From NCBI GenBank assembly GCA_036874045.1, contig CM072336.1:18905001-18969000 (forward strand): a DNA stretch of 64,000 bases, given 5' to 3'. Position numbers and translations under genes: made by a program. This stretch comes from Cymodocea nodosa (Eukaryota > Streptophyta > Magnoliopsida > Alismatales > Cymodoceaceae). The notes below the pieces were generated by a model that saw only the letters and a list, made by a program, of their open reading frames with translations, made no database searches and was not told the origin of the DNA. Shown here in pieces: positions 1 to 64,000 of this stretch (the stretch's first letter is position 1; each line of letters starts with the position of its first letter).

Positions 1-1267
1 CAAAATGAATGTCATGTTGTTCCTTTGTGAAAATATTTTCTTGAAGCTATGTATGTAAGCTTGATTCTTCAACTTCAACAGTATAAGGAACATTTTCAAT
101 AAGCTCAACATTCATCTGTTTAGTCTCTATAGAATGATCAGAGTTCAATTTTTCCACAAATTCTACAACCGGTGTATCTGTCTGTAATTGTTCATTTTGT
201 TCAACAGATATTTCCATTAAGACATGCTGTGAATTCTTAGACTCTGCTTCTATAGATTCTGAAGTAGGCTGGTTAACTTTTAGCTCTTCTAGAGTCTTAA
301 CATTTTCAATATCTACTACTCCAGACAATTCAGCCTATGAACTAGTTACTACCTCAACATTGTCAATTATATTTGCAATAACTTGTTCAATGTCAAGTGT
401 CTGATGCTCTAATTTGTCAATATCTACATCATCAGGACTTGTACTAATAGAAAAACTTGAGCTCATATTTAACTTGGATTTCTTCTCAAGTTTTCTAGTA
501 AGGGAAAATAAAGTCTCATTATCATCATCAGTTACAGTGTGCTCGGAACTGATGAGTTTATCAAATGCACTATAAGGTACAATGTTTAGACATATATTGT
601 CCTTTGGAAATACATTTTCATCTGATTTTTCTTTTTCAACAGACTTTGTTTCCTTAGACATAATTTTTCTAACTTTCCTTCTACTATAACATTTCTGTTT
701 CTCCTCTTCAAGTATTGCTATTTTCTTTTCAAATTGCTCCATAAAAGTTTTCTGCTTTAGTTCTTCTAAGGCACTTTCTATTGCTATAGTCTTTCGAAGA
801 CCTTCAACTTTTCTATGATCTATAACAATATTTGATTCTACTTGTTTTGAATATAAAGGGATAGGGATAGGTGATTCATGTTCTTCCTCAAATGGTTGTA
901 GTCGTGTACCACTAATAGAAGTTTGAGGAATTCTAGTTGACGAACCTACACATTTTTCCAAATATTTTGCATACTGTTCCAAAAATGCAATCTCAGCACA
1001 TTTCATTCTGTATTCTCTATCATATTTACTACGAATACCCATGTACTTAATACTGGTATCTATATTTTGAAGTTCTTGTCTAACTTCATCTAGTATTTCT
1101 TCAGAAAAGAAGTAATCTCTATAAATTTCTGCTAACATTTTGTCCACTCGAAATATTTTCTTGAACCAAATACATGGAACTTCATCATTCTTTATTTCTT
1201 TTCCTTTTGCATCTCCTCTGCTTTTGCCTTTTCCTCTGCCAAGACCTTTGTAGAACTTGGAGACCAT
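1..1267 (-). pseudogene. 3' ORF of C1 (env-position ORF), N-terminal part
   Basis: The frame opens at an ATG at 1267 and runs to the left edge, broken in frame by a stop near 332-334 and another near 44-46. The N-terminal ~110 residues are basic and glycine-rich, then helical and charged; the rest is acidic, Glu/Ser/Val-rich and probably coiled coil or disordered. I see no signal peptide and no membrane segment, so the position is that of a Sirevirus 'env-like' gene but nothing supports an envelope function. C3 carries the same ORF at 55800-57216, and there it continues into a C-terminal domain shared with ORF3 of A1/A2; in C1 that domain would lie left of the window. Function unknown. Confidence 0.7.
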
Positions 1268-2846
1268 CGTCGCAGGTTGTAACAACAATAAGTGGGAAAT
1301 ATTTTCTTGACAAAGTTTACAAGTAACCTAAGTGCCCGTGAAATAAGTGTTTAAATAGGGTTTTAGGTGAATAACTCAACGTAAAGAGAAGTCAGGTTTA
1401 GATATTAAATGAATATTGAATAAAGTTTATTCAATCAAGGTACCTGAAATAGTCAAGTATAACTCGTTGAGTTAACTAACCTAAAGGGTAAAATGCTGTT
1501 TAGAGGTAGTTTTACACATTACCTTATCCATAATGTTCAGTTAGTACACTTTACTAAAAACAAGTTTCAGATGCTTCCTTCTGAAGACAACATACATGCT
1601 ACACTTAACATTATCTTGAGAGCATTGTAAACTATTCTAACATTCCTGTCCTTTGAATCTAAAATAGTTTGTTTGTCTTTTTAAATTATTTCATCAAGAT
1701 TTTAAAAGGACATTAATTCAGATTAACCAAGATTTGTATTATGAATTATATTAATCTGATTTGGACATTGTTAATTCTCCCCCTACAAATATACTTTATA
1801 TATATATATTCAATCAAAATACAAAATATACTTGTATAACAATAGATGTTAAGTATAACTATGTTAAATTTTCTTTTTAGAAACTTTTGTTATTCTAACT
1901 TCATCAAAAATGATTTCCAGAATCAATTCATACTGTATATGAATCAAAACACAACTTTGAACTCTATATGATTAATTCAAGGAGAATAAAAGAATGTATC
2001 TCAAATAAACGTTTTCAAAAGTACTAATGTTGATTCAATAACTTAGTAGTCATATTGGTAGAAACTATATTTGATTTAAAGATATATGTAATTAATGAAA
2101 CAACTTTTTCTTTTCAAAACAGTAAATATTGATAATTTTCTTTAAAAGTTAGTTTGAAAAGCATGATTCATACAAGAGCTTTCTAATATACCCGTGTAAT
2201 GAGCTTTTAGTCAACAATCTCAGATCTGATCAGGACCTTCGGTTGCCAGATTTAAAGAATCCTTTTTCAGGACAACAATCCTTACATACCTATCTGCTCA
2301 AGTACAAAAGGCTCGTGATCAAACTGATCAATAAACTCTCAAAGATTTTCACTTTGTAAGCTCTTTTCATTTTAAGCATAGTATATATGTATTCCATTAA
2401 TACAGATGCAATAAACACAAATCCCATTCAATTTTTACTTCTATGATTTTACTGAAAATATGAATCAGTTCCAATAAGCTTATACTTTTGATTAACAGTT
2501 TAAGATGAGTTACATATAACTTATTCTACAATTTTAATCAATTAAGTCAAATTTATGCATGATCATATGCATTTTCCTTGATTCAAAGAAAACATTTAAT
2601 CAAAATTTCAGAATGTTAGAAGTATTTAATGTTTTTCATTTACACTTTCACTTAAAATCGTAAAAACCATTAAAATTGATAAACTACTTAAAATCAATTA
2701 GATACTACTATGATTTTACAATAAATACATAGTATCTTAAGTAGCAGATTAGATATTACTCTAGATATTTATGATAAGTATATAATATCTATGAGGTGAA
2801 CAACATCATTAATACTATTTATCTTTTTATGTGGAGTTTAAGCATT
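1268..2846 (-). other. Noncoding gap between pol and the 3' ORF of C1
   Basis: AT-rich with no credible ORF. On the minus strand it holds an internal polypurine run (complement of 1776-1784) and the conserved module at 2161-2430. About 1890-2600 is recognisably related to the 3' noncoding tail of A1 (13640-14430). Confidence 0.6.
2161..2430. repeat. Conserved noncoding module, C1 copy
   Basis: About 270 bp containing the strings tacaagagctttctaat and tgctcaagtacaaaaggctc, also found at 13930-14200 (A1), 51550-51840 (A2, reversed) and 52765-53045. Relative to the element's sense strand the orientation is the same in C1, A1 and A2. See findings. Confidence 0.85.
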
Positions 2847-4403
2847 TTACACATCACATAGCCTACAAATACCTAAATTAAATCTAATGTTGCGAAATGT
2901 ATTTTCGTCTAGAGGTTTTGTAAATATATCAGCTAATTGATTTTTACTAGACACAAATTCTAATTTAAATTTTCCATTAATTACGTTATCTCTTAGAAAA
3001 TGATATCTAACCTCTATATGCTTTGCTTTAGAATGTAATACAGGATTTTTGGAAAGATTTATTGCAAAACTACTGTCACAATAAATCTCAATTGTATCAT
3101 AAGATAATCTAAAATCTTCTAAAGTTTGCCTTATCCACAGAATCTGAGTGCAACATAGTGCAGCAGCAACATATTCAGCTTCAGTAGTATAAAGTGTTAC
3201 ACAATTTTGCTTTTTACTAAACCATGACACCAAATTATTTCCCAATAATTGACGTGTGCCACTGATACTCTTTCTATTAGATTTAGATCCTGCATAATCA
3301 ACATCATTATATCCTATAAGATCTATTGAACTATCCTTAGAATAATACAATCTGAAATGTTTAGTTCCTTGTATATATCTAAATATTCTTTTAACTGCAA
3401 TTGAGTGTGATTCTTTAGGATTAGATTGAAATCTAGCACAAACACACACAATAAACATAATATCAGGTCTACTAGCAGTCAAAAAAAGTAAAGAACCAAT
3501 CATACTTCTGTATTTTCTTTGATCTATTGATTTTCCTATGTCATCAATATCTAACTTTAAAGTACTACTCATAGGAGTTCCTCGAATCCTTGTATCATTA
3601 AAATTAAATTTCTTAAGCATTTCATCTGCATATTTTTCCTGATTTAAAAATATACCTTTATCTATTTGCTTAATTTGAAGTCCTAGAAAATATGAAAGTT
3701 CTCCTATCATACACATTTCAAACTGACTAGTCATCTCTTCAGAAAATATTTTTATTAGTTTATCAGAAGTTGCTCCAACGATTATATCATCCACGTATAT
3801 TTGAACAACAATCTGATCTTTACCATCTCTCTTGATAAATAGAGTATGATCCACTTTTCCCATGATATAGCCTTTTTCTATTAAAAAAGTTGATAATCTT
3901 TCTTACCATGATCTAGGTGCTTGCTTCAAACCATATAAGGCTTTCTTCAATTTATACACAAAGTCAGGTTTTTTAATATCTTCAAATCCAGGTGGTTATT
4001 TTACATAGACTTCTTCATTAATCAAACCATTTAGAAATGCACTCTTTACATCCATTTGAAATAATTTAAAATCCATATAACAAGCATAGGCCAATAATAT
4101 TCTAATACTCTCTAACCTAGCCACAGGAGCAAATGTTTCATCATAATCTAATCCTTCTTCCTGTGTATACCCTTGTGCAACTAATCTAGCTTTGTTCCTT
4201 ATAAGTTGACTAGTTTCATTAGTTTTGTTTCTAAAGATCCACTTTGTACCTATTATGGACTGATTTTCTGGTAGAGAGACTAATTCCCAAACATCATTTC
4301 TGATGAATTGATTTAGTTCTTCTTGCATTGCCACTATCCAATTTTCATCAGATAATGCTTCTTCTATATTCCTTGGTTCCACCATAGAAACAAACATACA
4401 CAT
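2847..4403 (-). pseudogene. pol: C1 reverse transcriptase / RNase H
   Basis: C-terminal half of the copia polyprotein. From 4403 it reads an RT N-terminus ([32 protein letters not shown], shown here only as landmarks), then the fingers/palm with the catalytic YVDD (about 3785-3800). Next comes copia RNase H with DVDYAG and the TTEAEYVA motif, ending in the usual ADIFTKPL tail and the stop at 2847. A TAA interrupts the EVYVK/PPGFED junction near 3997 and another stop follows the QAPRSW motif near 3905, so the frame is kept but broken. The YVDD and RNase H acidic residues are intact; the gene is dead because of nonsense codons, not active-site loss. Confidence 0.93.
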
Positions 4404-4499
4404 ACTATTTAAATTTACTAAAGCTCTTGTTTTAACTCCCTCATTAATATTACCAATGACTTGAGTAATGGGATGTGATGAAGAATAACGCCAATTTCT

Positions 4500-5960
4500 C
4501 TATTTTTCCTCAATATTCTCATCAACATTTGAAGGTCCATCACTGTCATCATTAGTTTGATCATTTAAGTTCATATTTTTAATTTTCTCCGATAAATCTT
4601 CAATCTCTCTATTGATCTCTAACTCTTTTGGGAAATTGATCATATCATCATTTTCAGCTTTAGATTGAGATTCTCTAAATGAATTTTCATTGAAGCTTAC
4701 ATGGAGGGTTTCTTCAATAGTCCTAGAAGTCTTGTTATATACTCTATAGGCTTTACTTCTAGTAGAGTATCCTACAAAAATTCCTTCATTCGCTTTGGCT
4801 TGAAATTTATCCCTTTTATCGTTAGTATTAAGAATAAAACACTTGCATCCAAATGGTTTCATATAGGAAATTTTTGAAACCCTATTAAACATAATTTCAT
4901 AAGGAGTTTTATTAACACGAGGTCTTAAGTGACTTCTATTAATAACATAACAAGCTGTATTCACTACTTCAGCCCAAAAATTTTGAGGTAACTTATGTTC
5001 ATTCAACATAGTTCTGGCCATTTCATGAAGTGATCTATTCTTTTTCTCAACAACACTATTTTGAGACGGTGCTCTTAGAAAAGAAAAACTATGATCAATG
5101 CCATGATCTATACAATAATTATTCATTTGATCATTATCAAATTCAGTACCATGATCACTCCTAAGTTTTTGAATAGAGACACTTTGTTCATTTTGAACAA
5201 AATTGCAAAACATTTTAAATTTTTCAAAAACTTCTATTTTAGATGCTAGAAAATATACCCAAGTGTATCTAAAGAAGTCATCTACTAAAACAAATACATA
5301 CCATTTACCACCAAGACTTATGATTCTTGTTGGTCCAAATAGATTCATATGTATAAGTTGTAAGACTCTCTTGCTTGAAATATCAGTTTTGGATTTAAAA
5401 GAGTTTTTGTGAAGTTTACCTAACTCACATGCATCGCACATAAAGTCCTTTGAGTATTTAATCTTTGGTAAACCTCTCACTAAATGTTTTCTAGATAGTT
5501 TATGTAGCAATTTCATATTTATATGCCCAATCCTTCTATGCCACAGATATGCATCACTAGTTTCAGCTAGCAAACATGAATTTAAATCAACTGCACCATA
5601 AGGTAAAGATAAAATACATACAGAACCTTTTCTTTTAGCAATAAACTTAATTCCATCTGTATTTTTATCAATAATTTTGCATACATTATCTTCAAACACC
5701 ACATAATATTCATTTTCAGTTAGTTTTATAACACTCAACAAATTAAATCCTCGGTTTTCTACATATAGTACATTCAAAATAACGCAAGTTGAAGTTATTT
5801 TAACATTGCCCATACCTATGATTTTATCTTTGCTTTTGTTTCCAAATGTTACACTTCCTTTCATGGTATTTGTAAAATTTTGTAGTAGACTTTTTTGTTC
5901 GGTCATGTGACTTGACGCTCCATTGTCCAAGATCCATTTTGATGTTGTTTCCTCCTGCAA
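4500..5960 (-). pseudogene. pol: C1 protease and integrase
   Basis: Begins with the copia protease block WILDNGASSHMT, where the catalytic D-S/T-G reads D-N-G, a likely G-to-A change. The GAG-pre-integrase zinc finger follows (H-x3-H-x~30-C-x2-C, WHRRIGH to CDACELGK), then the integrase core. The first catalytic Asp is Asn (IHMNLFGP where families have IHMDLFGP). The second (LRSDHGTEFD) and the Glu (VVEKKNRS) remain. The C-terminal part has the typical KPFGCKCFILN and GIFVGYSTRSKAYRVYN blocks. Two catalytic positions are changed, so it would be inactive even without the stops. It is in the same frame as the RT, about 32 codons upstream. Confidence 0.93.
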
Positions 5961-5966
5961 AAAAAA

Positions 5967-8215
5967 TTAAGAAAAACTTTTTCTTGGTACCCAATGTTGT
6001 TGAGGACCAAGTTCATTAAACGCATATTTCTTCTTTTTGTTTAAAAATAGTTTAACATTATCATTTACATTCTTATTAGTTGTAAGTACTATTGATTTAT
6101 CATTTGCATCATACTTACTTATAGCATTGTTGCTCTTATAATCATTCTTTTTGTTTTTAGATGTAGTATAACCAAGACCAAATCGATTTTTATCAGATGT
6201 TAATATATTTTGGTCATGCTCATACATTTCAATGAGTTCACACCAAGATTTTGTACTAGTATTAACATTTTCCATACATACAAAATCTTTTTCTGCACAA
6301 GAATTTTCAGTTTTATCACATGCAGAATGAGTAATTGGTCTAACACTAGTGTTTTGAATTACATGCTCGGGTTTCTGAATTTTCAATTTACTACAATTGT
6401 CTGATATTTTTGAAACATTAGTAATTGAATTTCCAGAACAAAAAACAAGATTTTTAGAAACATTTATAATCATGTTAGAAGTACATTTTGACAAATCACA
6501 TTGATTTATATTATTACTACATGATTCATCCCTTGGAGTACCTACTTCTACATATTTATTACCTTGTTTCATGATAAAAGGAATTTTAGTCTTAGATTTA
6601 CTTGAACTGCAACTAACAAATCCTTTATTGGCTTGAGATTTAGGATATTCTGGATAATCAAATCCTAAGCCAAATTTATATGACACCTTAGGGGTACTAG
6701 TTAATTTGTCTAACTTATTTTGACTTAAATTCCATTTCTCAATGGTAGAATTTAAATCTAGCTCTCTCAGTTTTAATTTATCTATCTCTAATTCAAGTTC
6801 ATATATATTTTTTCTCAAGATTTCATTTTCAGATTCTATCTTTAATTTTTCAGCATTTGTATTCTGTATTTGTTCATGCAAGACACATTCATTAAATCTA
6901 AATTTATGCAAATCTTTAGCATGATTTTCATTATCACATTTAAACTTTTCTAAAGTAGTAAATAGGAAACAATTTTCTTCTTCCAGAATGGATAAAGAGT
7001 TTCTAATATTCTTATTTTCCAGTTTACAAACTTTAAGTTTTTGTAATAATGCATGATAAGCACATAATAATTCATCAAAGTTAAAATCTGAATGACTTTC
7101 AAGATCAAATATTACCTCAGACTCATCTGCCATGAAGCCCACATGAGCAACATCTTCTAACTCTTGTTCTCCTTTTGAATGTGAGGATTTTGATGTTGAT
7201 TCCTCATATTCAGACTCTTCAGACGTGTCATCCCAAGTGACATTCAAAGCCTTTTTCTTGTAAAACTTTTTCTGAGCCATCTTCTTTTGATTTGTCCTAC
7301 TTTGCTTTTCATTTTTCCTTATAGGACAATCTGGAGAAAGATGTCCAGGTTTCTTATAGTTGTAACATACATACTTTCTAGATGAAGAAGTCTTGTCATT
7401 TAGTGATTTTGACGTTGAGGGTTTGTCATTTCTGTTTCTTTGCTGTTTCCTAGCTTTCCATGCTTTCTTGAATTTCCTAATCAGCAAAATCAAATCCTCG
7501 TTAGAATCAGTAGATATATCAGAATCTGAATTAATTTCGAAGGCTATTTCTTTCTTCATTTTTGATTTGTTGTGACTCAGTGATTCATTTAATTGAACTT
7601 CATAAGCTGTTAAGTTTCCTATAAGTTCATTCATGGTATAAACATTTAAATCTCGTGATTCCTCAATTGATGTTACTTTCTGAGACTATTTAGAACTTAG
7701 GGATCTAAGAATTTTCCTCACCAAATCCTTTTGTTCAAAATTCTCTCCTAAGCATTTTAAAGAGTTTATGATATCAAGAAATCTGGAAAACATCTCAGAA
7801 ATACTTTCATCTTCATGTATCTTAAAGAGTTCATACTTATGAATCAACATGTTTATCTTAGTCTCTTTAACTTGAGAAGTACCTTCATGTGAAACTTCTA
7901 ATGCATGCCATACCTCATAAGCAGATTTATACGCCGACACTTTACTGAACTATTCATAACTAAATGCACAAAATAAAATATTTAAGCCCTTAGCATTCAG
8001 AGTTTCATTTTCTTTTTCAGTAATTGTCCAAGTATTATAAGGAGTAGATAACGAAGTATATGGTTTCGAAATCATGAACACAACTTAAGATCTATACTTT
8101 GAAGAAAAACTGTCATCCTATATTTCCAATATTCAAAATGTATTCCATTAAATAAAGGAGGACGATTAAGATTTTGGCCTTCATATAAAGAAAAATTACC
8201 ATTTCTAGTAGCCAT
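5967..8215 (-). pseudogene. gag: C1 gag (capsid and zinc knuckle)
   Basis: The start is the ATG at 8215 (MATRNGNFSLYEGQN..., then a FNG...YWKYRM block), the usual opening of a copia gag. A frameshift and stop occur near 8080. The frame resumes as the UBN2-type capsid at 7940-7686, then an in-frame stop, then 5967-7634. That part has a CCHC knuckle (CYNYKKPGHLSPDC, third position changed from C to Y), basic linkers, an acidic Ser/Glu stretch and ~250 residues of Leu/Glu/Asn-rich coiled coil. It ends at a TAA two codons before the protease ORF, in the same frame. A large gag with coiled coil fits Sireviruses. Confidence 0.88.
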
Positions 8216-8402
8216 CTTACCTTAGATTTTTCAACCTATTTGATTTTAAACAGTCTAAAACCTTTAAAACAACTTGAGCCTTAAATCAAGAAAGTTAAAC
8301 GTATGCTTAGATATTAATGTATGTTTAAAAACAAGGAAGGCAGAATAAGCAATGATATTAAATTAGTTGGTATCGATTGTAAATCAAAGATTATTAAACA
8401 AA

Positions 8403-8414
8403 GCTCTGATACCA
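8403..8414 (-). other. Primer-binding site of C1
   Basis: Complement reads TGGTATCAGAGC, matching the 3' end of initiator Met tRNA, as usual in Ty1/copia. Two bases separate it from the LTR end. Confidence 0.92.
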
Positions 8415-8416
8415 CT

Positions 8417-10018
8417 TGTAGGATCACATGGCTACACAAGAGGGGGGTGAATTGTGTTTTTCAATATTTTCGAATATAATTAAAACTTTAAAACTCAAAA
8501 ACAAGTCAAGTCATTGTTTTCATAAAATCATTTTTATTCAAGGTTTCAATTACAATATACAATTCAATTCTCCTCAGAAATTGTAGATGCAATTATATCT
8601 CGATACCATGTTTCATCTCTACAATTTCATAACTACAAACATAGAAAACTAATTTGCGGAATTTAAAACATTTCTCCCTGTTTGAGATCTTTCTTCTTCT
8701 TCTTCTTTCTTTTTCAGCAATTCTTCAATGACGAATATCTTGTCTTTTTATGCTTCACTGAATTTGCTTTCTTTTGATACTTCAAATCTTCAGTGACGTA
8801 TATAATACCTTTTTCTACTTCACTTAATTTTCTTTCACTTGAGAGCTTTTCCCAAAGAGGTGTTTTTAATCCCTGAAAAGATTTTCCTTTTGGTGTGAAG
8901 GGATAGTTTGATCCTTGAAAAGATTTTTCGTTTTGTGTGCAAAGATGGTTTGATCAACGAGAATTCTATGCCTTTTATACTGTATCTTCATTTCATGCAT
9001 ATCCTCCACATTTAATCACTACTAGTTTTCCACTTCTTCACGTCTTTGCTTTTTCCGTCATCGAAACACACACGTTCTGACCCACGTTTATATTTCGAAT
9101 TTTCTTTAATCATTAGTCTTGGATCTCTGAAAGATTTCTTGCAAAATAAACTTTCTCGTCCAAAATTTTTCATCAGTGTAATAAGTAGTCGTTACTTTAA
9201 TGTTAACTAAACGAGTAACATAAGTAGATATTAACTTAACGTTTCTAACTTAACGAGTTCCTCATGTGCCATTTCACATGACAAGTGTTGTAGCTAACTC
9301 AACAAACTATCTCCGTTGTGTTATGATAACTCAACGAACTAGTAAGAAACAAATGTTTTTATAATAAGAATTTACCATGTGCAAAAATAACAACTTAAGT
9401 TTTATAACGCTAACCTAACGCGTTGCCTTAGTGTTCAATATAGCAACTCAACGTGTTTAGTTATGTTAACTTAACGAGTTAAACATGTGCACCTCACATG
9501 ATATAATATAACATTCGTAACTTATAATTTCACCACGTGTATAACACTAACTTAACGAGTTTGTCTCTTCTTTTACTCACTAACTTAACGAGTTCTCATG
9601 TGACCTATTTTAACCTTTAAGCCTCTAACTCAATGAGTTCTCACGTGATCTCTATACAAATAACACTCTAACTTAACGAGTTGTCTAAACGTGCACTATT
9701 CATGATATAGAAGATATAACTTTAAAACATATCATTACCGAACGCACATGAAAAACACGTGACAACTTAAAACATTAAAAACACACATGTAGATAACTTA
9801 ACTATACGAGTTTTTAACATAAACTATTCGACAAAAATGAAACGTTAACTATCCAAAAGTTTAACTATCAAAAATCTAACTCTTCGGAAATCTTTAACTT
9901 ATCCGACATAAAAATGAAACTTTTCGATAATCTGTTAACAATTATACTTAGAGAATATTATTTAGACATATTTAAAAATGTTAATAAAGCATATATCGTC
10001 AAAACAAAATTCCTAACA
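8417..10018 (-). repeat. 5' LTR of C1 (1602 bp)
   Basis: On the minus strand it starts TGTTAGGAATTTTG at 10018 and ends GATCCTACA at 8417 (TG...CA). Related LTRs: 34889-35984 (C2), 53893-55293 (C3) and the start of one at 63747. Beyond 10018 the sequence is the interior of an Athila-type LTR. Confidence 0.9.
9190..9720. promoter_or_regulatory. Array of TTAACGAGTT and CACGTG/CATGTG motifs in C1 LTR
   Basis: At least six occurrences of a (C)TTAACGAGTT or ACTCAACGA core alternate with CATGTG/CACGTG hexamers (for example at 9247-9285, 9475-9505, 9530-9560, 9585-9605, 9630-9650). Arrays of short palindromic motifs are known in Sirevirus LTRs. G-box-like CACGTG sites and AACG-containing Myb-like cores suggest transcription factor binding; this is inference only. 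Confidence 0.55.
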
Positions 10019-10890
10019 ATCGTTGATATGAATGAAGGAAATCCAACAAATCATTTAAGTAGAAATAGTTATTATTGAAAGAAATATAAAAAAAGAGGAG
10101 AAAGACGAAGAAGAGAGTGTGGAGAATTGCACTAATTGCAGGAAGCATCGGAAGTTTTGTGAAGCTCCACAACACTACCAAAATCACCAACCATCAAAGG
10201 TCTATGAGGATACTTTTCAGATGTCGAGTCGACTCTGAGCCAAATACGGTGATTGACAACCATTGTGAGGAGTGATCGCGTAGTAGGAAGGGAAGCCATT
10301 TTCACCAAGCATCGACTCATATCTCAGGAGATCGTAAAGCTTCTAGCCTTGGTTTCAGGTTGATGCCAGTATACTGAAGAGGAGAACAACTTACAAATCT
10401 TGGTTCACAATTCTATAGGGAAAGGAGGCAAGACTGTAAGTTTTTAGTGTTGTAATCGCATTGCATGTAGTGATGGAAGTTCTTACTATCAAGAGAGATT
10501 TTTACATATCACCTTTCGCTCATCTTTAGGAACATATCAAAACAAAAATACCAAAAACAACTAATTATCTATGTTTACATTTAGTATTAAAGTGTTGTAT
10601 TGTTTGTTTTATATTGGGATTACTATTATCATTATTAGTAATGTGAATGTTTTATGCTTGTTTAATTCAAAAAATAGAAAATAGTTTTATTGTTTACTAA
10701 AATTGATTCGTACAAGATACTTAAAAATCTTAATGGTTACTGTTTGAAATATTTGAATGTTAATGTTGCTTAATGACAAATCTTAGATTCACTAACATTA
10801 AAAAGCTTAATTGATGTTATTTACATTCTTTGGAACCGCCCAATGGATAGCCGAATTCCTTTGTAAATAGTAGTATTTAACTAGAAAGGT

Positions 10891-10988
10891 AGGCTCATGG
10901 AGTTAACTTAAGTCCACGAGGTTAGTCCATTGAGTTAACCATAACTCCACGAACTAAGTCCGTTGAGTTAACTGTAACTCAACGGAGT
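10891..10988. repeat. Triple hairpin array in host LTR, first copy
   Basis: Three successive inverted repeats. The last (10959-10986) is perfect: TCCGTTGAGTTA, loop ACTG, TAACTCAACGGA. Confidence 0.85.
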
Positions 10989-11671
10989 GCTTAACTGAAC
11001 ACATATAAACTATAATATAAAAACTGAAATAGTACACAATTCTTACTCAATCTCTATAGGATCGACCTATACTTGCACACAAATACAATAGACATTGTGC
11101 ACTTGCAATTAAAATACAAATTGCACTTAATATCTAATTTGTGTGAAAAGTTGTTCGTTTACTTCTAAAAGAATTTATTAGGATAAGCATAAAAACAAGT
11201 CAAACAACCCTAAACAAGCACCGACTCATATCTTAGGAGATCGTAAAGCTTCTAGCATTGGTTTCGGGTTGATGCTAATATACTAAAGAAGAGATCAACT
11301 TACATCTTGGTTCGCAATTCTATAGGGAGAGGAGGTAAGACTGTAAGTGGTTAAATTTTCAATGGTGTAATCATGTCGCATGTAGTGACGGAAGTTCTTA
11401 CTGTCGATAGAGATTTTTACATTTCACCTTTCGCTCATCTTCAGGAACATATCAAAACAAAAATACTAAAAACAATTAATTATTTGTGTTTACATTTAGT
11501 ATTAAAGTGTTATATTGTTTGTCTTGTATCGTGATTAATGTTATCATTGTCAGTGTTGTGAATGTTTTATGTTTGTTTGATTCAGAAAATAGTTTTATTG
11601 TTTATTGAAATTGATTCGTCTAGAATACTTAAGAAATCTTAATGGTTACTGTTTGAAATATTTGAATGTTA

Positions 11672-11676
11672 GTGTT
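11672..11676. repeat. Target-site duplication of A1, left copy
   Basis: GTGTT here against ATGTT at 25625-25629, one mismatch. Removing A1 and one copy restores a continuous host LTR matching 10750-10790. Confidence 0.85.
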
Positions 11677-13382
11677 TGTTAGGTTCTCCAACACGGCACC
11701 AGAAAAACTTGATTGGTTACCCAGCAACGCGCTAGAAAAACTTGGATTTGTTAACTTTTGTTTTTACTTAGTTAATTTATCTTTATGCCTATTCCTTTTT
11801 AGAAGTAAACAAACAACCTTTCACATAAATTAGATATTAATTCCAATTTGTATTTTAACTACAATTGCACAATGTCTATTGTATTAGTGTGCAAGTACAG
11901 GTCGATCCCATAGGGAATTGCTTAAGAATTGCGAACTGTTTCGATTTTAACAATCAAATTTATATATTCAATAAGCTCTCTGTTGAGTTATAGTTAACTC
12001 AACGGACTAAGTTCATTGAGTTATGGCTAACTCAACGGATTAACCTCGTGGACTTAAGTTAACTCCATGAGCTTGCCTTTCCTATTTAATACTACTATTT
12101 ATAGAGGAAATCGGCCAACCATTGGGCGGTTCCACAGATTGTAAATAACATCAATTAAGCTCTTTAATGTTAGTAAACACTGGATTTATCATTAGGCAAT
12201 ACTAACATTCAGATAATTCAAGCAATAACCATTAAAATTTTTAAGTCTTTTGAACAAACCAATTTCAGTAACTGTAAAACTAAAACAAACATAAAACAAT
12301 CAAAACACTAACAAAGATAACATTAATCACAATACAAAACAAACAATACAACACTCAAATACAAAATATAAACACAGATAAGTTGTTTTTGGTATTTTTG
12401 TTTTGATATGAGCATGGAAATGGGCGAAAGGTGAAATGTAAAGTAATCTTAGTCGATAGTAAATACTTCTGTCACTACATACGACGCGATTACACCATTG
12501 AAAACTTAATCACTTACAATTCTACCTTCTCTCCCTATAGAATCACGAGTCTAGAATTGCAAGATGATCTCCTCTTCAGCATACAGGCATCAACCCGAAG
12601 CCAAGGCTAGAAGCTTTACGATCTCCTAAGATATGAGTCGGTGCTTAGTGAAAATGGCTTCCCTTCCCACGACGCGATCACTCCTCACAATGGTTGTCAA
12701 GCACTATGTTTGGCTCGGAATTGACCTGACATTAGGAAAGTATCCTCACAAACCTCCGATGGTTGGTGATTATGGTGGTGGTGATGATGGTTGGTATGGT
12801 ACTTCAGAGAATTGCCGACGCTAATCCCCCTCTGCACACACTGGCCACACCCATCGATCACACCTTTTACTTCTTTTTCTTCTTTTCTTTTATATTTCTT
12901 TAGTGGTAACTGCTTCTGCTTGAATGGTCGGTTGGATTTCCTTCATTCATATCAACGACGATAATTTCTTCTCCCTTCGACGAGTGAATTCCTACGTGAT
13001 ACGTGCGATCGTGGTTTTTTTCTTCCAACTGTCCTATTTCTGCAACCGCTACAGTGACATATTAGAAAATAAATGGTCCATGGAGTTACAGATAACTCAA
13101 CGGACTTGCTTCGTTGATTTAACTATAAAGCACGTGCATAAATTTAACTATCTGATGCTTAGGTGCATTTCGAATACTTAAGAATTTCACAGCTTGCAAT
13201 TTACCGATAGTTCAAAAATGTACTAAATTAACATTAATTCCTTGAACTTATGTAGATTCTTTCATTAAAACATATAACAGTGCAATTATAACATAATGGC
13301 TTAATTCTCATATGATAAGCTAAATATTATGCAATTAACCATCATTTAACCATTAATATTATGCAGTTTTTCATTCTAAACA
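11677..13382 (-). repeat. 3' LTR of A1
   Basis: TGTTTAGAATG...CCTAACA on the minus strand, the same length as the partner at 23919-25624. It carries the triple hairpin at 11979-12072 and a TATA-like TATAAAAG on the complement near 12884. Small open frames here (for example 12633-12824) are LTR sequence, not genes. Confidence 0.96.
11979..12072. repeat. Triple hairpin array in A1 3' LTR
   Basis: Arms CTGTTGAGTTA/TAACTCAACGG, then CATTGAGTTA/TAACTCAACGG, then CTCGTGGACTTA/TAACTCCATGAG, with 3-4-nt loops. Confidence 0.85.
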
Positions 13383-13393
13383 CTCCCCCCATA
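13383..13393 (-). other. Polypurine tract of A1 (LTR-proximal)
   Basis: Complement reads TATGGGGGGAG directly before the LTR start TGTTTAG; the same position and sequence type occur in A2 at 52336-52346. Confidence 0.9.
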
Positions 13394-13929
13394 CCTAAAT
13401 TTTTGCTAGTCCCTTAGCAAACTAAGATCTAATTAATTGGTCTTTCTAAAAGTGCTAGAATTAATTCTTCCTTTTTTCTTTTTTCTTTTTTTATGTTCAG
13501 CATAAGAACTTGTATTATATAGATCTTCTGTATGTTTCAGTAATATTGTTTTCTCCTCTTCAACTTGCAAATATACTTAGAATATATGCAAATTACATAC
13601 AAAGTATATCATCATCACATAGGTGTTAATTATATTATCGTTTGTTGTACTTTTCATCATCTGTCATCTTGAATTTTCCAATAAGATTTCTAGAAGAAAT
13701 TTCAACAACATACGAATCAAAGTACAATCCAATTCAATCTGATTAAGACAAGTAGAATAAAGAATTGTATCTCCATAAAACAACTTCAAAAGTCAATTCT
13801 AGATTCATATTTCAGCAATTCTAGATAACAGAAAATATACTTGATTCATAAGATATCTATATTTCACAAAATACTTGTATCGTTTCAGAACAGTATATGT
13901 ATTTTTGTACTTTAAAAGTTAATTTGACA

Positions 13930-14200
13930 AGCTTGAATCATACAAGAGCTTTCTAATGTACCCATGTAATGAGCTTTCAGTCAACAATCCTAGATTTGAT
14001 CAGGATCTTAGGTTGCCAGATTTCAAGAGTCCTTTTTCAAGTCAACAATCCTTACATACCTATCTGCTCAAGTACAAAAGGCTCATGATCAAACAAGTCA
14101 ATAAACTCTCAAAGTTTCTTTTTTCTTTTTTTTACAAAACAACACTGTATATGTATGTATTTCATTAATACAGATGCAATAAAACACCAATCTCATATAG
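13930..14200. repeat. Conserved noncoding module, A1 copy
   Basis: Same ~270-bp module as at 2161-2430, with the same orientation relative to the element's sense strand. Confidence 0.87.
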
Positions 14201-14525
14201 TCCTGCTTCTATCATTTATTGAAAATATGAATCCATAACAATAAGCTCATACTTTTTCTATAGTTTAATAAGATCTACACATAAATCATTCTACAAGTTT
14301 ATTCAGTCAAATTAAATGTATCTTTAATCATATGTTTCATTTAATCTAGAATTCACATCTCAGCTCTTTCAGGACTTCAGATAATTTACTGATTTTTCAT
14401 TAAGCATTCTGATTTCATTTTAAAATCGTGAAACTATTAAACTCATGAAATTTAATTTCCACAAACTTTTCAATACCATTTTAATTCCTTTAATTAACAA
14501 ACTTACATGGTTGTTACTTTAATTA

Positions 14526-14540
14526 CCTCCCCTCCTTACC
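14526..14540 (-). other. Internal (second) polypurine tract of A1
   Basis: Complement is GGTAAGGAGGGGAGG, preceded by ATTGAGGACAATGC, the context usually found next to the 3' LTR of plant gypsy elements. Here it lies ~1.15 kb before the real LTR. A2 has the equivalent at 51050-51064. Confidence 0.65.
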
Positions 14541-14989
14541 AACATTTTGCATTGTCCTCAATGTAAAGGATTTGACAATAAATACGGTAATTGTAGCAAG
14601 CATGAATATAATTTCGTTGATTTAGCACCTAACTCAACGAATGGGTTTAAATCTAAATTCTAGATAAGTAATCAGTTACATACCTTGTTTCGTTTGTATC
14701 TCCTTCTGCATATTCCAATTTTTGATTCTAAAAAACTTTTTATTCACAAATAAAAGCAGAATATATAACAAAATAACAGTTAATAGATATTTATAAATTA
14801 GTGTCTTGTGTGGAACCTAGGCTCCTATGCCTTTGGTGGCTCACAAGTAAGCCAGTTGGTTTCCTAGAACAGATACCAACAAACTGGATTGATATTTTGT
14901 TTTTATTTTTTTATTTTTTATAAAATAAACTAAAACTGAAATTTTTCTAAAAGTAAATGCAGAAAACACACAACATTAAAAGCACAAAA

Positions 14990-16112
14990 TCACAGCTTAA
15001 GAACATGATTGAAAAGTAGAAACAAATGGAATAAATGTGTTAGTCCAAGCAAACTTTTAGGCATAACTATTCTTGCTATTAATTCTGTTTTAATGTAGTT
15101 CGTGTTCCTTCTTAATTTGTAAACTTGTAGTATATTATCAATACTAAATATAAGTATATTTCCATTAATGAAATGAAATGCAGAAAGAGATCCCCTTCTA
15201 TTCCAATATAGTGTAGGTGTTTCTATTTCTACATCTATTTCAATATATTCCTCTTCCCACTTCCATTCATTTAGGTATTTTATAACCCATATTTGAAATT
15301 TCTTCAATTCATCCCACCATCTTATCAGACATAAAGTAGGATCATCATATTCATTATACCACATTCCTAATTGAATTTTATCATATTCTGTAGATGGTGG
15401 TTTAGCTATATCACTTGGTATTGGTAATATTTTTATAAAATCATCATAACTGTCTATGCTTACTATGTATAAATCAGATCTAAATGCAACTAATATATCT
15501 ATGACTAGATATATATATCCATCAAGTATGATATGTATATTGTTAATTAATGATTTCTGTCCTAGATATATGTTAGTGTTTTCAGTCCAAGATCTATTTA
15601 GAAAATTATACACACTCAAGCATAAATCTTCATCCCATTTTCCTATAGGTCTCCAATAATATCAGAAAATTTTTATTAGAAAATATTAAAGCCAACCCAC
15701 AATTTTCAGTTGGTACTTCATAACTATTAGGTCTTCCTATATTCCATTCTTCTCTTATGATAGGATTTCTGATCAAAATATCAGGTAATAGAATTGCATA
15801 CCTTGGTTTGGTTCTGTATATAATTAATCCTTCATCTATCCCCATAATATGATCTATTCCTTCTAATGTATTGGGTGGAATTCCAGTAGTTTCTTCCATA
15901 TTCAGATATTCATGGCTAATTGAACTACGATTAAATGACTTCCATATGAATCCCTCTCTAGTCTTAGTCATTTTTGCAGCTTGTAGTCCTTGAAAATATT
16001 TTTCTCCAACACAGTCTTTGATTTTCTTTGATACACAACATAGCCTGCATAGATCTTTAGCAGCATTCTGTAAATATCTACATTCTGTCAACTTAATTAA
16101 AGTTAAATACAT
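14990..16112 (-). pseudogene. F-box protein ORF carried by A1 (5'-truncated)
   Basis: Homologous to the F-box ORF of A2 (49497-50631). The start of the F-box is lost: the deletion that removed the capsid ORF joins upstream sequence to AAKDLCRLCCVSK, the second half of the F-box helix bundle. A frameshift near 15660 splits the rest into 15630-16112 and 14990-15619. The C-terminal ~270 residues are intact in sequence (blocks RNPIIREEWNIGRP, LSVYNFLNRSW, IIRWWDELKKFQIW-like) and resemble the associated region of plant F-box proteins, rich in Trp/Tyr beta-strand segments. In host proteins the F-box binds SKP1 of SCF ubiquitin ligases; whether this copy ever did is unknown. A2 reads Gln-to-stop at one site where A1 keeps Gln. 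Confidence 0.7.
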
Positions 16113-16512
16113 GTCATTAATGCAGCATTCTAATTTAATTCATTTAAATTTGAACATTATATAAATTTTTAACTTGCAGTTCATTTCATGTTATGCAGAA
16201 ATTAAATTTTTTCTTTGCAGCATGTAGATATTTTCAGGCATTTGGTTTGTTATTGTACCTTCAATCTTGTGCTTCTGCAGATTGCATAATGTTTCACATT
16301 TTATATAATATTCAAGATAATTCATTCATTTATATCATTCATAAACACGCATGAAAAATATATCTGAAAAGCATATATTCATTCATATGAATCAATTACA
16401 GTACAATCAAATCAGATATTTTTCATACAAATATATACAAGTACAAGTAGACAAACTATACAATTTAATCTCTCTTCCTAAGTTCATCTACTTCCTTCTG
16501 GAGTTTTTCTAA
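16113..16512 (-). other. Gap between ORF3 and F-box ORF in A1
   Basis: AT-rich with no ORF. It matches 46974-47340 of A2, then jumps to A2 position ~49560. This shows that the 47340-49560 interval of A2, with the capsid ORF, is absent here. Confidence 0.7.
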
Positions 16513-18704
16513 TTACTGCTCTAATTGGTTTATCCTCTCTACAGCTCCAATAATGCCTCTAGAAGGTACAGATACTTCAGCTGCAGCATAATTTCTATAT
16601 TCTTTCACTGAAATGGTTCTTGATCTCATCCTTTTGGATGTCCATTTCGTGAAATCAATACAGTCTACCATCAATATAGATATCAAATCTCCATAAAATA
16701 ATTTCTTCTTTGCATACTTCATTTTGGATAGGAAGACTTGACACCAATTAACTTGAATTCTATTCACAACTACGTAAGTGGCCCACTTGACAAATTGACT
16801 TAGTTCAATGTCATGGCCCTGTCGTTGGTAGACATTTTTAATCAAAATGTTAGCTATCATGTGTGCTTTACCATTTAAATGCTTCAGTCTATTTAATAAT
16901 GGCACACCAAGATTGATAGTCAAACTGTCCTTAATTTCCTGCTCTGTCCATTCAACGGTAGTTGTGCTTTCCAAAATTTCTTTTCCTTCATTCTTCAATC
17001 CAAAAATGTTGTGGAGAAGCTCTGGTGTTATCTGTACATCAGCTTCCTCCATGTTGGAAATTAATTTTCCTTCTTCTTCTCTTAAATTAGCATAGAAATA
17101 GGGTACTAGATTTTCATATATTGCATGCCCTTTTTGTTGAGGAATAAATTGTAGTAGACTGTAGAACTCAAATAATTCCTTAATTTCTTGCATTCCTTAA
17201 TTTCTTGCATTCCGTCCCAATTTACTGGTCTACTATATATGATATCATAACCCCTAATCTCTTGGTATTTATTATAAACTTCCTGACTCCAAAAGTGTAC
17301 TTCATTCAGAACTATTGCTTCAGTCGGGTCAGGAATGTGACTTTGTTGTTCTAGAGGGGTTTGTTCTTGATCTTCCTCTTCCATAGGCTAAACTTGAACT
17401 TGCTGAAAATGTTCTGCAGATTCCTGAACATTTGCTTCTACTTGTGGTGGTGAGCCGGCAGAACTCTCCACTCTGTCTTGAAGTGTTTCATTAAATTCAG
17501 TCGAATCTACAAAGTCATTTTTGTCCATATGGCTTTGTTCAACTTCTTGTTCATTATCTATTCTTTCTTCTTCCTCCTGACTACCAATCTGCATTGTCAC
17601 TGTTCTTTCTGATTCAGTGGTAGATTGGGATGGAGTTACGGGCAAATCAGCTTCTGCCCTAATTTCTGTTTCTTCTATTTGTACAGGTTGCAGACTAGTT
17701 TCAGCCTGTTTTTCTTCTTCTTTATGCTCTTGCTGCTACTGCTCCTGCTCCTCAGAATCGGATAGCAGGTTCACAAAAATTGGCTTTGCAGGCCCTCTTA
17801 ATATTGGTACTTCAAATTTAATTTCCTCTTGATATTCAAGCACTATCTCTTTTCCTTTCCTTTTTCTGATTAATTGTGCCTGGTCTTTCTCTTCATCATC
17901 TGAAATTAAATCCACAAAGGTAGGCTTTGCAGGCCTTCGAGCCACAAGTACTGACTCTTCTTGTTTAATTCTTTCAATATTTGCTGGTCTCGAAGGACCA
18001 GCTTCATCTCCTTTTGCAGCAAGTTTGGTAGTACCTTCACGATGTTGTTCCACTTTGATTCTATATTAGGCTTTCAACTTTTCTACAACCCTCTTTTTGC
18101 ACCGTGCATCAAACACCAGATGTGCTATGGCTATTGCCAATTCTTCTGGTTCTCCTTGGTCTTTTCCTATTTGAACCAATTCTTGAAATTCTCTTTTTTC
18201 CTCTTTAGTAGAAGGCCCCAAAATTGCTGCTCGTTCCATCAACCTTGGTGGTGGAACTGAAGGTCCTAACTGTTGTTCCTTAGGAACAGTTCTTTCAGCA
18301 GTCAGTTCCTCCAGTTCTTGACTTGCCTCTTCTTCTCTTTCTTTCCTTTCTTGCTCCTAGATTGCCCATTTACCTTGTCCATAGATTCGTCTTTTGAACC
18401 AGAGCTGGGACTTACGTTGGATTAATTCTAAGGCAACTTCGTTGTTTGGCCTTATTTTTCTCTCCTTGCTTACAGCAATTTCCGTAGCAACATTTATTCT
18501 TGTTTCTATTATTTGAGGTATTTGTATACCCAAATCTACTAAAACTCTTCTGAAGTTGAAAAGTTCAGATTCTACCTTCTGTAGTTTTTTTTCTCTTGTC
18601 GTATTTTTGATTTTCTACCTCGTGTGCCATTCTTCTGATTCATTAAGAAATTCTGAAGTGTCAACCGCATCTTCCCAGAACTCGGGTGTCATCTTCCTCA
18701 TCAT
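16513..18704 (-). pseudogene. ORF3 of A1: acidic, SIM-like motifs, transposon-protein domain
   Basis: The ATG at 18704 opens a ~730-codon frame ending at 16513, broken by a few stops and by a 17-bp tandem duplication at 17175-17208 that shifts the frame. N-terminal ~250 residues: charged, Lys/Glu-rich. Then come two copies of a P-A-K-P-x-F-V-[DN]-L-[IL]-S-D block (17889-17918 and 17748-17777) that look like SUMO-interaction motifs, with a basic RKRKGK stretch between them. A Glu/Gln-rich linker follows, then a ~250-residue C-terminal domain (YNKYQEIRGYDIIYSRPVNW, FYANL, ITPELLHNIFGLKNEG, NRIQVNW). The last part resembles the 'putative plant transposon protein' domain family; I could not search to confirm. 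No membrane segment. A2 has the same ORF at 45241-46970. Confidence 0.72.
17175..17208. repeat. 17-bp tandem duplication in A1 ORF3
   Basis: attccttaatttcttgc occurs twice head to tail; A2 has it once. It shifts the ORF3 frame by two. Confidence 0.9.
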
Positions 18705-19188
18705 GGAGTTACACAACGACACGAAGTCGCTTTGATCTCTACTATTCTAAGTTTTAAATGATTCTACGGATAACGCCCCTAAAACCCTAAGTTTAAGATA
18801 AATAAGCCCTAAGTTTAGGTGGGTAAGTTCATTGACTAACTCAAAACTCAACGGAGTAAGTTTGTTGAGTTAAGCGTAACTCAACGGACCTCCCGTACAA
18901 ACAGATATATAAAAATAATAAAATAAATACTTAAGATAATAGTTTTTTTTTTCTTCAGTTTTTACCAGTTTAACCGATACTATGTTTCGGTCAGACCGAC
19001 ATTTTTTTTTTTTTCAGTTGAACCGATCTATGTTTCGATAATAAAAAAATTTACTAAAAATTAATATAGATTTTTTTTATGTTCTAGTCATACCGATGGA
19101 TCCAATCGGTTGAACCACAATGATTTTTTTATATTTTATAATTAAATTTTTATTATTATATGAAAATAAAATAAAAACTGATTTCTTA
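18705..19188 (-). other. Gap between integrase and ORF3 in A1
   Basis: Contains an imperfect hairpin of the TAACTCAACGGA type (18861-18889) and repeated cggttgaaccga / atgtttcgg motifs around 18965-19120. No ORF. Confidence 0.6.
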
Positions 19189-20640
19189 CTAAGTAAAGCT
19201 CGAGTAGTCCTCTACTCTAACTTCTTCTATAATTCCAAAGGAGTTTTTTGGTATTTTCAGAATAGGTCTAAGCCATTGTCCATTTACTTTAAATATATTC
19301 TGATTTTTAGGATTTTCAATCTCAATAACTCTATAAGGATAAATATTTCGAACTATATAAGGTCTTACCCATCTAGATCTTAATTTTCCTAGATGGTTAT
19401 GGAGTCTAGCCATATAAAGATATACTTCTTATCCTATTTCAAAGTTTTTTGGAATAATTTTCCTATCATGCTAGAATTTCATTTTCTCTTTTTCTCTTAC
19501 AGTTTTCGAATAAGCTTCATTTCTAAATTCTTCTAATTCAATTAATTACATTTTCCTATTTTCAACAACTTGATTTAAATTAGTGTTCAGAGTTTTTAAT
19601 GCCCAATAAGCTTTATGTTTTAATACAGTTGGTAAATGACAACTTTTTCCATATACTAGCCTAAAAGGTGACATACCTAAGCTTGTCTTATAAGCAATTC
19701 TATAAGCCCAAAGTGCATCTATCAATCTATTAGCCCAATCTGTTCTAGTAGGATTTACTACTTTTTCTAAGATTAACTTAATTTGTTTGTTAGCACTTTC
19801 TACTTGTCCACTTGTTTGTAGATGATATGATGTTGCAATTTTGTGGTTTACTCCATATTTCTTCATTAAGGCTTCAAAATTTCTATTACAGAAATGAGTT
19901 CCTCTATCACTGATAATAACTTTAGGTATTCCAAATCTGGCAAATATATTAGTTCTTATAAATTGTATTACCACTTTGTTGTCATTAGTTTTTATAGGAA
20001 TAGCTTCTATCCATTTAGATACATAATCCACCCCCAACAATATGTAATTAAATTGATTAGACATAGGAAATGGACTCATAAAATCTATTCCCCACACATC
20101 AAAGATTTCAACCTCAACAATAGGATTAAGAGGCATCATATTCCTCTTTGATATTCTTCCTATTTGTTGACATCTTAAACAATTTAAGCAATATTTATGA
20201 GCATCTTTGAATAGTGTTGGCTAATAAAACCCACATTGTAGAATTTTTGCAGTAGCTTTCCCTGAGCTAAAATGCCCTTCACAAGCTTGGTCATGACAGA
20301 AAGACAATATGCTCTGATATTTAGTTTCTGGAACACACCTCCTTAGAATTAGATCAGGACATTTCTTAAATAAGTATAAGTCTTCTCAATAGTAATGTTT
20401 TACTCTTGAGAAAAACAATTTCTTATCCTTAGGTGTTAAACTAGTAACTAAGTAATTAACTATGTCTGCATACCAAGATATTATGTTGATGGTCATTAAT
20501 TGTTCATCAGGAAAATTATCCTTAATTTCAATATTTGATTTTTCTATTTGTAATCTTGATAAATGATCTACTACTACATTCTCACAATCTTTTTTATCTT
20601 TAATTTCTAGATCAAATTCTTGTAATAATAAAATCCATCG
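19189..20640 (-). pseudogene. pol: A1 integrase
   Basis: Reads the HHCC zinc-binding region (around 20150-20350, with stops), the core with the catalytic triad ([29 protein letters not shown] and E all present), and a C-terminal GPY/F-like module (KLRSRWVRPYIVRNIYPY; A2 has AGPY). It ends in FKVNGQWLRPIL, a typical Athila ending. A TAA at 19429-19431 (complement) lies six codons before MARLHNH, and the same stop is present in A2. Another stop (CAA to TAA) precedes LIELEEF. Confidence 0.92.
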
Positions 20641-21990
20641 GATCAATCTAGGCTTAGTCTCTTTTTTTGCTATTAGGTGTTTTAAAGCTGCATGATCCGT
20701 GTATACTATTACTTTAGCTCCAATTAGATATGATCTAAACTTTCCAAGGCAAACACAACAGCTAATAGTTCTTTTTCAGTAGTTGTGTAATTAACTTGAG
20801 CATCATTTAAGGTTTTGCTTGCATAATGAATCACTCTAGGAGATTTTTCTATCTTCTATCCCAACACTACTCCTACAGCAAAATCAGATGCATCATACAT
20901 TAATTCAAATGTATGACTCCAATCAGGTGCTTGAATTATAGGAGTTGAAATTAAGCTAGTTTTAAGTTTGAAAAATGCTTCCTTGCAATTTTTATCAAAG
21001 TTAAATGGGACATCTTTTAATAGATTAGTTAAAGGTCTAGCTATTTTGCTAAAGTCTTTAATAAATCTTCTATAAAAACCAGCATGTCCTAGAAATGATC
21101 TAATATCTTTTACTGATTTAGGTTCTGGTAGATTAGAAATTACTTCTATTTTAGCTTTATCTACTTCCAACCCTTTCTTAGAAATGACATGCCCTAAGAC
21201 TATTCCTTGTTTAACCATGAAGTGACATTTTTCCTAATTTAGAACTAGTGATTTTTTTCCATACAACGTTTTAATATTTGGTCTAAATTTTTTAAACAAA
21301 CTTCATATGAGTTGCCATATACAGTAAAATCATCTATAAATATTTCTAAGAAATCTTCAGTCATTCCAGTAAATATGCCCTACATATACCTTTGAAAGGT
21401 GGCTGGTGCATTGCATAATCCTAATGACATTCTCTTAAAAGCATAAGTTCCATTAGGACAAGTCAAAGTTGTTTTCTCTTGATCCTCTAATGCTACTGGA
21501 ATTTGAATATAACCTGAATACCCGTCTAGGAAACAAAAATATTCTTGCCCTACTAATCTTTCCAGCATTTGATCTATAAAAGGTAAGGGAAAATGATCTT
21601 TCCTAGTCACAACATTCAGCTTTCTATAGTTTATACATACTCTCCAGCTTGATTGAATTCTAGTAGGTATCAAGTCTTGACTTTCATTCCTAATTACTGT
21701 TAATCCTGATTTCTTGGGAACTATATGGATTGGGCTAACCCACGAGCTATCAGAAATCGGATAAATTATGTCATTATCTAACCATTTCACTATTTCCTTC
21801 CTGACTACTTCTTTAAGGTTTGGATTTAATCTCCTCTCAGGAATTCTAACAGGTTTAGCATTCTCTTCTAAATATATGTAGTGATAGCATAAAGTTGAAC
21901 TTAACCCTTTTATATCAGTCATAGTCCATCCTATTGCTTCTTTATAACTTTTTACTACATCTTTTAATTTAACTATTTGATCCTCTTTTA
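20641..21990 (-). pseudogene. pol: A1 reverse transcriptase and RNase H
   Basis: From right to left: the RT N-terminus (VRKEIVKWLDNDIIYPISDS, WRVCINYRKLN), LPFIDQMLERL, FLDGYSGY, then the catalytic F-I-D-D block near 21320-21345. The connection region follows ([41 protein letters not shown]), then RNase H with DASDFAVGVVLG and the [19 protein letters not shown] blocks. Several stops and small shifts break it (for example in the segment 21219-21379 and at 20640-20855), but the catalytic residues are recognisable. Slightly less damaged by missense change than A2, more by frameshift. Confidence 0.92.
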
Positions 21991-22018
21991 AATCTGAAGC
22001 AATAATGATTGGACATGT

Positions 22019-22990
22019 TCATTTCTCTTCCAGAAATATATAGGTTAATTCAGGAAGTAAAGGTTTTAATTCTAAATGTTGCCCATCAGAAGCTAAAGCT
22101 CCTAATTGAACATCATCCTTTTCTAAATTAATTTCTTCCAGATCTCCTTCTATATTTATGCTTTCACTTTCCTCTAAAGTTTTAGAATTGATTTGCCTAT
22201 TTAATTCTTCTTGAATCACATCCTCTAACATATCTCCTTCATCCTCTAAAAAGTCTATGGTATGTAAGGACATTTCTAACTCCTCAAACCTTTCTGGTTT
22301 GAAAATATTTAATTGAGTATCCTCATTACCATATGCTAACTTCATTACTCCAGTTTTACAATTTATAACAGCCCCTGATGTTAAAAATGACCTTCCCAAA
22401 ATTAAAGATGTATCACTATTTTTATGCTTAATTTGTTGGGAATCCAAAATTACAATATCAATAGGATATATAAAGTTTTTGATTTTAATTAAGACATCCT
22501 CTATTTTTCCTCTAGGGTATCTTATACTTCTATCAGCTAATTGAATAACCATACTAGTAGGAGTTAAGCCTTCTAATCCTAAGGATGCAAATATATCACT
22601 TGGCATAACATTTATACCTGCACCCTAAGTCTATTAAGGTTCTTTTTAGAATGGTATTTCCTATGGTGCATGATATAACAGGGATTCTAGGATCTGATAA
22701 CTTTTTAGGAATTTGTGGCAAAAATAGGGAACTACTTTGCTCAGCTAAAAGGACATTTCTAAGAACCTTTCACTCTCTTTTCTTAGTACATCAATCCTTC
22801 AGAAATTTAGCACAAGGTGACATTTTCTACAAAAAATCTAACAAAGGAATGTTAACTTGTACTTTTTCAAAAATATCTCTGATTTTTCTTATTTTTCAAG
22901 TATTGTTTGTTGTAATCTTTTAGGATAGGGTGCTAAAGATTGTGATTTAAATGATTCTTTTTCTTTCAGTTGATTTCTTTGATCATTTTT
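22019..22990 (-). pseudogene. pol: A1 aspartic protease region
   Basis: Reads IPLLD..KMPPCAKFLK-like text, then the retropepsin block (DLG...INVMPSD, LADRSIRYPRGKIEDVL, PIDIVILDS, LILGRSFLTS). A one-base G insertion near 22623-22626 breaks the frame inside the active-site loop. A TGA at 22770-22772 (complement), just after KKRE, is shared with A2 (41101-41103). The end at 22019 is a CGA-to-TGA change relative to A2 (EEKRTCP). Confidence 0.88.
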
Positions 22991-23011
22991 AGCCTCATTA
23001 GCAGATTTAGA

Positions 23012-23817
23012 TTATTCTTTAGTGATTTCTAGATTTTCAGCTATTACATTTTCATTATCATTTTTATTTTTACTCTTATCCACCTTCATATTATTTTCAT
23101 TTTGAGTTCTTGGTGGTATATCAGTTCCAGATCTTAATGTTACACATACATCTTCCAGATTTTCGTTACTCTCTTGATGTTTTTGTATATCATTTTCGTG
23201 ATTATGATCTTCAATTGTTTTTAGTTTTAAAGTGCATTCTTTAAATTCTCTTGCATTAGTATTTTCTTTTGTCTGTATATCTTGCAAATTATGCAGATCT
23301 ATAACATTATAATTTCCATTGTCCTGTTGCATAACTTGTATTTTCATTGTATATTCGTCCAATGCTTTTAGTTTTCTTTCAAGATCATCTAATGTCATTG
23401 CATTCAATTTTTGATCAATTTTCATTATGGTTTTTTCAGTTTCGTAAATTATATCCATTTTAGGTTTTGAATATGCTTCCTTATAGTTTAATTGGTTAAC
23501 TTCTTGTTGCTGACACATAAAATATTCTAGTTTGCCCAGGTTTTACTCTATACTACTCTCCAATCTGTCATACCTATCCCAAACTTCCGTGTCTCTCAAC
23601 ATATTACACATTCTATATAGACCATCAGTTGGGTAAATTATAGGATTCTCATACTCGGCTCTATTATATTGAGGATAATTCATTTGTTGTTCATGGGATC
23701 TAGCCATCTACAAACGTCTCAGTTTCAAACAGTCAGAAATATCGTGACCTTCAGAATTGCAAAATTCACATATGCTAACTATAGGTTTCAGAAATCTTTG
23801 AACATAAGCATATGCCA
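23012..23817 (-). pseudogene. gag: A1 zinc-knuckle ORF (nucleocapsid and linker), no capsid
   Basis: The ATG at 23817 lies only ~80 bp after the PBS and opens with the CCHC knuckle CEFCNSEGHDISDC (C-x2-C-x4-H-x4-C). The Athila linker follows: MNYPQYNRAEYENP, an Asn/Glu/Lys coiled coil, then VTLRSGTDIPPRT, the block that normally precedes the protease. There is no room for the ~200-residue capsid domain that should precede the knuckle. A stop follows KLRRL and others follow. The same arrangement is seen in A2. Confidence 0.85.
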
Positions 23818-23893
23818 TATTCTCAATTACAGAAGAAAACACACAACACTCTGGCTATTAAAACAAACAACTCTAACAGTTGCTTATATGAAC

Positions 23894-23911
23894 TCCCCAG
23901 CAACGGCGCTA
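23894..23911 (-). other. Primer-binding site of A1
   Basis: Complement TAGCGCCGTTGCTGGGGA resembles the tRNA-Asp-type PBS of Athila elements (TGGCGCCGTTGCCGGGGA). A 7-nt spacer AGTTTTC separates it from the LTR, exactly as in A2. Confidence 0.9.
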
Positions 23912-23918
23912 GAAAACT

Positions 23919-25624
23919 TGTTAGGTTCTCCAGCATGGCACCAAAAAAACTTGATTGGTTACCTAGCAACGCGCCAGAAAAACTTGGATTTGTTAACTTC
24001 TGTTTTTACTTAGTTAATTTATCTTTATGCCTATTTCTTTTTAGAAGTAAACAAACAACCTTTCACACAAATTAGATATTAATTCCAATTTGTATTTTAA
24101 TTGCAAGCGCACAGTGTCTATTGTATTAGTGTGCAAGTACAAGTCGATCCCACAGGGAATTGCTTAAGAATTGTGAACTGTTCCGATTTTAACAATCAAA
24201 TTTATATATTCAATAAGCTCTCCGTTGAGTTATAGTTAACTCAACGGACTAAGTTCGTTGAGTTATGGCTAACTCAATGGACTAACCTCGTGGACTTAAG
24301 TTAACTCCACGAACCTGCCTTTCCTATTTAATACTACTATTTATAGAGGAAATCGGCCAACCATTGGGCGGTTCCACAGATTGTAAATAACATCAATTAA
24401 GCTCTTTAATGTTAGTAAACACTGGATTTATCATTAGGTAATACTAACATTCAGATAATTCAAACAATAACCATTAAAAATTTTTAGTCTTTTGAACGAA
24501 CCAATTTCAGTAACTATAAAACTAAAACAAACATAAAATAATCAAAACACTAACAAAGATAACATTAATCACGATACAAAACAAACAATACAACACTCAA
24601 ATACAAAATATAAACATAGATAAGTTGTTTTTGGTATTTTTGTTTTGATATGAGCATGTAAATGGGCGAAAGGTGAAATGTAAAGTAATCTTAGTCGACA
24701 GTAAATACTTCTGTCAATATATGCGACGCGATTACACCACTGAAAACTTAATCACTTACAATTTTGCCTCCTCTCCCTATAGAATCGCGAGTCTAGAATT
24801 ACAAGATGATCTCCTCTTTAGCATATAGGCATCAACCCAAAGCCAAGGCTAGAAGTTTTACAATCTCCTGAGATATGAGTTGGCGCTTGGTGAAAATGGC
24901 TTCTCTTTCCGCGACGGAATCACTCCTCACAATGGTTGTCAGGCATTATGTTTAGCTCGGAATCGACCCGACATCAGGAAAGTATCCTCACAGACCTCCG
25001 ATGGTTGGTGATTATAGTGGTGGTGATGATGGTTGGTGTGGTACTTCAGAGAATTGTCGACGCTGATCCTCCTCTACACACACTAGCCACACCCATCGAT
25101 CACACCCTTTACTTCTTTTTCTTCTTTTCTTTTATATTTCTTCAGTGGTAACTACTTCTGCTTGAATGGTCGGTTGGATTTCCTTCATTTATATCAACGA
25201 CGATGATTTCTTCTCCCTTCGACGAGTGAATTCCTACGTGATACGTGTAATCGTGATTTTTTTCTTCCAACTATTCTGTTTCTACAACCGCTACAGTGAC
25301 ATATTAGAAAATAAATGGTCTGTGGAGTTATAGATAACTCAATGGACTTGCTTCGTTGATTTAACTATAAAACACATGCATAAATTTAACTATCCGATAC
25401 TTAGGTGCATTTCGGATACTTAAGAATTTCACAACCTGTAATTTACCGATAGTTCAGAAATGTACTAAATTAACATTAATTCCTTGAACTTATGTAGATT
25501 CTTTCATTAAAACATATAATAGTGCAATTATAACATAATGACTTAATTCTCATATGATAAGCTAAATATTATGCAATTAACCATCATTTAATCATTAATA
25601 TTATGCACTTTTTCATTCTAAACA
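23919..25624 (-). repeat. 5' LTR of A1
   Basis: 1706 bp, TG...CA on the minus strand. The triple hairpin is at 24221-24312; its first hairpin (24221-24248) is perfect: TCCGTTGAGTTA, TAGT, TAACTCAACGGA. Confidence 0.96.
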
Positions 25625-26030
25625 ATGTTGTTTAATGATAAATCTCAGATTAACTAACATTAAAAAGCTTAATTGATGTTATTTACATTCTATGAAACTG
25701 CCCAATGGATGGGTGAATTCCTCTATGAATATTAGTATTTAACTAGAAGGTAGGCTTATGGAGTTAACTTAAGTCAACGAGGTTAGTCTGTTGAGTTAAC
25801 CATAACTCCATGAACTAAGTTCGTTGAGTTAACTATAACTCAACGAAGTGTTTAACTGAACACATATAAACTCCAATATAAAAGTCGAAATAGTACACAA
25901 ATCTTAATCTCTGTGGGATCGACTTATACTTGCACACATATACAATATACACTATGCACTTGCAGTTAAGAACAAATTAGATTTAATATCTAATTTGTGA
26001 AAATTATTTGTTTACTTTTAGTAGAACTTA
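25625..26030 (+). repeat. Athila-type host LTR (right part)
   Basis: Continues the LTR interrupted at 11676: atgttgtttaatgataaatct here matches 10760. Hairpin array at 25756-25852. It is cut at about 26030 by a Sirevirus-like LTR fragment. Confidence 0.85.
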
Positions 26031-26039
26031 TAAATATAT

Positions 26040-27039
26040 ATTTAAAAGTAATTGAACAAAAGAAGATTTACTTCTTTTATAAACACCTCACGTGATTAAC
26101 TTAAAGATTTGCATTAAAGATTTGCATGACAGGCAGAAACAATGGCTTAGAGATATTGAACACTTTAAGAGAAAGCTTTTAGAAGGTTTGAAGACAAACT
26201 ATCTAAAGGATAAGATTTTTCGAAAGGTTTAATCCAAGCACCCAAACTTAAAGAATCTACACGTGAATAACTTAAGATCTCATGTGACAAAAATAAAAAG
26301 GGAATCTCAAGCCATCAAAAGGTTTTAGAATAATTTTCGAAGGGTTTCAAATGAAACTATCCAAAAGTCAAAAAGAATCAAAAGGCTTACATGAAGCAAC
26401 ATTAAATGGTAACTTACCATATTTAGATTTAGCAAATTAGTAAGTACAACAAAATAAATCCATTGAAGAGAAATATGATCATTCTTTTTCTTGGTATAAG
26501 TATGATCAACAAGTGAAAGAAAAAGAGAACGATTATCATATACACATATACACAAAGCTAGACAATTTTCCATAGAAAATATTCAAATTCAGCTAAAGCA
26601 AAATTAAAGAAGATTCAAGCACATTCAAGTGCAAAAAGTTCTCTACGCTAAAACTCTGATTGAAAGCCTCTAACTATTTGGTTTGTGAGTTTACACTTTA
26701 AAACTCAAGGTTGGTTAAGAGCTTGGACCTAAAAGCTCGAAGTGTTGGTTGTTGAGCTTCTACTTGAAAACTCAAAAGGTTGGTTCTCACTTGAACCTGA
26801 AAGTAAGAGTTGTAAGTGCTTATACACTTAGTGAAGCCCAAGTAGTGCCTTGGGGGTGGACTAGCTGTTAGTAGTGAACCACCTAAAATTGCCTTGTGTG
26901 ATTTTATTTCCTACTTTATCTCTAGTATGTTTTAGTGGTCATAGCTTATATAGCTTACATTTCATTTAAGTCAAATTATTGTTAAAAATATACACACTCA
27001 CCATTCATCCCCCTCTAGTAAGTCCATACGATCCTAACA
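26040..27039 (+). repeat. Sirevirus-like LTR fragment, plus orientation
   Basis: Ends ATCCTAACA after ccccctctagtaagtcc, the same ending as S1 (62300-62354). It has the shared R/U5 text 'agtgaagcccaagtagtgcc' and 'gggggtggactagc'. The left end is missing. No ORF. Confidence 0.75.
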
Positions 27040-27120
27040 AGATTCATGTTCTTTCTCAAATGATTTAAGTCTTGTTCTATTTATCAAGGTTTGAGGAATT
27101 CTACTCGATAGAAAAACTTG

Positions 27121-28721
27121 TGTTGTTAGTTTAAGTGTATTTTTTATAAGTAATAAGCAATTTCACAAACAAGATTTAATTTCAGTAACTTAGTTCATTA
27201 AATTGACTACAAGTGCATAACATCTATTGTATAAGTATGCAAGTACAAGTTGAACCCATAAGGAATGGTTGAAATTAATTTGACTCTTTAAGTTTTCTTA
27301 GCTAGAGCTTAATGTATACTCTAATCTGCTCACTCTATTGATTTATTGTTAATTTAATGGACTAAGTTTGTGGAGTTATAGTTAACTCAATGAGCTCTTT
27401 AGTAACTTCCTAATAATATTGTTGACTACAAAAGAATACAACCATCTATTGGGCAATTCTATACATTACAAACATCTTTTACACTCTTCAAATGCTATTT
27501 TATATTAGATTTATCACTAATCAATTCTAGCATTCAAATATTCCAAATAGTAAACAAATCAATCATAGTTTTAGAGATTTATACTAACTATTTTCTATAT
27601 TAAATCGTATGATTCTACATTAACTGAAATACGATAAACACAAAACATTTAAACAAACAATACAAATACATATGATACAAACACACAACTTGATAAACAC
27701 AATGATGTAAATGTAAACATATATTAGTTTTTGTTTTTATTTTGTTCCTTAAGATGAACAATTCATGATAGGTAAAATTCTCTATTGATAATAAAAGAAA
27801 CTTCCATCACTACATGCAATGTGATTATACCTCTGAATACTTAATCACTTACTATTAAGCACTCCTCTCCCTACTAGATTGTGAACCTAGACTTTTGTAA
27901 GTTGATCTCTTCTTCAGCATAGTGGCATCAACCCAAAATCAATGTTAGAAGCTTTATTGTCTCCTAAGAGATGATTTGGTACTTAGTGAAAATGTCCTTC
28001 CTTCCTGTGACGTGATCACTCCTTATAGTAGTTATTAGTCACCATGTTTTGCATGAAATCAACTCGACATTTGGAAAGTATCATCACAGACTCCAATGGA
28101 TGGTGGTAATGGTGGTATTGGTGGGAGCTCAAGGAACGTCCAACGCTTTCTATAGTGAGCACGGTTCTCCCCCCTTTCTTCGTTCTGTCTCCTTTCCTTT
28201 TATATTTCTTTCTCGTAATAACTATTCTACCTAAATCACTAATTGGATTTCCTTCATTCGTATCAATAATGGTAATTATTTCTTCATTCCACGATTGAGA
28301 TCATGGCATGATTCGTGCAATGTGGTTTCCTTCAAATTTTCTACAACTACTCAACATCAAACATTAGAAAATAACTAGTTTGTGGAGTTAGTGTAACTCA
28401 ACGGACTTACTCTATTAACTTAACTATTAACTCAATGGACCGACTTCATTGAGTTACAACTTAACTCAATAAACTCATTCAATTCTGTATTTTAATTAAA
28501 TAATTAACATTTAACACTTAATATGTAAAAGAAGTAATTTCTAATCATTCTTAAATGATACTTAATTAACTACTAATTCCTCTAAATTATGCACATTCTT
28601 TAATTAAAGCTTATAATTATATAATTGTAACATAATGGTTTAATTCTCATATGATAAGCTAAATACTATGCAATTAACCATTCATTAACTACTAATATTA
28701 TGTATAATTTCATTCTAAACA
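27121..28721 (-). repeat. Divergent Athila-type LTR
   Basis: On the minus strand it begins TGTTTAGAATGAAA at 28721. It shares the gcaagtacaagttgaaccc and tttggaaagtatc blocks with the A1/A2 LTRs but is clearly older or another subfamily. Hairpin motifs are degenerate (27345-27395, 28385-28470). No target duplication found. Confidence 0.75.
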
Positions 28722-28764
28722 CTTAAGTTAATTAGGTTAAACTATAGTGATTAATATTTTTATT

Positions 28765-28830
28765 GCTAAGAATAATATTTTTATTGAGATTAATGTTAAG
28801 AATAATATTTTTATTGAGATTATTAGTGAT
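28765..28830. repeat. Short tandem repeat, ~31-bp unit
   Basis: taagaataatatttttattg recurs immediately downstream; two copies. Confidence 0.75.
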
Positions 28831-28842
28831 TTATACATATTA

Positions 28843-29719
28843 TGTTAGGATCATATTTTGTTACGTGATGACTTTTTTTTTGTGTAAACACAAATTTGTA
28901 ATATTATTCTTATAGTGATCTTATGTGTATAATTTAGGTTCTCACGTGATAGAAAAAAAAAGAGTATATGAAGGAAAACTCATATAGTTATGATCTAAAT
29001 ATTTAAGTTCCTTAGAGAGTCATGAGCTAACTATTCGAGTTTAGTGAAATAAAATTAGCTATAGAGATATAGTTAGAATCTTCGATAGTTAGTTAAATGG
29101 TAACTTTTTATCTTTTGGATTAGTAGATCAATAAGTACATTAGATTCTATAACATTGAAGGAAATTCGATCATTGCATTCCTTGATATAAGAAGAAACTT
29201 ATAACATTCACAAGAATCAATGAACATACATATAGAGAGAGCATTTTTTCAAGTGAAAAAGAAAAACCAGAATCATAGGAATTCACAAACATGTCAAGTG
29301 TTGTGCAGAATTCAGTGAAGTCAAATTCAAGTGCTATAAACTCTCTATATGCATACTTTGATCAAAGAGAAGTTAATTGGTTTTTGAAGTTTAAACTTGA
29401 AATTTTCAAGTGTTGTGGGTTGGAGCTTTAACCTAAAAGCTCGATGGATGTGTTAGTTCTTGCTTCAATCTTAAAGCAAGTGCGTAAGTAAATTAAATAG
29501 TGAAGTCCAAGTTGTACCTTAAAGGTAGAGTAGCTGTTAGTGGTGAATCACCTAAAATCTCATGTGTACTTTTACTTTATTTCATTTTCTCTATATACTT
29601 ATTGTTATTTAATTGATTGCAATTTAAATTTACATATCCAACATGTTAAATTAGTCAATTATTGTTAAAATTAATTATCACCACCATTTATCCCCCTCTA
29701 GTGAGTCATCTGATCTTCA
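28843..29719 (+). repeat. Old Sirevirus-like LTR, plus orientation
   Basis: Starts TGTTAGGATCATATTTTG, carries the 'agctcgatgg...gtgaagtccaagt' segment and ends near ccccctctagtgagtcatc. The 3' terminus is degenerate and no target duplication is visible. Confidence 0.65.
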
Positions 29720-30400
29720 TAGATTTAATTAAGGAGTTGAATGTGAGGTGTCAACAATTATAATTATCTATAAAATTTATCTAAGTTTTTTTATACTTAT
29801 TTAGCTAAGAATTTAGTTGAATTTTAGAAATACATGAGTATCCACATATATATAGATGCATTTTCACGTGTATACATGATCATATATTTATCCTTCATCA
29901 TGCAACAAAATAATTACGATTACCACCTAAGACAACTCGTGCCTACACATGCCTCACAATTACGTGTCACTTTATGCCTTAAGACCTAGCTCTAAAATAA
30001 TCATAAAAGAAGGTGTGAGTTAAATTAAAGTTTAATAAGTAAAATTTTATATGTCAAAAATAGAAAATATCATATAATGTAATAAATACATATGATAAGA
30101 TATCATGACAAGAAAAAAGGACTACGTATCAGTTGAAATTTTATCATATAATTGTTAGAACATATTTATCCTTAAGTATTCACATCTAAAGATAAGAGTG
30201 ACATATCATCTTATGATAGGATTTGAGTTTAATTCATATATCACAAAACTAAGGCATGCGAAAAATGAAGCAAACGCACGTAGATGCATGCATAGCAAAC
30301 ATTTATAAAGAACTAGAACGATATTTACAATAAAGAATAAGGAATGTTGTAGATGGGTTAATAAGGATAACGAAGTCGGTATCCTCGGCCCTAATTGTAC
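29720..30400. other. AT-rich intergenic DNA upstream of actin
   Basis: No ORF, no recognisable repeat terminus and no RNA gene seen. Confidence 0.6.
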
Positions 30401-30599
30401 TGCCTCTTTATTAAAGTAGAGAGATGGAAAACAACAACGAAGTATTCTGTTTTCGCGCCCATGAATTTAATGGCAGGGACTGCCAAGGTATCGCAAACTT
30501 TTTACGTTTTCGAATATGGAAAAGAAGTGGTTTCTTCTGATCCAATGGCTTTGTCGGATCAAAGGATTGGATGGTGGTTGACCAATTCTGGAACGGATC

Positions 30600-30710
30600 T
30601 AACGAGCAACCACACGTGGGGCGTTGCGTTGGCTGGCCCAAAGGCGTCCTGCACTCTCCACCCCACTTCTCCTGATCATGCCCTTCTCTGCTGGCTATTT
30701 TTAAGACAAG
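30600..30710 (+). promoter_or_regulatory. Actin promoter: G-box, GGCCCA element, TATA-like box
   Basis: CACGTG at 30613-30618 within ACACGTGG; GGCCCA at 30635-30640 (complement of the TGGGCC site-II core); TATTTTTAA at 30695-30703, which would place transcription start near 30725-30735 and give a ~85-nt leader. Assignment rests on position and base composition only. Confidence 0.5.
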
Positions 30711-30816
30711 CATCCACCTGACCAACTCGTCTCCTTCTTAATTCGATCCACGCTTCCTCTCCTCTCCGGCATATAGCTGGCTCGAGAGGTGCTGGTGTGA
30801 ACCAAGGAAAGGAGAG

Positions 30817-32273
<1,457 letters not shown>

Positions 32274-33357
32274 ATCATATGGTTTTCTACGTGGTGGAGA
32301 TATCGACGGCAGATGCAGCTGTGCTTTCTTATACTCATCGAACGTTTCATTTTTAGGTGACGTACGTGACGAAGAAGTATTAATTGAAAGATGCGGAGAA
32401 TTATTAGTTTCGTACACATCAAATTTGTCTATCTATATTACCTTTTTTGACATTGCGTCTATCTATTATTATTCATACTGCCGTGCCGGTTTTGACTAAT
32501 TATCATCACATCGACTTTTTTGCTTTAATAATCAGTTTAAATCAATTAATTATTTGATTGCAGTTGCTCTTCCGATCGATGACACTATGATTCTTTACCA
32601 ACAAATAATAGATGGATGCCGTCTTAGTAGTTGGCATGATCATATTTGATTTTAGCTTGATGGTTTTCCACGTAAAAACAATTGTCTATTTTGCATTTTG
32701 ATTTCCGTCGTTCGCATTCGTTAGCACTTCCCACCACAAACCTCTTTCAAAGGAAACAGTTCAAATCAATAGTCCGCTTTCCTTATTTGATTTAAATTTA
32801 AATAAAAATACTATCATTACCAAAGAAACAACAAAAGTATTAATATCCACATAAATCAATTAATCTCAAAAATATATGTAAAATTTTTTGAATGTCAAGC
32901 TTGAAATATGATCCTCATTAAATAATTTTGGGGATATGATCGGTGCGGGTTCATGGAGGCTATATTATAAGACAGATACGTACCTACATGTTTTCAAACA
33001 ACACGGACTCCAATGTTACATAAATTCAAATTCTCAAATTGTTAAAAGACAACTATGAGAATTGGTATGTACAAACGAAAGCTTGTTTTGGCTCACAACA
33101 TGTATGAAATATTGTTTATGGTGGCTCACTAAAACATGTTATTCACGGACTAACACCTTGCTTTAGTATAATCTTTTGGACAATACCATCAAGTACTATA
33201 AGAAATTTGAGATATAGTGACAAACATATATTTATGTCTATCACCATATCTATTCTATAATGATGATCACTTGAATAGTGTCATAAACTAGTTAACCTAT
33301 AGTGATAGTCACAAAAGTAGTCTAGCACCTTTTCTTCAATGTCAATTACTATAGATG
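32274..33357. other. Actin 3' flank and intergenic DNA
   Basis: The 3' UTR presumably lies in the first 200-300 bp; AATAAT-type sequences occur near 32527 but no clear polyadenylation site can be fixed. Nothing coding is seen to 33357. Confidence 0.55.
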
Positions 33358-33995
33358 GTGTCGAAGAACTTGTCAAGGGACTTGATGATAGACAAATTGA
33401 TGGACCTAAAAGACCTATAAGTAGATGATAGGTGAACACTTTGAAGGCTTATGAGGAGATGAGTGAAGGAACTTTATAGAGACAATAGGAGAAGGGAGAA
33501 GGGAGAAGGCCTTAGAGACTTATAAGAGAAAGCAATTAATCTTGATGGTTCCTCCCATGAACTTAGACTTATGAGAAATTTTGGAGTTTACTTAAAAGGA
33601 TTGGTAATATCTCTACTATCAGCTCAAGTTTTTGACATAATAGTAGTTTAGTCTTAACATTGGTATCAAAGTCTACTCATAGATGCAAGTTCAAAACCCC
33701 AAAGATGTATTATGGGATGTATTTTTCAAGAGAGGGAGAGGGGGGGATTGTTGAAGAAGTCATTGAGGGACTCGATAGGAGATAGACTGATGGACTTGAA
33801 TGACCTATAGTTGGGTGACAAGTGAACACTTTAGGGACCTTATAGAGTCAATGAGTGAGGGGAGAAGACAGTTAATCTTGATGGTTCCTCCTATGAACTC
33901 AAACTTGTGAGAGATTTTAGGACTTACTTAAAAGAATTGGTAATGTCTTTGCTATCAGCTAAATCTTTTGGCATAATGGTAGTCTGGTCCTAACA
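33358..33995 (+). mobile_element. TRIM element T1 (638 bp)
   Basis: Terminal-repeat retrotransposon in miniature. LTRs at 33358-33659 (302 bp) and 33749-33995 (247 bp), both TG...TAACA. PBS TGGTATCAAAGTC at 33661-33673 and a purine tract gagagggagagggggggat just before the second LTR. Flanking target duplication GATGG (33353-33357) / AATGG (33996-34000). The internal domain is under 100 bp and non-coding, so it would depend on another element's enzymes. Confidence 0.88.
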
Positions 33996-34888
33996 AATGG
34001 TCTAAGGATTTTTTAGGACATTGCATTGAAGTTTTCCCTTAAATAAGATAGAATGCTACATAGGATGATTAATTACATAGGTGGAGAAGGTTGGAAGAGT
34101 TGTTGAAGACCATCAAAGAAAACTAGAAGAGCTACTAGAGAAGGTCATTAGAGAAGTCCAAAAGAAGGGTCTTTGATTGAAAAACTAGCTACATGTGATC
34201 AAAAAAATAGTTGCATGTGATCAAAAAAGCAATTACACATGATTGGAACAATAGTTCCACATGCTTAGGAAGTTTGTCAAGTGGAGATCCTAGGTAGATC
34301 AAAAAAACCTATTATGTAGATTAGAAAAACCTAGTAGGTGGATTGGAAAAAACCTAATTAAGCCAATAAGTGGATAAGAAAAATCTTGATTAGTAGTTTG
34401 TTGGTAGCATTAAAGTTTCAATTGGAATCTCTAATGAATAGGGAGCTACTAATAATGAATCTCTAATTGGAATCCTAATTGCATTGATCGCATGTAAGTT
34501 CAAGATATGGGAGGGTAGTATTGTGTAGGAGGTTGTGTGTAGACCTAGATGTGCAACAATAGTGTATGTGAGTCCCAACATGTGGTGACTCTCATACATG
34601 TATTTAAGCTTCCCTATTAATGAAAGATGTATGTTTTTTGTTTGTTTGTTTGTCCTTTCAAATAAGATTATCTTCTACTTTTCTTGCCACTTTGTTTTGC
34701 TCATCATGAGAGAGAAAGAGAGAGGAGATTACAACTTTCTAGAGAATGTCATGTTATGTCTAGAGAAGTTGGAGATGGCACAAGGTGGCTATTTGTCCAA
34801 TCTCAAGGTGGAGATGAAGTAGAGTAATGAGGAGTCATAGGAGGAGCATTCTAGACTCTAGAATGAACTAACATTAGATCTTCCTTTC
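33996..34888 (+). repeat. Unassigned LTR-like repeat debris
   Basis: Internally repetitive (cacatgtgatcaaaaaa-type units at 34190-34260; 'cctagtaggtggattgg' at 34330-34360). A TGTATTTAAGC box near 34597 is reminiscent of an LTR promoter. No termini, PBS or ORF; origin uncertain. Confidence 0.35.
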
Positions 34889-35984
34889 TATAGGATCATA
34901 AGTATCACAAGAGAGAGGGTAAATTGTGTCTTTAGAATTTAAATAAAACTCAAACAGATAAAATAAAAGCACAATACACACACAATTTTCATAAATCACA
35001 ACTTTATTAACAAAGTAATAATTTACAAACTTTTAAGCATAATTCCTTACTTGTTAGTTTTGATACAAAATTTTCTTCATATACAATTCAACACTTGAAA
35101 AGATGATTTACCTTATTCTAACCTTGAGTAAATTTGATCTTCAAACCTGAGCTTTGCATGTAGCTTTTGATTCTTTTTAATATTTCTTTACTTCTATATC
35201 TCTTTGCTCCTTTCTTTGAATCTCTAAGATTGCTTTAAGATAATTCTTTCCTCTATATTTACTAGTATTTCTTTATAAAGGTTGGATATCTCTTTCTCTC
35301 GAATTGGATCTTTCTTGGTTGGGGATCTATCTTTCTTTATTGGGATGATTAAAGTACAGCTCATATCCTTTATTTATAGTGATTGAACTAAAGTTTCTTA
35401 TTTCCGCATGTTCATTCACTTAATTCATAATTCATGATCCTACGTAGTTTTTCAAATTTGAATTATCCACACTCATCATGTTCTTTTTGAATTTCCATGT
35501 TTCCCTATCATAGATCCATTGAGATTGCTCTTTCTAGAGAACTATAGAATTTATCTTCTAAGTCACTACTTAAGTCAAACACTTATCTCTTAAAGCCTAT
35601 AAAAACTCAAATACTTATCTATAACTCTTCGAGTTTTTCACCTACAAAAGACACAACTATAATAGAAAAACTTAACTTTACATTAGTCACTTTATAGAAC
35701 TCGAACAGTTATCAATTTATGTATAAAAATTCGAATAGTTATCTAACTCTTCGACTTTTCTTAAATGAACACATATGGAAAACACGTGAAAACTAAAACA
35801 TTAAAAATACATGTGTAGATAACTATAACTATATGAGTTTTTAACATAACTCTTCAACTAACTCGAAACGTTAACAATAACTATACGATTTTTCAAAATC
35901 TGTTAATGTCTAACTATGCAATTGAGATAAAAATGCATACTTAGACTTAGTAAAATATTCATCATCAAAACAAAATTCCTAACA
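34889..35984 (-). repeat. 3' LTR of Sirevirus-like element C2 (1096 bp)
   Basis: On the minus strand it starts TGTTAGGAATTTTG at 35984 and ends near GATCCTATA at 34889. A PPT-like AAAAAGGGGGAGAT abuts it (35985-35999), so the internal region lies to the right. Confidence 0.85.
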
Positions 35985-37208
35985 ATCTCCCCCTTTTTGA
36001 TGATAACAAAACCTAATAAGTCTAACTTTCTAAAAAATCATTCTCTCCCTTTTTGTCATTATAAAAAATCATAAAATCATGTGAGAGATAAAACATGCTA
36101 AGTATAAAATTCAAAAAATCAATTTTCATTTAACAAAAAAAATGTGGATATACAATAACTGTTTTTAGTAAATACATCATTTGAATCAAAGAAACAGTTA
36201 TTACAATTTTAAACAAATTACACAAAAATGTTTCTATGTAATACCTAATTTGTTCTTTATTAATTCACAAGCTTCTATGTCTTCTAAAAATCTTCAATAG
36301 AGTTTCTAAAATCTTTTATGCAATTTCTATATTAACTTTGTTTACTTGATCAATTATTTCTTAATCTAAATCTATATTTCTGACTTTGTTCTATATCATG
36401 ACTATCTATCTATTGTTGGGAATGTGATTGTTCTTACTATTCTTGTTGATCTTTTTGTTGTACACAACACTTGTTGCTGCTATTGTCATTGCTATTCCTA
36501 TTGCTATTGTTGTTGTTACTAATGATGTTATTGTTGTGGTTGCTGTTTGTGATGATGTTGTTGCTTCTTATGCTATATTTTAGGTAAGTCCGTAACTTAG
36601 TACTTCTATAGTTCCTTTGCAAAGAAGGATCTCAATTTTATCTTTTTCTATGGCCAAGGTGTAAGATCTGTTTGACTTGCCATAATTCTTAATATTGCAT
36701 CACCAAAACATAACTTACTCCATAAATTTAGAATATGATATATAAAGATGTCTACTAGTTGGCTTGAATATGATTTATCAAGACATAAGTCTCATAGAGA
36801 CAACTTCTACCAACTTCAGCTCTATGACCAAACTTCTAAAATATGAGAGCATGCAAGATCTTTGCAATAAATCTTGCTTGGCTATGTAAATCATTTAAAA
36901 ACCTAAGTTCACTATTGCCATCAGGACTCTTTGTCAATTGTTTTATGTCCCATCCTAGTTGATATACTTGTATTCTTTTTGATAACTTAACTTCTTCATT
37001 CTTTAGTCCTAATACTTCATATAAAAGTTCAGGAGTTAACTAAATATATAACTCTTGTATATTTGAGATAGGAATATTGTCTATGATTGTTAAGTTAGAG
37101 AAAAAGCAACTAATAATTTCTTGAAGGATTAGATGGCCTGGTTGTTGTGGCAGTAGTGTCAACAACCCTTGAAACTGAAACATCTCTCTTATATTTGTCA
37201 TCTTGTCT
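35985..37208 (-). pseudogene. C2 3' ORF remnant with ORF3-type domain
   Basis: Heavily mutated. On the minus strand 37070-36900 reads LTPELLYEVLGLKNEE, nearly the same as ITPELLHNIFGLKNEG of A1/A2 ORF3. Around 36437-36560 the frame becomes Asn-rich low complexity ((AAC)n-like). The rest of C2 (gag, pol, 5' LTR) is missing; an Athila-type LTR abuts at 37209. Confidence 0.65.
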
Positions 37209-38250
37209 TGTTTGCTAAAGTGTATTTCTTTTTATAAGTAATAAGTAATTTTCACGAACTATCTCTAAATTTTAGTAACTTACTTTGTAAAATTTACTAT
37301 AAGTGTATAGCATCTATTGTATAAGTGTGCAAGTACAGGTCGAACTTATAGGAAACTATTGAAATCACTTTGCTCTATAAATTTTCATAGTCAGGGTATA
37401 ATGTATATTCATAATATGCTCACTCCATTGATTTACAGTTAACTTAACAAACTTAATTCATAGAGTTATGCTTAACTCAACGAACTTACCTTGTGGAGTT
37501 ATGGTTAACTCAACAAGCTCTCAGGTAACTTATAATTAAAATTCTAGTTTGCAAAAGAATACAATCATCTATTAGGTGTTTCTATATATTACAAATAACA
37601 TCAATTAAGCTTTCAAATGCTAATTTATATTACATTCATTAATGTTCGATTCTAACATTCAACACTCCAAACAATAGATTTTTAAATCAAGATTTCAAAG
37701 ATTTATATTAACTGGTTTAAACAATTAGTAATACAATTTTCTATAACTAAAATAAATTAGCACAAAACATTCAATACCACTAACAATACAAACACAAATG
37801 ATACCACATAGATTTGATAAGCATAAAAATAGACAATGAGTTTTGTTTTTGTTTTGTTTCGTTCCTTCATATGAGGAGTGATGAAAGATAAAATTCTCTA
37901 TTGATAGTAAGAAAACTTTCATCATTACAGGCAACACAATTATACCACTGAAAACTTAACCACTTACTGTCAAACGCTTCTCTCCCTACTAGATTGTGAA
38001 CCTAGACTTTTGTAAGTTGATCTCCTCTTCAACATAACGATATCAACCTGAAACCAAGGCTAGAAGCTTTACTATCTCTTGAGAGATAATTCAGTGCTTA
38101 GTGAAAATGACATTCCTTGTAACACGATCACTCCTCATAGTGATTGTTAGTCACCATGTTTGGCTTAGAATTGACCCAACATCTGAAAAGTATCCTCGCA
38201 GACCTCCAATGGATAGTGGATGGTGGAATTGGTGGAAGCTCAAGGAACGT
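37209..38250 (-). repeat. Divergent Athila-type LTR, cut by A2
   Basis: Same subfamily as 27121-28721 (ends ggtggaagctcaaggaacg here, compare 28120). A2 is inserted at 38251. Degenerate hairpins at 37430-37515. Confidence 0.8.
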
Positions 38251-39948
38251 TGTTTAGAATGAAAAAGTGCATATTATTAACGATTAAATGATGGTTAATT
38301 GCATAATATTTAGCTTATCATATGAGAATTAAGCCATTATATCATAATTGCACTGTTACATGCTTTAATTAAAGAATCTGCTTAATTTCGGTGAATTAAT
38401 GTTAATTTAGTACATTTTTGAACTATCGGTAAGTTGTAGGATGTGAAATCCTTAAGTATCCGAAATTGCAGTTGGGCATCGGATAGTTAGACCTGTAACT
38501 CTCTGAAATGTTTCTTTTATTATTAAATTGTTGTTGACACATGTCGAGATCTAGTAGATTTACCGGTTGCAGAATCAGAACAATTGGAAGGAAAAGCCAC
38601 GATCACACGTATCACGTAGGAATTCACTCGTCGAAGGGAGAAGAAATCATTGTCGTTGATATGAATGAAGGAAATCCAACCGACTATTCAAGCAGAAGCA
38701 ATTACCACTGAAGAAATATAAAAGAAAAGAAGAAAAAGAGGTGTGTGTGTGTGATCGATGGGTATGGCTAGTGTGTATAGAGGAGGAGCACCGAGCTTTC
38801 TACAAATAGTATTGGCAATTCTCTGAAGTACCACACCAACCATTATCACCACCATAATCACCAACCATCGGAGGTCTGTGAGGATACTTTCCTGATGTCG
38901 GGTCAATTCCGAGCCAAACACAGTGCTTTACAACCACTGTGAGGAGTGATCGCGTCGCGGGAAGGTAAGCCATTTTCACCAAGCGCTGACTCATATCTTA
39001 GGAGATCGTAAAGCTTCTAGCCTTGGCTTCGGGTTGATGCCTGTATGCTAAAGAGGAGATCATCTTGCAATTCTGGACTCGCGATTCTATAGGGAGAGGA
39101 GGCAGAATTGTAAGTGATTAAGTTTTCAGTGGTGTAATCGCGTCGTATGTAGTGACGGAAGTATTTACTATCGATTAAGATTACTTTACATTTCACCTTT
39201 CGCCCATTTCCATGCTCATATCAAAACAAAAATACCAAAAACAACTTATCTATGTTTATATTTTGTATTTGAGTGTTGTATTGTTTGTGTTGTATCGTGA
39301 TTAATGTTATCTTTGTTAGTGTTATGATTGTTTTATGTTTGTTTTAGTTTTACATATTATTGAAATTGGTTCGTTTAAAAGACTTAAAAGATTTTAATGG
39401 TTATTGAATTATCTGAATGTTAGTATGGCCTAATGATAAATCTAGTGTTTACTAACATTAAAGAGCTTAATTGATGTTATTTACAATCTATGGAATCGCC
39501 CAATGGTTGGCCAAATTCCTCTGTAAATAGCAGTATTAAATAGGAAATGCAGGCTCGTGGAGTTAACTTAAGTCCACAAGGTTAGTCCGTTGAGTTAGCC
39601 ATAACTCAACGAACTTAGTCCGTTGAGATAACTGTAACTCAACGGAGAGCTTATTGAATATATAATTTTGATTGTTAACAAATGGAACAGTTCTCAATTC
39701 TTAAGCAATTCCCTGTGGGTTCGACTTGTACTTGCACACTAATACAATATACACTGTGCACTTGCAGTTAAAATACAAATTAGAATTAATATTTAATTTG
39801 TGTGAAAGGTTGTTTGTTTACTTCTAAAAAAGAATAGGCATAAAGATAAATTAACTAAGTAAAAATAGAAGTTAACAAATCCAAGTTTTTCTAGTGCGTT
39901 GCTGGAGATCCAAATAAGTTTTTTGGTGTCGTGCTAGCCAAGCATACA
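38251..39948 (+). repeat. 5' LTR of A2 (1698 bp)
   Basis: TGTTTAGAATG...AGCATACA. TATA-like TATAAAAG at 38717-38724; hairpin array at 39554-39646. Small frames in it recur in all LTR copies and are not genes. Confidence 0.95.
39554..39646. repeat. Triple hairpin array in A2 5' LTR
   Basis: CTCGTGGAGTTA/TAAGTCCACAAG, TCCGTTGAGTTA/TAACTCAACGAA, TCCGTTGAGATA/TAACTCAACGGA with 3-4-nt loops. Confidence 0.85.
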
Positions 39949-39955
39949 AGTTTTC

Positions 39956-39973
39956 TAGCGTCGTTGCCGGGGA
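39956..39973 (+). other. Primer-binding site of A2
   Basis: TAGCGTCGTTGCCGGGGA, tRNA-Asp type; spacer AGTTTTC at 39949-39955 as in A1. Confidence 0.92.
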
Positions 39974-40054
39974 ATTGAATTGATGTAAGCAACTGTTAGA
40001 GCTGTTTCGTTTTAATAGCTAGAGTGTTGTGTGTTTTCTTCTGTAATTGAGAAT

Positions 40055-41103
40055 ATGACATATGCTTATACTCAAAGATTTCTGAAACCTGTAGTTAGCA
40101 TATGTGAATTTTGTAATTCTGAAGGTCACGACATTTCTGACTGTTTGAAACTGAGACATTTGCAGATGACTAGATCCCATGAACAAAAAATGAATTATCC
40201 TCAATATAATAGAGCCAAGTATGAGAATCCTATAGTTTACCTAACTGATGGTCAGTATAGAATGTGTAGTATGTTGAGAGACACGGAAGTTTGAGATAGG
40301 TATGACAAACTAGAGCGTAGTATAGAGAAAAACTTGGATAAACTAGAATACTTTATGTGTCAGCAACAAGAAGTCAACTAATTAAACTATAAGGAAGTAT
40401 ATTCGAAACCTAAAATGGATATAATTTACGAAACTGAAAAAACCATAATGAAAATTGATTAAAAATTGAATGCAATGAGATTAGATGATCTAGAAAAAAA
40501 TTAAAAGCATTGGACGAATATACAATGAAAATACAAGTTATGCAACAGGACAATGGAAATTATAATGTTATAGATCTACATAATTTGCAAAATATACAGC
40601 AAATAGAAAATACTAATGCAAGAGAATTTAAAGAATGCACTTTAAAACTAAAAACAATTGAAGATCATAAACATGAAAATGATATACAAAAACATCATGA
40701 GAGTAACGAAAATCTGGAAGATGTTTGTGTAACATTAAGATTTGGAACTAATATACCACCAAGAACTCAAAATGAAAATAATATGAAGGTGGATAAGAGT
40801 AAAAATCAAAATGATAATGAAAATATAATAGTAGAAAATCTAGAAATCACTAAAGAACAATCTGAATCTGCTAATGAGACTAAAAATGATCAAACAAATC
40901 AACTGAAAGAAAAAGAATATTGTAAATCACAATCTTTAGCACCCTATCTTGAAAGATTACAACAAACAATACCTGAAAAACAAGAAAAAATCAAAGAAAT
41001 TTTTGAAAAAGTACAAGTTAACATTCCTTTGTTAGATCTATTGCATAAAATGCCACCTTGTGCTAAATTTCTGAAGGATTGGTGTACTAAGAAAAGAGAG
41101 TGA
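40055..41103 (+). pseudogene. gag: A2 zinc-knuckle ORF and linker, no capsid
   Basis: The ATG at 40055 is ~80 bp after the PBS; the CCHC knuckle CEFCNSEGHDISDC begins within 20 residues. The linker has the MNYPQYNRAKYENP block, a coiled coil, and VTLRFGTNIPPRT. A frameshift near 40490 (loss inside an A run) and several stops are present. It ends at TGA 41101-41103 after TKKRE, a stop shared with A1. This could be an inherited defect or a real gag/pro boundary read through in the live element. The capsid that should precede the knuckle is encoded at 48082-49266 instead. Confidence 0.85.
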
Positions 41104-42783
41104 AAGGTTCTTAGAAATGTCTTTTTAGTTGAGCAAAGTAGTTCCCTATTTCTGCCACAAATTCCTAAAAAGTTATCTGATCCTAGAATCCCTGTTATAT
41201 CATACACCATAGGAAATACCATTCTAGAAAGAACCTTAATAGACTTAGGTGCAGGTATAAATGTTATGCCAAGTGATACATTTGCATCCTTAGGGTTAGA
41301 AGGCTTAACTCCTACTAGTACGGTTATTCAATTAGCTGATAGAAGTATAAGATACTCTAGAGGAAAAATAGAGGATGTCTTAAGTAAAATCAAAAGCTTT
41401 ATATATCCTATTGATATTGTAATTTTGGATTCCCAACAAATTAAGCGTAAAAATAGTGATACATCTTTAATTTTCGGAAGGCCATTTTTAGCAACATCAG
41501 GGGTTGTTATAAATTGTAAAACTAGAGTAATGAAGTTAACGTATGGTAATGAGGATACTCAATTAAATATTTTCAAACCAGAAAGGTTTGAGGAGTTAGA
41601 AATGTCCTTACATACCATAGAATTTTTAGAGGATGAAGGATATATGTTAGAGGATGTGATCCAAGAAGAATTAAATAGGCAAATCAATTCTGAAACTTTA
41701 GAGGAAAGTGAAAGCATAAATATAGAAGGAGATCTGGAAGAAATTAATTTAGACAAGGATGATGTTCAATTAGGAGCTTTAGCTTCTAATGGGCAACATT
41801 TAGAATTAAAACCTTTACCTCCTGAATTAACCTATATATTTCTAGAAGAGAAACGAACATGTCCACTCATTATTGCTTCAGATTTAAAAGAGGACCAAAT
41901 AGTTAAATTAAAAAATGTAGTAAAAAGTTATAAAGAAGCAATAGGATGGACTATGACTGATATAAAAGGGTTAAGTTCAACGTTATGCTGTCACCACATA
42001 TATTTAGAAGAGAATGCTAAATCTGTTAGAATTCCTGAGTGGAGATTAAATCCAAACCTTAAAGAAGTAGTTAGGAAGAAAATAGTGAAATGGTTAGATA
42101 ATGACATAATTTATTCGATTTCTGATAGCTCGTGGGTTAGACCAATCCATGTAGTTCCCAAGAAATCAGGATTAACAGTAATTAGGAATGAAAGTCAAGA
42201 CTTGATACCTACTAGAATTCAATTAAGCTGGAGAGTATTTATAAACTATAGAAAGCTGAATGCTGTGACTAAGAAAGATCATTTTCCCTTACCTTTTATA
42301 GATCAAATGTTGGAAAGATTAGCAAGGCAAGAATATTTTTGTTTCCTAGACGGGTATTCAAGATATAATCAAATTCCAGTAGCATTAGAGGATCAAGAGA
42401 AAACAACTTTCACCTGTCCTAATAGAACTTATGCTTTTAAGAGAATGCCATTCAGATTATGTAATGCACCAGCCACCTTTCAAAGGTGTATGCAGGGCAT
42501 ATTTACTAGAATGACTAAAGATTTCTTAGAAATATTTATGGATGATTTTACTGTATATGACAACTCATATGAAGTTTGTTTAAAAAATCTAGACCAAATA
42601 TTAAAACGCTGTATGGAAAAAAATCTGGTTCTAAATTGGGAAAAATGTCACTTCATGGTTAAACAAGGAATAGTCTTAGGGCATGTTGTTTCTAAGAAAG
42701 GGTTGGAAGTAGATAAAGCTAAAATAAAAGTAATTTCTAATCTACCAGAACCGAAATCAATAAAAGATATTAGATCATTTTGA
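41104..42783 (+). pseudogene. pol: A2 protease and reverse transcriptase
   Basis: Protease: LIDLGAGINVMPSDTFASLGL (catalytic D-L-G), LADRSIRYSRGKIEDVL, PIDIVILDS, LIFGRPFLAT. Then an acidic linker, and RT with VRKKIVKWLDNDIIYSISDS, WRVFINYRKLN, FPLPFIDQMLERL, FLDGYSRYNQI, FTCPNRTYAFKRMPF, and the catalytic FMDDF at ~42535-42550. It ends in KDIRSF at a TGA where A1 has Leu. The frame is otherwise open for 505 codons, unusually long for a dead copy. Changes at conserved sites (SGY to SRY, PLGLCNAPATF to PFRLCNAPATF) suggest drift. Confidence 0.93.
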
Positions 42784-43300
42784 GGACATGCTGGTTTTTA
42801 TAGAAGATTTATTAAAGACTTTAGCAAAATAACTACACCTTTAACTAATCTTTTAAAAGATGTCCCATTTAACTTTGATAAAAATTGCAAGGAAGCATTT
42901 TTCAAACTTAAAACTAGCTTAATTTCAACTCGTATAATTCAAGCACCTGATTGGAGTCATACATTTGAATTAATGTGTGATGCATCTGATTTTACTATAG
43001 GAGCAGTGTTGGGACAGAAGATAGAAAAATCTCCTAGAGTGATTCATTATGCAAGCAAAACCTTAAATGATGCTCAAGTCAATTACACAACTACTGAAAA
43101 AGAGTTGTTAGCTGTTGTGTTTGCCTTGGAAAAGTTTAGATCATATCTGATTGGAGCTAAAGTAATAATATACACGGATCATGCAGCTTTAAAACACCTA
43201 ATAGCAAAAAAAGAGACTAAGCCTAGATTGATCTGATAGATATTATTATTACAAGAATTTGATCTAGAAATTAAAGATAAAAAAGGTTGTGAGAATGTAG
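42784..43300 (+). pseudogene. pol: A2 RNase H
   Basis: Continues the RT frame: [16 protein letters not shown], then [47 protein letters not shown] and [10 protein letters not shown] (acidic residues kept). Two adjacent stops (TGA TAG, 43234-43239) stand where A1-type sequence has Arg-Trp, fitting CGA to TGA and TGG to TAG. Confidence 0.92.
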
Positions 43301-44700
43301 TAGCATATCATTTATCAAGATTACAAATAGAAAAATCAAATATTGAAATTAAGGATAATTTTCCTAATGAAGAATTAATGACCATCAACACAATACCTTG
43401 GTATGCAGACATAGTTAATTACTTGGTTACTGGTTTAACACCTAATGATTGGAATAGACAGGATAAGAAATTGTTTTTCTCAAGAGTAAAATATTACTAT
43501 TGGGAAGACCCATACTTATTTAAGAAATGTCCTGATCTGGTTTTAAGGAGGTGTGTTCTAGAAACTGAATATCAGAGCATATTGTCTTTCTATCATGACC
43601 AAGCTTATGGAGGGCATTTTGGTTCAGGGAAAACTGCTGCAAAAATTCTGCAATGTAGATTTTATTGGCCAACACTATTCAAAGATGCTCATAAATTTTT
43701 CTGAAGTTGTTTAAAGTGTCAACAAATAGGAAGAATGTCAAAGAGGAATATTCTGCCTCTTAATCCTATTGTTGAGGTTGAAATCTTTGATGTGTGGGGA
43801 ATAGATTTTATGGGTCCATTTCCTATGTCTAATCAATTTAATTACATATTGTTGGGGGTGGATTATGTATCTAAATGGATAGAAGCTATTCCTACAAAAA
43901 CTAATGACAACAAAGTGATAATACAATTTATAAGAACCAATATATTTGCCAGATTTGGAATACCTAAAGCTATTATCAGTGATAGAGGAACTCATTTCTA
44001 TAATAGAAGTTTTGAAGCCTTAATGAAGAAATATGGAGTAAACCACAAAATTGCAACATCATATCATCCACAAACAAGTGGACAAGTAGAAAGTGCTAAC
44101 AAACAAATTAAGTTAATCTTAGAAAAAGTAGTAAATCCTAATAGAACAGATTGGGCTAATAGATTGATAGATGCACTTTGGGCTTATAGAACTGCTTATA
44201 AGACAAGCTTAGGTATGTCACCTTTTAGGCTAGTATATGGAAAAAGTTGTCATTTACCAGTTGAAATAGAACATAAAGCTTATTGGGCATTAAAAATTCT
44301 GAACACTAATTTAAATCAAGCTGTTGAGAATAGGAAAATGCAATTAATTAAATTAGAAGAATTTTGAAATGAAGCTTATTCAAAGACTATAAGAGAAAAA
44401 GAGAAAATGAAATTATGGCATGATAGAAAAATTATTCCAAAAAGCTTTGAAATAGGATAAGAAGTATATCTTTATATGGCTAGACTACATAACCATCCAA
44501 GAAAATTAAGATCTAGATGGGCAGGACCTTACATAGTTCGAAATATTTATCCTTATGGAGTTATTGAGATTGAAAATCCTAAAAATCAGAATATATTTAA
44601 AGTAAATGGACAAAGACTTAGACCTATTATAAAAGTACCAAAAAGCTCCTTTGGAATTATAGAAGAAGTTAGAGTAGAGGACTACTCGAGCTTTACTTAG
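43301..44700 (+). pseudogene. pol: A2 integrase
   Basis: HHCC finger (YHDQAYGGHFGSGKTAAKIL to [14 protein letters not shown], with one TGA inside at 43702-43704). Core with [48 protein letters not shown]. Then [17 protein letters not shown] and a C-terminal GPY-type module (KLRSRWAGPYIVRNIYPYGVIEIEN, FKVNGQRLRPI). Stops at 44365 and at 44458-44460; the latter TAA is shared with A1. No chromodomain is visible, as expected for Athila. Confidence 0.93.
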
Positions 44701-45240
44701 TAAGAAATCAGTTTTTATTTTATGATTGTAAAAAAAAAAAAAGGTTTATTATAAAATATAAAAATCGTTGCGGTTCAACCGACTAGATCCATCGGTATGA
44801 CTGAAACATAAAAATATCTATATTAATTTTCAAAAAAAATTAATTAAAAATTAGGTCTGATTGAAACATAGTATCGGTTAAATCGGTAAAAAATATATAT
44901 ATATATATATATTATCTTAAGTATTTATTTTATTATTTTTGTATATATCTATTTGTACGGGAAGTCCGTTGAGTTATGCTTAACTCAATGAACTTACTCT
45001 GTTGAGTCTTGAGTTAGTTAATGAGCTTATTCCGTTGAGTTAACTGTAACTCAACGGAGTACTGTAGCTAAGACTGTGGATGAGAGAGCGAGATTTGGTT
45101 CAGGAAATGACCCGATTACCCACCTAAACTTAGGGCTTATTTATCTTAAACTTAGGGTTTTGGGGGCGTTATCCAGCAAATCATTTAGAACTTAGAACAG
45201 TAGAAATCAGAACGACTCCGTGCCGTTGTGTAACTCCACG
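44701..45240 (+). other. Gap between integrase and ORF3 in A2
   Basis: Holds a poly-A run, cggttgaaccg/atgactgaaacat motifs, a (TA)n run near 44900, and a run of TAACTCAACGGA-type inverted repeats at 44961-45062. No ORF. Confidence 0.65.
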
Positions 45241-46970
45241 ATGAAGAAGATGACACCTGAGTTCTAGGAAGATACAGTTGACATAGCACAATTTCTGAAG
45301 GAATCAAAGGAATAGCTACGACTAAGGCACATATTTTATATGATGCCATTAAGAAAAGAAGGGTCGAAGAAAAGTTGAGGGCCCACTACAAAATTAAAGC
45401 TGAACAGTATCAGGCAGCAGCTGAATCAAGTGCTGCAAAAGGAGATGAAGTTGGTCCTTCGAGACCAGTAATTATTGGAAAAATTAAATAGGAAGAGCCA
45501 TTACCTGTGGCTTGAAGGCCTGCAGAGCCTACCTTTGTAGATTTAATTTCAGATGAAGAAGAGGAAGAACAGGCACAATTAATTAGAAAAAGGAAAGGAA
45601 AAGAGATAGTGCCTGAATATCAAGAGGAAATTAAATCTGAAGTACCAATATTCAGAGGGCCTGCAGAGCCAATTTTTGTAAACCTGCTATTCGATTCTGA
45701 GGAGGAGCAGGAGCAAAGAGAAGAAAAACAGGTTGAAATTAGTCTGTAGCCTGTACAAGAAGAAGAAATAGAAATTAGAGCAGAAACTGAATTGCTTGTG
45801 ACTCCATCCCAATTTGCCACAGCATCAGAAAGAACAGTGATAGAGTAGATTGGTAGTCAAGAGGAAGAAGAAAGAACAAAAAATGAAGAAGAAGCTGAAC
45901 GAAGCCATTTGGACAAAAATGACTTTATAGATTCCACTGAAGAGTAAGAAACTCTTCAGCAATTAATGGAAAGAATTCAAGATAGAGTGGAGAGTTCTGC
46001 CGGCTCACCACTATAGACAAAAGTAGAAGCAAAAATTCCAAAATCTGTAAAACATGTTCAAATGCAGCCTATGGTAGAGGAAGTTCAAGAACAAACCCCT
46101 CTGGAACAACAAAGTCACATTCCTGACCCGACTGCAACAACAGTTTTGAATGAAGTACATTTTTGGAGTCAGGAAGCTTATAATAAATATCAAGAGATTA
46201 GGGGTTATGATATCATTTACAGTAGACCAGTAAATTGGGATGGAATGCAAGAAATCAAAGAATTATTTGAATTCCAAGGTCTACTGAATTTTATTTCTCA
46301 AGAAAGAGGGCATATAGTATATGAGAATCTAATGCCCTGTTTTTATGCAAATTTGAGAGAAGAAGAAGAAAAATTAATTTCCAATGTGGAGGAAGCTGAT
46401 GTATAGATAACACCAGAGCTTCTCCACAATATTTTTGGATTAAAGAATGAAGGAAAAGAAATATTAGAAAGTACAACTGCCGTTGAATGGACAGAATAGA
46501 CCATAAAGGATAGTTTGGCTATCAATTCTGGTGTGCCTTTATTAAACAGACTGAAGCATTTAAATGGTAAAGCACACATGGTAGCTAATATTTTGATTAA
46601 GAATGTCTATCAACGACAAGACCATGACATAGAATTGAGTCAATTTGTCAAATGGGCCACGTATGCAGTTGTAAATAGAATTCCAATAAATTGGTCTGTA
46701 GTTTTTATCTCCAAGCTGAAAATAGTAAAGAAGAAATTGGTTTATGGAGATATGATTCCACTGTTGATAGTGGACTGTATTGATTTCATGAAATGGGCAT
46801 CAAAGAGAATCAAATCAAGAACCATTTTAGTGAAAGAGTACAGAAATTTTGTAGCTGCAAAGATAGCTATACCTTCTCGAGGAATTACAGGAGCTATAGA
46901 GATAATTAATCAATTAGAGCAACAATTAGAAAAACTCCAAAAGGAAGTAGATGAACTGAGGAATAAAGAC
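45241..46970 (+). pseudogene. ORF3 of A2: SIM-like motifs and transposon-protein domain
   Basis: The ATG at 45241 matches the start of A1 ORF3 (18704). N-terminal charged region with a TAG at MTPEF-stop; tandem blocks EPTFVDLISDEEEEE (about 45524-45571) and EPIFVNLLFDSEEE (about 45667-45711) around RKRKGKE. Gln/Glu-rich linker, then the domain HFWSQEAYNKYQEIRGY, RPVNWDGMQEIKELFEFQGL, FYANLREEEE, ITPELLHNIFGLKNEGKE, HMVANILIKNVYQR, NRIPINWSVVFISKL, YGDMIP, and a C-terminal coiled coil. Stops are TAG/TGA at Gln and Trp codons. It probably resembles the 'putative plant transposon protein' family (Pfam-type), unconfirmed. The first SIM core VDLIS is retained; the second is changed to VNLLF. Confidence 0.72.
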
Positions 46971-47394
46971 TAAATTGTATTGTTCATCTACTTGTAATTG
47001 TATATAATTGTATGAAAAATATCTGAATTGATTACAATGTAAATTGATTCATATTAATGAATATATGTTTTTCAGATATATTTTTCGTGTGTGTTTGAGA
47101 ATGATGTATTGGATGAACTATCTTGAATATTAGACAACTATTTGAACACTATACAATTTGCTGAATGACAGGATAGATGCTTGAAAATTTCTGCATGTTG
47201 AAAAGAAAAAAATGTAAATTCTGCATAACATAAAATGACCTGCAAGTTAAATATTTATATAATGTTCAAATTTAAATGAATTTTGATTAGAATAAAGCAT
47301 TAATGACATAGATTTAACTTTATTTTAGTTAGCAGAATGCAGAAAAAAAAGAACATAGAAATTAATACGAGGAGTAAACTTAGAAGTTGCTTAG

Positions 47395-47570
47395 TGTTAA
47401 CTCAACGAAGTAAGTCCATTGAGTTAAACTTAACTCCACGAGGTCAATAATAAAATATAAGGTCACTCCGTTGAGTTATCTTTAACTCAATGAAGTTAGT
47501 CCATGGAGTTAGCAATAGTAACCGAAGCTATTCTGTTGAGTTATCTGTAACTCAACAAGGTTAGTTCATA
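47395..47570. repeat. Hairpin cluster upstream of the A2 capsid ORF
   Basis: Three inverted repeats of the TAACTCAACG family, for example TCCGTTGAGTTATC/TTAACTCAATGAAG at 47467-47495. Confidence 0.75.
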
Positions 47571-47661
47571 GATTAAGCAGAACGGTTATTCTTTTGACCA
47601 CGAACGAAACTTCATTGGTTTAGTGGTTACCAAAATTTAGAATTAATAGTGGTACACGTAC

Positions 47662-47711
47662 CTATAAAAATAGGAACCACGCTGCACGTTGCAAGACACA
47701 TTCTTGCAACG
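47662..47711 (+). promoter_or_regulatory. TATA-like box and perfect hairpin before capsid ORF
   Basis: CTATAAAAATAGG at 47662-47674, followed ~20 bp on by a perfect 10-bp inverted repeat CGTTGCAAGA / TCTTGCAACG with loop CACAT (47687-47711). The hairpin would fall at or near the 5' end of a transcript. Suggests a separate promoter for the capsid ORF, untested. Confidence 0.45.
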
Positions 47712-48081
47712 AGATTTATTCACTTTATGGATGTGCATTATATATATAAAATAGAATGTTATTTACGAGTTACCAACACTTTTAAAAGAAAGGAGAAAAG
47801 CGTTGGAGAAACTGGAAGGAGAAGCAATTGATTCAACTTCATCTGTCAACAACTATTTACTGAGTATAAAGCTTCAAATTGGTATGTAATTAATCTTCTG
47901 CTATCTTATTTTATGTTAAGAGTTTATGAGAACATGGACTTGTTCTCCTAGCACTAAACGATTAGTAAGAACACCTACATAGGATTATTCAACATAGAGA
48001 CGTACTGAAAAATTATTTGAATTGAACTTTAACGAAATCCTTTGGGGTGTAGCTAACCTTTCTTTAAAAGAGAACGTAGAG

Positions 48082-49266
48082 ATGGCTGCTCCAGTAGAAA
48101 AATCATTAGGAGAAATTCTGTATCTTGAATTAATTGATGAACCTTCATGTATTCGATTGCCAAACTTTGAGGGAGATAGGTTTGAACTGAAATCTAATTA
48201 TATTAGTCAATTGCCACATTTTCATGGATTAGAAAGAGAGGATGCCTATTATTTCCTTAGAGAATTTAACGAAGTTTGTCAAATGATGAAAATGCTGAAC
48301 AGGAGTATAGATGCTATTAAACTTAGATATATCCCTTTTTCTTTAAAAGACACAGCTAAGAGATGGTTATATACTTTATCGCCTAATTCGATTTCTACAT
48401 GGACTGAATTTTGCTCTGTTTTTCTGGAAAAATATTATCCAACACATCAAACGATTAAAAAGAAAAAAGAAATATTAATGTGTAGCCAAAAACAAGGTGA
48501 ATCGTTCTGGAAATATTTTGACAGATTTAAAGATTTACTGACTCAATGTCCAAATCATGCAATGAGTAAAGCACAATTGATAGGTATAATTTATGAAGGC
48601 ATAGATGTTTCAACAAAATCTTTATTAGAATCTACTTGTCAAAACGGATTTTTAAAATTGTGTAGTGAAGAAGCATGGGCATATTTAGAAAACTTTGCAA
48701 AAAGAACTGCATAGTGGGAAAACTCGACTGAAGCTATTCCAGATAAAAAAATATTGCCAAGAGGAATGCATGAAATAGATTCGAGCACTATGCTTGAAGT
48801 TAAATTAACTGAATTAACAAAGAAAATAGAAGAGTTATCATTAAATCAAAAGCTAGCAGAAAAGAATGCAAACATTAATGATCTAGATATTATTTATGCT
48901 AGAAATCAGAAGGATAACTTTGGAAATTCTTATAATCCTAATTGGAGAAATCACCCGAATTTATCTTGAAGAAACTACAATTGCTAGGTAGGAGAAAATA
49001 TAAATGAGAAGAATATAAGTTATGAAGCATTACTTGAACAAGGATCTAGAACAGAGAAATTAGAAAAGATAATCCAACAATTAAACAATCGTCTAGATTT
49101 TGTATTTGGAAATGCTGTAATTCAAAATCAAAATATAAATAGAAATATACCACCTAGACAGAAAGAATCAATAGAAGTTAGACCTACTGGATGATTGCCA
49201 ATGCAAGCAATACCTAACCCTATTAACAGAATGTTAATGAAATTGATACCTCCTCTAGGAGGGTAA
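48082..49266 (+). pseudogene. gag: Athila-type capsid (gag CA) ORF located 3' of pol in A2
   Basis: First ATG of the frame is 48082 (MAAPVEKSLGEIL). Retrotransposon gag capsid: RLPNFEGDRFELKSNYISQL, LPHFHGLEREDAYYFLREF, LRYIPFSLKDTAKRWLYTL, WTEFCSVFLEKYYPT, GESFWKYFDRFKDLLTQCP, IIYEGIDVSTKSLLEST. The usual Athila sequel follows, YNPNWRNHPNLS, a coiled coil and LPMQAIPNP. The frame stays open past the ATG for 210 codons, then has TAG at 48712 and several more stops, mostly at Trp/Arg codons. No zinc knuckle is present here; it is in the 40055 ORF. In standard Athila elements these parts form one N-terminal protein. A1 lacks this ORF by deletion. Alternative: a separate gag fragment inserted by chance. 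Confidence 0.88.
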
Positions 49267-49387
49267 CTGAATGAAACATCATAACTGAAGTAACTATGTA
49301 TAATATAGTAAGTAAAATATAAAAAAAAATAAAAATGAAAAAAAATGTGTAAGTTTACTTATAGTTGATAGTATCATAGAGTTATTA

Positions 49388-49432
49388 CTTAACTCAACGA
49401 ACTTAGTTCGTTGAGTTATGCCCTAACTCCAC
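49388..49432. repeat. Hairpin between capsid and F-box ORFs
   Basis: TAACTCAACGAA/TTCGTTGAGTTA perfect arms with loop CTTAG-like (49390-49420), then TAACTCCACGAG. Confidence 0.8.
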
Positions 49433-49496
49433 GAGGGTGTGTAGTAGTTATGTTAATTTTGTCTCTATTAATGTTTGTGTTATATAGAATCAATAA

Positions 49497-50631
49497 ATGG
49501 AATTGATGCAATTACCACAGGATGCACTAAGGGAAGTACTAAGTAACTTGCCAGCTAAAGATCTGTGTAGGATGTGTTGTGTATCGAAGGAAATTAAAGA
49601 CTGTATTGAAGAAAAATATTTTCAGGGACTACAAGCTGCAAAAATGACTAAGACTAGAGATGGATTCATATGGAAGTCATTTAATCGTAGTTCAATTAGC
49701 CATGAATATCTGAATATGGAAGAAACTACTAGAATTCCACCCAATACATTAGAAGGAATAGATCATATTATGGGGATAGATGAAGGATTGATCATATACA
49801 AGACGAGACTAAGGTATGTGAGTCTATTACCTGATATTTTGATAAGAAATCCTATTACAAGAGAAGAATGGAATATAGGAAGACCTAATAGATATGAAGT
49901 ACCAATTGAAAATTGTGGGTCGGCTTTAATATTTTCTGATAAAAATTCAAGCATTCCTAAAAAATTATATTATTGGAGACCTATAGGAAAATGGGATGAA
50001 GATTTATGCTTGAGTGTGTATAATTTTATAAATAGATCTTGGAATGAAAACACTATGATATATCTAGGATAGAAATCATTAATTAACAACATGCATATCA
50101 TTCTTGATGGATATATATATCTAGTCACAGATATATCAGTTGCATTTAGATCTAATTTATACATAGTGAGCATAGACTGTTATGATGAATATATAGAAAT
50201 ATTACCTATACCAAGTGAAATAGCTAAACCACCATCTGCAGAATATGATAAAATTCAAATAGGGATGTGGTATAATGAATATGATGATCCTACTTTATGT
50301 CTGATAAGATGGTGGAATGAATTGATGAAATTTCAAATATGAATTATGAAAGACAAATGAATGGAAGTGGGAAGAGGAATATATTGAAATAAATGTAGAA
50401 ATAGAAACTGCTACATTACCCTAGAACCAAAAAGGATCCCTTTCTACATTTCATATCATTAATGGTAATACACTTGTATTTGGAATTTATAATATATTAC
50501 ATGTTTACAAATTAAGAAGGAACAAGAACTACATTAAAACAGAATTAATAGCAAGAAGAATTATGCCTAAAAAGTTTGCTTGGATTGACACGTTTATTCC
50601 ATTTGTTTCTACTTTTCAATCATGTTCTTAA
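49497..50631 (+). pseudogene. F-box protein ORF carried by A2
   Basis: The ATG at 49497 opens with a clear F-box: LPQDALREVLSNLPAKDL followed by CRMCCVSKEIKDCIEE (residues ~6-40), with the Leu-Pro, Leu-Pro-x-Lys and Cys-Val-Ser-Lys positions of plant F-boxes. The rest (~330 codons) resembles an F-box-associated region: GFIWKSFNRSSISHEYLN, EGIDHIMGIDEGLIIY, NPITREEWNIGRPNRYE, YYWRPIGKWDEDLCLSVYNF, WWNELMKFQI. Open for 191 codons, then TAG at 50070-50072 where A1 has CAG (Gln); a TGA and small changes follow. In host proteins an F-box recruits substrates to SKP1-Cullin1 ubiquitin ligases. It lies between the capsid ORF and the 3' noncoding tail. The exact host donor is unknown. Confidence 0.78.
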
Positions 50632-51049
50632 GTTGTGATTTTGTGTGTTTAATGATGTGTCTATTCTGCATTTATTTTTAGAAAAAAAAACAAAATATCA
50701 ATCTAGTTTGTTGGTATCTGTTCTAGGAAACCAACTAGCTTGCTTGTGAGCCACCAGAGGCATAGGAGTTTGGGTTCCACATAAGACAATGATTTATAAA
50801 TATATGTTAAATGTTATTTTGTTTTATATTCTACTTTTATCTGTGAATGAAAAGTTTGTCAGAATCAAAAATCGGAATATGTAGAAGGAGATACAAATGA
50901 AACAAGGTATGTAACTGATTACTTATTCTGAATTTAAATTTAAACTCATTCGTTGAGGTAGGTGCTAAATCAACGAAATTGTATTCATGCCTACTACAAT
51001 TACTGTATTTATTGCCAAATCTTTTACATTGATGACAATGCAAAATGTA

Positions 51050-51064
51050 GGTATGGGGGGGAGG
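51050..51064 (+). other. Internal (second) polypurine tract of A2
   Basis: GGTATGGGGGGGAGG, ~1.27 kb upstream of the LTR-proximal PPT; counterpart in A1 at 14526-14540. Confidence 0.7.
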
Positions 51065-51549
51065 TAATTAAAGTAACAACCATGTAAGTTTGTTAACTAA
51101 AGGAATTAAAATGATATTGCAAAGTTTTTTGGAAAGTGAAAATTTTAATGAACTTGCTATAACTATCCAATAATTGAGACTGTAATTTTTTTTTATAAAC
51201 TATAACTGCTTGAATGATATATTTAGAAGGCTATATAAGATGCTAATCTAGATATAGTATCTTATGTTTTTTTCTAAATTTCATGATTTTAATAGTTTCA
51301 TGATTTTAAAATGAAATCAGAATGCTTAACTGAAAATCAGTAAATTATCTTAAATCCTAAAGGAGCTGAGATGTGAATTCTAGATTAAATGAAATACATA
51401 TGATTAAAGATACATTTAATTTGACTGATTAAACTTGTAGAATGATTTATGTGTAGATCTTATTAAACTACAGAAAAAGTATGAGCTTATTCTTATGGAT
51501 TCATATTATTAGTAAATGATAGAAGTAAGATTATATGAGATTGGTGTTT

Positions 51550-51840
51550 TATTGCATCTGTATTAATGAAATACGTACATATACAGTATGTGATTAATGT
51601 TTTGTTTTGTTTTTGTATCTTAAAAATAAAAAATAAAAAATAAAAATTTTGAGAGTTTATTGACTTGTTTGATCATGAGCCTTTTGTACTTGAGCAGATA
51701 GGTATGTAAGGATTGTTGACCTGAAAAAGGACTCTTGAAATCTGGCAACCTAAGATCTTGATCAGATCTGGGATTGTTGACTGAAAGCTCGTTACATGGG
51801 TACATTAGAAAGCTCCTGTATGATTCAAGCTTGTCAAATT
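51550..51840. repeat. Conserved noncoding module, A2 copy
   Basis: Reverse complement of the module at 13930-14200. On the sense strand it contains gcagataggtatgtaag, a splice-donor-like sequence (AG|GTATGT), also present in the other copies as its complement. Confidence 0.87.
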
Positions 51841-52335
51841 AACTTTTATAGTACAAAAATATATATACTGTTCTGAAAAGATACAAGTGTTTTGTTAAAT
51901 ACAGATATCTTATGAATCGAGTATATTTTCTGTTATCTAGAATTACTGAAATATGAATCTAGAATTAACTTTTGAAGTTGTTTAATGGAGATACAATTCT
52001 TTATTCTATTTGTTTTAATCATATTGAATTGGATTGTACTTTGATTCGTATGTTGTTGAAATTTCTTCTAGAAATCTTATTGGGAAATTTAGGATGACAG
52101 TTGATGAAAAGAAGAACAAACGATAATATAATTAATACCTATGTGATGATGATATACTTTGTATGTAATTTGCATATATTTTAAGTATATTTGCAGGTTG
52201 ATTGCTAAAACATACAGAATATCTATATACTAGTTCTTATGCTAAATAGAAGAAAAAAGGGAGAATTAATTCTAGCACTTTTAGAATGACCCATTAATGA
52301 GATATTAGTTTGCTAAGGGACTAGCAAAATTTAGG

Positions 52336-52346
52336 TATGGGGGAAG
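52336..52346 (+). other. Polypurine tract of A2 (LTR-proximal)
   Basis: TATGGGGGAAG directly before TGTTTAGAATG. Confidence 0.92.
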
Positions 52347-52671
52347 TGTTTAGAATGAAAAAGTGCATATTATTAACGGTTAAAAGATGGTTAATTGCAT
52401 AATATTTAGCTTATCATATGAGAATTAAGCCATTATATCATAATTGCACTGTTACATGCTTTAATTAAATAATCTGCTTAATTTCGGTGAATTAATGCTA
52501 ACTTAGTACATTTCTGAACTGTCGGTAAGTTGTAGGCTGTGAAATCCTTAAGTATCCGAAATTGCAGTTGGGCATCAGATACTTAGACCTGTAACCCTCC
52601 GAAATGTTTCTTTTATTATTAAACTACTGCTGACACGTGTCGAGATCTGGTAGATTTACCGGTTGCAGAAA
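52347..52671 (+). repeat. Truncated 3' LTR of A2
   Basis: Matches 38251-38575 up to gatttaccggttgcaga, then changes abruptly to antisense Athila tail sequence. Confidence 0.9.
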
Positions 52672-53892
52672 TTATACTTGATTCAAAAATATTTGTACTT
52701 TTAATGAAACACTTTTCATCTTTTCAAAATGGTATATGAATATTTTTACTTTAAAAGTTAATTTGAAAAGCTTAAATCATACAAGAGCTTTCTAGTGTAC
52801 CCATGTAACGAGCTTTCAGTCAACAATCCCAAGTTTTAGCATGACCATAGGTTGCCAAATTTAAAGAGTCCTTTATTAGGTCAACAATCCTTACATACCT
52901 ATATTCTCAAGTACAAAAGACTCGTGATCAACCAAATTAATAAACTTTGAAAGATTTTCACTTTATAAGCATTTTTTTTCATTTGCAACACAGTATATGT
53001 GTATTTCATTAATACAAATTCAATAAAGCACAAATCTCATATAATCTTGCTTCTATGATTTACTAAAAATATGAATCAATATCAATAAGCTCATACTTTT
53101 TACTAGTAGTTCAATATGATTTACACAAATCATTCCACAAGTTTAATCAATCAAGTTAAACTTAATCTTGACCATATGAAGTTTGTTCAATCTAAAAATC
53201 AACAATTCAACTTTTGAGGATTTCAGATGAATTTTGAGTTTCTATTAAGCATACAGATTTTTGTTTAAAATGGTAAAGCTGTTAAACTCATAAAATTCAG
53301 TAAAAACATAAGATACTAACATAACTTTATTGCTAATACATTGTATCTTCTATAGTAACCTAGATATTACTTAGATATCTATGATAAATATATAATATCT
53401 ATGAGGTAAAAAAAATTGTTAATATCATCTAGGATATATTTTTTCTTTGAAGGTTTGAGCTAAGTTTCAGAAGGTTTCAATTAATGTCTTGAATAGTTTC
53501 AAATATTGAAAGGTTTCACTTAATTTGTTAGAAGGTTTCAGCTAAGTTTCAAATATCGAAAGGTTTCACTTAATTTATTAGAAGGTTTTAGCTATGCTTC
53601 GAATAGTTTCAGCACAATTCATAAAAATTTTATCAGATATAATAAAAAATTGCAGAACAATCCTAATTCCTACAAATGACAAAATGTAATTTGATTTTAA
53701 TCTAATTACCTCTCCCCCATAGATACCTTTTACATTGTCCCCAATGTAAAAGATTAACATAATATGTAGTACATGATAGCAGGCATGACAAACTGATTTC
53801 ATTGGCTTAATACTTAAGTCAACAGAATTAGTTTGTTGAGTTAGATACTAACTCCACAAACTACACAAGAATGTAATTTCAAAAAAGGTACT
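52672..53892 (-). repeat. Athila-type 3' tail fragment, minus orientation
   Basis: 52680-53060 matches A1 13840-14220 (module copy at 52765-53045). 53390-53430 matches the end of the C1 gap (2780-2820). A PPT-like complement with GACAATGTAAAAG context lies at 53705-53755. No ORF. A mosaic junction block between A2 and C3. Confidence 0.7.
53440..53605. repeat. Minisatellite with aaggtttcacttaattt units
   Basis: Two to three imperfect ~55-65-bp units: gaaggtttcagctaagtttc and aatatcgaaaggtttcactt recur between 53500 and 53590. Confidence 0.8.
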
Positions 53893-55293
53893 TGTAGGAT
53901 CGTATGGCTATACAAGAGGGGGGTGAATTGTGTTTTTCAACATTTTCAATTATAATCGAAATTTCAAAATTAAAACAAGTCAAGACACTATTTTTATTCA
54001 AGGTTTCAATTACAATATACCATTCAATTCTCTTTAGAAATTGTAGATGCAATGATATATCTATACAACGTTTCATTTAATCAATTTCATAATTTCAAAT
54101 AGAAAAAACTAATTTATGAATTTAAAACATTTCTCCTTGTTTGATATTTTTCCTTTTCTTCTTCTTCTTCTACATATCTTTAGTGACAAATATCTAACTT
54201 TTCTCTTCTTCACCAAAGTTGCTTCCTTCTAAGAGCTTTTCTCTTGAGAGGTGTTGATCCTTAAAAGTATATTTCTTTAAGTGTGCAGGGATACTTTGAT
54301 CAACGAGAATTCTATGCCTTTTATAGTCAATTTCCATTCCATGCATATCCTACACATTCATCCATGATCAGTCTCCACTCTTCACATCTTCTATGTTACT
54401 TTCAAATTCAAATTTTGAAATACACATGTTCTAGTCCATGTTTTCATCTCGAATTTTCTTGAATCATCAATCTTGGATCCTTTGAAAAATTTCTTGTAAA
54501 ATAACTTTCTCGTCCAAAATTTTTCATCAAATGTAATAACAAGACATTGTGTTAATACTAACTAAATGAGTAAAACAAGTAGACTCATAACTCAACGTGT
54601 CTAACTTAATGAGTTCAGCATGTGCCATTCACGTGACATGCTTTGTTGTGCAAATTGCTAACTCAACAAACTAGCTTCATGGTGTTATAGTTAACTCAAT
54701 GAACCAATACAAATGTTTGAATAATAATATATTTATCATGTGCAAGAATAATAACTTTAAGTTTATAACGCTAACCTAACGCATTACCTTAGTGTTCAAT
54801 ATAACAACTCAATGCATGCAATTATATTAACTTAACTAGTTAAACATGTGTAACTCACATGATACAATATAACATTCGTAAACTTTAAATTCACCACGTG
54901 CATAATACTAACTTAACGAGTTCTCACGACCTATTTTCAACCTTTAAGCCTATAACTCAATGAGTTCTCTCGTGATCTTTTTACAAAAAGAATGCTAACA
55001 CAACGAGTTCTCTTAACGTGCACTATACATGATACAAAACTGTAAAACTAAAACATATCATACTTTACAATAAAAACACACGTTAACTTAACATTTAGTT
55101 AAATGAAAAGTTAGTATAACTTAACAACTAGTTATTTAACTTAGCATAATTCCAGATTCATTACAGACAAGTATATATCATTAAACTATTTTTGTATTAA
55201 TTAATGTTCTTAATTTACTTTCATAAACAATAGTAATTGATTAAATATGACTACTTATATTTTGCACATATCATCAAAACATAATACTTAACA
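53893..55293 (-). repeat. 3' LTR of Sirevirus-like element C3 (1401 bp)
   Basis: On the minus strand starts TGTTAAGTATTATG at 55293 and ends GATCCTACA at 53893; close to the C1 LTR. A PPT (AAAAAAGGGGAGAT, complement of 55294-55308) adjoins, placing the interior to the right. The TTAACGAGTT motif array is present, more decayed (54590-55000). Confidence 0.87.
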
Positions 55294-55800
55294 ATCTCCC
55301 CTTTTTTGATGATGACAAAACCATATTAAATCAATTATGAAATATGCTTAACTCAATGAAGTACCTCCATTCAAAAAACAAGTTTATTGACTTAAGTTCG
55401 CTTAAGCTTATTTCTATTGTTTATATAAAAATCATCTCTTAGTAGTAAAAACTTTCAAAAATTTCAACAAACACATAATCATCTCCCCCTTAAAAAATTT
55501 TAAAACCATAATCATCTCCCCCTTTTTGTCATTAATCAAAAAGATGATTACAAAGTATTAAAATGAGAGACGGGTATATACAGCTTAACTCTTTGTAAAC
55601 TTTGATAAACTTGAACCAAATTTATAAAAAATGTATTGTTCAAACATTCAATCAATAAATACAAACATTATATTTTGTATTCAAAATACAAGTATAATAG
55701 AAAAATGATAATACATTTGTCTATTCCTCATAATATTGCCTATGGCATTACAAATTTGATCTCCTAGGTGCCTAATATCATTTTTGATGTCATTCAATAC
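55294..55800 (-). other. 3' untranslated region of C3
   Basis: Two further CTCCCCCTT purine-tract complements (55484, 55516) suggest multiple PPT-like tracts. No ORF. Confidence 0.6.
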
Positions 55801-57216
55801 TATATCTAAGTTAAGAGGTAGCTCGAATTACTGTTGTACTTGATCTAAATAATTTTGCTGTTGTTGATGTTTAGGTTGTTATTATTGTTGCTAATATTTT
55901 TGCAATTCTTTAACACTAAATGCTTTCATGCCTTTTATTCTAGATGGCCATTTAGATAAATTTAATTGGTTTGCAATTAGTCAACATATAACATCACCAT
56001 AAAATAACTTTGAACTCATATGCTGTAGTTGATATGTGAAAACATCAAACCAATTAATCAGAATTCTGTTAAGTATGCCATAAGCTGCATATAAACAACT
56101 TTTGCTTACTTCCAAATTATGTCCAATTCTCTGAAATAAATTTGCATGTAGTATGTTTGCAATAAACCTTACTTCTGTATTCAGATTTTCCATTAATCTC
56201 ATTTCAGAATATACATCTGGAATCTATGATAAAGATTCAATGTCTCATTCTAGTTGTCTAACTATGTCAAATCTGTTTGTAATAACAACACGTTCATTCC
56301 ATAAGTCCAAAACTTCAAAAATTAATTTGGTAAAGTAAACTTCTATTGACTTATTTGAGTCCTCAAAAGATTGTCATTATGTACCAAATTACTATAAAAA
56401 GCTGTAATAAACTCTTTATATTGTTTCCATTTCGTTCCAACTGGTAAGAATTGCATTAGGCCTTGAAACACAAATAGATCTTTAATTTCCATTAAATTTT
56501 TGAATTTTATAGGTCTAGCATGTAGAATTTGACATGAAATCAAATTATTGTATTTCTGTAATGCTCCATCAAATCTAAAATAAATCAAATTTCTTTGAAT
56601 ATTTAGTGTTACATATTCAGAAGGTGATACTTGAAGCCTAGTTTCTGAATTTAATTCATCTTCAAGAATCTCTTCTTAAAAATTAATGTCATATTGTTCC
56701 TTTGTCAAAATATTTTCTTAAAGCTGTTTGGCTAAGATTAATTCTTCAACTTTAACATTGTAAGGAATGTTATCAATATTTGCAACATCCATTAATTCAG
56801 TTTCTATAGATTATTCAGAATTTGAATTTTCCACAAATTCAACAGCCTTTTATTTGTTTGTATATTTTCATTTTCTTTAATAGATATTTTCATATTTTTG
56901 TGCTATGAATTCTTAGACTCTATATCTATAGATTCTAAAATAGGCTAATTAACATTAAGCTCTTCTAGAGTCTTTTCTTTTTCAATAGCCTTTACTCCAA
57001 ACAATCTAACCTCTGAACTAATTACTACCTCAATATTTTCAAGTACTTCTACAATAACTTGTTCAATATCATCTACCTGATGCTCTAATTATTCAGTTTC
57101 CTTATCATTAAGGCTTGATTCAATAGGAAAGCTTGAACTAAATTGTTGCTTTTGTTACGTTCCAAGTTTTCTAGAAAATGATAATAAAGTTTCATTATCA
57201 TTATCAATTTTAGTAT
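55801..57216 (-). pseudogene. C3 3' ORF with the ORF3-type C-terminal domain
   Basis: Minus-strand remnant. 57216-56600 matches the C1 3' ORF (1-540). 56588-55981 reads YFRFDGALQKYNNLISCQILHARPIKF, MEIKDLFVFQGLMQFLP, ITAFYSNL, then FIANILHANLFQRIGHNLEVS, YGILNRILINWFDVF, KLFYGDVIC. These align in order with A1/A2 ORF3 (QEIKELFEFQGLLNFI, FYANL, ANILIKNVYQRQDHDIELS, NRIPINWSVVF, KKLVYGDMI). Many stops. Gln/Asn-rich low complexity at 55850-55910. C4 interrupts it at 57217. Confidence 0.8.
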
Positions 57217-57588
57217 TGTGATGCTTGTGTCTTCCATCATGTATATGTATTTGTCATTGTATATGGTTGTATGTCTTTGATATTTTGTAAAGGGGCAAAC
57301 TTGTCTTTTGGGTATTACCCATCGTTGCCCCTAACTAGTATAAGGGGGTCATCTTCGACCAAGAGTGATGATGCCAAATCCCTAGCTCTCGTTCTCCCCC
57401 TCTTTTGTACCAGAAACCATACAGCAAGGAATCATGATAGATTGATCACCCGTAGACGTACCTATGTTGGGGAACCACGTAAATTTGTTGTTCTTTCGAA
57501 TTCTCCACTTGCACACCTCTCTTCCGCGTTCATCTCTTCTCCACGCAACCCTTGGATGCTCCATGTTGTTTGATATTTCCACATAACA
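57217..57588 (+). repeat. 5' LTR of C4 (~372 bp)
   Basis: TGTGATGCTTGTG...CACATAACA; the start is inferred from where C3 ORF homology ends. TATA-like TATAAGG at 57339-57345. Confidence 0.75.
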
Positions 57589-57590
57589 AC

Positions 57591-57602
57591 TGGTATCAAA
57601 GC
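57591..57602 (+). other. Primer-binding site of C4
   Basis: TGGTATCAAAGC, initiator-Met tRNA type, two bases after the LTR. Confidence 0.9.
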
Positions 57603-58153
57603 AGGTTGGACATCTCCAGGCTTGCATTTGAAGTTTCGAAGAGTTTCATCAAGGTTTAAGCAATTTTCGCAAGGGAAGCCACCGTTGCTGCACCTACCGT
57701 CACTGTCGGTGCTAGTCTGCATGCTCTGACGCCAACTCGTGCGCCTTCCTCGTTCGTGCTCTGTTTCGTCCCAAATTTTGAGGATGTGTTGTAAGCCTCC
57801 TAAACTTCCTACCTTTAAAATTTCGTGGTCAGAAGTTTCGTATCCAGAGAGATACAACAAGAGGCGTCTGGCTAGGGCATAGCCATTTTCTGGATGAGTG
57901 ATTCTTGATTGTTAGATTTTGGGCATTTTGTGATTGTGGTGTTTGTGCTTGATTTGTGCGAGTATCTGCTATTGTTTTATGCTGAGTATTGTGCTTGGCT
58001 TGTGGCTGATTGTATTTCGTTGAAATTAGTATTTTTCACTAGCATATTGTTGTCGAGATATTGCTTGCTATTGTAAATCTTGTCGCAGAATTGTGTTTGT
58101 TGAAATCAGACTATATATTGTGTGTATTGCTGGTTGTTTGTTGATTGAAAAAT
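57603..58153 (+). other. Leader region of C4
   Basis: Noncoding, comparatively GC-rich at first; no ORF supported. Confidence 0.6.
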
Positions 58154-58894
58154 ATGAATACCTCGGGGTTGAAGATAGAAAAGTTTGATGGTAAAAACAG
58201 CTTCAACTTATGGCAAATAAAGATGAAAGCACTTCTAAAACAACAAGGTATTTGGGCTCCTTTGAATAAGGAAACCACTTTGAACAGAAATTTGCCAGAA
58301 TTTGAATTGCAGGAGGAGAAAGCTCACTCCACCATCTTGTTGTGTTTGTCTGATGAAGTTATAATAGAAGTTGCAGATGAATCTACCTCTTCAGGTCTTT
58401 GGCAAAAACTTGAGTCTTTGTATATGACTAAGTCTTTAATAAACAAATTGTTGTTAAAGCAAAGACTGTTCTCTTTAAAGATGAAGGAAGGTGTACCTCT
58501 CAAGTAGCATTTAGATTAGCTAAATGCTATTTTGATGGAACTCAAGAATATTGGAGTGATCATAGAAGATGAAGATGCAGCTCTTATCTTGCTTTGTTCA
58601 CTTTTGTTGAGTTATGAAAATTTTGTTCAATCTTGTGTAGTTGGAAGAGATTCAATTACACTAGAGGAGGTGAGGTCCAGCTTTCATTCTAAGGAGCTTA
58701 GACACATGGTGCAAGGTAAAAATGAGGCAAGTGGTGTTGGCCTCTCAGCTCAGCAACAAGAGAATAAAGGAAGAAGCTAGAGACAAGGTGGAGGGAAAAA
58801 TAGAAGTAGAAGCAAGTCGAAGGGCAAGTATTCTAGGGATACTTGCAATTACTGTAAGGAGAAAGGACACTAGAAAGCACATTGTCTCAAGCTG
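58154..58894 (+). pseudogene. gag: C4 gag
   Basis: The ATG at 58154 (MNTSGLKIEKFDGKNSFNLWQIKMKALL) opens a UBN2-type copia capsid with LWQKLESLYMTKSLINKLLLKQRLFSLKM. It continues past stops at 58505 and 58517 as MELKNIGVIIEDEDAALILLCSLL. A basic stretch precedes a CCHC knuckle CNYCKEKGH-stop-KAHC, where a TAG (58871-58873) replaces the usual Trp or similar residue before Lys. All in one frame. Small gag without coiled coil, unlike C1. Confidence 0.9.
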
Positions 58895-60514
58895 ATGAAC
58901 AAAGGAAAGGCTGTAGTAGCAGAAACCAGTTATGCGTCAGGTGATGACTTCTCTCTTACATTTTGTTGCAGTGCCTATTCTGATGATCAGTGGATTATGG
59001 ACTCAGGAGCTTCACATCATATGACTCCTACTAGGGAGTATTTTGACACCTACGAGCAGGTGGAGGGTGGCCAAGTGACCTTGGTCAATGATGATGTGTG
59101 TTCTAGAGTTGGTGTGGGCACTATAAAGTTTAAATTACATGATGGCATAGTGAGAATCCTGGAGGACATTTGGCACGTCCCAAAGCTTGGAAAAAGTCTG
59201 ATCTCATTGATGGCCCTTGATTCTAAGGGTTATAGATATACAAGTGGTGAGGGGAAAATCAGTATACTGAAAGGCTCTTTAGTTGTTATGAAAGGAACCA
59301 AATCTGGTCCCTTATACATTTTGCAAGGCACTCCTATTGTTGGCACAACTACATTAGTTATATCTGGTCAGCGGGACTTTTTTGTCATGTGGCACTCAAG
59401 GATGGGTCATTTAGGGTAGAAAGGAATGCAGAGATTGAGCAGTCTGGGCAAGTTTGATGGGCACAAGGTTGCTTGCATTGACATGTGCAAGCATTGTGTT
59501 TTTGGCAAATAGAAAAGAATGTCATTTGCCCACAGTCAGCACAACTCCAATGGAGTTCTTGATTATATTCATGCTGATTGTTGGGGGCCTTCACGTCAAC
59601 CTTCTATTACAGGTTCTAGATATTTTCTTTCTATCATTGATTGTCATTCAAGGATGAATTGGGTTTTCTTCTTGATGCACAAAAGTGAAGCTTTTTCTAG
59701 CTTCAAGCATTGGAAGAAGTAGGTAGAAAACCAAACCGACAAAAAGGTAAAATATCTTAGAACTGATAATGGTCTTGAGTTTTGTTCTCAAGAATTTGAT
59801 AATTTTTGTAGAGATGAAGGCATTACATGACATAACACAGTTAGGTATACCCCTCAACAAAATGGAGTGGCTGAAAGATTGAACAGAACACTCCTAGAAA
59901 AGGCATGTTGTATGCTGTCTCATGTAGGTTTGAGCAATAAATTTTGGGTAGAAGCTATTAACACAGCTTCCTATATGGTGAATAGGTCCCCTTCTAGTAC
60001 CTTAGATGGGAAGATACCACTTGAGGTATGGCTGAAAAGATCTGCTAGTTATTCAAAGCTCAAAGTTTTTGGGTGTCTAGCTTACTATCATGTGAATAAT
60101 GGCAAGCTGAAACCACATGCAAAGAAAGGCATATTTGTTGGCTATGGTGTTGGTGTAAAGGGATACAGAATATATGATATTGAATCTCACAAAGTAATAT
60201 ATAGCCGCGATGTTACTTTTGATGAGAATTCTCTTTTACAGGCAACAGATAGACTAGCAGATGAATTACCAGAAATTGAGCACACCATTCCTAAACAGAT
60301 GGAGTTAGATGACGCACAGCAGCCACCTATCACTAATCAAGTTGAAATTAGAGAAAGCTCATCTGAAATTTAGGAAAATGAAGTTGAGGAGGAAGAGGTG
60401 GAGCAACCACCACCAAGAACCATTGGCAAAGATCGTCCTAGAAGGGATGTTAGACCTCCAAGTAGATATGGCTACAACAGTTTGGTTGCTTTTGACTTAT
60501 AGGTAGTAGTTGAG
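58895..60514 (+). pseudogene. pol: C4 protease and integrase
   Basis: Protease WIMDSGASHHMTP (catalytic DSG intact). Pre-integrase finger (MWHSRMGHLG... to CKHCVFGK). Integrase core DCWGP (HADCWGPSRQPS, Asp present), LRTDNGLEF, PQQNGVAERLNRTL (Glu present), then KVFGCLAYYHV and GIFVGYGVGVKGYRIYD. Interrupted by TAG/TGA at 59417, ~59510, 59720, ~59828, 60371 and ~60500, all in frame. Catalytic residues of both enzymes are intact, so nonsense mutation is the main damage. Confidence 0.92.
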
Positions 60515-60873
60515 GTGGAGGATTCTATTGATCTACCTACATATGAAGCTGCAATGAAAGATTTAGAAGCTGGTCTTTGGATGTCTGCTATGGAGGAGGA
60601 ACTCCAATCTCTCCATAAGAACAAGACTTGGGAACTAGTGAAACGTCCAAAGAACACAAATATTGTTGGTTGCAAATGGGTCTATAAGAAGAAGATTGGG
60701 ACTCAAGGCAATACAGGTGTGCAGCACAAGGCAAGATTAGTTGCCAAAGGTTATTCACAACAAGAAGGAGTTGACTTCAATGAGGTATTTGCTCTTGTTG
60801 TACGTCATACATCTATTAGAATTTTGTTATCTATTACTGCAACGCAGAATCTAGAGTTGGAACAGTTAAAAAA
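60515..60873 (+). pseudogene. pol: C4 reverse transcriptase, N-terminal fragment
   Basis: EAMKDLEAGLWMSAMEEELQSL-type start, KTWELV, NIVGCKWVYKKK, HKARLVAKGYSQQEGVDF, then ends at LELEQL. The expected DVKTAF is replaced by inverted C3 RT sequence beginning at 60874. Confidence 0.9.
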
Positions 60874-61127
60874 TGCATTCTTTACATCCATTTGATATAA
60901 TTTAAAATCCATATAGAAAACATAGGCCATAATATTCTAATACTTTCCAACCTAACCATAGGAGCAAATGTTTCATCATAATCAAGTCCTTCTTCCTATG
61001 TGTACCATTGAGCAACTAATCTAGCTTTATTTCTAATAACTTGTCCAGTCTCATTAGTTTTGTTTCTAAAGATCCATTTTGTACTAATTATGGACTGATC
61101 TTCTAGTAGAGAGACTAAATCCCAAAC
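60874..61127 (-). pseudogene. pol: C3 reverse transcriptase fragment
   Basis: Matches C1 4030-4285 (complement): AFLN, ARLVAQ, KWIFRNK region, with decay. The RT C-terminus, RNase H and the start of the 3' ORF, expected to the left, are missing; C4 occupies that place. Confidence 0.85.
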
Positions 61128-62354
61128 TGTTAGGACCCTTGTATTTTGATAATGCAAAAATCTGTGTGAGGAAATAAATTATATTTCACAAATTAGACAG
61201 TTAAGCAAAAGAGCAGAAGGCAGATAAGTCATTATAGATAGTTCAATATGTGTTGCAAGAGATAAACAGGATTTTGGAAGGTTACTAGGCTTAACCATTC
61301 GGAAGGGATAAATTTTCGGTGAGTTATCAGGCTTAAGTATCCAAAGAGTCAGTTTAAAGTAGCAGAAACATAATCGGACAGTTAGAAGAATAACTATCTG
61401 AAATTACAAGGCCTTCGAAGAGTTTTTAAAATAGTTGGCTGAATAATCGAAGAGTTAGAAAAAAAGAGAGAGAAGAAATCAGTCGAAAGCTTAAAGGAGG
61501 GTTCAAGAGGATACTATAGCTAACTATCTGAAAGATGAAGAATTTCAGTGAGTTAACAGTTATAACCATCCAAACTTAAGTCACCTCACGTGCATGACTT
61601 AAATTCTCACGTGACACAGACAAAAGGACTTATGTGGATGTTCAGTGAGTTACAGATGTTCTTCGGAGAGTTACACAGTTAACCATCCAAAAATTAAAGG
61701 GAATCGAAAGGTTACCTACTGAGCAATATACAGAACGGTAACTTACTATTTTTGGGACTGAATACATAGCAAGTATAGTAGAAAACATCTATTGAAAGTA
61801 AATATGATCATTATACCTCTTGGTATAAATAAGAGAAGTATAGGGAAGATTAAGATAATGATAATCATATACTGTGAGCTACTAAAAAATTCTCAGATAT
61901 ACTCCCAAGTCTACAAAATATAGAATACTCTCAAAGTTCACTAGCACACAAAGCTCCCTACGCTCAAACTCTGCTTCAAAAGCTCAAGTGTTGGTTCATG
62001 AGTTTCAACCTGAAAACTCTCTGTTGGTTAAGAGCTTGTACTTGAAAGCTCGAAGAAAGGTTGGTTGCTGAGCTTCAACTTGAAAGCTTAAGTGTTGGTT
62101 CTTGGTTCTTCCTAAAAGCAAGTGTTGTAAGTATTTATACTTAGTGAAGCCTAAGTGAATCTTGGGGGTGGACTAGCCGAGTTGGTGAACCACCTAAAAA
62201 ATTGTCTTGTGTTCCTTTCTATTTGCTGTTTTTCATCCATTCAAATTAATTCAACTCATCGATAATTAGAATCAGTCGATTAAGTTAAAAAAGAAGTAAA
62301 ATTTACACACCTTCACCATTCACCTCCCCTCTAGTGAGCCTATCGATCCTAACA
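61128..62354 (+). mobile_element. Solo LTR S1 (1227 bp) inside C3 pol
   Basis: TGTTAGGACCC...GATCCTAACA with a perfect 5-bp target duplication CAAAC (61123-61127 and 62355-62359). Plus-oriented Sirevirus-like LTR; the surrounding C3 RT sequence is continuous when it is removed (compare C1 4280-4290). No internal domain, so it arose by LTR-LTR recombination. Confidence 0.95.
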
Positions 62355-63297
62355 CAAACATCATTTCTAATGAATTGATTTAGTTCATCTTGCATTACTA
62401 ATATCCAATTTTCATTGGATAGGGCTTCCTCTATATTCTTTGGTTCCACCATAGAAACAAACATACACATACTATTTAAATTTAATGAAGCTCTAGTTTT
62501 AATTCCTTCATTAATATCACCAACGACTTAAGTGATGGGATGTGATGAAGAATAGCATCAATTTCTATGATTTTCTTCATTATTCTCATCAACATCTGAA
62601 ACTGTATCACCTTGATCATCAAGTTGATCATTCAAGTTCATATTTCTGATTTTCTCAAATAAATCTTCAATCTCTAATTATTTTGGTAAACTAATGATAT
62701 CATCATTATCAATTTTAGATTTTGATTCTCTAAATGAATTTTTGTTAAAGCTCACATGAAGGGTTTCTTCTATGGTTCTAAAAGTCTTATTAAAAACTCT
62801 ATAGGCTTTACTTCTAGTAGAATAACCTACAAAATTTTCTTTATCCGCTTTGGCTTGAAATTTATCCTTTTTGTCCTTAGTGTTAAGAATAAAACATTTA
62901 CATCTAAATGGTTTCATATAGGAATTTTTTGGAACCCTATCATACATAATTTCGAAAGGAGTTTTATTAACAAGAGGTCTTAAGTGATTTCTATTGATAA
63001 TATAACAAGTTGTATTAACTACTTCAACCCAAAGATTTTGAGATAAACTATGTTCATTTAACATAGTTCTGGCCATTTCCTGAAGTGATTGATTCTTTCT
63101 CTCAACAACACCATTTTAAGAAGGTGCTCTTAGAAAAAAATATATGTGATCAATGTCATGATCTTTATAGTAGATATCCATTTGATCATTTTCAAATTCA
63201 TACCATAATCACTCCTAAGTTTTTAAATAAAGACACTTTGTTCATTTTGAACAAGATTGCAAAATGTTTTAAACTTTTCAAAAACTTAGGTTTTAGA
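62355..63297 (-). pseudogene. pol: C3 RT N-terminus and integrase fragment
   Basis: 62360-62480 is the RT start (matches C1 4285-4405). 62678-63076 is the integrase C-terminal part (ARTMLNEHSLSQNLWVEVVNTTCYIINR, PFRCKCFILNTKDKKDKF, FVGYSTRSKAYRVFN), and 63085-63297 the core with stops and a lost LRSDxGTEF block. It ends abruptly at 63297 at an Athila-type LTR. Gag and the 5' LTR are not seen in this window. Confidence 0.88.
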
Positions 63298-63746
63298 TGT
63301 TGTTTGGTGAATTTTGTTTGCTTAAATATATGTTTATAATTTCTTTTAGAAGTAAACAAAAAATTTTCACAAATTAGATATTAAATCCAATTTATTTTTA
63401 ACTGCAAGTGCATAGTGTCTATTACATAAATGTGCAAGTATAGGTTGATCCCATAGAGATTGAGTAAAAATTTTGTACTATTTTAATTTTTATAGATAGA
63501 GGTTTTTATGTGTTGAATTACACACTCCATTAATTTACTACTAACTCAACAGACTTAGTTCGTTGAGTTACAACCAACTCAACAGACTATCCTCATGGAC
63601 TTAAGTTAACTCCACGAGCCTCACTAGTAACTTCTAATTAAATTTGTCATTCACAAAGGAATTCTATCATCCATTAGGTGGTTCCACAGAATGTAAACAA
63701 CATCAATTAAGTTTTTAATGTTAGTTTATACAGTATTTATGCTAGG
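63298..63746 (-). repeat. Athila-type LTR fragment
   Basis: Contains gtgcaagtataggttgatccc and the hairpin array at 63531-63616, matching 11800-12170. It is cut at 63746 by a Sirevirus-like LTR. Confidence 0.85.
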
Positions 63747-64000
63747 AATTTTGTTTTGATGATGAATGCTTTATTAAAGTTTATAAATAAGTCTAAATAA
63801 TATTTTCTAAGTATAATAGTCACATAATTAAATGTTGACAAGTTATCGAAAGTTTCATTTAAAATTTTTGGATAGTTAAATTTCGGATAGTTAGGATTTT
63901 TGGATAGTTAAAGTTTTCGGATAGTTAAACTTTGGATAGTTAAACTTTCGGATAGTTAACGTTTTGATTTAGTCGAAAAGTTATCTTAAAAACTCATATA
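63747..64000 (+). repeat. Start of a Sirevirus-like LTR, runs off the window
   Basis: TGCTAGGAATTTTGTTTTGATGATG, the same opening as the C1 LTR (complement of ~10018-9990). Confidence 0.88.
63868..63965. repeat. GGATAGTTAAA short tandem repeat
   Basis: Six imperfect copies of a 12-20-bp unit with core GGATAGTTA; a two- to three-copy version sits in the C1 LTR near 9840-9900 on the complement. Confidence 0.85.

What the first reader, a model, noticed from the sequence alone, without database searches (positions are those of the whole stretch)
49497..50631. Athila-like retrotransposon carrying an F-box protein gene
A ~378-codon ORF with a clear F-box (LPQDALREVLSNLPAKDL, then CVSKEIKD) lies inside A2 between the capsid ORF and the 3' LTR. 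A 5'-truncated copy lies at the same relative place in A1 (14990-16112). Two separate insertions share it, so it travelled with the element. F-box genes are host components of SCF ubiquitin ligases; as far as I know they are not standard Athila cargo. It may be a transduced host gene or a module used by the element, for instance against silencing proteins. The role is speculation.
Basis: partly seen in the sequence, partly recalled or inferred. Interest (0 to 1): 0.87.

Follow-up and report, generated by a model that had tools for sequence, protein, structure and literature searches.

The report
Retrotransposon family with spliced F-box gene
A large family of plant jumping genes in this genome carries, as a regular part, a gene for an F-box protein (a part of the cell's protein-destruction machinery), made from a spliced message and perhaps used against a host protein that limits the element.

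Summary
The F-box reading frame is real (Pfam F-box E=1e-10), although the window copy is broken: open for 191 codons, then stops and a frameshift. It is not a chance insertion. A 30-base core of its F-box segment occurs 3,025 times in the 375-Mb genome at up to 3 mismatches (reversed control 0). All 20 F-box loci fetched lie in the same element, as do 7 of the 8 best Pfam F-box hits. In a separate sample of 10 gag loci, all 8 of this family have it. Intact 376-379-aa versions exist (7 fetched copies). Amino-acid change is reduced (0.64 of neutral, 0.53-0.76, in distant pairs; non-coding controls 0.87-1.20). Two features were not in the finding. The capsid ORF sits 3' of pol and ORF3, next to the F-box. 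Four fetched copies lack exactly one GT-AG intron that holds the capsid ORF; the spliced junction occurs 208 times genome-wide (control 0). So the F-box protein is most likely made from spliced RNA. The paper listings searched showed no F-box in an LTR retrotransposon. Likely role: SCF adaptor against a host restriction or silencing factor (inferred, untested).

The parts
38251..39916 (+). 5' LTR of element A2 (starts TGTTTAG)
   Evidence: direct repeat with 52347-52670, 94.4%; end placed by comparison with L020
39956..39973 (+). primer-binding site, tRNA-Asp type (assignment recalled)
   Evidence: TGGCGCCGTTGCYGGGGA-like sequence after the LTR in A1, A2, L012, L017, L020
40019..44367 (+). zinc-knuckle region (by eye; no capsid), protease, RT, RNase H, integrase; several stops
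   Evidence: Pfam RVT_1, RT_RNaseH, rve; no Pfam match in 40019-40291
45354..47050 (+). ORF3, Athila ORF1-like (Transposase_32), broken here
   Evidence: A1 counterpart 16516-17196(-) matches PF20167 at 1.4e-5
47882..49487 (+). intron GT...AG, 1606 nt, containing the whole capsid ORF
   Evidence: L010, L017, L021, L022 lack exactly this segment; donor GT kept in 22 of 22 and acceptor AG in 27 of 31 places with that site (hand count); spliced junction 208x genome-wide
47998..48711 (+). capsid (gag) ORF, 3' of pol and ORF3
   Evidence: Retrotrans_gag 1.6e-20
49497..50630 (+). F-box ORF, broken in this copy (open 49497-50069)
   Evidence: F-box PF00646 1e-10; intact relatives
50641..52346 (+). 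3' non-coding part ending in polypurine tract TATGGGGGAAG (52336-52346)
   Evidence: sequence; same tract before the 3' LTR of L017
52347..52670 (+). 3' LTR of A2, truncated
11677..25624 (-). element A1 with both LTRs (94.1% identical), target duplication GTGTT/ATGTT (1 mismatch), no capsid ORF
14990..16061 (-). F-box ORF of A1, lacks first ~20 codons, frameshifted

Best explanation
The F-box ORF is a regular accessory gene of a high-copy Athila-like LTR retrotransposon family. Layout: LTR - zinc knuckle/protease/RT/RNase H/integrase - ORF3 - capsid - F-box - LTR. Unspliced RNA serves pol and, through the retained intron, the capsid. Removal of one GT-AG intron that holds the capsid ORF puts a short leader exon in front of the F-box ORF, in frame with a start codon in that exon, so the F-box protein is made from a spliced RNA, as accessory proteins of retroviruses are. 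Shown from sequence: family-wide presence, integrated copies of spliced RNA, and reduced amino-acid change. Inferred: the protein binds SKP1 through its N-terminal F-box and, with its roughly 330-residue C-terminal part, brings a host protein that limits the element (silencing or restriction factor) to SCF for destruction. Confidence: module about 0.95, spliced expression about 0.9, SCF adaptor about 0.7, host restriction or silencing target about 0.4.
For: Module: 3,025 genomic matches to the F-box core; 20 of 20 loci fetched, 7 of 8 best F-box hits and 8 of 8 same-family capsid loci among 10 sampled are in the element. It is present in copies that lost the capsid (A1, L010, L017, L021, L022) and in copies that lost pol (L020, L024); L020 is a complete pol-less element with a perfect 5-bp target duplication. 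Splicing: exact junction in 4 fetched copies, 208 genome-wide with control 0; the F-box frame runs back through the junction to an exon-1 ATG in all 4. L010 groups with unspliced L023 (support 0.95), apart from L017/L021/L022, which lie among unspliced copies, so at least two splicing events unless recombination moved the junction. Selection: F-box 0.64 (0.53-0.76) of neutral expectation in the class of 81 distant pairs and 0.70 (0.58-0.87) in the 231 middle pairs; F-box domain 0.41 (0.23-0.76) in distant pairs; non-coding controls 0.87-1.20 and 0.85-1.07. F-box domain found in 16 of 16 aligned copies.
Against: The whole-ORF constraint is moderate. In the 209 close pairs the F-box (0.84, 0.67-1.04) does not differ from the non-coding controls (0.83-1.03), and the ORF without the F-box domain is 0.92 (0.73-1.18); in distant pairs it is 0.67 (0.56-0.80). 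Pairs are not independent, intervals come from resampling codons only, and the neutral spectrum was taken from the same non-coding parts that serve as controls. No RNA data: splicing is read from integrated copies. No SKP1 binding or target is shown. C-terminal fold unresolved: FBA_1 below cut-off, no convincing PDB relative for that part, structure model unusable (pLDDT 35). 4 of 31 places lost the AG acceptor.
Confidence: 0.55

Rival explanations
1. The F-box is a host gene picked up once by an ancestor of the family and carried along as a passenger without use to the element.
For: The copies in the window are broken, and only 7 of the 20 loci hold a full 376-379-aa frame; constraint is not seen in close pairs; host transductions in LTR elements are known (PMC7264820, parts 1 and 2 of 3 read).
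Against: Reduced non-synonymous change in distant and middle pairs; full-length frames in several branches of the tree; exact splice site leading into its frame with an in-frame leader ATG; present where capsid or pol is lost.
Confidence: 0.12
2. The F-box protein acts on the element's own life cycle: it brings the element's Gag, Pol or ORF3 product to SCF and sets their ratio or keeps copy number in check.
For: Capsid and F-box are alternative products of one splicing choice, which would suit a regulator of Gag; capsid-less and pol-less forms coexist.
Against: Nothing here shows binding; sister families exist in which no F-box was recognised near the capsid.
Confidence: 0.2
3. The F-box protein changes host cell state (cell cycle or hormone signalling) in favour of retrotransposition, as the F-box protein Clink of nanoviruses is said to do (recalled).
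For: Plant viruses use F-box proteins in several ways (PMC3588083, search listing and abstract start only).
Against: No sequence relation to any named host pathway found.
Confidence: 0.13
4. These are ordinary host F-box genes into which retrotransposons happened to insert.
For: Plants have many F-box genes; L005, 1 of the 8 best hits, shows no element sequence and a long host-type frame.
Against: Same flanking modules in 20 of 20 loci; 3,025 matches; L020 moved as a unit with a 5-bp target duplication.
Confidence: 0.01

Closest known systems
Athila / Calypso (Ty3/gypsy, Tat-Athila clade) LTR retrotransposons with an additional ORF between pol and 3' LTR
   Same: Ty3/gypsy pol, Athila ORF1-type ORF3 (Transposase_32), tRNA-Asp type primer-binding site (recalled), long LTRs
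   Different: carries an F-box gene; capsid lies 3' of pol and ORF3 instead of between LTR and pol; capsid inside an intron
Orchid Ty3/gypsy elements with an m6A demethylase (2-ODD) ORF (PMC9289625)
   Same: a host-type domain kept as additional ORF in one plant gypsy family
   Different: different enzyme; the word F-box does not occur in the main text of that screen of 121 angiosperm genomes (its supplementary chart of all domains was not seen)
Polerovirus P0, F-box silencing suppressor aimed at ARGONAUTE1 (PMC6593998, abstract start)
   Same: a viral F-box-like protein in plants; a model for how it might work
   Different: no sequence relation tested; target here unknown
Spliced RNAs of plant LTR elements (Bagy2 env-like, from PMC7264820; BARE, PMC3735527, search listing)
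   Same: splicing used to express one product
   Different: here the intron removes the capsid and exposes a 3' accessory gene, and the spliced junction is integrated 208 times

Membership tests
LTR retrotransposon, Ty3/gypsy | two LTRs, PBS, PPT, target-site duplication | tested here: met
   A1 LTRs 94.1%, duplication GTGTT/ATGTT with 1 mismatch; L020 perfect AACAC duplication; PBS; PPT
LTR retrotransposon, Ty3/gypsy | pol order RT-RNase H-integrase | tested here: met
   RVT_1, RT_RNaseH, rve in order 41266-44364
LTR retrotransposon, Ty3/gypsy | gag 5' of pol | tested here: not met
   pol follows LTR and PBS directly in A1, A2, L012, L017 (Pfam test of that stretch in A2 only); capsid 3' of ORF3
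Athila clade | Athila ORF1-type ORF between pol and 3' LTR | tested here: met
   Transposase_32 1.4e-5, below Pfam's cut-off; link to Athila ORF1 in PMC11728184
Athila clade | RT groups with Athila in a tree | not tested
   no reference RT sequences at hand
F-box protein | F-box domain over the Pfam cut-off | tested here: met
   42.7 bits, cut-off 20.5, in L011; matched in 16 of 16 aligned copies
F-box protein | C-terminal substrate domain of known type (FBA, kelch, LRR) | tested here: inconclusive
   FBA_1 in 4 of 16, best E 0.026; no convincing PDB relative for that part
SCF adaptor | binds SKP1 and directs ubiquitination | not testable with these tools
   needs experiment
Polerovirus P0-like silencing suppressor | loss of AGO1 or suppression of silencing | not testable with these tools
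   needs experiment

The most novel reading that the evidence does not exclude
A plant retroelement lineage that moved its capsid gene behind pol, put it inside an intron, and uses the splice choice to switch between particle protein and a self-encoded SCF substrate adaptor that destroys a host silencing factor: a retrotransposon counterpart of retroviral accessory proteins, with spliced (pol plus F-box) and pol-less (capsid plus F-box) forms that could complement each other.
Probability: 0.3. Interest if true: 0.93.

Novelty: new variant of a known kind. Interest (0 to 1): 0.8.

Why it matters
Transposons are under constant silencing in plants, and I know of no other plant retrotransposon with a gene that could act on the host's protein-destruction system (recalled; see the searches in the Full report section). 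An F-box gene with about 3,000 genomic matches, a clean splice site and reduced amino-acid change makes that directly testable: bind SKP1, find the target. It also bears on plant F-box gene counts, since such copies could be annotated as host genes, and the capsid-behind-pol order departs from the gag-pol order used to annotate LTR elements.

Tried and rejected
Structure: a single-sequence model of the window's 191-aa F-box part came out at pLDDT 35, so no fold search was run. The protein database search with L011 found nothing at E<=0.001 among 928 candidates; I do not know how well that database covers plants. The PDB searches gave nothing for the single protein and 4 weak matches for the profile, best E 0.098, two of them to the F-box of F-box only protein 4.

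Selection: my first measure (Nei-Gojobori style) gave omega 0.37-0.40 for distant pairs, but the same method gave 0.58-0.78 in non-coding parts and 0.53 and 0.85 in the wrong frames of the F-box. It overstated constraint, and I replaced it with a spectrum-corrected ratio. In one search, aligned pieces under 65% identity and copies under 60% coverage were dropped, so L002, L004, L007 and L008 are not among the 33 F-box copies. In one search the same four were dropped as too short. The notebook entry still carries the uncorrected values and counts the sister loci L030 and L037, which are one place, twice.

Internal promoter: a TATA-like box at 47663 is not general, as most copies read CATAAA or similar; dropped. 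The ORF3-less junction 45074/46916 (L017, L018, L021; L024 nearly the same) and the pol-less junction of L020 and L024 are not GT-AG; they look like deletions shared within sublineages. LTR-capsid contact in L016 and LTR-F-box contact in L001 I read as nested LTR insertions, not short elements. In L016 a pol fragment lies beyond the capsid, in my reading part of another element.

Not reached: counts of unspliced donors, acceptors, capsid, integrase and a second F-box motif, a whole F-box DNA search and a host FBA search did not complete. Unanswered calls: 3, 8, 11, 14, 18, 20, 22, 27, 30, 36, 44, 47, 54, 57, 59, 64, 65, 68, 71, 72, 74, 78, 81, 82, 84, 86, 88, 90, 91, 94, 96, 98, 100-103, 105, 107, 108, 111, 113-115, 117, 118, 120, 121, 123; of these requests the F-box family, the spliced junction and the F-box core were answered on a later try. 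So the share of spliced copies is unknown, and no host progenitor was sought.

Full report
What is in the window. The F-box ORF starts at 49497 on the + strand. Its first 191 codons are open and match Pfam F-box at 1e-10 and F-box-like at 6e-6. A TAG at 50070, a stop at 50340-50342 and a later frameshift break the rest. It lies in element A2: 5' LTR 38251-39916, primer-binding site, pol 40019-44367, ORF3 45354-47050, capsid ORF 47998-48711 (Retrotrans_gag 1.6e-20), F-box 49497-50630, polypurine tract, truncated 3' LTR from 52347. Element A1 (11677-25624, minus strand) has both LTRs, 94.1% identical, and a target duplication GTGTT/ATGTT with one mismatch. Its F-box copy lacks the first ~20 codons and is frameshifted, and its capsid ORF is gone. 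At a rate of 1.3e-8 per site and year (recalled) A1 is about 2.4 million years old.

The F-box belongs to the family. The window lies in a 374.6-Mb genome of 28 contigs. Of the 8 best Pfam F-box hits fetched, 7 are in this element and 1 (L005) shows no element sequence. I then fetched 20 further loci out of the 150 listed F-box hits, chosen by hand: 18 with open frames of 291-411 aa, 2 with 184 and 192 aa. All 20 show the same element modules around the F-box. That choice is biased to F-box loci, so I also took 10 of the 150 listed Retrotrans_gag hits, spread by hand. Eight belong to this family and all 8 have the F-box directly 3' of the capsid (one, L042, lacks its start); the other 2 (L037, L039) are sister families in which none was recognised (best profile match E=0.061, not significant) in the stretch seen. 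A 30-base core pattern of the F-box occurs 3,025 times at up to 3 mismatches, and its reversed control 0 times. Frames of 376-379 aa occur in 7 fetched copies (L010-L015, L019).

Capsid behind pol. In A1, A2, L012 and L017, the 4 fetched places where LTR, primer-binding site and the start of pol are seen together, pol begins within about 100 bases of the LTR; the stretch was scanned for a capsid domain in A2 only, without a match. Where pol and capsid of this family are both visible (A2, L012, L015, L018, L019, L023), the capsid is 3' of pol; L019 is rearranged. In L016 a pol fragment lies beyond the capsid, apparently part of another element. Sister families (capsid about 50% identical) were seen at 9 distinct places (L029-L036 and L039; L037 is the same place as L030). 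At 7 of the 9 integrase is followed by gag on the same strand; L032 shows only the end of integrase, cut by an LTR, and L039 none. Their own LTRs were not seen. Paper searches for such an order gave nothing relevant.

Splicing. Copies L010, L017, L021 and L022 lack exactly the segment that in A2 is 47882-49487. The lost piece starts GTATGT and ends in AG; the joined exons read ...CAGACTG|AATCRACAAATGG.... This is what reverse transcription of a spliced RNA leaves. The intron holds the whole capsid ORF. In the spliced copies the F-box frame runs upstream through the junction to an ATG in the leader exon (4 of 4); A2 itself lacks that ATG. The junction pattern is found 208 times in the genome at up to 3 mismatches, control 0; how many copies are unspliced was not counted. 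In the fetched places that still have the sites, the donor GT is kept in 22 of 22 and the acceptor AG in 27 of 31 (counted by hand from the printed list). In an F-box tree of 33 copies L010 pairs with unspliced L023 (0.95), away from L017, L021 and L022, so splicing was captured at least twice, unless recombination moved the junction. L010 and L021 still carry pol sequence, so a long RNA was spliced.

Forms that lost parts still have the F-box. L020 is complete: LTR, primer-binding site, capsid, F-box, LTR, no pol, with a perfect AACAC target duplication; L024 shares its deletion. L017 and L021 have pol sequence (L017 with a large deletion) and F-box, no capsid. As these loci were picked by F-box, this does not show that the F-box is kept more often than other parts.

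Selection. With neutral expectations taken from the non-coding parts of the same copies, the ratio in the class of 81 distant pairs is F-box 0.64 (0.53-0.76), capsid 0.58 (0.43-0.83), ORF3 0.34 (0.24-0.48), RT/RNase H 0.71 (0.51-0.98), integrase 0.63 (0.36-1.20); non-coding controls 0.87-1.20 and the F-box read in wrong frames 0.91 and 1.24. The F-box domain alone is 0.41 (0.23-0.76). In the 231 middle pairs the F-box is 0.70 (0.58-0.87). For 209 close pairs it is 0.84 (0.67-1.04), no different from the controls (0.83-1.03), as expected when recent copies decay freely. Pairs share history, so the intervals are too narrow. The constraint is of the size seen for gag and pol, not stronger, and weaker than for ORF3. 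A cruder method gave lower values that its own control did not support.

Function. The N-terminal domain matches the F-box in 16 of 16 aligned copies. The C-terminal part resembles FBA_1 only weakly. The parsimonious reading is an SCF substrate adaptor encoded by the element and made from spliced RNA. What it targets is unknown; a host silencing or restriction factor is my first choice by analogy with polerovirus P0 (PMC6593998, abstract start seen), about 0.4. Acting on the element's own Gag is next, since capsid and F-box are alternative products of one splice choice.

What is known. [quoted passage not shown] A screen of 121 angiosperm genomes reports 15 non-canonical domains; the F-box is not named in the section read and the term occurs 0 times in its main text, but its supplementary chart was not seen (PMC9289625). 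Searches pairing F-box with retrotransposon terms showed no such element in the titles and abstract starts listed (one search listed 12 of 174 papers; the listed papers that hold both words were not opened). The library lacks most subscription papers and preprints.

Noticed in passing
window 39556-39644, 44967-45056, 47398-47557, 49390-49433, 50951-50975: Motif YGTTGAGTTA, often as a palindrome with about 33-bp period, clusters in the LTR, before ORF3, before the capsid leader, before the F-box and after it; 101 matches in the window at up to one mismatch against 11.6 expected. The exact palindrome is in 27 of 46 loci. It could bind an element protein.
   Followed up: partly
L029, L030 (= L037), L031, L033-L036: Sister families with gag about 0.4-0.7 kb 3' of integrase: capsid behind pol is wider than the F-box family.
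   Followed up: partly
L017, L018, L021, L024: Sublineage lacking ORF3 by what looks like one shared deletion that is not a clean intron.
   Followed up: partly
window 30742-32496 (+): Actin-like exons: a host gene between the retroelements (named by recall).
   Followed up: no
window 2850-7685 (-) and 58145-60892 (+): Copia-type elements with long open stretches (named by recall).
   Followed up: no
window 52667-53424: Directly after the truncated 3' LTR of A2 an inverted copy of the element's own 3' non-coding part begins.
   Followed up: no
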